Source: Fragilariopsis cylindrus CCMP1102 (Eukaryota > Bacillariophyta > Bacillariophyceae > Bacillariales > Bacillariaceae). From it: DNA of 64,000 bases. The notes beneath the pieces were generated by a model. It did no database searches. It was not told the DNA's origin and worked only from the letters and a program-made list of their open reading frames with translations. The translations under genes were made by a program, and so were the position numbers. The stretch covers positions 186,001 through 250,000 of the forward strand of contig FMBT01000340.1 in NCBI GenBank assembly GCA_900095095.1, in the 5' to 3' direction. Numbering within the stretch: position 1 is the stretch's first letter; each line of letters starts with the position of its first letter. This document shows, piece after piece, positions 1-64,000 of this stretch.

Positions 1-809
1 ATAATTATGATGATGATGATGTTGATGTTGCTAAGGACTACTATATTACTACGACTACTTGTGCGACACTGATGGAAGATGAATCATTAACTATTGTAGA
101 CGACCCCCTAGATGACGACGATCCACAGACATACGACAGTAACGACTACAACGGTAATGGTTATTATGGCAATGGTAACGGCAAGAATGGTGAAGAAGTC
201 ACGAAGACAACGAATTATACTACAGGTATATTATTATCTATCCTTTTGAACCGCAACTGCAACTACAACTGCAACGACAATTACAGTAACAGTAACAATA
301 ACAACAGTAGTGGCGAAGAAGACATGCAGACAACGAATACTACAGGTAGTACATCTTCGATCCTTTTGTTGTTAGAGACTATTATGATGAAAGACGAAGA
401 AAGTATCACACAACAAGATGATGATGATTATGATGATGATGAGGATAACGAAACTTTTCCAAAGACATTGAATGCTACTATTGCGTCGTCTGCGTGGACA
501 TCGAAGTTGCCATCTTCGCTAGATGATACAAAGACGACGCAGCAGGATGACGAATTATTAGAAGATAATATTATAGGAAAAAGAAGAAAAGGTAGAAAGT
601 CGGATAACAAATCATTATTACTAGTATCGGCTGCTGCTCGTGACTTTTTACTGTTAGATGAAAATAATAGTAATACTAATAATAAGTATAATGCTGATGG
701 AATCCCATCACTGGTGAATGCTGCAAATAATGATAATAATTATGAGGATGATGATCCATCTATAGTAACATTCAACTCTATAGAAGAAGGAATACCATTT
801 CTTTGGTGA
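1..809 (+). CDS. Low-complexity Asp/Asn-rich hypothetical protein, possibly 5'-partial
   Basis: An ATG at 72 opens a 245-residue frame ending at 809, but the same frame is open all the way to the left edge, so the true start may lie outside the window. The product is dominated by Asp, Asn, Ser and Thr runs, with a short basic patch near residues 173-181 (GKRRKGRKS). I see no signal peptide, membrane segment or known domain. Much of the DNA is an irregular GAT/AAT/AAC trinucleotide tract, which can create long ORFs by chance. The 3' flank (810-1100) continues the same repetitive composition without coding, which weakens the case. A disordered nuclear or cytosolic protein is the best guess if it is real. 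Confidence 0.3.
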   Translation, partial: NYDDDDVDVAKDYYITTTTCATLMEDESLTIVDDPLDDDDPQTYDSNDYNGNGYYGNGNGKNGEEVTKTTNYTTGILLSILLNRNCNYNCNDNYSNSNNNNSSGEEDMQTTNTTGSTSSILLLLETIMMKDEESITQQDDDDYDDDEDNETFPKTLNATIASSAWTSKLPSSLDDTKTTQQDDELLEDNIIGKRRKGRKSDNKSLLLVSAAARDFLLLDENNSNTNNKYNADGIPSLVNAANNDNNYEDDDPSIVTFNSIEEGIPFLW

Positions 810-1595
810 TAATGATGATGTCGATGATGATCGCGTGATGACAACAATAAAGTTGGACATAAACTTTCTGCTAAAGATAATGTGTTGATCATTAGTATTA
901 CCAAGTCACTTGATATTACTGCAACAACAACAATTTGTACAGAGGAAGAGGAGTATTGTTATCATTATGATGACAGCATCCATAATAATAATAATAATTA
1001 TAGTAGTAACGTTCCATTTGATGAACCACAATAAAGCAATAATAATAGTGTATCTCCCGCTACTGGACATGCATGCATGCATAGGCACATCCTACAAATG
1101 CTAGTACGAAACTTATATGCCGATTGAAGAAATATTGATTACACAATAGAATAAAGCGTAGTTGAATTTTAAAGTAACTTACGAAAGCTAATATAGATAC
1201 TATTCTAGGAAAATTGAAGTGCGTTGAAGCTTTCATTATTTTATTTAACGTAATTTTTCTCTATAATAATATATATATGTAAGTTCTATGAACAGGATCT
1301 TCGTCGTCACTGTATTATGTATGATTGATATATCGTCATATGCATGTAAATTTGTGCACTATGTCTCTCTGGATTTTTATATTTTTTAAAACGAGGGAAC
1401 TGCTTTCCTAGCATATAACACTAAATCAATACTTCACATACTGACTGTGTATTTGTTTGTCCTGGTAGTAGAAAATTCTCGCAAGAGACTTGTTCAATTC
1501 AGAAAAGAGTTATCCAATGTAGTAGTAGTAGCAACCTCAAGATAGGTTCTACACAAGTGGCGATTATATCGGTATTATTAGTTATGGAATTGGAA
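810..1595. other. Intergenic, AT-rich simple sequence
   Basis: Nothing convincing is encoded here. The left half is degenerate ATG/ATA trinucleotide repeat. Short ORFs on both strands (about 905-1105) are mirror products of that repeat. The right part is the 3' flank of the minus-strand gene that ends at 1596. Confidence 0.6.
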
Positions 1596-3161
1596 TTAAT
1601 TCCCACCATTTCTATTTTGTTGGTTACCATTATTCCATTGCTGGTTACCATTATTCTTCCATTGCTGGTTATTATTACTCCATGGATAAAGGACCGTAGG
1701 AGCATACGTCGTCGTCGGCATCCATGTGGTTGGTGAATGAGTAGGCCACAGTCTTTTGGTAGGATAGGGGGTAGTAGGAACCGGTGTGACTGTTGGAGTT
1801 TCTACTCGTGCTGCTTCTAATTTATATATACCATGCTCCCACGGATAAAAATCTGTCGGACGATAGGTATTCGTTGGCAACCATGTCGTTGGGCTGAACG
1901 TTTGGAATACAGGAGATGGAACGTACGGTGTAGTGGGAGTACTAGTAGGAGTACCAGTACTATCAGAAGGTGCCTTGGTAGTCGGCTTCTTCGTGGGTTT
2001 CTTCGTGGATTCCTTGGTTGGTGCAATAGTTGGACTTTGGGTGATAGATTTTTCTGGTCTGAAATTGGTGAACATTTCATTACTACTAATTGGTTTTTCT
2101 TTATTTGGTTTGTTCCTTGTATCTGATCCAGAACCAGATGTACTCGGTCTTTCGAATGTGCTCAGACCGCTATTAATTGATTCTTCTTCTTCTTCTTTTT
2201 CTTTTTGTTTCTTTGTAGGATTGTTTGTAGGATTGTTTGTAGGATTTCGTATTAGCGGAGTTGTTGGCCTATCCGTGGGAGATTGGGAAGGCTTAGCTGA
2301 AGTTGGTTGTGACGTGTCTCTGGTTTGTCCACCCTCGTCGGTAACTGCTTCGTAGCTCGAAGTGATTGTGTCTATGTCAACAACAATGGTCCCAGTTTCT
2401 TGTTGGACAACGGTTGATTTCTTAGTGGGATCTAGCGTCGGACTACTAGTGGACGGCACTGGATGATCACCTATATGCATATTTTTGTAGCCTGAATCGA
2501 TTGTATCCATGTCAACAATGATGGCTCCGCTCATATTATGTACTTGATCACGATCATGATTTTCCTTTTCTTCCGACATTTCTTGTTCCGCTTCCTCTTC
2601 TTGCCACCAATCGGAAGCGAATGTTTCTTTCTCGTAGTCACTGATATTGCTGTCAGTGGTCGGAGAAGCAGTTGCAATTACAAACATAATAGAAGGATCA
2701 ATATCTTCTATATTTTCGGTTAGAGTTTCGTTCGGCAGAATTACGGTTTCATTTACGATTGTAGTGAAATTTGTAGTATCGATGATTTCGGTTGCAGTAG
2801 ATTTGTTTGTGTTTGCATTTGTATCTATAGCTTTTTGGAACTCTGATTCGATCGCTCCCGACATCGGGTTCGTATTGTTCCTTCCAGGGACTAAAGTCGA
2901 TAAAAGAATGATCAAGGTCATTGTGACGACAACCGCAACGCCAATAGTAACGAACTTTCGTCTCTTGGCGTTATCACTTGACTTATCATTGTTAGATCTG
3001 ATATCATTATCACCATAACCTCCCAATTCTTCATCTAATAGTACTGTCCTTTCTTCAAATTTTCGATCAGGCATGTCCCTTAATGCTCGTTCTGTGCTGT
3101 TGTCGTCGGTCACACAGTAGGTAATGTCCACCAAAGTACTTTCGTCTACAGAATTCAACAT
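1596..3161 (-). CDS. Single-pass membrane protein with Pro-Thr-rich extracellular region
   Basis: The ATG is at 3161 and the protein has 521 residues in one exon. An acidic N-terminal tail of about 65 residues is followed by a basic stop-transfer-like KRRK and one hydrophobic segment at about residues 70-91, suggesting a type II topology with the long C-terminal region outside the cell or in the silica deposition or secretory lumen. The ectodomain holds two copies of a short acidic motif (G-[AT]-I-[IV]-V-D-[MI]-D-T-I), then PTxxPT repeats, two related Trp/Pro units (PTTWLPT and PTTWMPT, each followed by a Tyr-Pro-Trp), and an Asn/Gln/Trp/Gly-rich tail. Such Pro-Thr-rich linkers are common in diatom cell-wall and adhesive proteins; that link is inference. 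No enzyme domain is visible. Confidence 0.7.
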   Translation of the reverse strand: MLNSVDESTLVDITYCVTDDNSTERALRDMPDRKFEERTVLLDEELGGYGDNDIRSNNDKSSDNAKRRKFVTIGVAVVVTMTLIILLSTLVPGRNNTNPMSGAIESEFQKAIDTNANTNKSTATEIIDTTNFTTIVNETVILPNETLTENIEDIDPSIMFVIATASPTTDSNISDYEKETFASDWWQEEEAEQEMSEEKENHDRDQVHNMSGAIIVDMDTIDSGYKNMHIGDHPVPSTSSPTLDPTKKSTVVQQETGTIVVDIDTITSSYEAVTDEGGQTRDTSQPTSAKPSQSPTDRPTTPLIRNPTNNPTNNPTKKQKEKEEEEESINSGLSTFERPSTSGSGSDTRNKPNKEKPISSNEMFTNFRPEKSITQSPTIAPTKESTKKPTKKPTTKAPSDSTGTPTSTPTTPYVPSPVFQTFSPTTWLPTNTYRPTDFYPWEHGIYKLEAARVETPTVTPVPTTPYPTKRLWPTHSPTTWMPTTTYAPTVLYPWSNNNQQWKNNGNQQWNNGNQQNRNGGN

Positions 3162-4724
3162 GGTGATGTAGTATTGAATAAGATAGGATCAAATCGTTTG
3201 AAAGATGTTGTGGAACTTATCTGAAGAGTAGATTTCAACGCTTATATTATGGACAACAAAACAGCCGAGGTCGAAATACAGCGATGCGGGGTACTTGTAC
3301 TTTTAGTAGATTGGAATGCAATTCATTGTAATGAAAAGGAAGTACGACTGGATGATTCGTAATTTGAGAAATACATACAGTTCGTAAGATTTGTTTACTA
3401 TTGCCCGCCGTGTCACACTGTGATTCACTTAACAGAGTCGACGAAATATTTTAAATGAAAATCGCCTCAACGCTTGATGAGTATTTGAAAAGGGATCATT
3501 TTTTCAAAATACGGTAGGAATTGAACACGATCTAAAGGCGTAGGCAGCACAGACGTCCGAAAATGACAACTAGCTAGAATGACTATTATTTGATGATGAT
3601 GGGAACTACTATGAATTTGAAGCACAATTATCCGAAGAATCAAATCACAGTCTCCTAAAACTCACACCACATATCTTCAAATACAGGTTGATGAACTATA
3701 TGTAGCAAATTCGGATTCAGAAAGACAAAGATGATAATCTAAATCACTTACACTTGTACGGAAGGATACTTGTTGAATTCTCTAATATTAAACCAAACTG
3801 AATTGAATCAGACACATTTTTATCCTAGTCTCAAGCATCTAATACAGGTAACACTATATGATCATGTATATGCAAGCAAGTCTTATATTACTCAAGGAAA
3901 TATGACATGTAGATATTATTTTCTTGAACAAATAGAAAAGACAATAATTACTGGCAACAGAAAGGATGAGAAAGGTGATGGAGTACATTTTATGAGAGTG
4001 ATAGTATTATGTATCATCATGCAATGCTTTTGGTCAGTCCACTTTATATGTCCTGTCTTCTTCTTATTCGGTGTTATCACTTGAAGGTACTGATATTTTG
4101 TATTGTTATGCTACACTACTACTCAGATATTCCATAATTATGGTAAAGGGAATGTAATAAATAGAAGTTCCGTCAATATAGGTCCATTTAATACAAACTT
4201 ATAAGACAAAATATAGAAATTCGTACTCTTAATAAGGACAAAAAAATCGGTTGAATTTGTTCATGTGGGGAAAATTGTATGAGGGTCTAAATGGGTGGCA
4301 GGCAAATTTTGAATCGCCAGGAAGAGGTGGATAAGAGAGGAGGATTAAAAATCAAATAATACATTGATAGATAAAGTGCTAGGACTAGTACAGATGTGTC
4401 TATTACTGTTATATTAGTCAATATAATATCTTTTACTGTTATTGTTATATTAAGAGAGGACCTATTATCAACGGGTATGTCCGATCATGTGTGTCTTTTT
4501 CTAGAAGAGAGTTTAAGTAGTGCCTATTAACAGTAAAAAGCGCTTTCTTTTGAATCCATTGCTGTACTAAACAGACCAGTATAGATGGATATTCGATCCA
4601 TTGTATCCCCCATTGTCATGTGTTAATTATTAATTAATATTTACCTTATTTTATTTTTGTACGAGGATACAAGTACATGTAGTGGAAACCTTGTCTCCAG
4701 GAACAGGCAGAAAAAAATGATTTG
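3162..4724. other. Intergenic region without a supported gene
   Basis: This spacer between the divergent membrane-protein and channel genes contains a TTG-started 104-codon frame at 3770-4084 with no recognisable domain and AT-rich composition. I do not accept it as a gene. No tRNA or clear mobile element was seen. Confidence 0.5.
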
Positions 4725-4817
4725 CTAGTGACTTGTTAGCTACTTGTTAGCTAACAAGTCGATAACAAGTTGCTAACAAGTCACTAACAAGTCACTTACA
4801 AGTCGCTAACAAGTCAA
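4725..4817. repeat. Short repeat array of (TAACAAGTC)-type units with an inverted part
   Basis: About nine copies of a 9-11 bp unit, consensus CTAACAAGTCA, lie 230-325 bp before the channel ATG. The first two or three units are in the opposite orientation (GACTTGTTAGCT), so the array can fold into a hairpin around a GTTAGCTAAC centre near 4745-4757. It could be an upstream regulatory array for the channel gene or a small satellite. Confidence 0.6.
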
Positions 4818-5049
4818 TTATGCGCGATTAAGGGGGCTGCGATTTTTTAATTTCTCGTACAAATTTTTATCCACGTATGAACGGAAGATGGTCCTGTACA
4901 ACTTCCGATAAATCTTTTGGCATTATGGCATCAGCTCAACACAACAATCAAAACAACACATGAACAGAGCACCTCTGAATAAAGTAGTGATGGCTTTTAT
5001 ATCAAGCGTCGTCGTTCGTCCCTCTGGTGTTGTTTGAAACGAAATAACA

Positions 5050-7413
5050 ATGGACCAAGAACGAACACCTTTATTCAATAGAAAGGCCTCAAGCCATGCG
5101 TTGGAGCTGCTTCGTTGTCGACCCAGCGGGGTGATGATTGGGGAAGGAGCAAGCGTTACGGACCGCAAAATGATTGAAAAAGCGGAAATTCGAGGAGTGT
5201 TCTTCCCCTGGATGAATTGGTACAAAATATGGTGGACGACCACAGTGCTCGGTGCCATCGGGACACTATTTTTTAGTCCTTTTCAGATTGCTTTTCAAAC
5301 AGAGCCTGGCACCTTCAACGAAAGTGCGGATTGGTTCGAGCTTGGCCTCACCTCAATCTTTATCATCGATATATTTGTGCATTTCAATTTAGCCTATTAC
5401 AGAAAGGAACTGATCATCTTCGAGCGTCGAACAATTGTGACAGAATACATACATGGCTTGTTTCTGGTAGATTTTGTGGGAGTGTTTCCATTTGAGACGG
5501 CGGGATTGTGGATTTCAGGTCACTTGGGCGAGACAGGTCGAAATGCGCTGTTGTTTTCACTTTTGCGAATGTTACGATTCTTACGATTGCATCGACTGGG
5601 AAAACTCTCGACATTTCTTCAATACGATGCTCGGGTTTCTTTGTTCTGGTTCACCTTGACTCGAAATTTTGCCGCCGTATTGGCATTGACGCACATGGAA
5701 GCTTGTCTCATGTATTTCTTAGCTCGACTGCGCGATTTCGACGAAGAGACTTGGTTGGGTCCGCTCGTCACCGACATGACTGGCTTTGATCGATATGTCA
5801 CGTCCTTGTATTGGTCGATTGTGACATTTTGCACTGTGGGCTATGGGGATTTTTCACCTTCCAACTCGATTGAACAAATCTGGGGTAGCATCTTCATGCT
5901 AGTCAATGTTGTGGTCGCAGCCTGGATCATTGGTAGCATCACCTTGTTAATTGTGAAAGGGGATGAAAAGACTGGAGAATATCGCGATAGCTTGCAGACA
6001 CTTCAACAGTACGGAGAAATGAATCATTTTGACAAAAGCGTCCTGACCAAACTAAAAGCTCAGTTGAGACTTGAGTTCAACAATCGAGAGATCTCTGACG
6101 AGCAAGTGCTGAAGAATTTTCCAAGTGCAGTCAGACGAAAGATTCTACGAAAGCTGTATTTGAAACCTCTTGTGAAAACACAGCTCATGTTGAGTGTCCG
6201 ACCACAGTTTGTGGATGCATTTCTGGCGTCGTGTACCGTGGAGATATTTAGTCCAGGCGAAGAGATTGTGGAACGTGGAGCCATTTTATCGGATCTCTTC
6301 TTGTTGGTGGGTGGCGTCGCAGAAATCACCACCCCAGATGCTAGCGCTGTGGTGACAGCGATACTTCAACCCACGATAGGCTCGTTCAGCGAAGACGACT
6401 TTGATACAGACGAGCACTTGCGTCGTCGGAAATTAGAGGAAGGAGACTTTATTGGGGACATTGGCTTCTTCACTGAATCTCCACAAGTAGACTCGGTTGC
6501 TTGTTTGACCGTATGTAAAACATTGACGATATCCCAGGCGACATACAAGCTCTTGGCACAAGATCATCCTGGCTCTGCAGGGCAAATATTGTCGAATCTA
6601 CTGACCAGGGTTAAAGCTATGCAGGTTGCGCTTCCCAGCAGCCTGTCAGTGCTTCGTGCAGGGTCCGTCTTCGGTATCGATCGCTTGGACGCCGACGATA
6701 ATATGGAGACCACGAGTTATGACTCTTTGGCGGATGCAGAGACTGGTGAACTGGACTTATCTTCCAAGATCCAAGACCGCCAAGACGCGTTGACTGCGGT
6801 TGCTGACTTGGTCCGAATGCACATGGACAAGCAGTTAGACGATCAAACGACCAGGCTCCTTTTCGCCGCATCACGTGGAGACACCTCTACTATCGCATTG
6901 ATGTGCGACCACGGTTTTGAGCCTGACAATGCTGATTATGACAATCGTACGGCGTTGATGGTAGCTGCCATGAAGGGTAATACAGATGTAGTTCGGCTGT
7001 TGTTGAAATACCGAGCAGATCCAAATCTGATCGACATGCACAGTTCCACGGCCTTGTTCGAAGCCGTCAAAAGCGGACATGAGGTGACCATGAATGTGCT
7101 ATTGGAGAAAGGGGCCATGCTCAACATGTCAGAGAGTCTGGCGGCGTCGATTCTATGCCAGGCAGTACATGATGGAGATATTGTATTGTTGAGACGATTA
7201 TTAAAAGCAGGGATTCAAGTCGATGCAGCTGACTATGACAAACGAACTGCTGCACATGTTGCCGCAGGAGAGGGGAACGTCACCGCGATACAAGTCTTGT
7301 CCGAGTATGGTGCAAACTTGTCACTGAAGGATCGTTGGAACAATACGGCTAGTCAAGAGGCCAAACGGTTCAGAGGACCAATCGCCAAAGAGTTCGTTAA
7401 GTTCAAGGTCTGA
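5050..7413 (+). CDS. Voltage-gated K+ channel with CNBD-like and ankyrin domains (plant AKT/EAG-type architecture)
   Basis: A 787-residue single-exon protein, start ATG at 5050. Six transmembrane segments can be read: S1 about 61-82, S2 98-117, S3 135-155, S4 167-190 with regularly spaced Arg (LLRMLRFLRLHRLGK), S5 197-225, then the pore helix with selectivity filter TVGYGD at 262-267 and S6 277-303. A C-linker (305-385) leads to a cyclic-nucleotide-binding-like fold at about 390-530 (SPGEEIVERG, then GDFIGDIGFF). The cassette that normally carries Pro-Arg-x-Ala reads SPQVDSV, without the phosphate-binding Arg, so nucleotide binding is doubtful, as in plant Shaker channels. Ankyrin repeats fill about 630-780 (e.g. 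DNRTALMVAAMKGN). The likely role is plasma-membrane K+ flux. The gene runs tail-to-tail with the minus-strand gene ending at 7475. Confidence 0.93.
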   Translation: MDQERTPLFNRKASSHALELLRCRPSGVMIGEGASVTDRKMIEKAEIRGVFFPWMNWYKIWWTTTVLGAIGTLFFSPFQIAFQTEPGTFNESADWFELGLTSIFIIDIFVHFNLAYYRKELIIFERRTIVTEYIHGLFLVDFVGVFPFETAGLWISGHLGETGRNALLFSLLRMLRFLRLHRLGKLSTFLQYDARVSLFWFTLTRNFAAVLALTHMEACLMYFLARLRDFDEETWLGPLVTDMTGFDRYVTSLYWSIVTFCTVGYGDFSPSNSIEQIWGSIFMLVNVVVAAWIIGSITLLIVKGDEKTGEYRDSLQTLQQYGEMNHFDKSVLTKLKAQLRLEFNNREISDEQVLKNFPSAVRRKILRKLYLKPLVKTQLMLSVRPQFVDAFLASCTVEIFSPGEEIVERGAILSDLFLLVGGVAEITTPDASAVVTAILQPTIGSFSEDDFDTDEHLRRRKLEEGDFIGDIGFFTESPQVDSVACLTVCKTLTISQATYKLLAQDHPGSAGQILSNLLTRVKAMQVALPSSLSVLRAGSVFGIDRLDADDNMETTSYDSLADAETGELDLSSKIQDRQDALTAVADLVRMHMDKQLDDQTTRLLFAASRGDTSTIALMCDHGFEPDNADYDNRTALMVAAMKGNTDVVRLLLKYRADPNLIDMHSSTALFEAVKSGHEVTMNVLLEKGAMLNMSESLAASILCQAVHDGDIVLLRRLLKAGIQVDAADYDKRTAAHVAAGEGNVTAIQVLSEYGANLSLKDRWNNTASQEAKRFRGPIAKEFVKFKV

Positions 7414-7474
7414 GAAAACGATGCTCGACGATGCATGTTTCCTGTTGTGACTGAATCCATCGCAGCTCTATTTA

Positions 7475-8270
7475 TCAATTCCATGGACTATGTTGCAGTG
7501 CTAAACATTCTGGTTTTTTACCTAAGGTTGCTCTCCAATTTTTGGCGTATATACATTTTTGGACTTGGTGCTCCTTTTCATTCATATTGGGATATATCAA
7601 CCACGGATATCGTTCTGGCATTGCTTTGATAATCCATGGAAGATTAGACATCGTAAATTCAAATGTTGTCCTGTTGAATACATCCATGATATTTGAAACC
7701 TGTGTACATGAAAATCCAATCTTTCGAAGTTCTAGATATGTCAAATTCTTGTCCAGCGCATTGTTCAAAAACTCAGAGTCAATCTCACCTAAAGTGGTAG
7801 GATCATCGTTTGTTGACATAGACTTGATAACTGAACTCAACGGAAAACCTGAATTTGAATTATTGGCGGATATGATGGATGAATTATTTTTGTTTTAGAT
7901 AAGTTAGTCTTTGCTGAATGTTTCCTTCCGAATAAAAACGAAATGATGGTGGTGATACTACTAGTGATGATGATGATGATGATGATGATGACAACATTTT
8001 TCTATTATAGTGATTTTTTTGCTGATGTTGTATCGACGTTTTCGAAGACGAACTCCTTATTGTTGCAGTATTAGTATTTATTTTTTTCAACATCGGTTCA
8101 TCAGGTATTGTTTCAACAAGTTCTCTCGCAACAACAATAGCAGCGCCATCATCGTAGTCGATAGAGGCAATAACGATGGTGTTGGAAAGGAAGGAATAAC
8201 GTATGCTACAACAGAGCGATAAGATAATGCATACCGTGAACACAATACGTAGACCAACAACTGCATTCAT
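7475..8270 (-). CDS. Putative small secreted protein, probably two exons
   Basis: Minus-strand reading gives an ATG at 8270 followed by an N-terminal hydrophobic signal-like stretch (about residues 5-28) and a Ser-rich region. That frame stops at 7884. A second frame (7475 to about 7848) lacks an ATG at its 5' end but encodes a non-repetitive, protein-like sequence (including LTYLELRKIGFSCTQVSNIM) and is preceded by a plausible acceptor, AATTCAG, ending at 7849. An intron of roughly 90-110 nt would join them; the only phase-compatible donor I found (near 7939) is weak. I do not recognise the family. It converges on the K+ channel gene, with about 60 bp between stop codons. The two frames could instead be unrelated. 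Confidence 0.4.
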
Positions 8271-8429
8271 AATGTAGTACTCTCTCTCTCTCTCTTCGTT
8301 TTCAAAGAATGCTTCCCAATGACTTTATCTAAAGAATGAGTTCAAGAAGAAAAATTGCATGTCGAGTCGAGTGAGTGAGTCTTCTACTGTATATACAACG
8401 GTACTTGTAGCACTCATTTATTTGCACTA

Positions 8430-8646
8430 CTTCCTCCGTGCACTCCTAACTTCCAACCGCGCTATCGTTTTAAACATTTAGCGTGTGTATTAAGACGAGA
8501 GAGTGATTCGAAAAGAACTTTCAAAATCTCATTTTATTTTTTGAATTTCCTGTCGATTGGGTAGATTTTAACGGTTCTACACCCTTTTACAAACGCTAAA
8601 TGTTCAAACAATAGCACGCTTGGAAGTTAGGGGTGCACGGAAGAAG
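8430..8646. mobile_element. Stowaway-like MITE with long terminal inverted repeats and TA duplication
   Basis: About 55 bp at the left end (starting CTTCCTCCGTGCACTC and reaching ...AACATTTAGCG near 8483) is repeated in inverted orientation at the right end (8592-8646), with only a few mismatches. A TA dinucleotide flanks each end (8428-8429 and 8647-8648). Total length is 217 bp with no coding capacity. The CTTCCTCCGT terminus and TA target site resemble Tc1/mariner-type Stowaway MITEs; the family assignment is by resemblance only. Confidence 0.6.
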
Positions 8647-8648
8647 TA

Positions 8649-9159
8649 CAGTAGGACTAGTCCTAGATTAGTAACACCATTATTATTACGATACACGTTT
8701 TGTTCTTTTTTTATTTGAAAATTTATAGGTTCATCGCCTTGCTCGCCGGAAAGAGGACCTTTCCTTAGCACATAGTAATTCCGGCGTCACGTCAAGTCGT
8801 GCAAGAAATTGAATGTCAAGAATAAATCGTTCTTTAGAGAAGGCGAAAAGAAAGAAGAACACTTTGAACAAATCTTTTATGAAAAGCGGCATCAAAAAAT
8901 GAAGAGGTCTATCTCAACCCTTTCTTTCTTCTATGATTCTTGCAGGAGTTTTCACCGGAATCGAATCAATCATTTCAATAAAATGCATTGAAAACACACA
9001 CACGGGGGAAATGTAAGCATCAACTTGCTGATCCGTCCAATAAGCGATTGTTGATTGTCGACAACACAACACTGACAACACAAAGGCTCAATCAAATCAA
9101 ATCAACTAATCCAATCAAGCAATCATAATAATCAATCGATCAATCAATCAATCATAACA
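8649..9159. other. Upstream region of the cysteine dioxygenase gene
   Basis: No gene is supported; a 60-codon frame at 8809-8991 has no protein-like features. The last 70 bp before the ATG at 9160 is an ATCA-rich leader (repeated AATCAATC), typical of the 5' UTRs of several genes in this window. Confidence 0.45.
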
Positions 9160-10110
9160 ATGATGATCGTCGCTGCCAATACTTGTAAAGGAAACGTAAT
9201 AATGAAAGCCATCGCTGGTGCTCGTAACACAGCAGCAGCAGCAGCAGCAGTAGTAATGCGCAGCAGCTCTCCTACTATTTGTCGGAATCACTTACACTTT
9301 TCGTCGGTCTCATACCAGAAGTATCATCCAGATCAAGATCAGGATCAGGATTACGACCACAGTCAATCGTCGTTGTCATTGTTGTCATCGTCGTCGTTCC
9401 TTAATAACGACGTGTCATCGTCATCATCATCGAAGTGGTGGAACAATAAGAAGATCAAGAACAGCAAGAACAACAGCAACAGAACTACTAATACTAATAC
9501 TAATACAAAGATTCGTCACATTCAAGATTTTATTAATGAGATTCCTGAGGCTGTGACTCGAAGAAAGATCGAGAATATTGAACCAGGTGCATATGATGAT
9601 CCGGTGGCACGATTATTTCGACAATCCGAACTCTCACCTACCGATGATTGGTTGAAGTATGCACTATTCAATGAGGATAAGCCCTATACAAGAAATTTAA
9701 TATCTACCGATCATGAAACCTATACGTTACTCTTATTGTGTTGGAATCCAGAACAGGAATCACCAATTCATGATCATCCCAGTGATGGTTGTTGGTTACA
9801 GGTGTTAGATGGTAGTATCAAGGAAGTACGATATGATAAAGAATTGAAGACGATTGCGGAGTTCGAGTACAATCATGGTGAATTGTCCTACATTACCGAT
9901 AACATTGGTTATCATAAGATTTCCAGTAGTAATAAAAAGAGAGCGGTTACGTTGCATTTGTATGCACCACCCTTTGACACTTGTCACTGTTGGTACAGTG
10001 ATACCGCCAATCCATCCAAACCATGTATTGGACATACTCTCCACCATTCGGAGTATGGAGTTGTTCTTGTCAAGGAGGAGGAGGCCGGCGGCGACGACAT
10101 CGCCGCGTAA
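9160..10110 (+). CDS. CDO1: Cysteine dioxygenase type I, with N-terminal extension
   Basis: A 316-residue protein, ATG at 9160, single exon. The C-terminal 190 residues are a cupin of the cysteine dioxygenase family, which oxidises L-cysteine to cysteine sulfinate using Fe(II) and O2. The iron ligands are visible as His204 and His206 (PIHDHPSDGCW) and His252 (GYHKISS). Cys211 and Tyr268 (LHLYAPPFDTCH) match the pair that forms the Cys-Tyr cofactor in animal enzymes. The first ~115 residues are an extension: an Arg/Ala-rich start (residues 15-35) compatible with mitochondrial import, then Asp/Gln, Ser and Asn runs that look disordered. The role is cysteine catabolism and sulfinate/taurine supply. 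The minus-strand frame over its 3' half is a shadow. Confidence 0.93.
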   Translation: MMIVAANTCKGNVIMKAIAGARNTAAAAAAVVMRSSSPTICRNHLHFSSVSYQKYHPDQDQDQDYDHSQSSLSLLSSSSFLNNDVSSSSSSKWWNNKKIKNSKNNSNRTTNTNTNTKIRHIQDFINEIPEAVTRRKIENIEPGAYDDPVARLFRQSELSPTDDWLKYALFNEDKPYTRNLISTDHETYTLLLLCWNPEQESPIHDHPSDGCWLQVLDGSIKEVRYDKELKTIAEFEYNHGELSYITDNIGYHKISSSNKKRAVTLHLYAPPFDTCHCWYSDTANPSKPCIGHTLHHSEYGVVLVKEEEAGGDDIAA

Positions 10111-10308
10111 AAAGACAATAATGATATTATAAGAAATAGTAGAAGTAATAATGAGTGAGGACAACAACAACAAAAAAGAAGAAGAATGCATACATACATA
10201 AGTACATACATAAGTACATACCTGTAAACCTATAACTAAATGAATCACTACTATTACCACCAAACATATTACTATCTTTAGATTTTGATAATCAATTATA
10301 CTTGAAGA

Positions 10309-10400
10309 TCCCCCCTCCCCCCCCTCCCCCCCCCCACACACACGAAACGACCAGCTGGTATAGTATTACCAAAGGTATCGTCATGGGGGGGGGGGGGAGG
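10309..10400. repeat. Poly-C tract facing a poly-G tract
   Basis: A 27-bp almost pure C run (10309-10335, interrupted by two T) is followed by a CA microsatellite and, 50 bp later, a 14-bp G run (10385-10398). The two can pair as a hairpin, and each strand can form G-quadruplex or i-motif structures. It lies 200 bp downstream of the cysteine dioxygenase stop codon. Confidence 0.75.
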
Positions 10401-10543
10401 TATGTTGAAAGCAGAAAGGGACCATACATTGTATACCATTTCATATATAATTTATTATTTAATAGCTGCAGCTTTGCTCCTTAAGGTCTTAGAAAGACAG
10501 AAAGTCAACAATCTACCCGCCAAATTTATTCTACATTTATTTA

Positions 10544-12172
10544 TTACTTAGGTTCATCTCCAAATCTGTCATCAATGATCTGCTTTCCCACCTCCAATGC
10601 TGTTTGCTCTCTGCTAGTTGATCTCTTCTTTCCCAATTTGTTGTACAATGATGATATCAAATGATTAACCTTATGTTTGATTTTCTTTATTACTGGAAGT
10701 ACTCTACTTGATGATCTCTTCTTCTTTAACCTGGTGTACACGTTTGTCAATGGATTATTAGAATATTTCTTTGGTTTCAATTGCTTTGACGGTTTCCGTT
10801 TCCGTGATACCTTGGTCTTTGCTGGTTTGTTTGCAGTGAAGTGTTGCCATATCGGTTTGCTGTTGTCTTGTGCTAGTTCTTTCACTCTTTTCATACTATG
10901 ATCTATTACTGGTCTCCATCTGTTGATCCACTTTTTCAATTGTTGGTTTGTGTCTGCAAGTTTTGATAGTAGTGTTTCATCATATATCTTAATTTCATCT
11001 TCTGGCAATACCATTTCTCTCAGTGTATACAGATGAGTTACTTTCTTGCATAGAGATTCATATTCTGCCACTATTCTGCCCCCTAATACTGGTGTATTTC
11101 TGTCAATGCACCTATCTGTCCACATTTCTAATATTATTGGTACTATTGACTGAAAGAAACCATGGAATTCTTCTGTTTTGTTTTTGCTTCTGGTTGTTTT
11201 CTTGTTGTTGTTTGCATCATTGTGTTGCTCTTGGTTTTGTTTCTTCATTCTTTTTAACTTATCATACTCTATTGGATCTACTAATCTTAGTCGTGTCTTG
11301 TAGGCTTTCTGTTGTATTCTCCATTCCTTTGTAAATTTTCCTCTTAACAGATTGTCCCATCCTATTACTGTTTGTTCATCTATTAGATTCTTGTACCTTT
11401 CCATGCCTTTCCCTCCTCTTATTCTAAACATGGTGTTGGACATGCAGTCTCTTTTGAAGTAGGCCATTAGTCCTTCCTGTAGTATGTCACACAAGTTCTT
11501 GTCCACTGTTTTGCGCAGTACGTTTATTTGATTGACAACCTTCTTTCTTACACTTCTTCTTTTAGAACATTGAAGTATGTGATCATCATCTTCATCCTCC
11601 AAACACGATGCACATCTGTTGTCATGGAAATGGTCCCGTTGGTGGACTCTTTCTCCTGTTGGCAGCTTCTTAATGCAAAATTTGTGTATCCACTGTATTC
11701 CTTTAGTAGCTAAATGTTTCTTATATACTGGTCGAAAGATGTCCCAATCAATTAGATCAAATATGTTATCACTCCACTTGAATCTGTCACAGTAGAATTT
11801 TCGAAGTGGTTTCAGTTGTATTATTTCTCTCACTGTGTTTTTGAAGTTTCTTGTTATTGTTCTTCCTTCGATGTGGAACTGTACGCACGTGTGTGGATCC
11901 AGTGGTACTATAGGTTTTTCTTGTAGCCGCTTCAGTCCTATCGTTGCTAATTCATCTGCTTCTGAGTTCAGATAAGCATTCAGTGGCATTGTCTTCTCAT
12001 CAAAAACCATATCATCTTGGTGACTCTTTACCCAGCTTAGTTTTGGGTACGTTCTGAATTTCTTCAAAGTCCTACTTAATGCTGAAAGGACATCCCACTC
12101 TGAGTTAAGTACTGTCTTCAGGTGAGCTGTTGGATATTCATCATATGCTTCTAATTTCTTTATCATACTTAA
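10544..12172 (-). mobile_element. LINE-like retroelement remnant, 3' part (RNase H end and zinc-knuckle tail)
   Basis: A long minus-strand frame encodes the C-terminal half of an RNase H domain (SWVKSHQDD and YLNSEADELAT, the latter supplying the last catalytic Asp), then some 400 residues including a C-x2-C-x8-H-x3-C knuckle (CASCLEDEDDDHILQC) of the kind found at the C-terminus of non-LTR polyproteins, and a Lys/Arg-rich tail. The stop is near 10544. The frame has no natural start: its beginning abuts the piggyBac insertion at the TTAA at 12169-12172. The N-terminal half of the RNase H domain is on the other side of that insertion (15709-16168). No reverse transcriptase domain is seen. LINE-like is the best assignment but not proven. 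Confidence 0.65.
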
Positions 12173-12766
12173 CAGCATTCAAGCTATGGCTCGGGGTGCC
12201 GAGCCACTTTTTGGGGTGTTTTTTTTGTGGGGGCATATTTCCCTCAAAAAATGGACCTACAGCCCCATCTTGAGACACAGTACATCTCCGTTCAAAGGCA
12301 CGTGCTTTCTTATTAAGTTAAAATAACTCCCGGTGGGTAAGTATGGGGTCTTACTACTCCGGCAGCTGCAGTCCTAAATAAAATTCGGAAGAGCATGTGT
12401 TCAAATATAGAGAGTCGAAAAACGTGCCGCGCAACCCTCTTTTTGTTCAATATTATTATGTGACTCACACCCAAGATTCAAAATTTGAAAAATGAACCAA
12501 GTTTTAAAAAAAAGAGGGAGTCAACGCATGAAAAATATGAGTCAAATGGTCAGTCTTGTTAACTTTTGGGAAAATAACTAGTAAAATTTACTAACAAATC
12601 CTTTTTTTCAACTAAATATTTCAAATTTTCATACTAAGTAACTACTAGCTTTGAATATTTAGTCACTAGCTATTTTCGTCAACTTTACCACGCATTTTAC
12701 GTATTTTCATAATATTACAATCCAATTAGAAATATAATCAAAATATTTGGAGTAAAATGGCATAAA

Positions 12767-15235
12767 ATGGCACCTAGAAGCGCCCGAATTAGTTTAGAAT
12801 GGGCCAAATCATTAGTAGGACTGTCTATGAAGGTCCCTGATTACTGGTGGGATGGTTGCAAAGGCTATAGGCTAAATGATGGGGTAATTGATTCATACGA
12901 TAGTGTTGAACAAAAATGGAATTTATTACTCAACAGTAGAGATGACAATGATCGATATCTTATGAATTATACTGCTGTTTCTACCTATGCAGATAGCGAC
13001 TCCTCCACTATTGATGAGTACCAGCTTCCATTCGCTGAAATCTATGATGGAGATGATATCATCGATGCTAATAATGGAGTAAGGTATTTTCGAACACCTC
13101 CTTCTGAATGGAGTAAAGTTGAGTTGGAAGATGGTGTTAATGAAGGTGGAAGGACAATAGATCCGATTGAATGGACTGGAGAGAAGGAGGAGCCCGTAAA
13201 TATAACTGATGAGGAGATCGAATCATTACGAGACAGTGATGGAGAGATCCGTTTTGAGAAGGTTTTTGAATGGATTCTTCCAAGGTTTGGTGATGACAAG
13301 GATCAATCTCTATTCACTTGGCAAGCTGCAAGAATGAGGAATTACATGAGGAAGAAAGTGGTTGAAGATGGATGGAAACCGAAATACTATCAAGGTGATG
13401 ATACGATTCAACCTAATCATGTGGCAAGATTCTATGGTTCATTGCTTGCTAAGATGCTAACTGGTAGTCGATCGATTAATCAAATGTTTTGTACAAGAGA
13501 AATCTTCAATGCAGTACCACCTATTCAAGAATCAATGCCAAAGAATGCTTTGGAAGATATGACTAGCTGCCTTCACTACAGCGACGATTGGGATCCTATG
13601 GGAGATGGGGATTGGGATGATACATACGATGATCCAAAAGTTGTGGCTCCACCACATACAGCAAGACATAGAGTGAAACATGGAATATTAGAAGAATGCT
13701 ACATTCAGGTATGTAGTATATTTGTTGTTGTTGTTGTTGTTGTTTCGAATCGATTACTAACCTACCCTCCTTGTTCTTCTTCTTCTTCTTCTTACAAGCG
13801 ATGGCAGTACTGTGTCAACCCATCAAGATGGATCACAACTGATGAAAGTCGAATTGCAGGATGGTATCATAGTTGTATGACTATAGGACCAGACCCCAAA
13901 CCAATTCGAACTGGGGCTACTCTTCATACTGTCTGCATTACTCAAGGTCCTCTCAGCTCATACAAGCTGTATGCTAGAGTCTATGGTGGTAAAGATGATC
14001 AAGATATGAACGTACATCACAAGCATACTGTTAAGAGGGCTAAGATGGTATCACTCTATGATTTTATGCTTGAATCATTTAAACACAAGGGTCATTGTGT
14101 TGTAATGGACTCTGCATACATGAGTGATGCTATGGCCCAAATCGGTCGCAACCATTGGGGTATTAACATGGTTGGTACTTGTCAATCGGATCGGACAGGG
14201 GCTGGAAAGCTTGGCAAGGCTGATGTCAAAGCAAAGGAAGTTGTTATTGGTAGTCATGAGTCTCTTATGTACCAACACAACACCAAGCCATTGCTTTATA
14301 CTGTTTGGGGAGACAACAACTTTGTCAAGACGCTTTCGAATTTCCATTCACCAGTTGTAGTGAGAGGTGGAATGAAAAGGAAGAAAAGAAATAGAAGCAC
14401 CAAGAGAAGAGATAGAGAGTTTACTGATGTCGATTGTCCTCTTCAACAAAAGGATTACTGTGAGACATATCATTTGATTGATAAAGGCAATGGTGCTGAA
14501 GCCAAGTATGATCTCTCTACTGAATCGCATTTGCATGGTTGGTCCCCCAAGTTAGCAGCCAGATATTTCAATATGAATATTAATAATGCCTACAAGATTC
14601 ATTGTTATCTGTTTAAGAAGCACCATCCAACCAAAGTCGTAATGCCCTTGAAAGAATGCATACATAATTTGACCCATTCACTACTTCAAAGAGGTGATAC
14701 TATGAGGAAGAGAGGTAGTGGAGCTCCACCCAAAGCAACCAAAGATATTTCTACTTCATCTTCTGTGGATGGAAGAAAAGTTAGATCTGATTCAGTTAGA
14801 CAACCATTCACCTCCCCTACTACAACAGTAACTGGTACACCCCAAACACCAGTGTCTGGTTTAGATCGGAGGACTCTCCAGTATCGACAAGTTGCTTTTA
14901 AACGTCGAAAGGAACAACAGCCTGGAAGGAGTCATATGTCAATTCCAGTGGTTGTTAAGAACAATACTGCTACATCTTATTGCAAGTACAACAAATGCCC
15001 TGGTAAGAATACTGGAGCAAAGAGAAAAAGAGCCTACATGTCAAAGTATGCATGTGAAGAGTGTGGTTTGGAGAAGGGAATCGATTTTTGGCTGTGTAAT
15101 TCAACCAAGGATGTGGATGGAACTTTGGTTGTAGTTGATTGTCACACAGCATATCATGTGCAAAAGAAATTATATACAGCACCATCACCAGTGAGTACTG
15201 CTGAAAGTAGTATTATATCCGAGCTAACAGAGTAG
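12767..15235 (+). CDS. piggyBac-type DDE transposase (one intron)
   Basis: The frame is open from the ATG at 12767 to 15235 (822 codons), but 13709-13798 is almost certainly an in-frame 90-nt intron: donor CAG|GTATGT, a perfect TACTAAC branch site, a pyrimidine-rich tract and acceptor ACAAG. Splicing removes a Val/Ser-rich insert and gives 792 residues. The piggyBac DDE domain is recognisable: NPSRWITTDESRIAGW carries the first catalytic Asp region, VVMDSAYMSDAM the second, followed by GINMVGTCQ. The far C-terminus has a cysteine-rich cross-brace (CKYNKCPG, CEECG, FWLCN, VDCHTAYH), as in piggyBac proteins that bind their terminal repeats. It cuts and pastes the element at TTAA sites. An acidic N-terminal region of about 150 residues precedes the core. 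Confidence 0.9.
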   Translation: MAPRSARISLEWAKSLVGLSMKVPDYWWDGCKGYRLNDGVIDSYDSVEQKWNLLLNSRDDNDRYLMNYTAVSTYADSDSSTIDEYQLPFAEIYDGDDIIDANNGVRYFRTPPSEWSKVELEDGVNEGGRTIDPIEWTGEKEEPVNITDEEIESLRDSDGEIRFEKVFEWILPRFGDDKDQSLFTWQAARMRNYMRKKVVEDGWKPKYYQGDDTIQPNHVARFYGSLLAKMLTGSRSINQMFCTREIFNAVPPIQESMPKNALEDMTSCLHYSDDWDPMGDGDWDDTYDDPKVVAPPHTARHRVKHGILEECYIQVCSIFVVVVVVVSNRLLTYPPCSSSSSSYKRWQYCVNPSRWITTDESRIAGWYHSCMTIGPDPKPIRTGATLHTVCITQGPLSSYKLYARVYGGKDDQDMNVHHKHTVKRAKMVSLYDFMLESFKHKGHCVVMDSAYMSDAMAQIGRNHWGINMVGTCQSDRTGAGKLGKADVKAKEVVIGSHESLMYQHNTKPLLYTVWGDNNFVKTLSNFHSPVVVRGGMKRKKRNRSTKRRDREFTDVDCPLQQKDYCETYHLIDKGNGAEAKYDLSTESHLHGWSPKLAARYFNMNINNAYKIHCYLFKKHHPTKVVMPLKECIHNLTHSLLQRGDTMRKRGSGAPPKATKDISTSSSVDGRKVRSDSVRQPFTSPTTTVTGTPQTPVSGLDRRTLQYRQVAFKRRKEQQPGRSHMSIPVVVKNNTATSYCKYNKCPGKNTGAKRKRAYMSKYACEECGLEKGIDFWLCNSTKDVDGTLVVVDCHTAYHVQKKLYTAPSPVSTAESSIISELTE

Positions 15236-15477
15236 TAGATACTTAACCAGGTAATATATAACCTCTGTTTAATGGAGATCATGTCCGTTATCTTCATTTT
15301 TACTGTAGTTGAGTATACACACACATACTGTTAGCATGTGTGTCGATACTCGTATTTCCCATTAACAATCTTGATTTTCGATCGAAAATCACTGTATTTA
15401 GCGCGTGTTAATTTAGCGCGCTTTATGGTTTATATACTCAATCCGCTCTACCATCTTCAGCGTAATAAAATCTTCCA

Positions 15478-15546
15478 CAGCTCTTGACTGAGCTGGTTGA
15501 AAAGATAATATTATTAACTGAGGTCACTGGTTCGAGTCGATCTAGC
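15478..15546 (+). other. tRNA-like segment inside the piggyBac 3' subterminal region
   Basis: The sequence CTTGACTGAGCTGGTTGAAA resembles a tRNA A box/D arm, and GGTCACTGGTTCGAGTC about 35 bp later resembles variable loop, T arm and B box. No acceptor stem closes it, so it is not a functional tRNA. A related B-box string (GGGTTCGAGTT, minus strand) is at the matching place in the MITE at 17072-17655. It may be a captured tRNA or a chance match. Confidence 0.3.
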
Positions 15547-15708
15547 GCAAACTAATAGGCTGAATGACTTTGTCTTTATCTAGCAATCAACCAGTGAAAA
15601 TTAGCAATATTCTCTAAGTTAAATTATTTTTTTTGGAAAAATAACACGTGAATTAACTAGCAAATTTTTTAATAAAAAGACGAAAAAATCCTTATAGCTT
15701 GAATGCTG

Positions 15709-16168
15709 TTAAGCTGTCTGTGTATACCTGTATTTTTCCTCTTGCCGGCTCTTCACATTGTATTTTATTGTCATAGTATTCTGTTATCAATTGTAATAGC
15801 TTTGCTGCTGCGAGTAGTGCACATATTTCGGCTCTGAATGAAAGTGGATCATTTCCTGATGGTTGTCCGTAGCAAGATAATAGTACTGTTCCATCTTCAT
15901 TGGCAACAACAAATCCCAGAGATCCTTTGAGTGGTATTGCCCCACCGTCGGTCGCTATGTTGTATTTTCTTGGTGATTTTATCAGTTCATACACTTCATA
16001 TGGTGTGGTGAAGAAGTTTATTTCTGCATAGTACTGTGATACATGTTCTTCTTGTGACTGTATAGTCTGGCTTGCTTTTAAGTTAACGAGAGAGAATGCC
16101 CCCGTGGATACTCTGAAGCAGTTTTGTTTTTGAGACCCAACCAAGTCTGTTGGTTGAATTGGAATCAA
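15709..16168 (-). mobile_element. LINE-like retroelement remnant, 5' part (N-terminal half of RNase H)
   Basis: Minus-strand translation shows the start of an RNase H fold: NIATDGGAIP with the first catalytic Asp, FRAEICALLAAAKLL with the catalytic Glu, and YTDS with the second Asp, ending at the piggyBac TTAA (15709-15712). Upstream of about 16180 the frame closes, and no reverse transcriptase is found. The remnant is therefore 5'-truncated, which is usual for LINE copies. With 10544-12172 it forms one RNase H domain interrupted by the 3.5-kb transposon. Confidence 0.65.
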
Positions 16169-16190
16169 ACTGTCTCACCCAACCTGTTGT

Positions 16191-17067
16191 ACATACACTA
16201 GCAGATATTCATGTATATGCATGTATGTATGTAAATAAATTCATTTTATCTCTACCTTTCCAAAAAGTGATAGTCCAATGCCATAGTTTGATGTTTTCTT
16301 GATTCTATGTTTCCAGAGAGAGAGAGAGAGAGAGAGTATGTGTGCAAAAAATGAATAAAGGCTATGTAGCAAAACAATAATTTCTAGACTTTGCATGTAC
16401 AGCTGCTAGATTTTGTTGCCCAATAATAGACCCTGGCCAGATGACACACACTGTGTAGTAGGACAGAAAACAGAACAATTTCCTCCATGGTGCAGTGGAT
16501 ATGAAGGAGGAGAAAAATCATATATTTTTAAAGTGCTATTGTGTCCCAACAACGCAGTGCTGTCACTATGTAAACATAATCTACATTAGACAGTATGACC
16601 CAGATGGAAACATTCCTTACATCACTTCACCTCACTTCACTTCACTTTACAAATAATACTCTGTCTCTATTATTACTTGTTCTATATGTCCACACAATAC
16701 ACATACATGAGCTATCTAGAATGAATATTTCAAACTTCCTCTAAAAAAAATATGCAATACTATCATTAGTCAATTTAATTCGTGTTAAATTGAACAGAAG
16801 ACGTCTGTCTGTGCAAGTTTGCAAACTTTCTAAGTTCAAGTTGAAGAGAAGCATAGAGTGCAAACTGTGATGCGCTATCACAAATACCATATTAGGCTGA
16901 AATCCGTTGGTGAATACCGCTGTATGCATAAAATAAGGTTTACTGCAATACCATCCTTGTGAATCAAGCCAAGAAGACAACAAGAGATCAAGACTATGAG
17001 AAATGCTCTATCTCCCTCTTTCATTGTTCATGAGTTGTAATAACTATAGACTAATTAAACAAGTGTG
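16191..17067. other. Intergenic region with GA microsatellite
   Basis: No gene is supported. There is a (GA)n run at 16314-16336. An 80-codon minus-strand frame at 16741-16983 has no domain and is rejected. Confidence 0.5.
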
Positions 17068-17071
17068 TTAA

Positions 17072-17655
17072 CAGGATTCCTGTTATAAGGATTTTTTTGC
17101 GATTTTGCGCGTGTTAATAACACGCGTTAATTTACAGAAGAAATTTCCAAAAAAAGATGAAAATCTTTGGAGGTGCGAATACGTGTGAAGAGAGTGACAA
17201 AATAAATTAAGATTTGACGCATTGGCAACTCGAACCCAGGGCTGTCTAACCGACCATGTGTGATGTTTCCGCCTACACTTTGACAGAAGATATTCGATAC
17301 TTACCTACGCCTAAATATTTTGAGTATATAATAAAAATAAAAAATCGCGCAGAAAACCGCTGAGAATATTTCCACACGCTATTACGTGTGCCGGATTCAA
17401 TCCCCAACGGTCAACGGCGAATTTTCCTAGAAGGCTCTTCCGATTTATTATTATTGCCCGGTATTACGCTGTAGGTGCGGACCGTACAAAGCTTTTTCCG
17501 CGTACTTTAAGTAGATAAGAAAGCACGCGCCGTTGAACGGAGACACGCTGTGTCTCAATAGGGGGGTGTAAGTCCAATTTTTGAGGGAAATATGCCCCTA
17601 CAAAAAAAGCACCCCAAAAAGTGGCTCGCCACCGCGAGCCATAACAGGAATCCTG
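17072..17655 (-). mobile_element. Non-autonomous piggyBac-derived MITE (584 bp)
   Basis: The element is bounded by TTAA duplications at 17068-17071 and 17656-17659 and terminal inverted repeats CAGGATTCCTGTTAT. Read on the minus strand, its first ~230 bp match the left end of the piggyBac at 12173 closely (both have TATGGCTCG near the tip, a CACTTTTTGGGGTG block, GGGGCATATTTCCCTCAAAA and GTGCTTTCTTAT). Its other end shares TATAAGGATTTTTT and further subterminal sequence with the piggyBac right end. No transposase is present. It lies in the opposite orientation to the autonomous copy 1.4 kb away and presumably uses that family's transposase. Confidence 0.9.
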
Positions 17656-17659
17656 TTAA

Positions 17660-18796
17660 TAACAACCTTTTGTGTTTGAACTGATTGAGATATTGCCATG
17701 ACAATATCAATAGATATTTCTACACACACAAATATTGTGCTGTATTCAAAAGGATGAGTAGCCTGGTAGAACATCATGGCACGGCATGGTGGACGGGAGA
17801 ACTTGACAACGATGATACCACTGCTATCGACTAGACTAGACTAGACTAGACTAGACTGGACTGGACTGGACTAGACTGGACTGGACTAGACTAGACTAGA
17901 CTAGACTGGACTGGACTAGACTAGACTGGACTGGACTGGACTGGACTGGACTAGACTAGACTAGACTAGACTAGACAAACAAGTCACAAAGTCAAGTCAA
18001 GTTGACATCATCTGTTATCTACCCATCTTCTTTCTTCCTTGCCTCTATCATCATTTATGATTATCATCAACAAAGTGCAATAAAGTCGTGGTAGCTGACC
18101 AATCTGCTAGCTTGTAGTGGTGCCCTGGCATACTCCTATTGCCATCAAATCAAAAAACAGAATTAGATAATAACTATGCATTTTCTCTCCTAGTCCGAAA
18201 TACACAACTACAGTAGTACTAACTTTAAGAGTCCTTTTGAAAGTACTAGTAGCTAAGAGGAGTATTTTCTGTACTACCATAGTCCTTTTATCTCATTCAT
18301 TTATTTTGTGTGCCCATTCGATGTTTGACGTACAAGAAGAAACAAAAGCAAGGACTTCAGTTAATACTTCCTTATTTATTACAAATATCTTTCGGAGTAA
18401 TTCCGTTACGAATCGAAGGATAATAAATTCTTTTAGGAACAACAAAAAAGCCAAACAATAAATAATGGTTAATTTTCACGCTAAGCTAAAAAATCTTTCG
18501 GTGAAATTCCAAACGCTTTTTCTTTCTTTCTCACATAACGTTTGCGGTTTGTCGTGACAAAAGCAATCGACAACACCGTCATATTAAATGCGATGAGTGC
18601 CTTTCAATCGATTTTTTATCACACATAGGCAATCGCTCCTATCTCCGATTCTGCATGCAGTTTCGCAATACTTATTAATACAAAATAAAATAGAAGGGAC
18701 GACTACAATACTGCATTTCCTCTTCCTCGTAAAATGAATTGATACCGTTACCTCCTTTAATATAAAGAGTTATAACATACGTATCATTCTGCTATC
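17660..18796. other. Intergenic region, no supported gene
   Basis: Apart from the pentanucleotide array at 17831-17976, this region shows only AT-rich spacer. A 74-codon frame at 18237-18461 is not protein-like. Confidence 0.5.
17831..17976. repeat. Pentanucleotide microsatellite (CTAGA/CTGGA)n
   Basis: About 29 consecutive 5-bp units alternate in blocks between CTAGA and CTGGA. The two variants occur in runs rather than at random, as expected from slippage or unequal exchange. Confidence 0.95.
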
Positions 18797-19924
18797 ATGA
18801 TGAATCCTGAAACTGTAGACCATTTTGCTCGTACGAATAGGGGGAATTGTTTCTCCTCTTACCGTAGGGATGGTTTTGGCGCTGTCGCTGGCGGCGGCAT
18901 CGCTAGTAGCCTGAGCCTTAGTAGAAATAACCGCGGTACTAGTATAAGTGTAGCACCTGTCGCTGTTCGTAGTATGATAACAGCTCCTTTTCTTTCAAGG
19001 GACAGTAAAGAATTCGCCCTATCTGCTATGGCTGTTGAATCTCCTACCACCACCAAGAAACGCAAGATGATCATCCTTCCAGAGGACGACGACGATGACG
19101 ATGAAGACTATCACCCTTCGGCCGCTGCTGGCCGACCTACTACACCTCAGTCGGTATTAGTTGCGCCAGTAATAAGCGAACACCAATATCAAGAGGAAGC
19201 TGAAGCTTCCGGCAATAGTAATAGTACTAATAATGACTCAAGCAAGAATAGACGAAGAAGTATGGTACGATTTGCTGCATCACCAGTGGATGCTTCTGTG
19301 GTTTTGGAAGGAGGCAGTATTCCCAGGAAGGAAAACAAGGCAACGAAGATGTCTTTGAAAAAGAAGAATAGATGTAGGAAGATCACCAAGAAATCGAATC
19401 TGAGTAGTGGTATTGATCCTTCGATCTCATGGTATACACCACATGAACTCAAGAATATACAACGCTCGGTTGTATTTGCCTTGAAAAGACACGATTCTTG
19501 TGGTTTTCTTCTTCATAGAACTGTTGCCGTTCCTTCTTTATCGTCTACTTCTTTATCAATCGAAGAAGAAGAAGAAGATGATGATCGTCGATCACTTGAT
19601 CGATTTTCATTACGTAATCATAAACGACGTCGAATTGTTAGAAATCAAATGATTCAAACGTGTAATGCTGTTCGTGAATTTGAATCTACTAGCAATACGA
19701 GTCAATCAGAATTGCTATCACAGTTGCTGCATAGATATAGCAATCCAATGGTTGCAGAAGCGAACCAAATAGCAGCACGAGCAATTACCACCACGAAAAC
19801 ATCATCAGCTTCTTCTTCTTCTTCTTGCTCTTTTGCTAAGTCACAAACATCTTTTTGCAGTGTTGACACTGCACTACGTACTACGAATAATATCTTTCCA
19901 AGATGGCTACCACACCAGCATTAG
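18797..19924 (+). CDS. Family X hypothetical protein (divergent member A)
   Basis: A 375-residue single-exon protein, ATG at 18797. The N-terminal ~150 residues are low-complexity, with a basic patch (TTKKRKM) and an acidic run (EDDDDDDED). From about 155 on it follows the layout of four other genes in this window: a V-R-F strand motif (SMVRFAASPVDASVV), then WYTPHELKNIQRSV corresponding to the M-[ST]-x-x-E-x-x-x-x-W block, then an Arg-rich segment ending in a conserved helix (MVAEANQIAARA) that matches the C-terminal A-x-x-x-A-x-x-D helix of the others. I do not know a function for this family. The basic and acidic stretches suggest a nuclear or soluble intracellular protein rather than a secreted one. 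Confidence 0.75.
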   Translation: MMNPETVDHFARTNRGNCFSSYRRDGFGAVAGGGIASSLSLSRNNRGTSISVAPVAVRSMITAPFLSRDSKEFALSAMAVESPTTTKKRKMIILPEDDDDDDEDYHPSAAAGRPTTPQSVLVAPVISEHQYQEEAEASGNSNSTNNDSSKNRRRSMVRFAASPVDASVVLEGGSIPRKENKATKMSLKKKNRCRKITKKSNLSSGIDPSISWYTPHELKNIQRSVVFALKRHDSCGFLLHRTVAVPSLSSTSLSIEEEEEDDDRRSLDRFSLRNHKRRRIVRNQMIQTCNAVREFESTSNTSQSELLSQLLHRYSNPMVAEANQIAARAITTTKTSSASSSSSCSFAKSQTSFCSVDTALRTTNNIFPRWLPHQH

Positions 19925-20887
19925 AAAAAGATACGGTAGGCAGATGGTATCACTCAGTCTTTAGTACGTCCTATCGTCATACGTCTATCTCATTACGATT
20001 ATCGCGGAAGATACTAACGCTCATACAACAACGTACTGTACGTACGGTACGCGTGTGTGTAGCCATCGATGAAATGAAGTTGAGTCGAGTCATACAAAGT
20101 ATGACGTGAGAAATTCCTTTTGGTGTTTGCTGTCTTTCGTCTTCTTTTATGAAAGTCTTATAAACTTTGTGTCTGATATTCAAGGTAATAGTTTATAAAA
20201 CGAATATAATTATTAAATAATACTGAACACACTAACTTTACAGAGATAAAATACTAATAGTAGTGTTAGATACTAGATATTATCTTCGTTACAAATGATC
20301 TGTTAATATCTATACTAATTTGTACTTATAATATATATGGTAGCAAGTCTAATTATTCTGTAATTTTTGCAAGGACATTTATTCCGCTATATTGATCCAT
20401 TTGTTATATCTCAGCAACACTATGTACAATACAGCATTGTGCACTGACTGTTCTAAGAGCAAGATACTAGGATTATAGCTTTTGCCTGCTGTACTGCTCA
20501 CTCTATTGATCGCTCGATTGCTCTTTTACTACAGTAACTAAGTTATTATAGTCTGAAATTATTGTAAACTTGCTGACTACTTTTGTGGTAGGGGCGGGCA
20601 CTCTAGATATAATAGTCGTGCAGAGTCGAGTTCTGGCCATTTTAGAGTTCGCAGTTTTCCCCTCTTGCGCGCACAACTCGCTACGCTAGCTTAAAAGAAG
20701 TATGCTGAAAATGTAGTAGTACTGTAACTACATAGCTGCATTCATTTTAGCTCATAGAGGATGATGGTGTGTGGTGGACGAGCTCCTCATAAATCGTTTC
20801 CGTATCGTTTGCCGATTTTCTTATATTTAATTGATAATTTATTTACATCGTAAGATATCTGTCATATGTTGTAACAGCTAGTAAGTT
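19925..20887. other. Intergenic region
   Basis: No gene is supported; frames around 19903-20183 overlap the end of the family X gene and are mutual shadows. The remainder is AT-rich 3' flank and spacer. Confidence 0.5.
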
Positions 20888-20959
20888 GTCCGATTGGTCT
20901 AGAGGCATGATTCCTGCTTTGGGTGCAGGAGGTCCCGGGTTCGATTCCCGGATCGGACC
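20888..20959 (+). tRNA. trnP-TGG: tRNA-Pro (anticodon TGG)
   Basis: Full cloverleaf: acceptor stem GTCCGAT (20888-20894) pairs with ATCGGAC (20952-20958). A D arm (GGTCTAGAGGCATGATT) carries the A box. The anticodon stem CCTGC/GCAGG encloses loop TTTGGGT with anticodon TGG. The T arm CCGGG-TTCGATT-CCCGG contains the B box. No intron. A TTTTT Pol III terminator follows at 20964-20968. The discriminator base is C. Confidence 0.95.
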
Positions 20960-22519
20960 AAACTTTTTGACTTCTGAATCCGAATCATTTTTCTTTTGAC
21001 ATTTAGCTTACGGTACTGTATTATGAAGATACTAGATATCGATGATTGAATTTTTATTTTTCTATTTTTCCAGTAGTTAGATACCGTGATAGTAAGTACC
21101 ACACACGTTTGTATCCGATCCATTTTGGTTGAGTACAGTACAGTACAGTGCAGTTTTTCGCTACAGTATTACAGACCGCTCAAGGTACACTTTTTAAAAG
21201 AGATTTGTTAGTTACAGTAATGTGAACGATTGATTGAATTCTAATGACACATGACGACTAAGCAAGAAGGAAAGAAAGAAAATGACTTACTGTAGCTAGA
21301 ACTCAATGTAAAAGTAGTCTTCAATATCAAGAGCTTTTATTTTACTACCACCACCGCGCGACAGGTTTTACATTAAAATTTGACGACGACGACGACGACG
21401 ACGATCGATCGATCCCTCCTCCAGATACGATACGCTGCAAGGGGTCATCGATGTGCGACGAAAAAAATTATGTGTCATGTCATGATTGTTTGTATACAGT
21501 ACAGTACAATACAGTACAGTCGTTGGTTAGTTAAGAGTGAACAAATAACATAATAATAATTATTATTATTTGAAATTAGAAAATAATGAATTTCCATTTG
21601 GAATTTGAATTTGAATCGAATCGACGGAAACTTATTTTGTGGTGTTTGCTGTACGTATGGTATGTGTGTTGTTTGTTGCGATGTTGCGATGTTGCGACGA
21701 TGGGATGTTTAACACAAACAAGCAAGTTCTTGTCGAAAAGATCTACTGCCTGTAGTACGTTTGCTTCCAACGCAAAAACCAAAAGAAGCAGAGGATTCTT
21801 ACAGTGTAGTAGAGAAAAGAGGTGTACAGCACACTCGACGTTGTCAACAACAGTCGTCACATGCGTGTGGGGGTGTGTCGTCAATAGTCGGTTTGTCACG
21901 TGGCTGGTGTACATGATAAGTACAGTACTACTTAGTGCATGATAAATACAGTAGGGGTGCTGCGAAGAGAATTTATTTGTCTCTTTGAAAAATCGAAAAG
22001 CATACACTTTACAGTACGGTATGGCCGATCTTGCTTTGCGAAATGTTGGGCTGTGATGCATGTTTAAAAAGGTTGTCAAGCAAGAAACAGTACAGTAGAA
22101 TACTACTGTGGTAGATCCAGTTTCCAACGCGATCTATGATACTTGTGGTACAGTAGTTGCGCGATTAAAAAAATCGCTTCCGCAAAACTAAAAGTCATGC
22201 ATGCTAAGCTGGGTGTCAAAGCGAAAAGTGGTGCTGACACGCAACACACGTGTGTGCTTGGTGTCTGTCACTTATGTTGTGTAATGATGCATGTCAACAT
22301 GTACGTGTGATGGCCTGTATGCCAACAAAGTTACATGTGTACGATACGATAGAGGGTGCGCCGTGCTGTGAAGAATTTGTCCTTTGAAAAATTGAAGCAA
22401 AAGACTAATTCATTCTATTCTCCTATTTCTACAATACGTTTAAAAAAATTGTATATATTAATATCATAATATGGTACAGTGGTCAAATCAAGGGCTCGAA
22501 TGAATTATGTATATAATAA
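20960..22519. other. Non-coding flank with dispersed modules shared with 33.5-34 kb
   Basis: Contains a (GAC)7 run at 21383-21403 and several ACAGTACAGT strings. From about 22010 to 22480 the sequence is a direct copy, with small indels, of 33540-33990 (for example TTGGGCTGTGATG, GTAGATCCAGTTTCCAACGC and CTCCTATTTCTACA). ORFs here (21576-22127) recur as a broken frame at 33487-33843 and are not conserved as protein. Confidence 0.55.
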
Positions 22520-22870
22520 ATAGTAGGATAATATAATATATAATTCAAGTTTTATTTTTTATTTTGTTTTTCATTTTTACGTCACATATTATTATATGGA
22601 TGGATCGGTCAGGATTATTCCCAATCATCGTATCTTACTTACCAAAACTTATAGAATCAATTATATATGCACTTCTCTTGTTTGTGTGCTTCAACTTCTT
22701 AATATTATGTATTCACACTTCTCTTGTTTGTGTGCTTTGACTCTTGCGGATACTTCTCTTGTTTGTACATTCAACTTTGTATATATATCTTAACACTTCT
22801 CTTGTTCGTGCTTTGACTTCAACGTATATTAAAATTTATTATTTCTTTTCTTCTCTTTTTAAATGTGTGA
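22520..22870 (-). repeat. Inverted-repeat arm: 3' flank shared with the ice-binding gene
   Basis: This block is the reverse complement of 31325-31690 with high identity across about 330 bp, including GATCGGTCAGGATTATTCCC. Each copy lies just downstream of a coding region (the minus-strand exon ending at 22951 here, the plus-strand ice-binding gene ending at 31229 there). Inside, the string ACTTCTCTTGTTTGTGTGCTT recurs four or five times at 45-60 bp intervals. Confidence 0.9.
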
Positions 22871-22950
22871 TGTGTGTGTGTGTGTGTGTGTGTCTGCGTG
22901 TTTATTTCTTCTTTTAATCTTCAACTGAACAACAATGGCTTCTACGGTAC

Positions 22951-23603
22951 CTATGGTAATTTTCCTCTGAAGCCAATCGTTACAATATCACTGTGACCGG
23001 ATTGGAAGTCAAGACCATCCTTCAGGGTTGTTCGTCCGTGATTAATGGTTTCAATTGAAATCTTTGTGATAGTACCCCCTGATTGATACTTTTTGAACGT
23101 GATTTGAATATCAAATTCTTTAGAAGCATTCGAAAAACCGCTGACAGCAAATCCGTCAGTACAGCAATGATTCCAATGAAAGTTGCCTACCACGCTCTGA
23201 CCATTGCTGCTGATGCTGACTTCACTACCATCATCTTTGATGAAGCCATCGTTGGTGAATTGTGTATTAGCCAATAGCGTGGTGGCAGTGACTTGTAAAT
23301 TTTCATTAATGGCTGCGATAGCGGCCGGTCTATCAAGTATAAGAAACAGAAATAGACCACTATTAGTCTCAAGGAAGTTTAGGGTTACTTCATCTTCGCC
23401 CAAATTAAGAATTCCGTTGTAGCTTGCATCATATCCATTACTATAGGCATAGAGAGCTGACGAAGTGTAATCGCTACAGTCGAAGATGTTAGCATCAGTG
23501 AGCAACGGCGTTTCAATGGAATCATTGACCTCGTAGATAGATGTGACAATGTTCGACGGATTGCAATTAAATTTTGGAGAGTTAGGGTGCTTAATTGATG
23601 AAG
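22951..23603 (-). CDS. Orphan 3' exon of a secreted protein with a bacterial-like Cys-Cys-Thr-Asp-Gly module
   Basis: The minus-strand frame is open from about 23603 to the stop at 22951 but has no ATG near its start (the apparent Met near 23505 is a TTG). It is probably a terminal exon; AG acceptors such as AATTAAG near 23590 exist, and the 5' exon was not found with confidence. The product is non-repetitive, begins SPKFNCNPSNIVTS, and contains FHWNHCCTDGFAVSGF, a string like one I recall from extracellular bacterial proteins. It may be the end of a gene whose middle was displaced by the Pro-Ser gene upstream, or a remnant. It occupies the position that DUF3494 has in the inverted partner arm. 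Confidence 0.45.
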
Positions 23604-23738
23604 AAAGTGATCAAGGTGCGCGTTTACGATTCTTAAAAAAGAAAAGAGTATACATTTATATTTAACTTATTCTTTACATAAGAACTAGATGTGTTTATGG
23701 ATTCTTTTACAACGTATCGTGTATGATTTAACATAGAT

Positions 23739-26368
23739 CTACTGAGGAACAGTGAATTGTTCAATAATAGATGTACCAAATTCACCATCATTAGAAAACA
23801 TTTCTACTCCATCTACCATACCACTAAAAGAACCTAATCCATAGCCACAACACATACCATCACCATAAGAATCAGAAACTAGAAGGATATATGTTGAACC
23901 AGGTGTTAAACAGAATTTACTCTCATATCCTGGTGTACGATAATCATATGTAATCGTATATTCTAAATCATTTGTATACGTAGAAGTTGGTACGGAAGCA
24001 ATTGGAATACTTGAGGAAGATTCTTTTAATGACCAAGATGTTTCACGACCGTATAAATCTGTATTAATAAGCAGTGTAAATTGTCCTTTACTACCACAAG
24101 AGCCACTCGGATCCAAACTAGGAGTAGAGCTGGGTGCATCACTTGGTGTAAGACTTGGAATGGAACTTGGACCAGCACTTGGTGCAGAACTAGGCACAAA
24201 ACTAGGCACATCACTCGGAATTGAACTTGGTGCTGAACTTGGTGCGCCACTCGGATCCAAACTAGGAGAAGAGCTGGGTGCACCACTTGGTGTAGGACTT
24301 GGAATAGTACTTGGACCAGCACTTGGTGCAGAACTTGGCACAAAACTAGGCACATCACTTGGGATTGAACTTGGTGCGCCACTTGGATCCAAACTAGGAG
24401 AAGAGCTGGGTGCACCACTTGGTGTAGGACTTGGAATAGTACTTGGACCAGCACTTGGTGCAGAACTAGGCACAAAACTAGGCACATCACTCGGAATTGA
24501 ACTTGGTGCTGAACTTGGTGCGCCACTCGGATCCAAACTAGGAGAAGATCTGGGTGCACCACTTGGTGTAGGACTTGGTACATCACTTGGACTTGCTGAC
24601 GGTGAGGCACTTGGACCTCCACTTGGAGATGCGCTTGGACCAGAACTTGGAGCTGAACTTGGACTTCCACTTGGTCCACCACTAGGTGAGGTACTTGGAC
24701 TTCCACTTGGTGCACCACTTGGTGACGCACTTGGACTTCCACTTGGTCCACTACTTGGTGACGCACTTGGACTAGAACTAGGAGAGGAACTTGGTGCAGA
24801 ACTAGGAGAAGAACTTGGTGACTCACTAGGATTAGCACTAGGAGAGGCACTTGGAGCATGACTTAGTGTTGGTGTATCACTAGGAGCCAAACTAGGGAAA
24901 AATGATCCACTGGGGGCTTCACTAGGTGATCCACTCGGCGCTGAGCTTGGTGATGATGAAGGCTTGCTGCTTGGTGACTCAGAAGGACCGCTAGATGGCG
25001 AACCACTAGGGGACTCACTTGGACCTCCACTTGGACTTGCTGAAGGCAAGGCACTTGGACCTCCACTTGGGCTTGCTGATGGTGAGGCACTAGGGCCCCC
25101 ACTTGGACTTGCTGATGGGGCAGCACTTGGACCACCACTTGGACTTGCTGACGGTGAGGCACTTGGACCTCCACTTGGAGATGCACTTGGACTAGAACTT
25201 GGACTAGAACTTGGGCTTCCACTTGGTCCACCACTAGGTGAGGCACTTGGACTTCCACTTGGTGCACCACTTGGTGATACACTTGGCTCCAACCTTTTCA
25301 TTGTATAGGTAAGAATAGAAAAATAGGAGGGAGAAAACAATTAGTATATATTATATAGATTGAGACACAAGACAAAAAAGATGGTGCACCACATTGCTGC
25401 AACATTTCTTACCCTTCTGGGACACATACTATTGAAGTTGTTGTTACTGTTCCAAGTGCTTCTACGCACTTTGTCATGTGTTTTGTATCTGATTGACCTG
25501 TTGATGATAAGGTTGCTGTTGCAGTTGCAGTTGCACAAGCTGTTGAGGAATATGGTGCGGTTACTGTTGCGGTCGCTAATGCGCACGCTGCAATGGTCCC
25601 TGTTGCTGTTGCTGTTGCTGCTGCTTCCCCTGCTACGGTCGTTGATGTTGCTGTTGCTGTAGCTGTTGCAATTGCTGTTGGTGCTGTAACTGTTACTGTT
25701 GCGCCGGCTGCTGCGTCCATCGATTTTTCTGCTGTTGATATTGCAGTTCCTTCAACATTGCCTGTAACATTAGTTGATGTTATGGTCACTGTTGCTGCTG
25801 CTACTGTAGCCGTTGATGAAGATCCGGTTGCTAAAGACCCTCCCGCGGTAGCTGATGCGGCCGATGTTTCAGTGTGAGTTACAGTTGCTGCTGCTGCCGC
25901 TTTATCGGGCGCTATTGCAGTTGCAGTTGCTGATTCAGTTGCTGTGGCAGTTGCGGTTGCTGTTTCGGTTGCTGTAGCATTTGCTTTCGCTTTTACGGTA
26001 GCTGTTGCCGTAGCTCTTGTCTTAGCTGCTAGTGGTCCCGTTGCTGTAGAGCACGCTGATTCGATCCCTGTTGTAGTTGCTTCTTCAAGCGCATTTGCAC
26101 ATGCTACCGGCTGGGTCTCAGTTACTACTGCGTGAATTGCTATTCCAGTGCAAGCTGCTTCGCATGTCTCTGCTGCAAGATCTACTAATGGGTGAAGATT
26201 ACGTCCATCCAATTCCTGGTGGTAATGAAGATCAAGATAATCTTCTACTTCTTCTTCAGAATTTAATTCCTCGTTAATGAGTGCCATACTGTTATTTTTG
26301 CCCGATAACCTAGCGGTAGTGACGGCGGGCATAAGCAACAAGATGACGCAAATAAATGAAAGCTTCAT
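23739..26368 (-). CDS. Secreted mucin-like/Pro-Ser-rich protein with C-terminal Cys domain (two exons)
   Basis: Exon 1 is 26368-25413: ATG at 26368, a signal peptide over the first ~19 residues, then a long Ala/Thr-rich region (ATATAT-type repeats) that would be a good O-glycosylation substrate. An intron 25412-25294 (119 nt) has a strong donor (GAAGG|GTAAGA), a TACTAAT-like branch site, a long pyrimidine tract and acceptor AAAAG; phases match (2/2). Exon 2, 25293-23739, encodes some 390 residues of SPS/APS repeats including a ~45-residue higher-order unit (SDVPSFVPSS...SLDPSGAPSS) present about three times, then a Cys-containing domain of ~115 residues with SDSYGDGMCCGYGLGSFSG, a motif also seen in bacterial secreted proteases. 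Total 836 residues. Likely an extracellular or frustule-associated adhesin-like protein. The plus-strand ORF over the repeats is a shadow. Confidence 0.75.
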
Positions 26369-26549
26369 TATGAACCGATGATGATTTGTGTGCTAAATGA
26401 AGCAAAAGAAAAAAGAAATAAGTGGAAAATTGTATAAATATTAATGTGAGTTAAACATACTGTCATTGTCATTAGCACTGCTACAATAAATTGTATATGC
26501 CATCGTGTCATCATCGACGTTACCTATAGGAATACAAATCAATCGAATT

Positions 26550-26940
26550 CAAATGGTATGTAATCGTGATACATATAAATATCTTATTCAATTAGAATTG
26601 AACTTACTTTGTTATCTGGTAGATGTTTTTTATGTTTTGATAATTGAGTTTTGTGAGAGTTTAAAATGAAGATGTGAAAAACAATGAATTGATGATTTTT
26701 TGTCTTTCATCTCATTTTCAAATGTTTTTCATCAACCATCATCGTAGACAAAGTACCAGATCCTACGTGCGTGAGATCATAACTGGTTCCAAGCAGCGTA
26801 TTGTAGCAAAAGACTTGGATCCACTTCAACGTCTGTATTGAACGCATGTACTTGATTCTCCACTATTCCAATGGCGTGTATGTTAACACGTGTACTTGAT
26901 TCTCCACTATGTATCGTCTATCAGTGTGATAGTGTGGCAG
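26550..26940 (-). promoter_or_regulatory. Duplicated 5' flank, copy 1 (inverted)
   Basis: Upstream of the gene starting at 26368. On the minus strand it matches 29290-29640 and 35030-35320: a TACGCTGCTTG.AACCAGTT block, GGATCTGGTACTTTGTC, GAAAAACATTTGAAAATGAG, CATCTTCATTTTAAACTCTC and a TAACAAAG|TAAGTT string whose GTAAG (at 26607) looks like the donor of a 5'-UTR intron. Conservation of this block beside three different coding regions suggests a shared promoter and leader. Confidence 0.7.
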
Positions 26941-27120
26941 TATAAGTAAAATGCAGTATGAAAGTAGTTGCGCTGTTATGAGCGAAGAGTGAAGGAAACA
27001 AGTTGAATAATACGTGTAATTCGACTTGTTTTAGAAACAAGTTGAATAATACGTGAGCTCAAGTTACCGAACTTGACAACCCGGTGTGCAGAAAACGCTC
27101 GAGCCCTGGTTCAAGGTTGT

Positions 27121-27310
27121 TTTTCTAAATAAGCGCAATGTAATATAGGCTGGAGCGCGATGAAATGTGACTATATCTTCTATATTACGATGGTACAAAA
27201 GTCCCGGTTCAATGGTTTTCTAAATAAGCGCAATGTAATATAGGCTGGAGCGCGATGAAATGTGACTAAATCTTCTATTTTACGATGGTACAAAAGTCCC
27301 GGTTCAATGG
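27121..27310. repeat. 95-bp tandem duplication (two copies)
   Basis: 27121-27215 and 27216-27310 are nearly identical (starting TTTTCTAAATAAGCGCAATG, ending CCCGGTTCAATGG). They lie in the spacer of the inverted locus; no coding is seen. Confidence 0.95.
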
Positions 27311-28999
27311 TTTTATCCCCATTCCTATCACCATAATTGAATTCGACTGTTCCTATTCACATCAAGGAATAGAAGAAATAAGTTAATGATAGTAATTTGA
27401 CTTTTCACGCATGAACACTAATTAAATCCGATTCTTGTATCACGAAGACAACTATAAAAGAATGCATCACCAAGTTCTATTTTTGTAAGTGGATTCATAT
27501 TCACATTAAGGAATATAAGAAAGAACATTAATGATAGTAATTTGATTTTTCATCCATTCCCATTCGTATCACTTCAAGCGACGATGCACCATGTACTGTT
27601 CTCTTGTTCTTCGGGGATTGGATATTTTTTTTGAATGACATTATTAAATAATGAATTGCTCGTGGTCAAATCAAGGGCACTAATGAATTATTGCTTTAAA
27701 TATCACATCATAATATAGTACAAATCAAGGGCTCGAATGAATTATTGCCTTAAATAATATATTAAATAATGTTCCACATTACATCATAATATTATTATGT
27801 ACGTTTTAGTCTTACTGTCGCGCGCCCAGTACCACAATTGTATTCTCCTATTTCTACAGTACGTTTAAAAAAATGCACAGCAGGTGATGAATATTGCCTG
27901 TGCGCCACTATTCGCGTCTACAAATCCATGGAATACTGTCATTCAAATACATTACCGCAACTACTTTCATACCTCATTATTTTAATTATAAAGCTAGTGA
28001 AAACACGATTACTAAAAATATCTATTCTACTTAAAGTACCGATAGTTGCGCCATTTAACTAGAAGTCATGCATCATGCTACTCTGGGTGTCAAGGAGAAA
28101 AGAGGTGATGAAACGCAACACACGTGTGCTTGGTGTCTGTCGCTCACGTGTAATGCATGTCAGCAGGTCACGTGTGATGGCCTGCATGTCAACAAAATAA
28201 TCTACTGTACTTGAAGTACCGGTAACGTTAGTTGCGCGATAAACGGTAAAAAAATTGTATTTGTTGTGTACGTTTTAGTCTTACTGTCGTAAATAATAGC
28301 GTTCGCGTAGAATAATGGAATTTAATTAAGGGTGATACGAATGGGAATGGATGGAAAAATCAAATTACTATCATTAGTTTTATTTCTTATATTCCTTAAT
28401 GTAAATAGGAACAATCGAATTTAATTATGGTACACGAATGGGAATGGATGAAAAATCAAATTACTATTATTAATTTTATTTCTTATATTTCTTGATGTGA
28501 ATACTTCAAGTAGGAACAATCGAATTTGATTATAGTACTACGGATGGGGATGTATGAAAAATCAAATTACTATCATTAATTTTCTTCCTTCTGTTCCTTG
28601 ATGTGAATATGATTTCACTTAGAAGTAGAACTTGGTTTTCTAGGTTCTTTGGTCGCGGTGATGCATTCTTTTATCGTTGTCTTCGTGATACAAAACATTC
28701 TCTCATTTCTTTTTGTATCGGTTCGATTTTTTCTGTATCGGTTCTAGAAACGTATGCCCTCACTCAAAGACCTCGTTATGACCACAACTCATAGATAGAA
28801 ATATATACATATATAGGCTGACAAACGCTTCTGGAGAGAACGTTCGACGTCTTTGTAGAGGAATAGTGGAGAATCAAGTGTATACACGTGCTAACATAGA
28901 CGTCATTGGAATAGAGGAGAATCAAGTACACGTGTGAATCAATGTAAGTACTTGTTGATACAAAGGACAGATCACCATATGTAAAGTCTCACCGTCTCA
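27311..28999. repeat. Central spacer of the inverted locus, with internally inverted repeat modules
   Basis: 27340-27560 is an inverted counterpart of 28317-28690 (ATCAAATTACTATCATTA, TATTCCTTAATGTG, and GATGCATTCTTTTAT with CTTCGTGATAC). On the right side a ~100-bp unit is repeated about three times in tandem (28317-28605). 27838-28290 carries modules also found at 22190-22480 and 33740-34320. No gene is supported; the short frames at 27838-28062 and 28603-28794 are repeat-derived. Confidence 0.7.
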
Positions 29000-29640
29000 C
29001 TGTCACATTATCACAATGATAGACGATACATAGTGGAGAATAGGAATCACGACTCGACCCATTGCATTCATTGATGAAACGATAGGAATCACGACTCATT
29101 GCATGCATTGATGCATACATGTATTGAAATATACACGTGCTAACATACACGACATTGGAATAGTGGAGGATCAAGTGCACGTGTTAATCAATGATAACAT
29201 ATACGCCAATGATCGTCGAGTATTATTTCATACAGAAAGGAGGCTAGTAGCTACCTCGTACCATCTACTAGAAAAACCCGGAAGTTGTAGCAAACGTTTC
29301 TGGAAAGATCGTTCGATGTCTTTGTTGTGGAATAGTGGAGAATCAAGTACTAGTACACGCGTTCAACACCGACGTTGCAGTGGATCTAAAACTTTTGCTC
29401 GAATACGCTGCTTGAAACCAGTTGCTAAGATTCATAAATTCATGATCTCACGTAGGATCTGGTACTTTGTCTACGATGATGGTTGATGAAAAACATTTGA
29501 AAATGAGATGAAATATGAAAAATCATCAATTCATTGTTTTTCACATCTTCATTTTAAACTCTCACAAAATTCAATTATCAAAACTAATAACATCTAATCT
29601 ACCAAATAACAAAGTAAGTTCTATTCTTATTGAAATTGTT
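29000..29640 (+). promoter_or_regulatory. Duplicated 5' flank, copy 2
   Basis: Upstream of the ice-binding gene. 29290-29640 is the plus-oriented counterpart of 26570-26900 (inverted) and 35030-35320 (direct). It includes the same GGATCTGGTACTTTGTC block and the candidate leader-intron donor AACAAA|GTAAGTT at 29614, 220 bp before the ATG. AATAGTGGAGAATCAAG-type strings recur at 28864, 28910, 29157 and 29332. A 120-codon frame here is not conserved in the other copies. Confidence 0.65.
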
Positions 29641-29833
29641 ATGCTATGTTACATGATGAGGATGAATGTGAAATCACAATTCTGTACCATTTTACGAAAA
29701 AGTTTATAATTTATTGTGCAGTTCTAATTGCTAACCTTTCTTTGCATTAAAAACTGAATTGAATCAATTTAATCAAACCGAACCAAATCAAATCAAACGA
29801 TACAAATCAGTCAGCTTCCTTTCTTCTACTACA

Positions 29834-31229
29834 ATGAACTACTCCTCCATCGCCATCATGTTTCTCATCGGAGGACTCTCGCAAGTCCATTCCGCACCCC
29901 TTCTTCTAACAGAGGAACCGGCGTGCGTTAACGCGAAGCCCATCTGTACAGCCGACGGTGCCAACTTTCCAGCTGCAACCGATTCAGCTGTATTGTCAAG
30001 CGAATCTACGAACAACTATGGCTGTTTGGGAAGTGAACCTAACCCTGCATGGTTTTATCTTAGGATTGATCAATCCGGCAATATCAACATGTCACTTTTT
30101 GCTCCCAGCGATATTGATTTCATTGTGAGTGGAGCAAAAAGAACAAGGAGGTTACATATGCTTTTCAGTGTATTCTGACCTATCATTGCTGACCATTTCC
30201 TTTTTTATCTGTGTCTTTTTATTGTCTCATTATTCCCTCTACTTTCGACCTGTTCATCAGATCTGGGGTCCCTTTAATACTCTCACAGACGCTTTAGGAA
30301 GTTGCAACGGAGGCTTAGACGCAGCTCTCACAGTAGACTGTAGCTACAGTGGTACAAACTCTGAAACCCCAACTATTACGAGTGCCCAAACCGGTGAGAT
30401 CTACATCCTTCTTGTTACCAACTATTCCAACAGTAATCAAGATATATCCTTGACAAAAACTAGTGGTTCTGGCACAACAAGTTGTAAGGATGTACCACCA
30501 CCTACACCACTACCTACACCACCACCTACACCACTACCTACACCACTACCTACACCACTACCATCTAATGCACCCAGTTCTTCGCCCACTTTTGAGTCGG
30601 TCTCGCACGAGGTGTGTGGAGACTTTGCTGTCCATGCTCGAACCACTGTCACTTTCGCTGGTGTTACAAGCACAATCCAAGATGGAGATGTGGGCGTCTA
30701 TCCCGGCACTTCCATTACTGGGTCTTACCAGTTTGTGAACGGGGGGAACACTGTGTTGAATTCCCCTGCTTTCGCCGATCACGTTGTAAATTCTCACGCT
30801 TCTGCAATGGCAGGCAGCTATGGCACTAGCGAAACGGCCATGGCGATTGAGATCGGAGGCATAACTTTCCTCCCAGGAATCTACCGTTCAGGCAGTGCCA
30901 TCAACTTTGCTTATGGCACTGTGGTCACTCTAGATGGTAACAACGAAGCTAACCCCGAGTTTATCTTCATTGCTGGCAGCACTCTGGTTACTGCTGCGGA
31001 CACCTATTTTGACCTGCAGAACGGTGCCAAAGCGGAGAATGTTGTCTGGGTTCTCGGTACTGCCGCCACCCTTGGGGCCCGCAGTCATGTTGCTGGCTCC
31101 ATTATGGCTGGAACCGCCATCACCTTTGGTACCAATTCGAAATTGTATGGCTGTGCACTCGCTCAATCTGCCGTGACCTTTGAGAGCGGAGGATCTGTTG
31201 CGATCGATCATTACGAGATGATGCCCTAA
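29834..31229 (+). CDS. Secreted ice-binding protein: Bacteroidetes-like N-module, Pro-Thr linker, DUF3494 domain (two exons)
   Basis: ATG at 29834; exon 1 ends at 30124, an intron runs 30125-30260 (ATT|GTGAGT to CATCAG, phase 0), and exon 2 runs to 31229; 419 residues. A signal peptide covers residues 1-20 (ends QVHSA). Residues about 28-170 form a module with YGCLGSEPNPAWFYLRI, a Ser/Asp stretch DIDFI, WGPF after the splice and VTNYSN, a pattern I know from surface proteins of Bacteroidetes. Residues ~175-210 are a PTPLPTPPP linker. Residues ~214-419 are a DUF3494 ice-binding domain (VHARTTVTFAGVTSTI, GIYRSGSAINFAYGTVV, LGTAATLGARSHVAGSI, GCALAQSAVTFES). DUF3494 proteins are beta-helices that bind ice or act as adhesins; in polar diatoms they are exported and thought to derive from microbes by transfer. 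The intron shows it is now a eukaryotic gene. Confidence 0.9.
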
Positions 31230-31324
31230 TCGTCCAAAGGAAGTAGTATAACTGTTGACGTTTAAAAAAAAGATAGAAGATTTGCACGTGCTAATACATT
31301 TGTGCCATGTAATAGACGACTTGG

Positions 31325-31690
31325 CCATGACTGTTACCACACATTTAAAAAGAGAAGAAAGAACAACAATAAATATTAACATACGTTGAAGTCGAAGCAC
31401 GAACAAGAGAAGTGTTAAGATATATACAAAAAGTAGGAGTACAAACAAGAGAAGTATCCGCAAGAGTCGAAGCACACAAACAAGAGAAGTGTGAATACAT
31501 ATCATTAAGAAGTCAAAGCACACAAACAAGAGAAGTGTATATATAATTAATTCTATAAGTTTTGGTAAGTAAGATACAATGATTGGGAATAATCCTGACC
31601 GATCCGTCCACATAATACTATGGGACGTAAAAATAAAAACAAAATAAAAAATAAAACTTGAATTATATTATTATGTATAATCCTATTCTA
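31325..31690 (+). repeat. Inverted-repeat arm: 3' flank of the ice-binding gene
   Basis: Reverse-complement partner of 22520-22870. It begins about 100 bp after the stop codon and contains several copies of AAGCACACAAACAAGAGAAGT. The first bases after the stop (31230-31290, GAAGTAGTATAACTGTTGACG followed by an A-run) recur after the decayed third copy at 37990-38050. Confidence 0.9.
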
Positions 31691-33480
31691 TTATCCTATG
31701 ATATTATTTGTGATTTGTTTCTACACTATATATTTGTATACATATTATACTACATCTATTATTTTTATTGTTATTGGGCTACCTACCTACGCACAACTAT
31801 TATCTTTCAACATCAATATTGATGATACATTTTATGGTAGAAAAACCATCCATCATTTTCTTTTCATGTTAATGATGAAATGGAATTTGGAATTTGGAAG
31901 TTGTTGTATTAGTTGGTTTGGTGGACTTCTTGGTGTCGTCGTTGAAATCGGTGTTCTCTGTTGAAGTTGCCATCATCATCATCGTCATCATCATCATCAT
32001 CATCATCATAGCAGATTGATGATTATAACAAGACACAACGATTCCTACTGTACGGAAACGGAAACGGAAACGAAACTAAACTTCACATCTTTTTCTTCAT
32101 CGAAATCAATAATGCAACTAGTGGTACTAGTACTGGTAGTACTGGTAGTACGTTTCGTTCTTTTTCTTGTTGTCCTCATTCATGGAGAGTAGTAGTTCAT
32201 TCTTGGTAAGTTAGCGTTATTCGTTCTGGGATTATGATTATAATTTTGATTGTGCTGCTGATGATGATTGTGCTGATTTCCACCTGGATGGTGTGTGTTT
32301 TTTTTTTCTTGTTCTTGTTCTTGTTGTTTGTCTTGATGATGGTGATGATGATGATGACGATGACGATGACGATTTTTATTATTATCTATCGCACGTATCA
32401 TGATCTATAAGAAGACATGATTGGAAGGTACAGAATTTACAATAACACGGGATTAAAGATGACAACGACAATGACGACAAGATGACGACGATGCGGTCGT
32501 ATTAGTACTTGATTCTTTCTCCTTCTCCTCCTTCTTCTGCTTCTTCTTCTGCTTCTCCTTCTTCTTCTTCTTTGCGTTAGCGCACGCACATTTTATTGAT
32601 GGGGACCCAACTAACTGCTACCACGATTATCTTAACCAATTATTTGATGTCGAACAACCTTGAAGAGCATTATTTGGTTCAAGTGTTCTCGCCGGCGACG
32701 AATTATGTGTGACCATCGCTATATTGCTGCAACAACTATACGAGAAGCTCGTATACAGTTGTAACTGCCTTCATCTATTGTAGTACACCACACACCAAAC
32801 CACACATCACAAATAATCTCTCCTGGATTCGATTCGATTCATTCGGATGATGTTGATTATATCAAATCAAAGGAAATTTTTTGGTCGATTACTAATCTGT
32901 ACTAGTACTAGTAGTTGAATTTGGATTTGCATGCAAGGCAACCTCCTCTTATCTTTAATAGAGCTAATATCTTTTTAATCACAGGAGGAGGAGGAGGCTT
33001 AGTAGGTGCTCGTCGAATCGAATCATCTTGTTGTTGTTGTTGTTTCAGTCTTGAAAGAAGCAACAGCTATTCTTTTTTTCTTAGTCAAAAAATGGAGTTA
33101 GAAGGTCCTTCTTCGTGGTGTATCTGGTGCTTTCAATAGCGAAGAGAGTGCGCCACATTCATTTTTGATTAGAGCAATACAAGATCCTATACAGTCAATT
33201 TGATGAATTTTTCGACAGATCTGCTTTGCTTCACCAACAGTCCTAGTTTAGTAATAAATGATATTTTCGCTTCAAAAAGAGGACTTTGACCCAGAAAAGG
33301 AGAACTATAGTAGTATTTGAGGGATGCTTGTTTGAACAAGTATGGTTTTGTTTATATTCATTCAATTAGAAGTTGTCTAAAATTGAGCCACCATGGGCAA
33401 ATCCATTAGAGGACGTAATTAAAATATAATAATAATTACAATGTAAAAAGAAAATGAATCACTCTGCGCGGTATTACTGT
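31691..33480. other. Intergenic region with trinucleotide tracts
   Basis: ATC/TCA repeats (31970-32010), a GAT/GAC repeat around 32336-32370 and a CTT/CTC-rich tract at 32518-32573. A minus-strand 73-codon frame from an ATG at 32401 encodes a His/Asn/Gln-rich low-complexity peptide generated by the repeat; I give it little credit. No other gene was seen. Confidence 0.45.
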
Positions 33481-34324
33481 AGCACGTTAAATTATTATCG
33501 CGCTTATCCCCTCGGACAATGTGCGCTGCCCGGAGGAAGTACAGTACGGTATGTTGTCGATCTTTGCTTTGCGATGTTGGGCTGTGATGTTTAAAAAGGT
33601 TGTCAAGGAAGAATAGTAATGAATACTACTAGTACTGAAGTCACGTAGATCCAGTTTCCAACGCGATCTATTACACTTGAAGTAAGTTACCGGTACAGTA
33701 GTTGCGCGATAAAAAAATCGTTTCCGCAAAACTAGAAAGTCATGCATGCATGCTAATGCTACGCTGGGTGTCAAGGAGAAAAGAGGTGTGCTGTAATGAT
33801 GCATGTCAACAAAAGTCACGTGTGATGGCATGTATGGCAACAAGAAGTTACAGGTGTACAGTACGATAAAAGGGAAGAAGAGAATCAGTCTTTTGAATTC
33901 TAGTATTCTCCTATTTCTACAGTACGTTAAAAAAATTGTATACAGTATGATAATATTATGATGTAATATTTAAGGCAATATGTCATTACAGCCCTTGATT
34001 TGAACACGAACAATGCCACTACTGTACTATATATTATGATGTAATATGTAAGGCAATATTTCATTACAGCCCTTGATTTGACCACGAACAATGGTACTAC
34101 TTTACCATATTAGAATTTGTCTTTTGAAAAATTGAAGCAAAAGAGAATAGTATGTTAATAACTCGCCACTACCAAGAAAATATAGAGGGCGAAGCATGAG
34201 GTAGTGAATGTTGCGTGCACACACACAATTTTATTCTCCTATTTCTACAGTGCATTTAAAAAAATTGTATATATTATGTACGTTTTAGTCTTTCTGTCGT
34301 AAATAATAGCGTTCGCGTAGTAAT
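33481..34324. repeat. Module copies shared with 22.0-22.5 kb and 27.8-28.3 kb, with a ~75-bp tandem pair
   Basis: 33540-33990 repeats 22010-22480 in direct orientation. Within it, 33957-34110 holds two tandem copies of a unit with TATGATGTAATAT, AAGGCAATAT and CCCTTGATTTGA. 34230-34320 repeats the CTCCTATTTCTACAGT...GTACGTTTTAGTCTT...AATAGCGTTCGCGTAG block also found at 28240-28312. No gene is supported. Confidence 0.75.
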
Positions 34325-34530
34325 CGCGTTCGAGTAGTCCTGTAGTCGCTTCTACAAATCCATGAAATAATGTCAATCAAATACCCAATTCCCGAAGAAC
34401 AAGAGCGCGTTCGAGTAGTCCTGTAGTCGCTTCTACAAATCCATAAAATAATGTCAATCAAATACCCAATTCCCGAAGAACAAGAGAACAGTCAATGGTG
34501 CATCTTCGCTCCGCACGCGTTCGAGTAGTC
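34325..34530. repeat. 81-bp tandem repeat (two copies plus a partial)
   Basis: Units start CGCGTTCGAGTAGTCCT at 34325 and 34406, with a partial third start near 34517. Each contains AATACCCAATTCCCGAAGAA. An inverted relative lies at 27590-27650. Confidence 0.85.
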
Positions 34531-34999
34531 CTACGACGGTTTTTGAGTTTTAGCATTTAAACGAAATATATTGTTCTATTTTTTCTACTACTGTGAAGAA
34601 TCGAATTTGATAGAAGTGATACGGATGAAAAATCAAATTACTATCATTAACGTTCTTTCTTATATTCCTTGATGTGAAAATGAATCCACTTAAGAATAGA
34701 ATTTGGTCCTCTAGGTACTTTGGGTTCTTTTACGGGTCGTGGTGGTGCATTCTTTTATCGTTGTCTTCGTAATCAAATTTAATTAGTATTCATGCGAACG
34801 GTGATGCATGAAAAGTCAAATTACTGTCGTTAATTTATTTCTTCTATTCCTTGAATGGGGATCTTGATTGCCGCCCGAGCTATTTTGAAGCATTTAATAC
34901 TGCTCAAGCTAACTACTTTGTTTTCGACTCATTGGCCTGAGCTATTAATGAATATGTTGATTGTCGCCCGAGCTATTTTGAAGTATTTAATACTGCTCA

Positions 35000-35330
35000 T
35001 ATAGAAAGACTAGCGCTTCTGGAAAGAACATTCGACGTCTTTGTAGAGGAATAGTGGACGCGTTCGACACAGACGATGAAGTGGATCCAAATATTTTGCT
35101 TCAATACGCTGCTTGGAACCAGTTATGATCTCACGTAGGATCTGGTACTTTGTCTACGATGATTTTTGATGAAAAACATTTGAAAATGAGATGAAATACG
35201 AAAAATCATCAATTCATTGTTTTTCACATCTTCATTTTAAACTCTCACAATATTCAATTACCAAAACTAATAACATCTAATCTACCAAATAACAGAGTAA
35301 GTTCTATTCTTATTATATAAGATATTGAAA
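35000..35330 (+). promoter_or_regulatory. Duplicated 5' flank, copy 3
   Basis: Direct-orientation relative of 29290-29640: GTCTTTGTAGAGGAATAGTGG, GGATCTGGTACTTTGTC, GAAAAACATTTGAAAATGAG, CTCTCACAATATTCAATTA and a leader-donor-like ACAGA|GTAAGTT at 35297. Part of it is repeated again at 35395-35590. It leads into the family X gene and the decayed ice-binding copy. Confidence 0.7.
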
Positions 35331-35674
35331 TTGTTATGTTATGTTACATGATGGTGTGGTATGCCATGTGAAATCACAATCCTGTACCATTTTACTGCTT
35401 GGAACCAGTTATGATCTCACGTAGGATCTGGTACTTTGTCTACGATGATGGTTGGTGAAAAACATTTGAAAATGATAGCGCTTCTGGAAAGAACATTCGA
35501 CGTCTTTGTAGAGGAATAGTCGACGCGTTTGACACAGACGTTGAAGTGGATCCAAGTCTTTGCTTCAACTCGCTGCTTGGAACCAATTGCTCACCTTTTA
35601 TCATCATCCTCCTTTTCTCGTCTCTGATAGAACCAACAACTATTACTACTAAAGCTGCTGCTACTACTATCATT

Positions 35675-36532
35675 ATGGAGAAGATAAGTCGCAATAATAA
35701 TAAGAAGAATAGTAATACTTTATTTACTACTTTTCATTCACCTACACCAACCACCGCTAGCGCTATGACTAATAAACGATTATCAGCATCTTCTACTGAT
35801 TCTCCTACCAGTATTACTGATGATATTAGTCCTAATAAGAATTCACCACCAGCGTTATTATCATTACAGGAGTCGTCGTCAGAGTTGTCACAGGAGTCGC
35901 AGGAGTCACAGCAGCAGGAAAAAGAACAATACCGAGTACGATTTTTTAGTAAGGTAACCGTTAAAAAAACACTTTCACTTAAATCAATGTCTAATAAAGA
36001 AAAATGTAATTATTGGTTACAAGAAGATGAATTTGTACGAATTAAACAAAGAAATGATACTATGATACAACAAATTAATAATGATATTGATGATGATTAT
36101 AGTGATCATCAAGGGAATAGTCAATCATCCTTATTATCTTTTACAAAAAGTAGTGTCCATTATGGTCATCAACATTATGATAATGAGGATGAGGATGAGG
36201 ATTGTAAACGTGGATTAGAATATGGTTTGAAAATAGAAGCAATTCGGAAACGATCATCACGATATTTAGCATTAGAAGAAGTATTGATCAAACAAGAAGA
36301 ACAGTACTTAAGTGGTAGTGGTAGTTTTAATGATAGTCAGAGTGACTATTTTATTTATGATGATGAGGCGATAGCTGATGCCTATTATACGATCTCGTAT
36401 GAATGTCAACATCGTGCACATCGTATTGCAATACAAGATAGAAAAGAAATTGAATACTATATTCATGACGGGACAAAACGCACAGGGCGCTGTGGGTGGA
36501 GATCCGGCCATGGGGAACATGAGTCCGTCTGA
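35675..36532 (+). CDS. Family X hypothetical protein (member B), 3' end fused into an ice-binding pseudogene
   Basis: The frame is open from 35546 (a GTG), but the first in-frame ATG is 35675, giving 285 residues. A Ser/Thr/Asn-rich N-terminus is followed by the family core: YRVRFFSKVTVKKTLSL, SMSNKEKCNYWLQEDE, CKRGLEYGLKIEAI, RYLALEEVLIKQEEQY, YDDEAIADAYYTI and AIQDRKEIEYYI. Other members end a few residues after this last motif; here the frame runs on for about 20 residues into sequence that belongs, in another frame, to the neighbouring decayed gene, so the natural C-terminus is probably lost or replaced. It lies between the duplicated 5' flank and the DUF3494 pseudogene, where the secretory leader exon of that gene would be expected. 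Function unknown. Confidence 0.7.
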   Translation: MEKISRNNNKKNSNTLFTTFHSPTPTTASAMTNKRLSASSTDSPTSITDDISPNKNSPPALLSLQESSSELSQESQESQQQEKEQYRVRFFSKVTVKKTLSLKSMSNKEKCNYWLQEDEFVRIKQRNDTMIQQINNDIDDDYSDHQGNSQSSLLSFTKSSVHYGHQHYDNEDEDEDCKRGLEYGLKIEAIRKRSSRYLALEEVLIKQEEQYLSGSGSFNDSQSDYFIYDDEAIADAYYTISYECQHRAHRIAIQDRKEIEYYIHDGTKRTGRCGWRSGHGEHESV

Positions 36533-37990
36533 GCAATACCTCAAAAAATATACATTCGCATCTGCTGGTGACCAATTTGATACGCCGACATGGGGATCTT
36601 GGAATTTGACGGACAACAAGTGCCAAGTGCTACTTTCACGCAGATTGGCTCCAGTGGATTTTCTTCGGCAGTGATATCCCTTTCACAAGGGACTCATACT
36701 ACAGAGTCGCTGATCAATGGGCATGGCATTACTGTTATTGGATTCGGATATGCTGACTCCTACATTTATCCCGGAGGCTCTGAATTCGAGACCATCAATC
36801 CTGCTGGAGATCCATTCCCACCCTTGTGCTCAATCCTTACCAGCGGAACCGAGTTCAGCACCAAGTTTAATCCCAAGTGATGTGCCTAGTTTTGTGCCAA
36901 GTTCTGCACCAAGTGCTGGTCCAAGCTCTATTCCAAGTCTTACACCAAATGGTGCACCCAGCTCTTCTCCTAGTTTGGATCCAAGTGGCGCACCAAGTTC
37001 AGCACCAAGTTCAGTCCCGAGTGATGTGCCTAGTTTTGTGCCAAGTTCTACACCAAGTGCTGGTCCAAGTTCCACTCCAAGTCTTACACCAAGTGGTGCA
37101 CCCAGCTCTTCTCCTAGTTTGGATCCAAGTGGCGCACCAAGTTCAGCACCAAGTTCAGTCCCGAGTGATGTGCCTAGTTTTGTGCCAAGTTCTGCACCAA
37201 GTGCTGGTCCAAGTTCAATTCCAAGCCTTCACCAAGTTCTGCACCAAGCTCTGCACCAAGTTCTGTTCCAAGCACTTCGCCTAGTACTAGTCCCAGCACC
37301 TGGCCCAGTACATCTCCAAGTAATTCGCCCAGTACTAGTCCAAGTACTTCCCCAAGTACCAGCCCATCTTCTGCGCCCACTATCACTTTTGATGGTGTTA
37401 CAAGCACGGTCCACAATGGGGATGTGAGCGTCTATCCCAGCACTTCTATTACTGGGGTCGTTGAGTTCAATAATGCTGGGAATGCTACTGGGGCTTTTCA
37501 GTTTGAGATTGGGGAAGTTGTGGTGGAATCTCAAGATTTCGCTGATCACGTTGTATATGCCCACGCTGTTGCAATGGAATACCATGATGACGAAGAGACC
37601 ATGGAGATTGAGATTGGAGGCATGACTTTCACCCCAGGAATCTACCGTTCAGACAGTGCTATCAACTTCGCTCATGGTACTGTGGTCACTCTCGATGGTA
37701 ACAATGAAGCTAATCCCGAGTTTTTCTTCATTGCTGGCAGCACTCTGGTTACTGCTGCGGACACTTATTTTGACCTGAAGAACGGTGCCAAAGCGGAGAA
37801 CGTCATCTGGGTTCTCGGTACTGCTGCCACCCTTGGGGCCCGCAGTCATGTCGCTGGCTCCATTATGGCTGGAACCGCCATCACCTTCGGTACCAATTCT
37901 AATTGTATGGCTGCGCACTTGCTCAATCTGCCGTGACCTTTGAGAGCGGAGGATCTGTTGCGATCAATCATTACGAAGATGATGCCCTAA
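36484..37990 (+). pseudogene. Decayed ice-binding (DUF3494) paralogue with IgGFc-binding-like module and Pro-Ser linker
   Basis: Pieces in different frames follow the order of a secreted protein. First, a module with VGGDPAMGNMSPSEQYL, then TFTQIGSSGFSSAVISL and VIGFGYADSYIYPGG, which resembles the IgGFc-binding domain of bacterial and animal surface proteins. Next, a Pro-Ser linker (36850-37380) made of the same SDVPSFVPSSAPSAGPSS unit as in the gene at 23739-26368. Last, a DUF3494 domain (37380-37990). No signal peptide is present. The frame changes at least three times: inside the IgGFc-like part (near 36590-36640), at the linker end (near 37230), and near 37900, where one base is missing relative to the intact copy (NSKLYGCALAQS there, NSNC here). 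The second half of DUF3494 is almost identical to the intact gene; the first half is much more divergent. Confidence 0.8.
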
Positions 37991-38637
37991 TTACCGTCTA
38001 GAAGAAGTAGTGCAACTGTTGACGTTTAAAAAAAAGATAAAAGATTTACAAGTACTTAACCCACACGACACACAAATACACTCACACACGCACACAAAAC
38101 AAATCCCGGTATAAGACACCCTTTTATAATAGCAGTATAAGTTTATAAATAAATATATTATTAATATTATTTGACTTATTTTTCTATAATATTTGTACAG
38201 AGTATATCAGAAAAAGAATATTCTTATTTCTTCACATCCTTTTTTTCTTCACATTCCACGATTTGTTGTAGTCGAATCGTATCGAATCAAGTCCGTCATG
38301 GAAAAAGAAGTCTATATAACGTACACTCTCTTTATGATAAGAGACGAAGTGTAAGACGACGAATGATATATATATATTATCATACCGTAGTAACTATACC
38401 ATGTATTTCTTCCAAACAAAACAAAACAAAACAAAATAAAATGTCTTTCACAAACATAACATACCGATTCCTTTACGTTCACGATCATATTCACGTTCAT
38501 GTTCACGTTCCCATTCACCGACATTCGCCACTCTCCACAAATCTTCTTCTTTTTCTTGCATTTATTTTTAATTCTGTTACTGTAGTTTCATTTTCTGTTT
38601 CAGTTTATTCTTTATTATCATCTTTATTCATTATTCT

Positions 38638-40336
38638 TTATTCTTCATTATCATTATTATCATCATCTTTATATAAACAATCCATTAAACTTTTTGTTAA
38701 TTCACTTTTATTTAAATTTTTACCAATGAACACAAATTTATTCAAACGTTCTTCATTGTCTTGCCATGGCACGGAAGCAGGACCAAAATTAATTTGTTCA
38801 TGCACACCTTGAAAAACAAATTTAATATTTCCTTGTCCATGAAATGATAATAAACCTTTCGATCGATATATATCGGCAGCACGTTCTCGTAACAAGTCCA
38901 TCATAAACATATTAAACCACTGGGCATGTAATTGTCCCTTGAAAGTCACACCGACACTTTGTACTACTTCTAAATTATGATGTGATTCCTCACCTTCTTG
39001 AGTATCAAAAAAATCTGGATCGACTGTTAATATAGATTCCATATTAAATGAATTTAATCCTAATATTTGATCCAATGGTACTTTCGATTTGGTACATTCT
39101 AATATTGCAGCTGTTTTATTAATATTTTTTAATCTTGTTTCCAGTACTCGTTTTTCCTCTGGCGTCACTAAATCAATTTTATTTAATAAAATTTTATCCG
39201 CAAAAGCAACTTGTTGATACGCTTCATTGACATCCGTAGGATTGGGTTTGATTTCATTTAAATGAATTGGTAAATGTTTCGCATCGGCTAAACATACAAT
39301 CGAATCAATGAAATAATTTTCCGACATTTTCGAATTTGTTTGAATCGTATACACAATCGGTGCAGGATCGGCGAGTCCAGTCGTTTCTAATAATATGGCA
39401 TCAAAGTCCTGTCGACGTTTCACTAATTGTCCTAATGTACGTACTAAATCACCACGGACCGAACAACACACACATCCATTATCCATAGTAATTAAATCTT
39501 CCGGTGCATCCATCGATTCCGCAACTGTACATGGTACATATATAAAGGAAGGAAGAAAAGGAAAGGAATGGGTTTTAGTTAGTAAAGAAGAAGAAGACAC
39601 GAAATAATCTTCGTTTGGGTATGTCATGTTATGGAATTCAATTCGATTCGATTTTTGTTGTTCGCGATATTACATACACAGACAAAAATAACCGGACCAG
39701 GGAAGGGTGTGGATATCGGTGTGGAACGGATGGGGGGAGGGGGGGGGATGACATGACATGACACAAGGCAAGCAACAAAAAGACAGACAGGACGGACGAC
39801 AACGACGACGATATAGTATATGGAGAATAAATAGCGGCAGCGGCGACGACGGAACGGAACGACAAGAGCCGAGCGATGTGTAGATAGACCTTCTCGTCTC
39901 TTCGTTTCGTCTCTTTTTGCTTGTTCGTCTCTCTCTCTTCTCTTCTCTCTCAAATCAAGTCAAATCAAATTCATTCATTCATCTGGGTTATAGAATCGGG
40001 ATCGGAGAAGGGAGGGAGGGGGGTTACGACGACGACAGGACGACACGAATAACGAGACAGGACAACGAACACGGACATAAAAAACTGTATAAATAACTTA
40101 CCTAATCCATCATCAATCGATACTTCACCAAATTCATTTTCCAATACACAAATTTTCCAATCATTTTGTTCTTTTAAAATATAATTGACAAAGGTGGTTT
40201 TACCAGCACCTAAAAATCCAGTAATGACAGTAATGGGTGTTAATTTATTTGTACTTGGATCATCAACTTTAGTAGTAGTTGTCGCCTTTACAGCATCGTC
40301 GGCTGTTGTTGTTGTTGTTTTTGTTTGTTCCGACAT
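38638..40336 (-). CDS. CobW/ZNG1-family G3E GTPase (metal chaperone), two exons
   Basis: The apparent start at 40369 is a TTG; the first ATG is at 40336. Exon 1 is 40336-40102, ending G|GTAAGT; a 577-nt intron (40101-39525) ends CATGTACAG; exon 2 is 39524-38638. Phase 1 joins cleanly to give 373 residues with [15 protein letters not shown] at the junction. Motifs in order: Walker [17 protein letters not shown], the metal-binding CVCC of G3E proteins ([12 protein letters not shown]), [15 protein letters not shown], and a CobW C-terminal domain ([35 protein letters not shown]). Eukaryotic relatives deliver zinc to methionine aminopeptidase. No targeting peptide is evident, so it is probably cytosolic. 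Frames inside the long intron and on the plus strand over the 3' end are shadows. Confidence 0.92.
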
Positions 40337-41313
40337 CTTGTTCTTGTTTTTGTTTTGATTTGATTGCAATGTTAATGTATAACGTCGAAGAGGATTAGGT
40401 TAGGATAGAGGTAAGGTTCGAGTTTGGTTTCGTTTGCTTTGCTTTACTTTGCTTTTCTAAGAGTTAAAAAAAAGAGGCTAATTGTTGTAATTGAAATGAG
40501 AATATGTGCGTAATGCAAGTTGCGTAATGCAAAGTTGCGGTCTTTTTGAGATAAAATCTTGCTTGTTGGTGTGTGCGTTGTCGTATGACGAACAAAGAGT
40601 ACAGTATGCCACGATTGATGAGGCTCTATTACGCACGCATACCGCCCGTGTAAAATAAAAGCATACAGTATCTCTCTCTTTCGGTTTCCTTGTGCTTCTT
40701 TTTTTTTTTTCTACGAGGTCTTTTAGGACGAGAAAAATAAATATGGACTCAACGTAACGTGCTGTAGACGAAATACGACGAGGTCTTAATAAAACGAGAG
40801 GCAGCCATAGTCTGCTATTCAACCGTGATAAAAATGAAAATTGATTGGCTGGTAGTACTAGTAGGTGATTCCGCGACGAAGTAGGGGAGCGATGGATGTT
40901 CTTGAATGCAATAATTTTTAATTTTGTATATTAAAATAAAAAAATCAGAACTATCCAGAACAAGCCATGCCACCTGCTGTAGTACAACAACTTTTCTCAT
41001 GAAGGTTATATTATATTATAATAAACACCCGTAGGAAGTCAGCAGCACGATGATGTATCATGTGAAATATCTCTATGCTATTATTCTAGACTAGCAGCTG
41101 GCTGGCTAGAGCTGAGCAAGTCTTGAAAGTGAAGTCAAATCTGATACCCAAACTATACAACAATATAGGTTGTGATTGCAGTACTAATACTACTACATAC
41201 ACTCACCCTACCTAGTTAGTTGGGTAAAACACAGAAACAGGGGCAGAGGTAGACATACTGAGAACAAGCAAGAAACAAAAATGAGATGATGTGATGTGAT
41301 ATGGGATTAGATC

Positions 41314-41363
<50 letters not shown>

Positions 41364-42843
41364 TACTGCTAGATAGGATAGGTAGGTCTAAGGTAGATAC
41401 AATAAAAATATCTATCTATAAACTGAATGATCCACATTTGTTCACGTCATTGGCTAGGTCCATACAGATCTCTACGCGAAGTGTGTAGTGACAGATAAAA
41501 ATAATATTCATTGCAAGAAAGCACTTGTAGTACCCTCTTTTGGTTGAAGCTTTTGTGGTCCACCAATAAGCAAATCCCTTCTAATAGTGCTAATCAAGGA
41601 CTTCTACAAGATGTGGATGGTGTAACAAGCTATCCGTTGGGCTATTAGCTCCATCGTATCAAAAGGAAAAAGAAATGATGTTCAATCTCACTCTCTCTCT
41701 CTCTCTCTCTCTCTCTCGTGCTACTAGGTAGGTAGAGTAGGTAGGTCAGGTCAGGTCAGGTCAGGTAGATACTATTAAAAAAAACTGAATAATCCATGTT
41801 ATGCTCCACACCAGCATTATTTTATTATGATTCAACTGGTGTTCAGTATTTACTACAGGGTTTCACAATATTTATTGTAACTTACTAGCTAGCTGTGCCC
41901 ACGGAAGAGCAGAATAAAATTGATGGATTTGACTTGAACTACAACACACAATTCTTCTACTTACTTAAAAAAGAAAAAAAGAAGAGAAGATTATAGTACT
42001 ATTAGATAAAATAGAACCTGCTCTCCTGTGCACAATGGAACCTTTTTTTATTGCTGTTGTTGTTGTTGTTGTTGTTGTTGCTGTTGCTCGTGCTATCATG
42101 TGAGACAGACTATGAGATCAGCATCAACAGTCAGCATGATGCTTCATCATCCTGTTGTAAGTTGAGTATCTACTGTTGGCATTGATTTGTTGTGATGCTG
42201 TACTGTACTGTACTGTACTGTAGTTGAATACAGTACCACATACATACATACATATCCTAACTACAGTAGACTTATCATACAGAAAACAACAAGGATTAGA
42301 TTCATTCTACCTCTCTATCACTCTCTCTTGCTTTATCTTTCTACTAGCAGTGTGTGCTGCTACAGTAGTCTATAGGCAGGTAGGTAGGTGGGTAGGTAGG
42401 GGGTACACACAGCAGATATTAGTATATGCCAGATCTACAATAATATCCAAGATTAGAAGCTGCCTACCTACGGCCTCTCTTTTATCAACATGGGCAGGCT
42501 GTTGATGGCTCTGATCTGATATTCATCTTTCTCGGCGTGCTATCCTTAGCTTGTCTTCTTAATTTCATACCTAGCTAGCAGCAGGTACACGTACGTAGTC
42601 ATACTCTAGTCATTTTTTTCTAATTGCTGCTGTACTGTAGGTAAAAATGGGTATTATAATAGTGTACGTGATTATTTATTTCTTAAAATGTTATGGTGTA
42701 TTTATATTATGTCGTTACGTATACATACGTGCATGGTTATCAATAATATCTTGAACTGAGGGGACAAGAAGAGATGGCATGTAATGGGACGACACGACTT
42801 GTTGATGTGCTGTGCTGTTTATTTAATTTAATTAATTATATTT
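40337..42843. other. Intergenic region with many microsatellites
   Basis: No gene is supported in 2.5 kb. Runs include (CT)n-(CA)n at 41319-41362, (CT)n at 41691-41718, TGTTGT repeat at 42054-42081, CTGTA pentamers at 42200-42222 and a GGTAGG tract at 42376-42402. Frames at 40478-40822 and 42224-42505 are AT-rich or repeat-derived. Confidence 0.55.
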
Positions 42844-44219
42844 CTAATGCAATGCTGTCATTCGTTTTTTAATTTGTGCAATCGCTTTACCAGGATTTAA
42901 ATGTTTGGGACAAACTTTCGTACAATTCATGATGGTATGACAACGATATAATTTAAACGCATCATTTAAATTTTCTAATCGTGCAGTTGTTGCAGTATCA
43001 CGTGAATCTTCAATCCATCGATACGCTTGCATTAATACAGCCGGTCCTAAATATTTGTCCGCATTCCACCAATAACTAGGACAACTCGTCGAACAACAGG
43101 CACACAGTATACATTCATACATCCCATCTAACTTTGCACGATCTTGTTTAGTTTGTAAAAATTCACCTTGTAATTTCGTATTCCCATCTGCGCCTGGTTC
43201 GGCACGTTCCGATCCCTCCGCTTGTAACCATGGTTCAATACTCCGATATTGTTCATAAAAATTCCCCATATCAGGAACTAAATCTTTTAATACATACATA
43301 TGTGGTAAGGGATATATTTTCGTTGCTTTCGAGGTATCATCATCAATATAGGCTAAGCAGGCGAGAGTATTCGAACCTTGGATATTCATAGCACAACTTC
43401 CACAAATACCTTCACGACAACTACGTCGGAAGGTTAAACCTGGATCTTGTTCATTCTTTATTTTAATTAACGCATCTAAGACCATCGGACCACAATCATT
43501 TAAATCAACGGGATACGTACTTAAATATGGTTTTTGATTTTCAATTTCTGGATCCCATCGATAAACTTTAAAATATTTAATTCGTTCGGCCAGTAATGTA
43601 GCAGTATCTACACCATTCTTTAAATCAGCTTCGGTGGATGTTGATGAAAAGAATAAATTGGATGACGAGGATGACGATGTGAATGTGCCGGCAGCAGCAG
43701 CAGCACGCTATTAGGATTAATAATAAGAAGGGGGAATGGATGTTGGAGAGAGATAGAAAAGAATAGAACAAGAGGGTTAATGAGTGGGATGGTGAATTGT
43801 TGCCGGTGTGTGTGTGTGTGTGTGTGTTCTAGTGTCGTTGCGTCACTCTATCAACAATGATTCGATTTGATTCGATTCCTTTCTTTCCAAACATTCCTTT
43901 TTGAGTTCAACGGACGGTAGTTTTAGTGTGCTGCATAGTGACTCCTGAATCTGAATGGAATCTGAACAAAGACTGTCTGTCTGCCTATCGATAAGCGGCG
44001 GCGAGTGATGAAGGGGGACTAATCTCCGTCGTCCTTTCCTTTTACGCGATGTGGACGACGGCGATCGATCAATAGATGCCGGGCAAATTAATTTAATGCC
44101 GGTTGCTCTTGCTTTTGCTTCTGCGCTTATAATAAAATTGAACTTACGTTACTACTAGTACTACCGATAATACGCTTTGACGCTATTCGACTAAAGGATG
44201 ATGCTGTCGTTGAAATCAT
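42844..44219 (-). CDS. SDHB: Succinate dehydrogenase iron-sulfur subunit (SDHB), mitochondrial, two exons
   Basis: Exon 1 is 44219-44148: ATG at 44219 and a 24-residue Ser/Arg-rich presequence ([10 protein letters not shown]). The intron is 44147-43708 (440 nt; AAC|GTAAGT to CCTAATAG, phase 0). Exon 2 is 43707-42844. Total 311 residues. After a poly-Ala/Ser stretch the mature protein starts near [12 protein letters not shown]. Iron-sulfur ligands are all visible: [2Fe-2S] CREGICGSC plus a later Cys (NTLAC); the [4Fe-4S]/[3Fe-4S] sites [12 protein letters not shown] and [17 protein letters not shown]. It passes electrons from FAD-linked succinate oxidation to ubiquinone in complex II of the inner mitochondrial membrane. 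The length is normal for the family. Confidence 0.96.
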
Positions 44220-44833
44220 GGTTGGGGTTGTTGTTGCTTTGTTTTTTCTTTTGTTGTTATTGTTATTGTTGTTATTGTTGTTGTTGCTTTCTTACTTTTA
44301 CTACTATCTTCTTTGTTACTTGTTATATATACTACTTATGACTAATTACCTCTTACAGTTTATTACTGATTTACAGCTGATTAGGGTCGTTTTGGAAGTC
44401 TTATCACGTTGTATTAACCGATGATTGATCTGTCTGTCTGTGCTGATGCGCCTTGTCTTGGCGTGGTCGTGTGTGTGAATTGCTCATAATTCACAGAAAA
44501 CGCACGACATCATTCTTCCTTACTGGTTACAAATTGAAGATAGTAGAATCGATCGCCATTTCTTTTTCAAAGACATGCAGAATTTACCATCTGGGGAAAT
44601 CAGAGAACCCCATAATTTTGGATTGACCAATTAAACAACTTTCATGACGCACCGATATAATTTTATATAATTTGGTGATGAGCCAATCAAAAACATCTGC
44701 TGCGTCAATCACTGGTTACAGTAATACTGTACTGTAGGCACCAATATTCTTCGCCATGCATTCGTGATACAGTATGCATAAAATGAATGAATCACGCGAA
44801 AAGAATCAATCATTCGAAATCGAATGAATGAAC

Positions 44834-44869
<36 letters not shown>

Positions 44870-45383
44870 AGTCGAAGTGAGTCAGTCAGTCAGTCAGTCA
44901 CTTGTTCGTGATTTAAAGTGAGAAATAAATGAAGACTATTCGGATTAGGGTTAGAGTCTAATGTCTATAATAATATGATAACATAGCTGAAAAGTCGAGT
45001 CAGTCGAGTCAGTCATTCGACACGATCATTGATTCGATTCTAGATTCAATTGTTTCGCTCTTCATTCCTTCGATTCTTTCGACTAAGTAAAGTTTCTTAA
45101 TTGGTCGTTCGAGTCTGTTTCTTCCGTTTTCTCGTTCGTGATTTAATTGTTCTTCTATCTACTAGCTACTGTAGTACTAGTATTCTTTGCTAGCTAGCTA
45201 GTACAGTAGCGAGCTACAGTAAGTAGTACAATGTATCGTAAATGTAGATGTAGACGTATATGTATATATACATATAGTGTTTGTTGATTTAATATTTTCC
45301 CTTTTATTTTATTTCATTCTATTGTTATTGCTATTTTTGCTATTTTTGCTATTTTTGTACTATTGTTATATTGTTATTCTGTT
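44220..45383. other. Intergenic region with simple repeats
   Basis: No gene is supported. There is a TTG/TTA-rich tract at 44225-44290, an (ATCA)n run at 44833-44870, (GTCA)n at 44880-44901 and three copies of GCTATTTTT near 45331-45357. The minus strand here is the upstream region of SDHB, and 45300-45383 is the 3' flank of family X member C. Confidence 0.5.
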
Positions 45384-46019
45384 TTACAGCACTTCCATGA
45401 TATAATTTTCAATATCATTCCGATCTTGAATAGCTATCAATCTGGCAGATATTAGACATTTCAATGTACATGTTTTATATAGGGATGCAATTTTTTCATC
45501 GTCATTATTATTCATACTTTTGTGGTACGATTGTCCAGTATAATATTGTAAATCTTGTCGATCTTGTTCATCAAAAACTTCGTCTTTTGCACTTTGTCTA
45601 TTCCATCGTCTTTCTTTAATGTTTTCTAATCCTCTCATACACTCATTATCATCATCATCATTTACACTAACAATTTTGTTGTTGTTGTCGTTGTTCTCAC
45701 TGTTGACAAAACCATTCTTCCTAATAAGGTTATGAACACGTCGTCTAATAGCCTTTTCTTCATCTTGTTGTAACCATGTTGCTTGAATTTCTTTATCTGT
45801 CATTTCATGATATGATATCGTTGTCTTAACAGTACATGTTGGAAAGAATTGTACACGTTTCTTGTTGTTGTTGTTGTTGTTCTTGTTCTTGTTCTTGTTG
45901 GCGTTGTCCTTTTTGTCGTCTCTTGTTGACTTCGTGCTTGCATCTTGTGGTTCTTCAAGTAAATTCATCATCGGAGAAGGCGTCGTGGTCCTTTTGGGTG
46001 GAGGTGTAGTTGTGACCAT
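45384..46019 (-). CDS. Family X hypothetical protein (member C)
   Basis: The open frame extends to 46232, but the start is set at the ATG at 46019 because the product then begins MVTTTP, matching the MVVTT and MVPTP starts of members D and E. The protein has 211 residues. A Lys/Asn-rich region precedes the core: KKRVQFFPTCTVKTTISYHEM, TDKEIQATWLQQDEEKAIRRR, CMRGLENIKERRWNRQSAKDEVFDEQDRQDL, NDDEKIASLYKTC, and the closing helix ISARLIAIQDRNDIENYI. No signal peptide or membrane segment lies within the chosen frame. Function unknown. It shares orientation with member D 1.8 kb away and sits in duplicated intergenic DNA. Confidence 0.8.
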   Translation of the reverse strand: MVTTTPPPKRTTTPSPMMNLLEEPQDASTKSTRDDKKDNANKNKNKNNNNNNKKRVQFFPTCTVKTTISYHEMTDKEIQATWLQQDEEKAIRRRVHNLIRKNGFVNSENNDNNNKIVSVNDDDDNECMRGLENIKERRWNRQSAKDEVFDEQDRQDLQYYTGQSYHKSMNNNDDEKIASLYKTCTLKCLISARLIAIQDRNDIENYIMEVL

Positions 46020-46189
46020 TTTACACATATTGTGAAAGTAGAAGCAAGATAATTGATTTTTTGTGGAAACGCTTTTGATTCTTTTGTTTTGTTTTCTTAG
46101 ATTGTGAGCACAGACGATGAATATGAATATGAATATGAGAGGGATTTTGCAAATGTTATCGCCCACAATTGTACCGTACTTATTTCCTT

Positions 46190-46970
46190 TGTGACATATT
46201 GTGTGATGTGTCTCCCCAAACCACGCGTACAATTGTACGGTGGCAATTCAGCCATGTCATTTATTCTCATTACAGCACATCAAAGAAGGAAAAGAAAGGA
46301 ATTCTTTTGTTCTTCACGTTCCTCCGAATATGGATGTCGCTGACTACTACATATGATTGTTGGCAATGTTTCTCCGCGAACCGCGAATCCATTGCAATAA
46401 ACATCAGCAATTTATGATGATTGAAGTACTAGTATGTCATTAATTTTATAACAGCACATCAAAAGAAGAAAAGAAATGAGTTCTATAGTTCTTCATGCGC
46501 TGTGAAAACACAACGGCATCATGGACCAAGTAGTTTTGATAATGTTTTTCCGCGAACCACGAACCAATTTTATAACATATATGGTAGCACTTCATGATGA
46601 GTGAGTGAAAAGAACGGGATATACTGTTCGCCATGCGCTGTGAAAATACCGGCGTCATTGACTATGTAGTTAAGTAAGTGATGGGTCTACGAGAAGCACG
46701 CGTGCAGTGATGTGTGATGTAGTTTTGTGATGTATCTGCAGGAATCACGCGTGCAGTGATGTACTAGTGTGTCATTAATTTTATTACAGCACATCAAAAT
46801 TAAGGAAAAGAAACGAGTTATATTGTTCTTCATGCGCTGTGAACATAACGATTTCATTTACCACATGTAGCTTTGTGATCTATCTACACAAGTCACGCGT
46901 ACAATATTGTACGGCAGCAGTTTATGATGTCATATTAAATTTCATTTTATCAGAAGAAGATAGTAGAGGA
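46190..46970. repeat. Degenerate ~190-bp tandem array
   Basis: About four copies of a unit containing GCGTACAATTGTACGG, then TGTCATTAATTTTATTACAGCACATCAAA, an A/G-rich stretch, TTGTTCTTCATGCGCTGTGAA and CCGCGAACCACGAA. Copies start near 46217, 46434, 46600 (degenerate) and 46765. Similar units recur at 48600-48850 and 49560-49680. Not coding; the small frames here shift between copies. Confidence 0.7.
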
Positions 46971-47841
46971 ATGTGTGTTATTCTTCTTCATTAGCGAAGA
47001 CAACGTGCAACGGCGTGAATATAGAGCTCAAGGGCAGTGATTTTTTAATCCCACCATGCTCTAAATTCTTGTCCTGCCAAATTTTTAAACTTAGTGCGTG
47101 CTGTAAGTGCAACTAAATTGCTGTAAGTGCAACTAAATTCGTTCTGCCTTTATCGAAAGGCACTAAATTCGTTCGGTGTAGTGTTTCTCGAAAGGAATGA
47201 TCATTGCCAAGTTTTTAAAAGCAGCGAGTGAGGTTTGATATTTATCCTGCCAAGTTTTAAAACGCTGCGCGTGAGGTTTGTTATGATGTCTTGTTAAAAA
47301 AATGATATAAAAATCACTTAACACTTTCGATCAGAACTTGAAGTGGGACTGACTACGATTAGTAGTTCTTGTTCAATAAGTGAAAAACTGATTACAGCGT
47401 TCGGCTTTGTACTTGTCTCGCTTTGCTCTCCGTCGTGTTCAACATGGGGCATATATTGGGCGTGACGAGTGCCCGTAGAGTTCCACTAATGATTACAACG
47501 ACTTTTTTGTGCTCAGCCATCTGGCTTATGTATTTATCTCGGTTTGACAGTAGTTCAACATGGGGCTTTTATTGGGGACGCGACGATCTACAGGGAACGC
47601 GACGAATGCGTTACGACAGTATTTTAGCGAAAATTCACATCCCCCCAGCTCGCGCGACTGATAGCTAACACTACTGTATTGCAAAATCGCTCTACTATTT
47701 ATTTTAGCTAACACCGTAGCTAGAATATATGTTGATATAGCTATGTGTGAAGAAAAAGGAGATCGTGTGTAGTTGTTCTGATATTATGCTATTACATGTT
47801 ATTTCCCCATATATTATTATATGTAATTTAGTCTTTAATTG
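46971..47841. other. Intergenic region with short local duplications
   Basis: Contains a tandem pair of CTGTAAGTGCAACTAAATT near 47100-47140, paired CCTGCCAA.TTTTTAAA blocks, and two similar TTCAACATGGGGC strings (47438 and 47550). No gene is supported. Confidence 0.5.
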
Positions 47842-48447
47842 TTACAATAACAAATAGTTTTCAATTTCGATCCGATCTTTAATAGCCATTATTCTTGCAG
47901 AAATTGTACATTTCATTGTATGCATTCTGTATACCGATGCGATTTTTTCATCATCATTCAAGAAGTATCCTCCATTTCCATTACCAAAACAATATGGTAA
48001 ATCTTGTCGATGCTGTTCCTCAAAAACTTCTTCTTGTGCAATATATCTATTCGATCGTCTTTGTTTGGAATATTCTAATCCTCTCATATCAATACTGATG
48101 TCACCGTGTTCATTATCAGCGCTCTCTCTATCACTATCATTGTCACAACCATTTTGATACGCGGTAGCTATAAGATTTCGACAACCTCGTCTAATAGCGT
48201 CTTCTTCTTCTTGTGAATTCCATGCACTTTTAATTTCTTCTTCTGTCATGTCGTAAAGAGAAATTGTAGTTTCAACAGACACTGTAGGAGAGAATTGTAC
48301 ACGACGTTCCTTCGTTTTATTCTTCTTGTTGACGCTGTCGTCCTTGTTGTCGTCTTTCCATATCGTTCTCTTGCTTGGTTGTTTACACTTCATCATCGGA
48401 GATTCCGTCTTGTTATTCATGATACGAGCAGCAGTAGTTACAACCAT
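47842..48447 (-). CDS. Family X hypothetical protein (member D)
   Basis: ATG at 48447, 201 residues, single exon. The N-terminus is MVVTTAARIMNN, then a Lys/Asp-rich stretch and the core: ERRVQFSPTVSVETTISLYDM, TEEEIKSAWNSQEEEDAIRRG, DMRGLEYSKQRRSNRYIAQEEVFEEQHRQDL, NDDEKIASVYRMHTMKC, and ISARIMAIKDRIEIENYLLL at the C-terminus. The core is about as close to member C as to member E. No targeting signal is seen. The strongly charged helical pattern suggests a soluble protein. Function unknown. Confidence 0.82.
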   Translation of the reverse strand: MVVTTAARIMNNKTESPMMKCKQPSKRTIWKDDNKDDSVNKKNKTKERRVQFSPTVSVETTISLYDMTEEEIKSAWNSQEEEDAIRRGCRNLIATAYQNGCDNDSDRESADNEHGDISIDMRGLEYSKQRRSNRYIAQEEVFEEQHRQDLPYCFGNGNGGYFLNDDEKIASVYRMHTMKCTISARIMAIKDRIEIENYLLL

Positions 48448-49469
48448 TATTACAATTTGAATTCTTGAATAGAATTGATTTGATTTGCGGAAACACTTTT
48501 GAGTTTTGGTTTGATTTTAGATTGTGAGAAGACGATGATCGGATGTGGGAAAAGTTTTTTTTTTCGTTCTGATTAACTCAGCGCAATTATTCGCATGTAC
48601 AATTGTAGGCAATTTTGTGATGTGTCTAATCGATGTGTGTGGCATCAGAACCACGCGTTTTGTCTGCGGTAAGCAATTCTTGACAGCACATCAAAGAAGA
48701 TAAAAGAGTATGTTCTTTTGTTCTATATCGTTACCGCACGAAAAAACGAAGCTTAAATGACTAGTTTGTTGAAGTTTCTACAGGAAGTATATGTACAATT
48801 TTACTTGAAGCAACGCGTAATGATGTCATTAATTTTATTGTTGCGACACACTTGTTCCTTATCGTTGCGCGAGTACAAAAGCCGTTATTGAGTAGATTTG
48901 TTGATTTTGTCTACAGCACGACCTCGTACATAAACCATGCGACTATTATTTGCACGGTCGCAATTCTGTTTTAATTTCAAGTCTGATTGAATGCCACGTG
49001 GAGGTGACAGGTTGAGGTACGTGCTCCGTTCCAATCTACTTTTGGATACGACAGGCGCACGCACCATAGAAATCCGCTCACTGAAAGAAGATATTTACAA
49101 TTCAATCACACAGTAACTTACTGTAAAATTAAAATTGAATTTTACTATTATACACATCAAGAGTCAAAGAAAAATGAAATAGAAACGACGATATTATTGA
49201 CGTTGCTACCTAGTTTCCTTTGATGTTATGTCGACACGTTACGGTATCAAGAATTTTATTACTACAGGCAATAGAAATTGCTGCCGCGGATACAACCAAC
49301 TTGGTGAAGCTAGTTTCTGCTATGGTTTGTCTAGATGAAATATGTGTGAAATTTGTACGGAAGCAATATAATTCAAGCCAACGCCAATAATTCAATATAA
49401 TTCAAGCCAACGCCAATAATTTTTTAAGCCAAACGAAAGTTATGAAGAGAGTTCTCTTGTTCTTCGTCA

Positions 49470-49524
49470 GCGATGAACATCAGCGACGAACATCAGCGAC
49501 GAACATCAGCGACGAACATCAGCG
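49470..49524. repeat. 13-bp minisatellite (AACATCAGCGACG)
   Basis: Four to five tandem copies of AACATCAGCGACG, with the outer copies varying at one position (GATG). Confidence 0.9.
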
Positions 49525-50917
49525 ATGATCACAATTCAAGATGTTTTAGGTTATGTCTATCCGAAATACACATACAATGGTACAGTTGCAATTAATAATG
49601 CACATCATAATATTGTGATGTGATTAATTTTACTGTTGTGGCACACTAAAGAAGAAAGAGACGGGAGTTCTCTGGTTTTCACTACCCCCCACTCTCTCTC
49701 TCTCTCTCTCTCTCTACTGTATTAATATGATGAACTTGAGTAGTACTAAAATCATTAGTGATCCTGCCAGCATATTCTTGCCAAGATTGGTTTTGTACCA
49801 CCATAATAGTTATCTCACAGATGAATTTCGTATATCAATAACCAAATAATTTCTCTTGGTACAAATTAATTTGCAATAACTGTAAAAATCATGCCTATTA
49901 AGTTTGATTATCTTGTTTGTGTTTTTACTATGACATACTTTGCCTGTGACAAGCTCATCTATTGAAATCTCATTGCTGTCTAGTATCCTAGGAATTAAAC
50001 AATTGAGTGTTAGTATAGATATCTAATGGGTCAATATCTACTAGGTTAGTGTTATTGTATAATAGTGTAGTCTGGCTGTATAAAATTAACAGGAGTTTTA
50101 CTGTACATGGTGGCTTTACGTTTTCACCCTCCAGGGGTATGGAGCGTACTAGTATGATCCCTGCAATGCAAGAAGTTAAATCAGCAGCAACAACAGCGTG
50201 AATACGGTATAACTAATGTAGCAGGTCGTTTATAGTGACAGGTTTTCGTCAAGGAACATATTCTGCAACAGATGCGAGTACACCTACACCCGCTGCTTGA
50301 ATAGAAAACGGAGCTTTGATTATCGACGTTTAATTGTATCAGAAACTATTTTCGTTTTCGGTAACAGCCCTCGAGAAGGAATCATCCGTTTCTCCATTAT
50401 TTTATAGGCGTCAAGAAAAGTAGAAAACTAAATATCGTTAGAGGACTGTAAAATCGATTGAAAAATCATTCAAAGGCTGTCGATACGAACTTGAAGAAGA
50501 AACTACGCACATCTATTAAGTGAGTCTAGTGTCGTCAAGACTTGTAACTTCAACACGCCTTTAAACAAATATTATCTAAGGAGTGTTCATTAAGTGAGGA
50601 GTCAAGAGTTGTTGCGACTTGTTTCTTCAAAAAGTAATTTCGACACTCTCCTTCGGGGTTCGCTCATTTTCTGTTCATTTTATTTCATTACTTTCAATAA
50701 TAGTTATTCTATCGACGATCACACACTCCTTCGACAATTATATTGCCCTTACTTTTTCTTCAATGAATCATTGTTCTTCCTATTAATTGTTGTGACTCGA
50801 CTCGAATCACGACGATCAAAAAAAATCAACAATTATGTTAATGCCTCTTCGTTTCGATTTAATAAAAGCATATTCTTCATTTTTTTTCTATTAAAGTTCG
50901 TGACAAACGAATGAATG

Positions 50918-51056
50918 AAAAGTCCGTAATTTTTCTATTGCCCTTAATTTCGGTTCAATAAAATCATATTCTTCCATAGTTTATTAATTATCTCTTGACA
51001 CGCGATGATTTATAAGTCCGTAATTTTTCCATTGCCCTTAATTTCGGTTCAATAAA
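50918..51056. repeat. Local duplication of a ~50-bp block
   Basis: AAGTCCGTAATTTTTC followed by ATTGCCCTTAATTTCGG and TTCAATAAA occurs at 50920-50970 and again at 51014-51060. A weaker third relative lies near 50745-50780. Confidence 0.8.
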
Positions 51057-51516
51057 CTTAATTTATCAATTAACAATGTCGACTCACAGTTTAAACAAAT
51101 AAGCTAAAATTCTAGTCGTGATAAAGAGTAACGAAACGCTATTTACTCGCCACTTCAAATATACTCTGTTCTTCAATACATTCAACCGCTCAATAAGATC
51201 AACAGAAGAACAAAAAGAACAAAAAAAGAACAAAGGATTCAACACTCCCTTCTAACTTTCATTGATTGATGTCTGATTTGTGAATAACATTTTCAATGGA
51301 GTTGGGTTCGCAACCTCTTTCGCTAAGAACAATAACTCCATTCTTTTATTTCTGTACAAACAAGGACGGATTTTTTTATCGCGTTTACATCACATCACAA
51401 GATAATCTCTTTTTCTCACAATTCAAAAGAGAAAGCAAACTAAAATCAACTTCAATTCAACTTCAATTTTAAGTTTTAATACATTCACATTCAAAACTTC
51501 AAGATCAAATTCCAGA

Positions 51517-52135
51517 ATGGTTCCAACTCCGGCTCGTATCCGTAATCTCATTCAACTCGAACAGGCATCACAATTACAAGCACAAGCACGACAAGAAGAC
51601 GTCGAAGAAAGTAGTACGAAATGTACTTGTTGCAGTACAAAAGGACAGTATAAACGTTCATCAAGTAAGGTTGGTGACGGTTTACTTGTCAACGACAACC
51701 AGCAGAAAAAGACAAAAAAACAACAACTTATTGTTGAAAAGAAGACGTGTGCAATTCTTTCCAAAATGTACTGTTAAGACAACAATATCACATCATGATA
51801 TGACAGATAATGAAATTCAAGCAACATGGATACAACAAAAAGAAGGAGATGCTATTAAAAGACGTTGTCAGAAGCTTATTGCTGCTGAATACAAGAATAA
51901 GAATCATACTGGCAGACATGAAATGAGAGGACTAGAAAATATTAAACAAAGACGATCAAATCGTTACATTGCAAAAGAAGAAGTATTTGATGAACAAGAT
52001 TTACAAGGATTTGATTATGATGATGAAAAATTAGCATTTGTATATAAAACATTTACAATGGAAAGTTCAGTGGATGCAATACAAATGGCAATTAAAGATC
52101 GTAACGATATTGAACAATATTTGTTAAAACAATAA
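51517..52135 (+). CDS. Family X hypothetical protein (member E), split over two frames
   Basis: An ATG at 51517 begins MVPTPARIRN, which matches the N-termini of members C and D, but this frame stops at 51777. The family core is in another frame, open from about 51671 (no ATG) to 52135: KRRRVQFFPKCTVKTTISHHDM, TDNEIQATWIQQKEGDAIKRR, EMRGLENIKQRRSNRYIAKEEVFDEQ, YDDEKLAFVYKTF, AIKDRNDIEQYLLKQ. The switch falls around 51700-51760, next to an A7 run (51714-51720). Either a one-base indel there makes this a recent pseudogene or a sequencing error, or a very short intron (for example from GTATAAAC near 51650) joins the frames. The plus-strand orientation differs from members C and D. Confidence 0.65.
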
Positions 52136-52486
52136 CAAAATAAGAGTAGGATAGAATAGCTATAATGTATACTATAATAGAGCATATTTAGAACAACATA
52201 CTACACGCACACACACATTTTTTCGTTTTTCACACAGTATACCTAGCTGCATCAACATTATAACATAGTAGATACTATGTAGATTTATTCTACCAATCTA
52301 TCACTAGAGAGAAAGAGTTAAGATTCTGAGCAGCAGGTATGTTCTTTGCAGCTGTTCATCATATCAATAAACACCACATCAGCCAGCCCACACCTGCCTG
52401 TCTGTCTCGTTAGAATCGGCAACAGTGTGAAGTGCCTGTATGCCTAAGCAAGGGGTGGTACGAGACTATTACTGTACTGTGAGCGT
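52136..52486. other. Intergenic spacer
   Basis: 3' flank of family X member E and left flank of the Crypton-like element. AT-rich, with a short CA run near 52207. Nothing coding was seen. Confidence 0.5.
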
Positions 52487-52614
52487 GAAAAGTATACTAA
52501 AAGTATACCACCGCGCACAACAGTCATATTCTTAATACAGTGCAAAATACAGTGATAATATCAGACATGCACCAAGTGAAAAACCACTGTAAAATAACTA
52601 AGAGAATTTAACAC

Positions 52615-52807
52615 GCAGAAACACTAGTAAAACAACTGTGAATCAAAATAATTTTTACTAGTAATTACAGTGCAAAAAGTAAAAGTTACTACTAATTATT
52701 GACCTAATTTAAGAAGCAGAAACACTAGTAAAACAACTGTGAATCGAAATTAATTTTTACTAGTAATTACAGTGCAAAAAGTAAAAGTTACTACTAATTA
52801 TTGACCT
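52615..52807. repeat. Direct duplication at the 3' end of the Crypton-like element
   Basis: Two ~91-bp copies (52615-52705 and 52716-52807) start GCAGAAACACTAGTAAAAC and end ACTACTAATTATTGACCT. The second abuts the stop codon of the recombinase. Confidence 0.93.
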
Positions 52808-55795
52808 TTACGATCCTTTTTGATGTGGGTTTATCTTGAACAGTTCTCTGCATTTTTCACTGCAAAATACGTACTGTTCATTGTCTGGATCAAATAAGCT
52901 GTTGGTCATACCGCAAGGTAGATGATGTACATACTTCTTGCAGTTGTTGTTATTGTTGCGGCATTTGTAAAGTCGGTTACTACAATCGCAGCCTGGTATA
53001 TCACATCTTGCATTTTCTCCTCTACGATCAGTAGAATTGCCAGCATCTGCATTAGCTAAAGATTCTAAAGCTGCAGTAGCAACATCAGTAGGAGGCACGC
53101 CATTACCATTATTATTTGCAGTAGTAGTAGTAGTAGCAGTAGTAGTATGACCTCTTAGTAGAAGTTGTTGCTGGTGGGAAGCTTCTGCTTGTGCTTGGAG
53201 TTGTCGTCTCATGTTATCATTATTAATACGACCAAATTCAGCTTGTTGAGAACGACGCTGTGTGCCACGATTATTATTATTTGTATTACGGCTGCTGGTG
53301 GTGGTGGTAGTGGTGGTAGTGTTGTTGTTATTACTATTAGTAGTAGTAGCAGCAGCAGCAGCAGTAGCAGTAGCAGCAGTAGCAGTAGCAGTAGCAGTAG
53401 TAGTAGTGGTAGTAGTAGTGGTATTTCTGCGTTGTTGGCGGATTCGATGACGCACAGTAGTGGATGGGGTTCTTTTTCTTTTCTTCTGTTGTTGACTAGG
53501 ATTGTTACAATTAGTAAGGGAAGGTAACAACAATTCTTTATCACAATCATTGCCATTTTTTCTTACGAATGAGGGAAGAATATGTTTTGACCATGTTGAT
53601 ACTACCCAATTCAGTGCTTTATTCTTTCCATTTTTAAAACAAAAAGAAACCCGCTCTCTAAGTACTTTAATACATTCATCATGATATATTTTAAGATCAT
53701 TATTTGTTATTAAATCAAAATCTTCTGGTAATGATAATGATACATGCTTTTCTAAGTATCTAAATATTGGACACCAATGCAGTTTGAACGTTGTTCTTAA
53801 TGTAGTTGTTGGTAGTGATTTCGGCTTCAAATTTCTAAAGGGGCGAATGCGTTTCCCAGTTGTTGATGCATCCATACCACAGAACCAAAAAACAATACCA
53901 GCTTTTAGAGTAGCTGCTGTAGGAAAAGAGAAATGTTCGGGGACAAAATAAAAATGTCCACCATATGTAAATAGCATATCTGCTGCTACACCTGCAGTTT
54001 GTACCTGAGATGTTGCTGCTGCTGATGTAGATACATTATTGGCACTACCACTACCACCTAGGCGTTCAACAAGGTTTTCGATTCGCTCATCAAGATTTTC
54101 ATTGTATCTTCGTTCAACCTCAGTAAACATCATTTGAATACGTTCATTTGTAGGATGGCCTGATTCTAAAGCGCGGTCCTCAAACTCATCATGAATAGCT
54201 GCTCTAAGTTCAGCTGTTTGTGATTGTTGATTATCCCTAAATTCTTTAACAATACCAAGAACTTCCTGGATTGATCGTGCGTGATTAATGTGCGGGGGAA
54301 TACCAGTTGTAACTGTCATTACACCATCGGTTGGATCAAGAGTAACAAGAGTTTTTAATCTGTCTAATAATTGACGGTTTAGATAATGAAGAATACTAAT
54401 ATTATTGAAATCATGACCAGGTATCTTCGTCATTTGTTCTCGTAATGAGTTTGAATGATAGACAAAACAAGCAAAAGATCGTACCAAGATAGGGACAAAA
54501 CATTGATGTTCTTCAAGAATATCCCCAAACATAATGTCCATACCACTTTTAATGTCATCATTTTTCATTGGATTAGTCATATTCCAATGTGGGGGCAACG
54601 TATCAAATTGATCTGAGTTGGCATCTAATCCGCTCAAAACTCGACCAAGATATTGATCTCCCACACTACCAAAGTGCCAATAACAGTCTAATACCTTTCC
54701 TATACTCCATTCACCTCTTCTAGCAATTGAATTGAGTGACGGTGGGACTGTTGTACCAGCAACAGCATAAGTAGATGATCCTTTGCGAAAGCTATAAGCA
54801 TTGAGTCGTTTTTCTTCCATGTGATTTTCAACTTCTTCTTTATGAGGTGCTACAACTGAAATAAGTTGTTCACAATAACTAGCAGAAGCTGTACCATCCT
54901 TAACACCTTTGTTTAGAAATAATTTGCTGTTTCCCTTCAACTTTTCTTCTCCCCGTAATGAAATCCAAATGCATAACCCTGTCCAAAAGCATAAACGCCA
55001 ATCATAAGGATTAGCAAATATATTCTTTTCTGATAAGCGTTCAGCATTTTTATCTGCTTTTGAGTCATCATATTTCACAACAATAGAATCAACACCAAGG
55101 CTAAAATTGCCAAAATGAAGTGGATCTATTGACGCTGATCTTGCCATACAGTTCCACTGTGACAACGTCCAGAACCAAACCATGATATTGTTTGTATCTA
55201 ATGCCCATTGTAAAACCAGAACATATAATGTCATTGGAATTGGATCACTAGTGTTATCTTCTGTATTTCCTTTCTTCTTTGCATTTGTAAACTCTTTTTT
55301 ATATCCTTTAAGGAATTTTTCAATCTTTCTATAAAAGGATATAGGAAGTGGTTTATCCGCAGTCTTAGATCCCCACATAATAGCATCCTTGTACTTTCTA
55401 AGATCATCCCAACTCTTCAATTTTTTATCGGGTTTTGTCTTGGTCTTCGTCAAGAAGTACAGAAAATATTCAGCATTCAGTCCATCATAGACAAGATCTT
55501 TCTTGTATTTACCTTTAAAGAAATACTTTGTTTTGTCATGCTGATCAGCTGTGCTTACATCAATTACACCAATTGCATAATATTCAGGGAGATGTTCTTC
55601 CCAATACTTCATGATTGCATTAAGTCTGTTACGATAATTGGTCCTACACTTGTCATCCATATCATACTTTGCTGTTTCGTTACACATCTCCTTATGGTCG
55701 TCAGGTAGAGCTAAACTTGCTCCAATAATAGGAACACTATCATTAGTGTTTCTATCATGAGCATAGTAGCGACCAGTTTGTGTTCCATTTGGCAT
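52808..55795 (-). CDS. Crypton-like tyrosine recombinase with C-terminal zinc-binding region
   Basis: ATG at 55795; 995 residues in one intact frame. Residues about 205-390 fit the catalytic domain of tyrosine recombinases: Arg219 (NCMARSASI), then YSFRKGSSTYAVAG (334-347; Tyr in place of the usual His of H-x-x-R, Arg337 kept), RRGEWS (Trp363 at the second His/Trp position) and the presumed nucleophile Tyr382 (GDQYLGRVL). This R-x-x-R-[HW]-Y layout is that of Crypton recombinases, a group described from fungi, animals and stramenopiles. A coiled-coil-like stretch follows (about 520-590), then long Thr/Ala/Asn repeats from (GTA/GTT)n microsatellite DNA, and a final Cys/His-rich region (CDIPGCDC, CKKYVHHLPCG, CSEKC) likely to bind zinc. 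It would integrate a circular intermediate by strand exchange. Confidence 0.75.
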   Translation of the reverse strand: MPNGTQTGRYYAHDRNTNDSVPIIGASLALPDDHKEMCNETAKYDMDDKCRTNYRNRLNAIMKYWEEHLPEYYAIGVIDVSTADQHDKTKYFFKGKYKKDLVYDGLNAEYFLYFLTKTKTKPDKKLKSWDDLRKYKDAIMWGSKTADKPLPISFYRKIEKFLKGYKKEFTNAKKKGNTEDNTSDPIPMTLYVLVLQWALDTNNIMVWFWTLSQWNCMARSASIDPLHFGNFSLGVDSIVVKYDDSKADKNAERLSEKNIFANPYDWRLCFWTGLCIWISLRGEEKLKGNSKLFLNKGVKDGTASASYCEQLISVVAPHKEEVENHMEEKRLNAYSFRKGSSTYAVAGTTVPPSLNSIARRGEWSIGKVLDCYWHFGSVGDQYLGRVLSGLDANSDQFDTLPPHWNMTNPMKNDDIKSGMDIMFGDILEEHQCFVPILVRSFACFVYHSNSLREQMTKIPGHDFNNISILHYLNRQLLDRLKTLVTLDPTDGVMTVTTGIPPHINHARSIQEVLGIVKEFRDNQQSQTAELRAAIHDEFEDRALESGHPTNERIQMMFTEVERRYNENLDERIENLVERLGGSGSANNVSTSAAATSQVQTAGVAADMLFTYGGHFYFVPEHFSFPTAATLKAGIVFWFCGMDASTTGKRIRPFRNLKPKSLPTTTLRTTFKLHWCPIFRYLEKHVSLSLPEDFDLITNNDLKIYHDECIKVLRERVSFCFKNGKNKALNWVVSTWSKHILPSFVRKNGNDCDKELLLPSLTNCNNPSQQQKKRKRTPSTTVRHRIRQQRRNTTTTTTTTTATATATAATATAAAAATTTNSNNNNTTTTTTTTSSRNTNNNNRGTQRRSQQAEFGRINNDNMRRQLQAQAEASHQQQLLLRGHTTTATTTTTANNNGNGVPPTDVATAALESLANADAGNSTDRRGENARCDIPGCDCSNRLYKCRNNNNNCKKYVHHLPCGMTNSLFDPDNEQYVFCSEKCRELFKINPHQKGS

Positions 55796-55904
55796 GTTGA
55801 GATGATGATTGATATTCTATGAATGGATGACAGTAAATAGTATTTTATGAATGGATGAACCTACAGTAGTTACAGCAGCTAGCTCGTGCAAAGCAAATTA
55901 AAGC

Positions 55905-56096
55905 GGTGAAAATTTTGAATTTTGTGCGCTGATGGACATTTTTTCTCTAATTTTGGTAAGTAATAACTGTCCCTCTAAGTAATTAATAGTACGCAGTAAA
56001 TTAACACTGTGAAAATTCCAAATTTTGTGCGCTGATGGACATTTTTCTTTAGTTTTGGTTGGTACCCTCTAAGTAATTAATAGTACTATAGATTAA
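55905..56096. repeat. Direct duplication at the 5' end of the Crypton-like element
   Basis: Two ~88-bp copies (55905-55992 and 56009-56096) share GTGAAAATT, TTTTGTGCGCTGATGGACAT, CCCTCTAAGTAATTAATAGTAC. They lie 110-300 bp upstream of the recombinase ATG. Confidence 0.93.
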
Positions 56097-56810
56097 GCAG
56101 TACGTGTCTGAAAAGTATACGAGGGGCTGTTCAATTTTGTATACTTTTCACTGAGTACAACCGAGTACTAATAAATCACAGTAGAACTAGTATAAGGAAG
56201 TACACATCAGTACACACTGGTACTTTTGAAAAGTATTCGTATTTGGTATACTTTCTCTAAAAACAAGTGAATCCCGTATACTTTTACGTAAGACTGTACT
56301 GTACGATGTGAAGAATACTTACTTTTTGTTATTATTTCATGTCGTACATCGCAGCGATAATATTATGTACCGTACTGTAGCGACAATATATGCAATCGTG
56401 TCAAAAACAAGAAAACACGCGCGAAAATGCCGCGCTTTTTCATTAAGCCTAAGTACAGTATGCGCTCGATAAGAAATACACATTTAAGAAATACACGCTC
56501 TGTAAGAAATACACCAGATCAGTTTTACCGGGACTCGTGACTAAATAGCCTGTAGTGGATCCCTTGTAGTGATTGATGGGTCACTCACGACAATCATAAG
56601 AAACACACTCTCCAGTAAGAAACACACCAAGTCCGAAAATTGAGAGTGTATTTCTTATCGAGCGCTTACTGCTGTAATGATTTTTCATAAAGGATTTTTT
56701 CTAAACAATTTTTTTAACTTGCCGAGCGGAAGATGGTCCAGTATTATCCTTTGTTCCCAAAAAATAATCAGTACTTTGTTCCGTCAAATCTAGCGTGTAA
56801 AGATGATGAA

Positions 56811-57179
56811 TGACGTACAGTAAGAAGTAATGTACAGTACTAGTACAGTACTGTCGTATAGTAAAATCCTTACTTGACCGCATTTTCCTCTCATCGCGGA
56901 TCAAGTTCAAGTTGGTCGCGAGTGACGTATTCGTGACGTATCACATAAAGCGCGGCGAGTTCCCGTTTGTTTGCTGGATGTTGCTGATGTTCTGATGAAT
57001 GTACGGTATGAAGAAATTTATGCAGAATGAAGTGAACCGAAACGATCCATTCTCATGTATTATTACATCGTTTCTATCTTGTTCGTGTGTTCGTTGCATA
57101 ATCTTATAATTATCAAAGCAAAGGTAAGATGAGAGATGAGAGATGAGATGAGATTTTAAGTGATGAGATCTATTGACGT
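56811..57179 (+). promoter_or_regulatory. TGACGT cluster upstream of theta carbonic anhydrase 1
   Basis: TGACGT occurs at 56811, 56923, 56934 and 57174. The middle pair is 11 bp apart, about one helical turn. TGACGT is the CO2/cAMP-responsive element known from the Phaeodactylum PtCA1 promoter, bound by bZIP factors. The surrounding block (CTCATCGCGGATCAAGTT, GTCGCGAGTGACGTATT, AAAGCGCGGCGAGTTCCCGT) is repeated upstream of the second carbonic anhydrase. The regulatory role is inferred. Confidence 0.55.
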
Positions 57180-57343
57180 AATAAATGATACGGATATATA
57201 CTAATGGCTAGCTAGCTAGCTAGGTAGCTAGAGAGGAGATCGATCATTGCTTGCAAACACGGTGTACGATCGATCTTTTTCTTCTGTCGTATTTATGAAT
57301 TTTGCATCGCGTTTTATTGCAGTCATACAGTACACTCACATTA

Positions 57344-57375
<32 letters not shown>

Positions 57376-57426
57376 CACGTAAGATACATTTCCAGCATAC
57401 TCGCATCGATCGATCGATCTACAATC

Positions 57427-58634
57427 ATGAAATTCTCTTCCGCTACTAGTAGTAGTAATGTTACTATTCTCTTATTGTTGGCGTCTTCCGTGAGTGCTTT
57501 CGTACCATCGAGATCATCATCATCGATGTTTCGTAGTAGTAGTACCCTTAACATTGTTGTTGGTGATACAGCAGAAGAATTTGCAGCACGGGTTCATTTT
57601 GCAGCAATGGATGAATCGACAACTAAATCACAAGAATTTGATGATATTGTACAGTCAACTTTTCCTGGTGCAATCACAAATCAAGTATTAGTACAAAATG
57701 CTGTTAGTCTTTTAAGTAAGAAGGGTTATGATGGTGAAAATACATTATTAGCAACAAGTTTATGTTGTGATGAATTAGCAAGAAAATTAGAAGATGATTT
57801 CAATGGTATATATGGAAAGAATTTTAATTTAGGTGGACTAGGTACGTTACGTAGTAGTAATAATTAATGAAACGTAAACTCTAAACTGTCGTTCGTTCGT
57901 GATCAATGACTGCTGCTCTACTCACGAAAGAGGTATCGTTGCAAAGATTTGTTCTCTTTTGTGTTCTACGGTTACAATCATTCCTATATATATTATATTA
58001 TGTCGGTGATCGGATCTCACTATCTGCATCTCGATCTCTCGTTCTTTCTCCTTTATATATTATTCGTCTCAATTCACTACATGTAGCTGGTTTTCCATTT
58101 GCTGGTAATACAGGATTTGGTGCAATGGCAGCACATATACCAGATGATGGATATTGTTTAGTTGTATATGGACCACATGTTGGTATTGCAGCAGATGGTA
58201 CAGTTGGTAAAGTAGAAAGAGCTGGTATTGATTTAATTGATACATGTTGTGGGAGTGCAGTTGCTGCATCCAATTATGTAGATTCAATCACAAATGGTGG
58301 TAGTAGTGCAACAATGCAAATTCAAACATTTACAGACTTTCAACAAAATGCTGTACAAGAATTAATTTTACCACATGGTAAAAGATTAGCGGATGCAAAA
58401 GAGAATCGAATGATTGAATTGCCCTATGCATTGTATGATTCACAAGATATGTTAATGGATGAAATTGTAAAAGGTGGATCGACTGGTATTAAACGTGGAT
58501 TAGCTTTGTTGGGTGGTATACAAATTAATACTGGACCAGATACACCAGATTATTTTCATCCATTACGTTTTGACTACATGAATTATCGTGGTGAGACGAT
58601 TGATGATTTGTTACCTGCATTATTAACATCCTAA
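57427..58634 (+). CDS. Theta (LCIB/CDCP-type) carbonic anhydrase 1, plastid-targeted, two exons
   Basis: ATG at 57427, preceded by a (CT)n leader and ATCGATCGATC. Exon 1 is 57427-57841, the intron 57842-58086 (CTAG|GTACGT to TGTAG, phase 1), exon 2 is 58087-58634; 320 residues. A signal peptide ends SVSAF at residues 21-25, a diatom plastid-import signature with Phe at +1, then a Ser/Arg-rich transit stretch. The mature domain is the LCIB fold: FPGAITNQ, LLATSLCCDE (Cys ligand near 113), LGGLAGFPFAGNTGFGAMAAHIPDDG, YGPHVGI (His169), DTCCGS (Cys near 192), ELPYALYD, ALLGGIQINT and DYFHPLRFDYMNY. Members bind zinc through two Cys and one His and interconvert CO2 and bicarbonate in the chloroplast, near the pyrenoid in known diatom cases. 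It is a tandem paralogue of the gene at 60242. Confidence 0.93.
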
Positions 58635-59026
58635 TGTAATGAATAGGACCTGGAATGAAGTTGTGTGGAAGGCGATTGGTTTTATAATTATCCATATAAT
58701 AAAAATGATATTGATTATTTCTTGTATGTATTGTACTGTACTGTAATAGCAGGATATCGATATGTGTTTTTGTGTTAATGTTTGATTTTGTAGGTTATCG
58801 TAAAAGAAATTTTAAGATTGCGTTTTTTAGATTTCGTGATTTTTTCTTTTGTGAGATAAAACACCAACTTACGTACTGTTCTACGACGACGACGATAGTG
58901 ATGATGAAGGTGGTATAATTGTACTGGTTGGCTAAAGTACAGTAGATTGGCAGCCTCCCTACGCGGCGGGAACATTAAGTTGCGCGATAATATAGTGGTT
59001 GTTGTATTACTGCCTCTTCCTCGCTC

Positions 59027-59060
<34 letters not shown>

Positions 59061-59408
59061 ACGATTGATCATCATTCGTGTGTTCGTGTAGCCGCCTCCC
59101 CTGGCATTCAGCCTGAATACACTGTACATATAAGGTGATCCATTCATTATTTTAATACACTACTTACCGGTACCCCTAAGATGGTTAGAAACGCTACTAC
59201 TACTGTTCATCTTGGTTGTATTTTAGGCACGATTCATTCATTCATTCATTCGCGCAACTCCTGCTTAGTACTGTAGTCTTCCCGCCGGCTGATAGAGGTT
59301 AACAATTTTATTTTTCAGTCATAAAAATAGCTGCTTTGGCTCGATTCGACTCGACTCACTCGACTTACAAAGGATGATACAGTCACGTATGTAGTTCATT
59401 CACGATGA
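58635..59408. other. Intergenic spacer between the two carbonic anhydrase genes
   Basis: No gene is supported. (CT)n at 59031-59057. Frames at 58775-58975 and 58947-59138 are not protein-like. Confidence 0.5.
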
Positions 59409-59813
59409 TGACGTACTACCGATAATTGTTCAAAAATAAAATCTTTTCACAAGACTGCAATCACAGAACTCTCATCGCGGATCAAGTTGAAGTCGTAGTT
59501 ATGGTCGCGAGTGACGTATTTGTGTGAAGTTTTACATGCTTTTTTTGGAGGTCGACGCACAGCACAAAGCGCGGCGAGTTCCCGTTGTAATTGTAATTGT
59601 TTGATGAATAAAAAAGGAATCTTCGATTTTACGACTGTAGAATTCAGTTCATTCATTTATTCCGAACTCTCTCCCACCTCAGATCTCATTATAACAACGG
59701 AAGTTATTTTTCTCAAAAAATTCAAAGCAAAAGGTAAGGTGAAGATGAAGATAGCGTGATGAGATGAAGATGGAGATGGAGATGACGATGAAGATGACGA
59801 GTCGAGTTGAGTA

Positions 59814-59852
<39 letters not shown>

Positions 59853-59863
59853 TAATATGACGT
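59409..59863 (+). promoter_or_regulatory. TGACGT cluster upstream of theta carbonic anhydrase 2
   Basis: TGACGT occurs at 59409, 59512 and 59858. The block around 59470-59590 (CTCATCGCGGATCAAGTT, GTCGCGAGTGACGTATT, AAAGCGCGGCGAGTTCCCGT) matches 56890-56970 in front of gene 1, with a ~35-bp insertion between the motif and the GCGCGGCGAG part. A GTTGAGA minisatellite (59816-59850) follows. Confidence 0.55.
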
Positions 59864-60241
59864 AAATGATATAGGATATGGAGTGTACCGATACCGGTAA
59901 TTAACACGTTGTAAAATTGAGAGTATTAAGGGTATATAGAATCTGTCGCTAAGTCGCTACATATATAAACGATCGATCTGTTATTCCTCTGCTTCGCATT
60001 TTGCATCATACTTTCTTATTACACGCCACAATCAAACAATCACAATCACAATCACATACTCAAAGTCTCTCTCTCTCTTGATCTCTCCCTCTCTCCACGG
60101 ACACTCCTTTCTTTCTCCACATTGATGTAAAACATGCCACGCCTTAATTTCCAGCAAATAATAGTTGTTACCGTACATACGACGGTCGCAAACATCACAT
60201 CAATCGATTGACTTGACATCGATCTATTCTATAGTACAATC

Positions 60242-61589
60242 ATGATGAAATTCTTTTCCGCTACTAGTATCAGCCTTCTACTCTTGGTGTCTACCGTCAG
60301 TGCTTTCGCACCATCATCATCATCATCGATGATAATTCGATCATCATCATCGTCACCGTCGTCATCTGCACTTAATATTGTGGTTGGTGATACAAAAGAA
60401 GCATTTGCAGATCGTGTAAAGTCTATATTTAAAACAAAAAAGAAATCGACCACCAAATCAGACAAATTTGATGATATTGTTCAATTAAATTTTCCTGGTG
60501 CAATCACAAATCAAGAATTAGTACAAAAGTCTGTGAGTCTTTTAAGTAAGAAGGGTTATAATGGTGAAAATACTCTTCTTGCTACATCTTTATGTTGTGA
60601 TGAATTAGCAAGAAAATTAGAAGATGATTTCAATGGTATATATGGAAAGAATTTTAATTTAGGTGGATTAGGTACGTTAACGTTACGTTTCGTTACTGTG
60701 TATATGTAGTAGTAGTAGTACTACTACTACTATCAGTAGTAGTATAAAAGCTGTAATATAAAACTGTATACTGAGTGTTACGCTGATATCATTCTCGTCG
60801 TCGTGATGACTGCTGCTTCTCACAAGTGAAGGAATGAATGAACTATTGTACTGTTACTAAAATCATTCCTACATATTATGTTACATCATTATGTCGGTCG
60901 TCGTACTGATCTCACTATCTGCTTGTCATTCCTTTCTATTATTCGTCGTCAAATCAAAATACAATACAAAAACAAATACGATACAAAATAAACTAGCTGG
61001 TTTTCCATTTGCTGGCAATACAGGATTTGGTGCAATGGCAGCACATATACCAGATGATGGATTTTGTTTGACAGTTTATGGACCACATGTTGGAATTGCA
61101 GCAGATGGTACAGTTGGTAAAGTAGAAAGATCTGGTATTGATTTAATTGATACATGTTGTGGTAGTGCAGTTGCTGCATCCAATTATGTGGATTCAATCA
61201 CCAATGGTAAACGTGATATATCAATGCAAATTCAAACATTTACAGACTTTCAACAAAATGCTGTACAAGAATTAATTTTACCACATGGTAAACGGTTAGC
61301 AGATGCTGATATAGATGGTAAAAGAATGATTGAATTACCATATGCATTATATGATTCACAAAATATGTTATTATCTGAAATTGTGAAAGGTGGATCCACT
61401 GGTGTTAAACGTGGTATAGCATTATTAGGGGGTATACAAATTAATACTGGACCAGATACACCAGATTATTTTCATCCATTACGGTTTGACTATATAAATT
61501 ATCATGGTGATACTATTGATGATTTATTACCAGCATTAACTGGTGTTACAGATGATGATGATGATCCATTAGACCTATTTGAAAGATAA
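60242..61589 (+). CDS. Theta (LCIB/CDCP-type) carbonic anhydrase 2, plastid-targeted, two exons
   Basis: ATG at 60242 (a second ATG follows at once). Exon 1 is 60242-60671, the intron 60672-60996 (TTAG|GTACGT to AACTAG, phase 1, same position as in gene 1), exon 2 is 60997-61589; 340 residues. The signal peptide ends TVSAFAP (cleavage before Phe22), close to the classic ASAFAP plastid motif. The zinc-site motifs match gene 1: TSLCCDELAR, YGPHVGIAADG, DTCCGSAVAAS. Differences are a longer basic insert before the domain (KSIFKTKKKSTTKSDKF), an extra ADIDGKRM segment and an acidic tail (DDDDDPLDLFER). The tail is absent from gene 1 and might affect localisation or assembly. Same strand and direction as gene 1, consistent with tandem duplication of gene and promoter. 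Confidence 0.93.
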
Positions 61590-62515
61590 GATAGATAGAT
61601 AAATGAAACAAAGTGAAACTAAACACCCGGAACGAACGGACGAGCTATTACGGTATACAGTATTTTGATAATATTATAAAAGAAGATATGAAACGAACGA
61701 GTGGAATGGAGGGGAGCCGATCCACTATTTAAAAAACTAATTAGCTAGCTAAGATATAGTACAATATTTTATAGTCATGATGAATATGTTTACGTTTTTA
61801 CTACTGAAAAATATGTGAATTATATCGTTATACACTAGCACTGACATGGTACACTGTAATGTAGTTGCTGTATTATTGCAGCATTCTTTTTCAAGTACAC
61901 TGTACTAAGTAGATGGACGTCAAGCAGTACCGTACCGAACGCGTTGAAAGTAAAGAACGTTCTTATGTCGCGTCTACAGTACAAAAGTAGTACTGTAAGT
62001 ACAAAGAATGGCATTGTTTGTTGTACATGTTTCGCCTTTTCTCCTTTCTAAATCTTGCCTACAAAGCAAACTTTGCATTTGATTGAAGTAGCTTTAGTGA
62101 ATGACAGACGTCAATCGTCAATTAATATGGGACTCACTCACTCAGGACTAAATAGTCAGCACGTGATTTGTTTTGATACTTGAAGTACTTACAACGAATG
62201 TGACTAAAAAAGTTTATTAGTTAAGTATCGCGCGTCGCCTTCTTCAATAAAAGAATAAATGTTATCGCTCAGGCAGAATTTAAAACATTGAAGTCTGTAA
62301 GTATCATCGTGTACAACGATATAATCTTGTACGATACACAACATAATATTATGTTGTTTACTTCCCAACGCACGACCAAAATTTCATTCATCGCGGAGAG
62401 AGAACAAGAGAACACTTCTTAGTTGTTCGAGGATGCTCCAGGAGTTGTGTGTTGTCAACGAACGACCCGATACGAATGTTTGTTGTTGAACTAATTTTTA
62501 TTATTAACTCAACGA
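61590..62515. other. Intergenic region
   Basis: AT-rich spacer with several TACAGTAC strings. No gene is supported; frames at 62449-62761 on both strands come from the tandem repeat that follows. Confidence 0.5.
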
Positions 62516-62665
62516 ACAAAGAAATCTGGTGTCAGGTCAAGCTGACCAAGCTGGCTGCAACAAAGAAATATGGTGTCAGCCAGCAAGCCAAGCCAAGCCA
62601 AGCAAGCTGCAACAAAGAAATATGGTGTCAGCCAAGCCAAGCAAACTGCTGCTGCTGCGAACAGA
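62516..62665. repeat. ~45-60 bp tandem repeat (three copies)
   Basis: Units start CAACAAAGAAATATGGTGTCAG (first copy ATCTGG) at about 62514, 62559 and 62610, each followed by a variable number of CAAGCCAAGC strings. It lies 230-380 bp upstream of the symporter ATG. Confidence 0.85.
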
Positions 62666-62891
62666 ATCAGAATCGGAATCAACAACAAAAAAGAATTTTG
62701 AAGGAGAAGAAGAAGAAAAGAAAAATTGATGTGCATCACATGATATGAGACACTGTGTCAATCATGATCATGATGAGCACACAACATTTGAATATCTTCA
62801 CAAAGCAAACAGAAACAAAAATACAAATAGTAATCTTTCAATTACGACGAAGACAAAGCAATAAACAAAACAATCAAGGTTCATCATTATA

Positions 62892-64000
62892 ATGATGAAT
62901 GACGATACTACTACTACCGGTACTGTAAAGAAAAATGGATTTTGTGCATTGACACAAAACCATCAAATTTTAACAATCTTAATTTTTGCAATCATTGGTG
63001 TTGGAGTTGGTGTTGGATTATCATTTTGGGAATTAGACGATCCCAATGATGATACCAAAAAGATTACCTTGCAATGGATTGGTTTACTTGGTGATTTATT
63101 CTTACGTTCCTTGAAATGTTTTGTCTTACCACTAGTATTTGTCAATGTAATTATCTCGGTAGTCGATATGATGACTATTGGTAAAGCATCGTCCATTGGT
63201 TGGACTGTGATTGGATTATATTTATTAACAACTGTTGCTGCTGCTGTAAGTAATAGAAAATTTGTTTTTCACATTCGTGTCCGTTATTAATTTGTATTTC
63301 TAATTCGTTTGTTCTCCTCCCCCCACCTCTTTCTTTCTCTCTTTTATTTCATCTTAAAAATCAAAACAAAACAACAAATCCCAGTTCTTTGGAAGTATGT
63401 CTACTCTAATGTTTATGGGATTATACAATACTGAAGAGAACGACGCTGATAATGTTGTTGTCGATACAAGTCCATATGTACAATTAGAATGTGGTGATGA
63501 GGGTTCCTTATCCTTTCTTGGTGAAGATGACAGTGGAACTATTTCATGTTCTACAAACAATGCTGGTTCCCAATTTATGATTTTTGATGTCAATAATGTC
63601 TTTGCCACTACGAATACTGTTGTGAAATCGTCAGTGGCACAAGTCTCATTGTCCGATACCATATATAATGGAATTTTTACAAAAATCGTTCCGAATAATA
63701 TTATTGGTGCCTTTGCTGGTAATAATTTTGCTGCAGTTATTTTTTTTGCAATTATTTTTGGTGCAGCACTGAGTCCATTAGTTTCAAAGAAAGAAAACTC
63801 TGAAGGAAAAACATTAATGGCAATTTTTCAGGAATCCGATAATGTCTTTCAACGTATTATTCGATGGATTATTATGTTAACACCGTATGCCGTCTGTTCC
63901 TTAATTGCTGAAGCAATTGGTGATCAAGATGATTTACCAGCATTATTTGCCAATATTGGTTTATTAATGGCCTCTGCCATGATTGCTTGGATCTTGCAAA
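62892..64000 (+). CDS. Sodium:dicarboxylate/glutamate symporter (DAACS/EAAT family), 3'-partial
   Basis: ATG at 62892; exon 1 is 62892-63245, the intron 63246-63384 (GCT|GTAAGT to ATCCCAG, phase 0), and exon 2 runs past the right edge. The visible ~323 residues start with a short polar tail, then TM1 (ILTILIFAIIGVGVGVGLSF), TM2 with the family string LFLRSLKCFVLPLVFVNVI, and TM3 (TVIGLYLLTTVAAA|FFGSMSTL). A large extracellular loop of about 95 residues follows, containing two Cys (LECG and ISCS). Then VPNNIIGAF, a family landmark, IIFGAALSPL, and the start of the next helices (RWIIMLTPYAVCSLIAEAI). The serine-rich hairpin and binding site (NMDGT region) lie beyond the window. Likely Na+- or H+-coupled uptake of dicarboxylates or acidic amino acids. 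Confidence 0.92.

What the first reader, a model, noticed from the sequence alone, without database searches (positions are those of the whole stretch)
22010..38050. Inverted, repeat-built locus that places different secreted-protein modules between shared flanks
Seen directly: the minus-strand segment 22.52-26.94 kb and the plus-strand segment ~29.0-31.69 kb have matching 3' flanks (22520-22870 against 31325-31690, inverted) and matching 5' flanks (26570-26900 against 29290-29640, inverted), yet the coding DNA between the flanks is different (mucin/Pro-Ser/Cys protein plus orphan exon against DUF3494 protein). A third set of 5' modules (35.0-35.6 kb) leads to a decayed DUF3494 copy. The spacer 27.3-28.7 kb is itself internally inverted, and 22.0-22.5 kb repeats 33.5-34.0 kb. 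Inference: flanks act as homology for exchange of extracellular modules, a cassette-like way of making surface proteins. This is the best candidate for an undescribed system in the window.
Basis: partly seen in the sequence, partly recalled or inferred. Interest (0 to 1): 0.78.

Follow-up and report, generated by a model that had tools for sequence, protein, structure and literature searches.

The report
Shuffled secreted-protein genes around ice-binding domains
In this alga-like genome, genes for secreted-looking proteins keep similar start and end DNA while the domains between them differ, and traces of recombination near a repeated linker suggest that domains, ice-binding ones included, are being swapped between genes.

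Summary
In detail: loci A (minus, 26.94-22.52 kb) and B (plus, 29.0-31.7 kb) share 5' and 3' flanks (84%, 91%) around unrelated coding DNA. It is not a local oddity. Five loci share a secreted-looking N-terminal module (M), an intron and a Pro-Ser linker, yet each ends differently: Cys-containing S (A), Cys-rich H, a short Cys tail, SUEL lectin, DUF285, although M differs by only dS 0.027-0.23. Conversely one DUF3494 ice-binding clade carries N, IgGFc, H or DUF285 in front. Two of five recombination tests are positive: C469 switches parent inside the intron before the linker (122:10, then 1:16; 0 of 5000 shuffles) and C464 about 30 bases into the linker (0 of 5000); C462 shows none. Flank divergence of A and C469 agrees on both sides of the differing part (p=0.56). 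So the flanks look like promoter/leader and 3' ends of duplicated genes whose interiors were replaced. Locus C is broken. Kind: domain shuffling, in an unusually recent form.

The parts
26570..26940 (-). Locus A 5' flank: promoter/leader-like module; ~130-base core at 26643-26780 shared genome-wide
   Evidence: 29 matches in own genome; core 23 matches
25413..26368 (-). Module M: secreted-looking (signal judged by eye) Ala/Thr-rich N-terminal exon, 319 codons with the split one
   Evidence: relatives at C469/C81, C462, C464, C354; spliced frame read
25294..25412 (-). Predicted intron (GT..AG, phase 2) between M and linker; the C469 switch lies in its counterpart
   Evidence: GT..AG kept in 5 of 5 M loci
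24102..25293 (-). Pro-Ser linker of A, with a 144-base minisatellite (3.5 copies, 24102-24592)
   Evidence: PF04886 E 4.9e-30; TRF; 226 matches in genome, 40 candidates scored
23739..24101 (-). Module S: Cys-containing C-terminal domain, stop included
   Evidence: 20 matches in own genome, itself included; no Pfam
22951..23610 (-). Module D: orphan 219-aa open frame; the only match in this genome is itself
   Evidence: no Pfam; structure model unusable
22519..22869 (-). Locus A 3' flank (3'-UTR-like)
   Evidence: 91% to B; 21 matches in genome, 5 of them about 200 bases or longer
22010..22480 (.). Downstream spacer shared with C469/C81 (92%) and, weakly, with 33540-33960
29291..29695 (+). Locus B 5' flank (promoter/leader-like)
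29834..30494 (+). Module N in two predicted exons (29834-30124 and 30261-30494): Bacteroidota-like N-terminal domain
   Evidence: only B's own two exons match in the genome; 41-53% identity to bacterial proteins; exon ends read
30495..30569 (+). Short Pro-Thr linker of B
30570..31229 (+). DUF3494 ice-binding-like domain of B
   Evidence: PF11999 E 1.5e-31, 110.1 bits against cut-off 28.7; PDB 7bwx E 1e-21
31325..31692 (+). Locus B 3' flank
35011..35588 (+). Locus C 5' modules, partly doubled
36459..36833 (+). IgGFc-binding fragment of locus C (frames broken)
   Evidence: PF17517 E 3.7e-6, 26.9 bits against 25.6; 83-93% aa matches at C307 (L054)
36834..37384 (+). Pro-Ser linker of C, frame-broken
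37377..38056 (+). DUF3494 copy of C, frame-broken near its end
   Evidence: PF11999 E 5.6e-29
27315..28693 (.). Spacer between A and B with inverted repeats

Best explanation
These loci belong to a dispersed family of mosaic secreted-looking proteins, probably surface or matrix proteins of an ice-associated diatom (organism inferred). Shown: gene-start DNA and often gene-end DNA are kept while the domains between differ, and two loci carry parent switches in the M/linker intron or at the linker's start. Inferred: duplication (inverted on C420) spreads copies; the Pro-Ser minisatellite linker, matched over 200 times in the genome, lets unequal crossover or gene conversion join one gene's front to another gene's domain in frame; older C-terminal modules may be pushed downstream and survive as orphans (D in A; a DUF3494 tail in C469; a broken linker-DUF3494 copy in C464). 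Inferred function: new combinations of ice-, sugar- and protein-binding domains on a common secreted frame, over evolutionary time.
For: Five M loci, five different C-terminal modules, M dS 0.027-0.232. B and C420:255 share 5' flank (5.2% substitutions) and DUF3494 (6.4%) but carry N against H. H occurs after M (C469), before DUF3494 (C420:255) and before a distant DUF3494 kind (C447); DUF285 occurs after M (C354) and before DUF3494 (C640, C202). Footprints: C469 122:10 then 1:16, and C464 24:11 then 0:16, each 0 of 5000 shuffles. Within 30 bases, homology ends in the linkers of both loci in 10 of 10 M pairs; for DUF3494 pairs in 13 of 15 both, 15 of 15 at least one. A's two linker units differ more from each other (pS 0.143) than from those of E (0.103) or C (0.118). 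A and C469: 5'-side against 3'-side non-coding divergence p=0.56. dN/dS 0.42-0.63 in M and 0.31-0.75 in DUF3494.
Against: That homology ends in a linker is partly expected wherever domains differ. Three of the five breakpoint tests are negative: C462 (A/C354) 4572, C464 (A/C354) 743, C462 (A/C464) 465 of 5000; the C464 switch is measured against C469, itself a recombinant, so the two footprints may not be independent. Linker units are a mixed witness: in C464 and E they are closer within the locus (0.106, 0.037) than to other loci (0.139-0.209, 0.054-0.200) (14 units). Loci were chosen through flank, M and DUF3494 searches, not at random. The intron of A and C469 differs by 9.8%, their leader by 2.7%, spacer 7.7%. 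Orphans: 3 of 5 M loci; none of the tested modules after C462, C354 not read far enough; D has no linker at its start. No RNA, protein or second strain.
Confidence: 0.73

Rival explanations
1. Ordinary gene duplication with illegitimate (non-homologous or transposon-borne) domain capture; linkers and flanks play no active part.
For: Spacer repeats look like small mobile elements (by eye); an open frame at C464 that I took for a copia RNase H from memory abuts its second linker, but Pfam names no family for it; module N is bacterial-like.
Against: Footprints at homologous positions in intron and linker are what homologous exchange leaves; no element ends seen by eye at the A, C469 or C462 junctions printed.
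Confidence: 0.22
2. A programmed switching system: inverted flanks let the cell exchange or invert cassettes in somatic time, as in variant surface antigens.
For: Inverted flanks A/B and inverted spacer; apparently promoterless modules.
Against: Each compared locus has its own leader core; modules are unrelated families, not variants; M dS of 0.03-0.23 is far from somatic; the near-identical contig pairs C469/C81 and C462/C434 carry the same modules.
Confidence: 0.05
3. Alternative terminal exons: A makes M-linker-S or M-D by splicing, and D is not an orphan.
For: D lacks a start, and a T-rich stretch with AG precedes it (sequence, by eye).
Against: No D-like frame elsewhere in the genome; untested without RNA; does not explain the other loci.
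Confidence: 0.15
4. Assembly artefact (collapsed or chimeric copies).
For: Only one copy of the neighbouring 38640-40640 stretch was found, so no second haplotype checks the window.
Against: The same pattern appears on other contigs: C469/C81, C462/C434, C464, C354, C640.
Confidence: 0.04

Closest known systems
DUF3494 (type 1) ice-binding proteins of algae
   Same: The domain passes Pfam's cut-off in B and C. [quoted passage not shown] an algal DUF3494 protein with a root cap domain is in print (PMC10796529; title and start of abstract seen).
   Different: Here one clade stands behind four different N-terminal modules in six loci compared, and B has a predicted intron in front of the domain; PMC3342323 (passages) reports that its algal ice-binding genes lack introns.
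Rhs/polymorphic toxin rearrangement in bacteria
   Same: Constant N-terminal part, variable C-terminal part, orphan C-terminal pieces downstream without a start, recombination at a shared stretch (PMC3967940, abstract and passages).
   Different: Eukaryote with introns; binding-type domains; displacement itself only inferred; immunity genes not searched for.
Exon/domain shuffling of extracellular proteins (recalled)
   Same: Modules joined in frame by a linker and an intron.
   Different: Recent (M dS down to 0.027) and placed beside a minisatellite-coded linker.
Variant surface antigen gene conversion (VSG, MSG; recalled, no call)
   Same: Shared flanks around variable coding DNA.
   Different: No single expression site, modules are not variants of one fold, no evidence of switching.

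Membership tests
DUF3494 ice-binding protein | PF11999 domain above cut-off (B, C) | tested here: met
   B 110.1 bits, C 101.7 bits, cut-off 28.7
DUF3494 ice-binding protein | Ice-binding activity | not testable with these tools
   needs protein
DUF3494 ice-binding protein | Locus A carries the domain | tested here: not met
   no DUF3494 in A's frames
Domain shuffling | Same module in different architectures | tested here: met
   M, H, DUF285 and DUF3494 each in two or more contexts
Domain shuffling | Recombination footprint at a junction | tested here: met
   two of five tests positive: C469 (A/C354), C464 (A/C469); negative: C462 twice, C464 (A/C354)
Rhs-like tip displacement | Orphan C-terminal modules downstream | tested here: inconclusive
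   3 of 5 M loci (A, C469, C464); only the C464 orphan keeps a linker
Rhs-like tip displacement | Toxin/immunity gene pair | tested here: inconclusive
   Pfam hits over cut-off are PT, SUEL lectin, DUF285, Ice_binding, IgGFc, HYR; S, H, D, N unassigned; no search for immunity genes
Antigenic variation system | Single expression site | tested here: not met
   leader core at A, B, C, C420:255, C469, C462, C464
Antigenic variation system | Switching within a clone | not testable with these tools
   needs reads
Invertible DNA switch | Site-specific recombinase nearby | not tested
   no dedicated search made

The most novel reading that the evidence does not exclude
A eukaryotic counterpart of the Rhs scheme: a constant secreted front and a minisatellite linker act as an acceptor into which new C-terminal binding domains, some from bacteria, are repeatedly inserted, displacing the former domain downstream as a silent but reusable orphan, with strains differing in the domain carried.
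Probability: 0.14. Interest if true: 0.85.

Novelty: new variant of a known kind. Interest (0 to 1): 0.6.

Why it matters
How protists build new extracellular proteins from horizontally acquired domains is an open question. Here intermediate steps seem visible: nearly identical gene fronts (dS 0.027) with unrelated ends, parent switches in an intron and at a repeat-coded linker, and a bacterial-like domain (N) already fitted with a predicted intron, a leader and an ice-binding partner. Rate, direction and mechanism could be measured in strains. It also warns that ice-binding gene trees and counts in such algae can mix domains with different histories.

Tried and rejected
Without result: structure of D from single sequence, mean pLDDT 39.8, so not searched further. 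Pfam names no family for S, D, N, H, for the C464 frame that I took for copia RNase H, or for the secreted Cys family of L040. PDB sequence search with S gave one match at E 0.63. A second haplotype sought through 38640-40640: none. Organism name not determined; 'diatom' is inferred from protein style and ice-binding content. PMC13149256 (abstract and passages) reports ice-binding families in two sea-ice diatoms; whether its genome is this one was not tested. PMC7335047 (passages) mentions exon shuffling only with reference to another organism's tandem duplicates.

Rejected: flanks as a transposon (no common ends seen in the alignment, whose middle was cut from the output; core before an ORF on its strand in the 11 loci); flanks as cassette-specific sites; somatic switching (see rivals). 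My first idea that the two flanks of A/C469 differ in age was dropped when substitution-only counts gave p=0.56.

Papers: the listings (titles, starts of abstracts) of searches showed none about module exchange in algal ice-binding or M-type genes; that is all these open-access searches can say.
Full report
OBSERVATION. The repeats exist at the stated coordinates. A and B are inverted to each other, share both ends and have no DNA match between. C shares the 5' modules, the linker of A and the DUF3494 domain of B, but is broken.

SETTING. The window is C420:186001-250000 of an unnamed assembly of 67.9 Mb in 818 contigs; PF11999 has 53 matches in it and rings in 0 of 14 control genomes. I call it a diatom by inference only. 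Beyond the window C420 holds two more family members: C420:255 (leader, H, linker, DUF3494) and a 986-codon frame from 258.2 kb ('E') whose start matches B's at 84% over 137 bases and which holds HYR domains (PF02494, E 6.9e-17), two H modules and the linker.

WHAT THE FLANKS ARE. The 3' flank has 21 matches; those of about 200 bases or more are A, B, C640 (a DUF3494 gene) and C469/C81. Of 14 loci with short matches read, 5 have a same-strand ORF of 100 aa or more ending within 150 bases before the match (L014, L016, L017, L022, L025); 9 do not. The 5' flank has 29 matches; its core, searched from a non-family copy, 23. I read 11 non-family loci by eye: 11 of 11 have an ORF on the core's strand just downstream; six are one secreted-looking Cys family, two a second family, three others. 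A splice-like AAGTAAGT lies in the leader of 8 of 9 M or DUF3494 loci tested (A, B, C469, C462, C464, C420:255, C447, L054; not C) and beside the core in none of the 11 non-family loci. So the flank looks like a promoter/leader: dispersed, but bound to ORF starts.

WHAT LIES BETWEEN. M is full length or nearly so at A, C469, C81, C462, C464 and C354; C434 has a fragmented copy near-identical to C462 (99%), and C81 matches C469 at 95.8-99.8% in pieces. Counting each contig pair once there are five loci. Their ends: A, S; C469, H; C462, a short Cys tail; C464, SUEL lectin (PF02140, E 4.2e-19); C354, DUF285 (PF03382, E 3.7e-140). In front of the DUF3494 clade: B, N; C, IgGFc fragment; C420:255, H; C640, DUF285 (E 6.2e-82); C202, DUF285 (E 1.5e-46); C464, no intact module. 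H also precedes a distant DUF3494 kind at C447. S has 20 matches in the genome, its own included; D and N match only themselves. Six bacterial loci match N at 41-53%: five labelled Flavobacteriales or Bacteroidetes, one Acetofilamentum. In L078 it is the N-terminal part of a frame of at least 1177 aa. This supports a horizontal origin for N.

HOW RECENT. M dS: A-C469 0.027, A-C464 0.078, A-C462 0.083, C462-C464 0.114, pairs with C354 0.21-0.23; dN/dS 0.42-0.63 (ten pairs). DUF3494 dS 0.095-0.308, dN/dS 0.31-0.75 (ten pairs among B, C, C420:255, C640, C464; open pieces only for C and C464; C202 left out). So genes nearly identical in M have unrelated ends.

HOW IT HAPPENED. The M/linker intron keeps GT..AG in 5 of 5 loci. 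At sites where A and C354 differ, C469 follows A 122:10 through M and the first half of the intron, then C354 16:1; no shuffle of 5000 reached this. At sites where A and C469 differ, C464 is mixed (24:11) up to about 30 bases into the linker, then C469-like (16:0); 0 of 5000. Since C469 is itself recombinant, direction and independence are open. Other tests were not significant: C462 A/C354 4572, C464 A/C354 743, C462 A/C464 465 of 5000 (five tests, two positive). The shuffles allow for choosing the best breakpoint but not for relatedness. The linker as hub is an inference: it has 226 matches (40 candidates scored); A's units are closer to those of E and C than to each other, but C464's and E's are closest within their locus. 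On the right side, similarity of A and C462 resumes 17 bases after D's stop in A and 12 after the stop in C462; that of A and C469 resumes 16 bases after the H stop in C469, which is 234 bases after D's stop in A. Substitutions on both sides of the differing part agree for A-C469 (p=0.56) and are close for B-C420:255 (5.2% and 6.4%, untested). This fits a duplication followed by replacement of the interior.

ORPHANS. Downstream of the first C-terminal module lie D (A), a 44-residue DUF3494 tail (C469) and a frame-broken linker-DUF3494 (C464). None of the tested modules follows in the 2.1 kb read after C462; C354 was read only 0.55 kb further. The likeness to bacterial Rhs orphans (PMC3967940) is one of anatomy.

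VERDICT. A real pattern, present on several contigs, of recent domain exchange among secreted-looking genes, ice-binding ones included, with footprints at the intron/linker.

Noticed in passing
C635, C254, C367, C500, C108:500.8, C307:69.9 kb (L040, L043, L044, L045, L049, L055): A secreted-looking Cys family (no Pfam) shares the promoter/leader core of these loci; other ORFs (L041/L048, L042, L046, L057) have it too. A common leader before unrelated ORFs may mark a regulon.
   Followed up: partly
window 29834-30494: Bacteroidota-like domain N, single copy in this genome, interrupted by a predicted GT..AG intron inside the domain.
   Followed up: partly
window 35459-36532: A 357-aa frame between the 5' modules and the IgGFc fragment of locus C, apparently placed behind the leader.
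   Followed up: no
C674:243466-245442: Three DUF3494 matches within one 760-aa open frame.
   Followed up: no
C425 and C631: DUF3494 in open frames of 1152-1982 aa; the same contigs carry arrays of the linker unit.
   Followed up: no
L073:4993-5619: Open frame that resembles a copia RNase H from memory, abutting a Pro-Ser linker; Pfam names no family.
   Followed up: partly
window 57404-61538: Tandem duplication (77-89%) of a gene with a GFGAMAAHIPDDG stretch.
   Followed up: no
window 45402-52126: Three diverged repeats (64-83%), two direct and one inverted.
   Followed up: no
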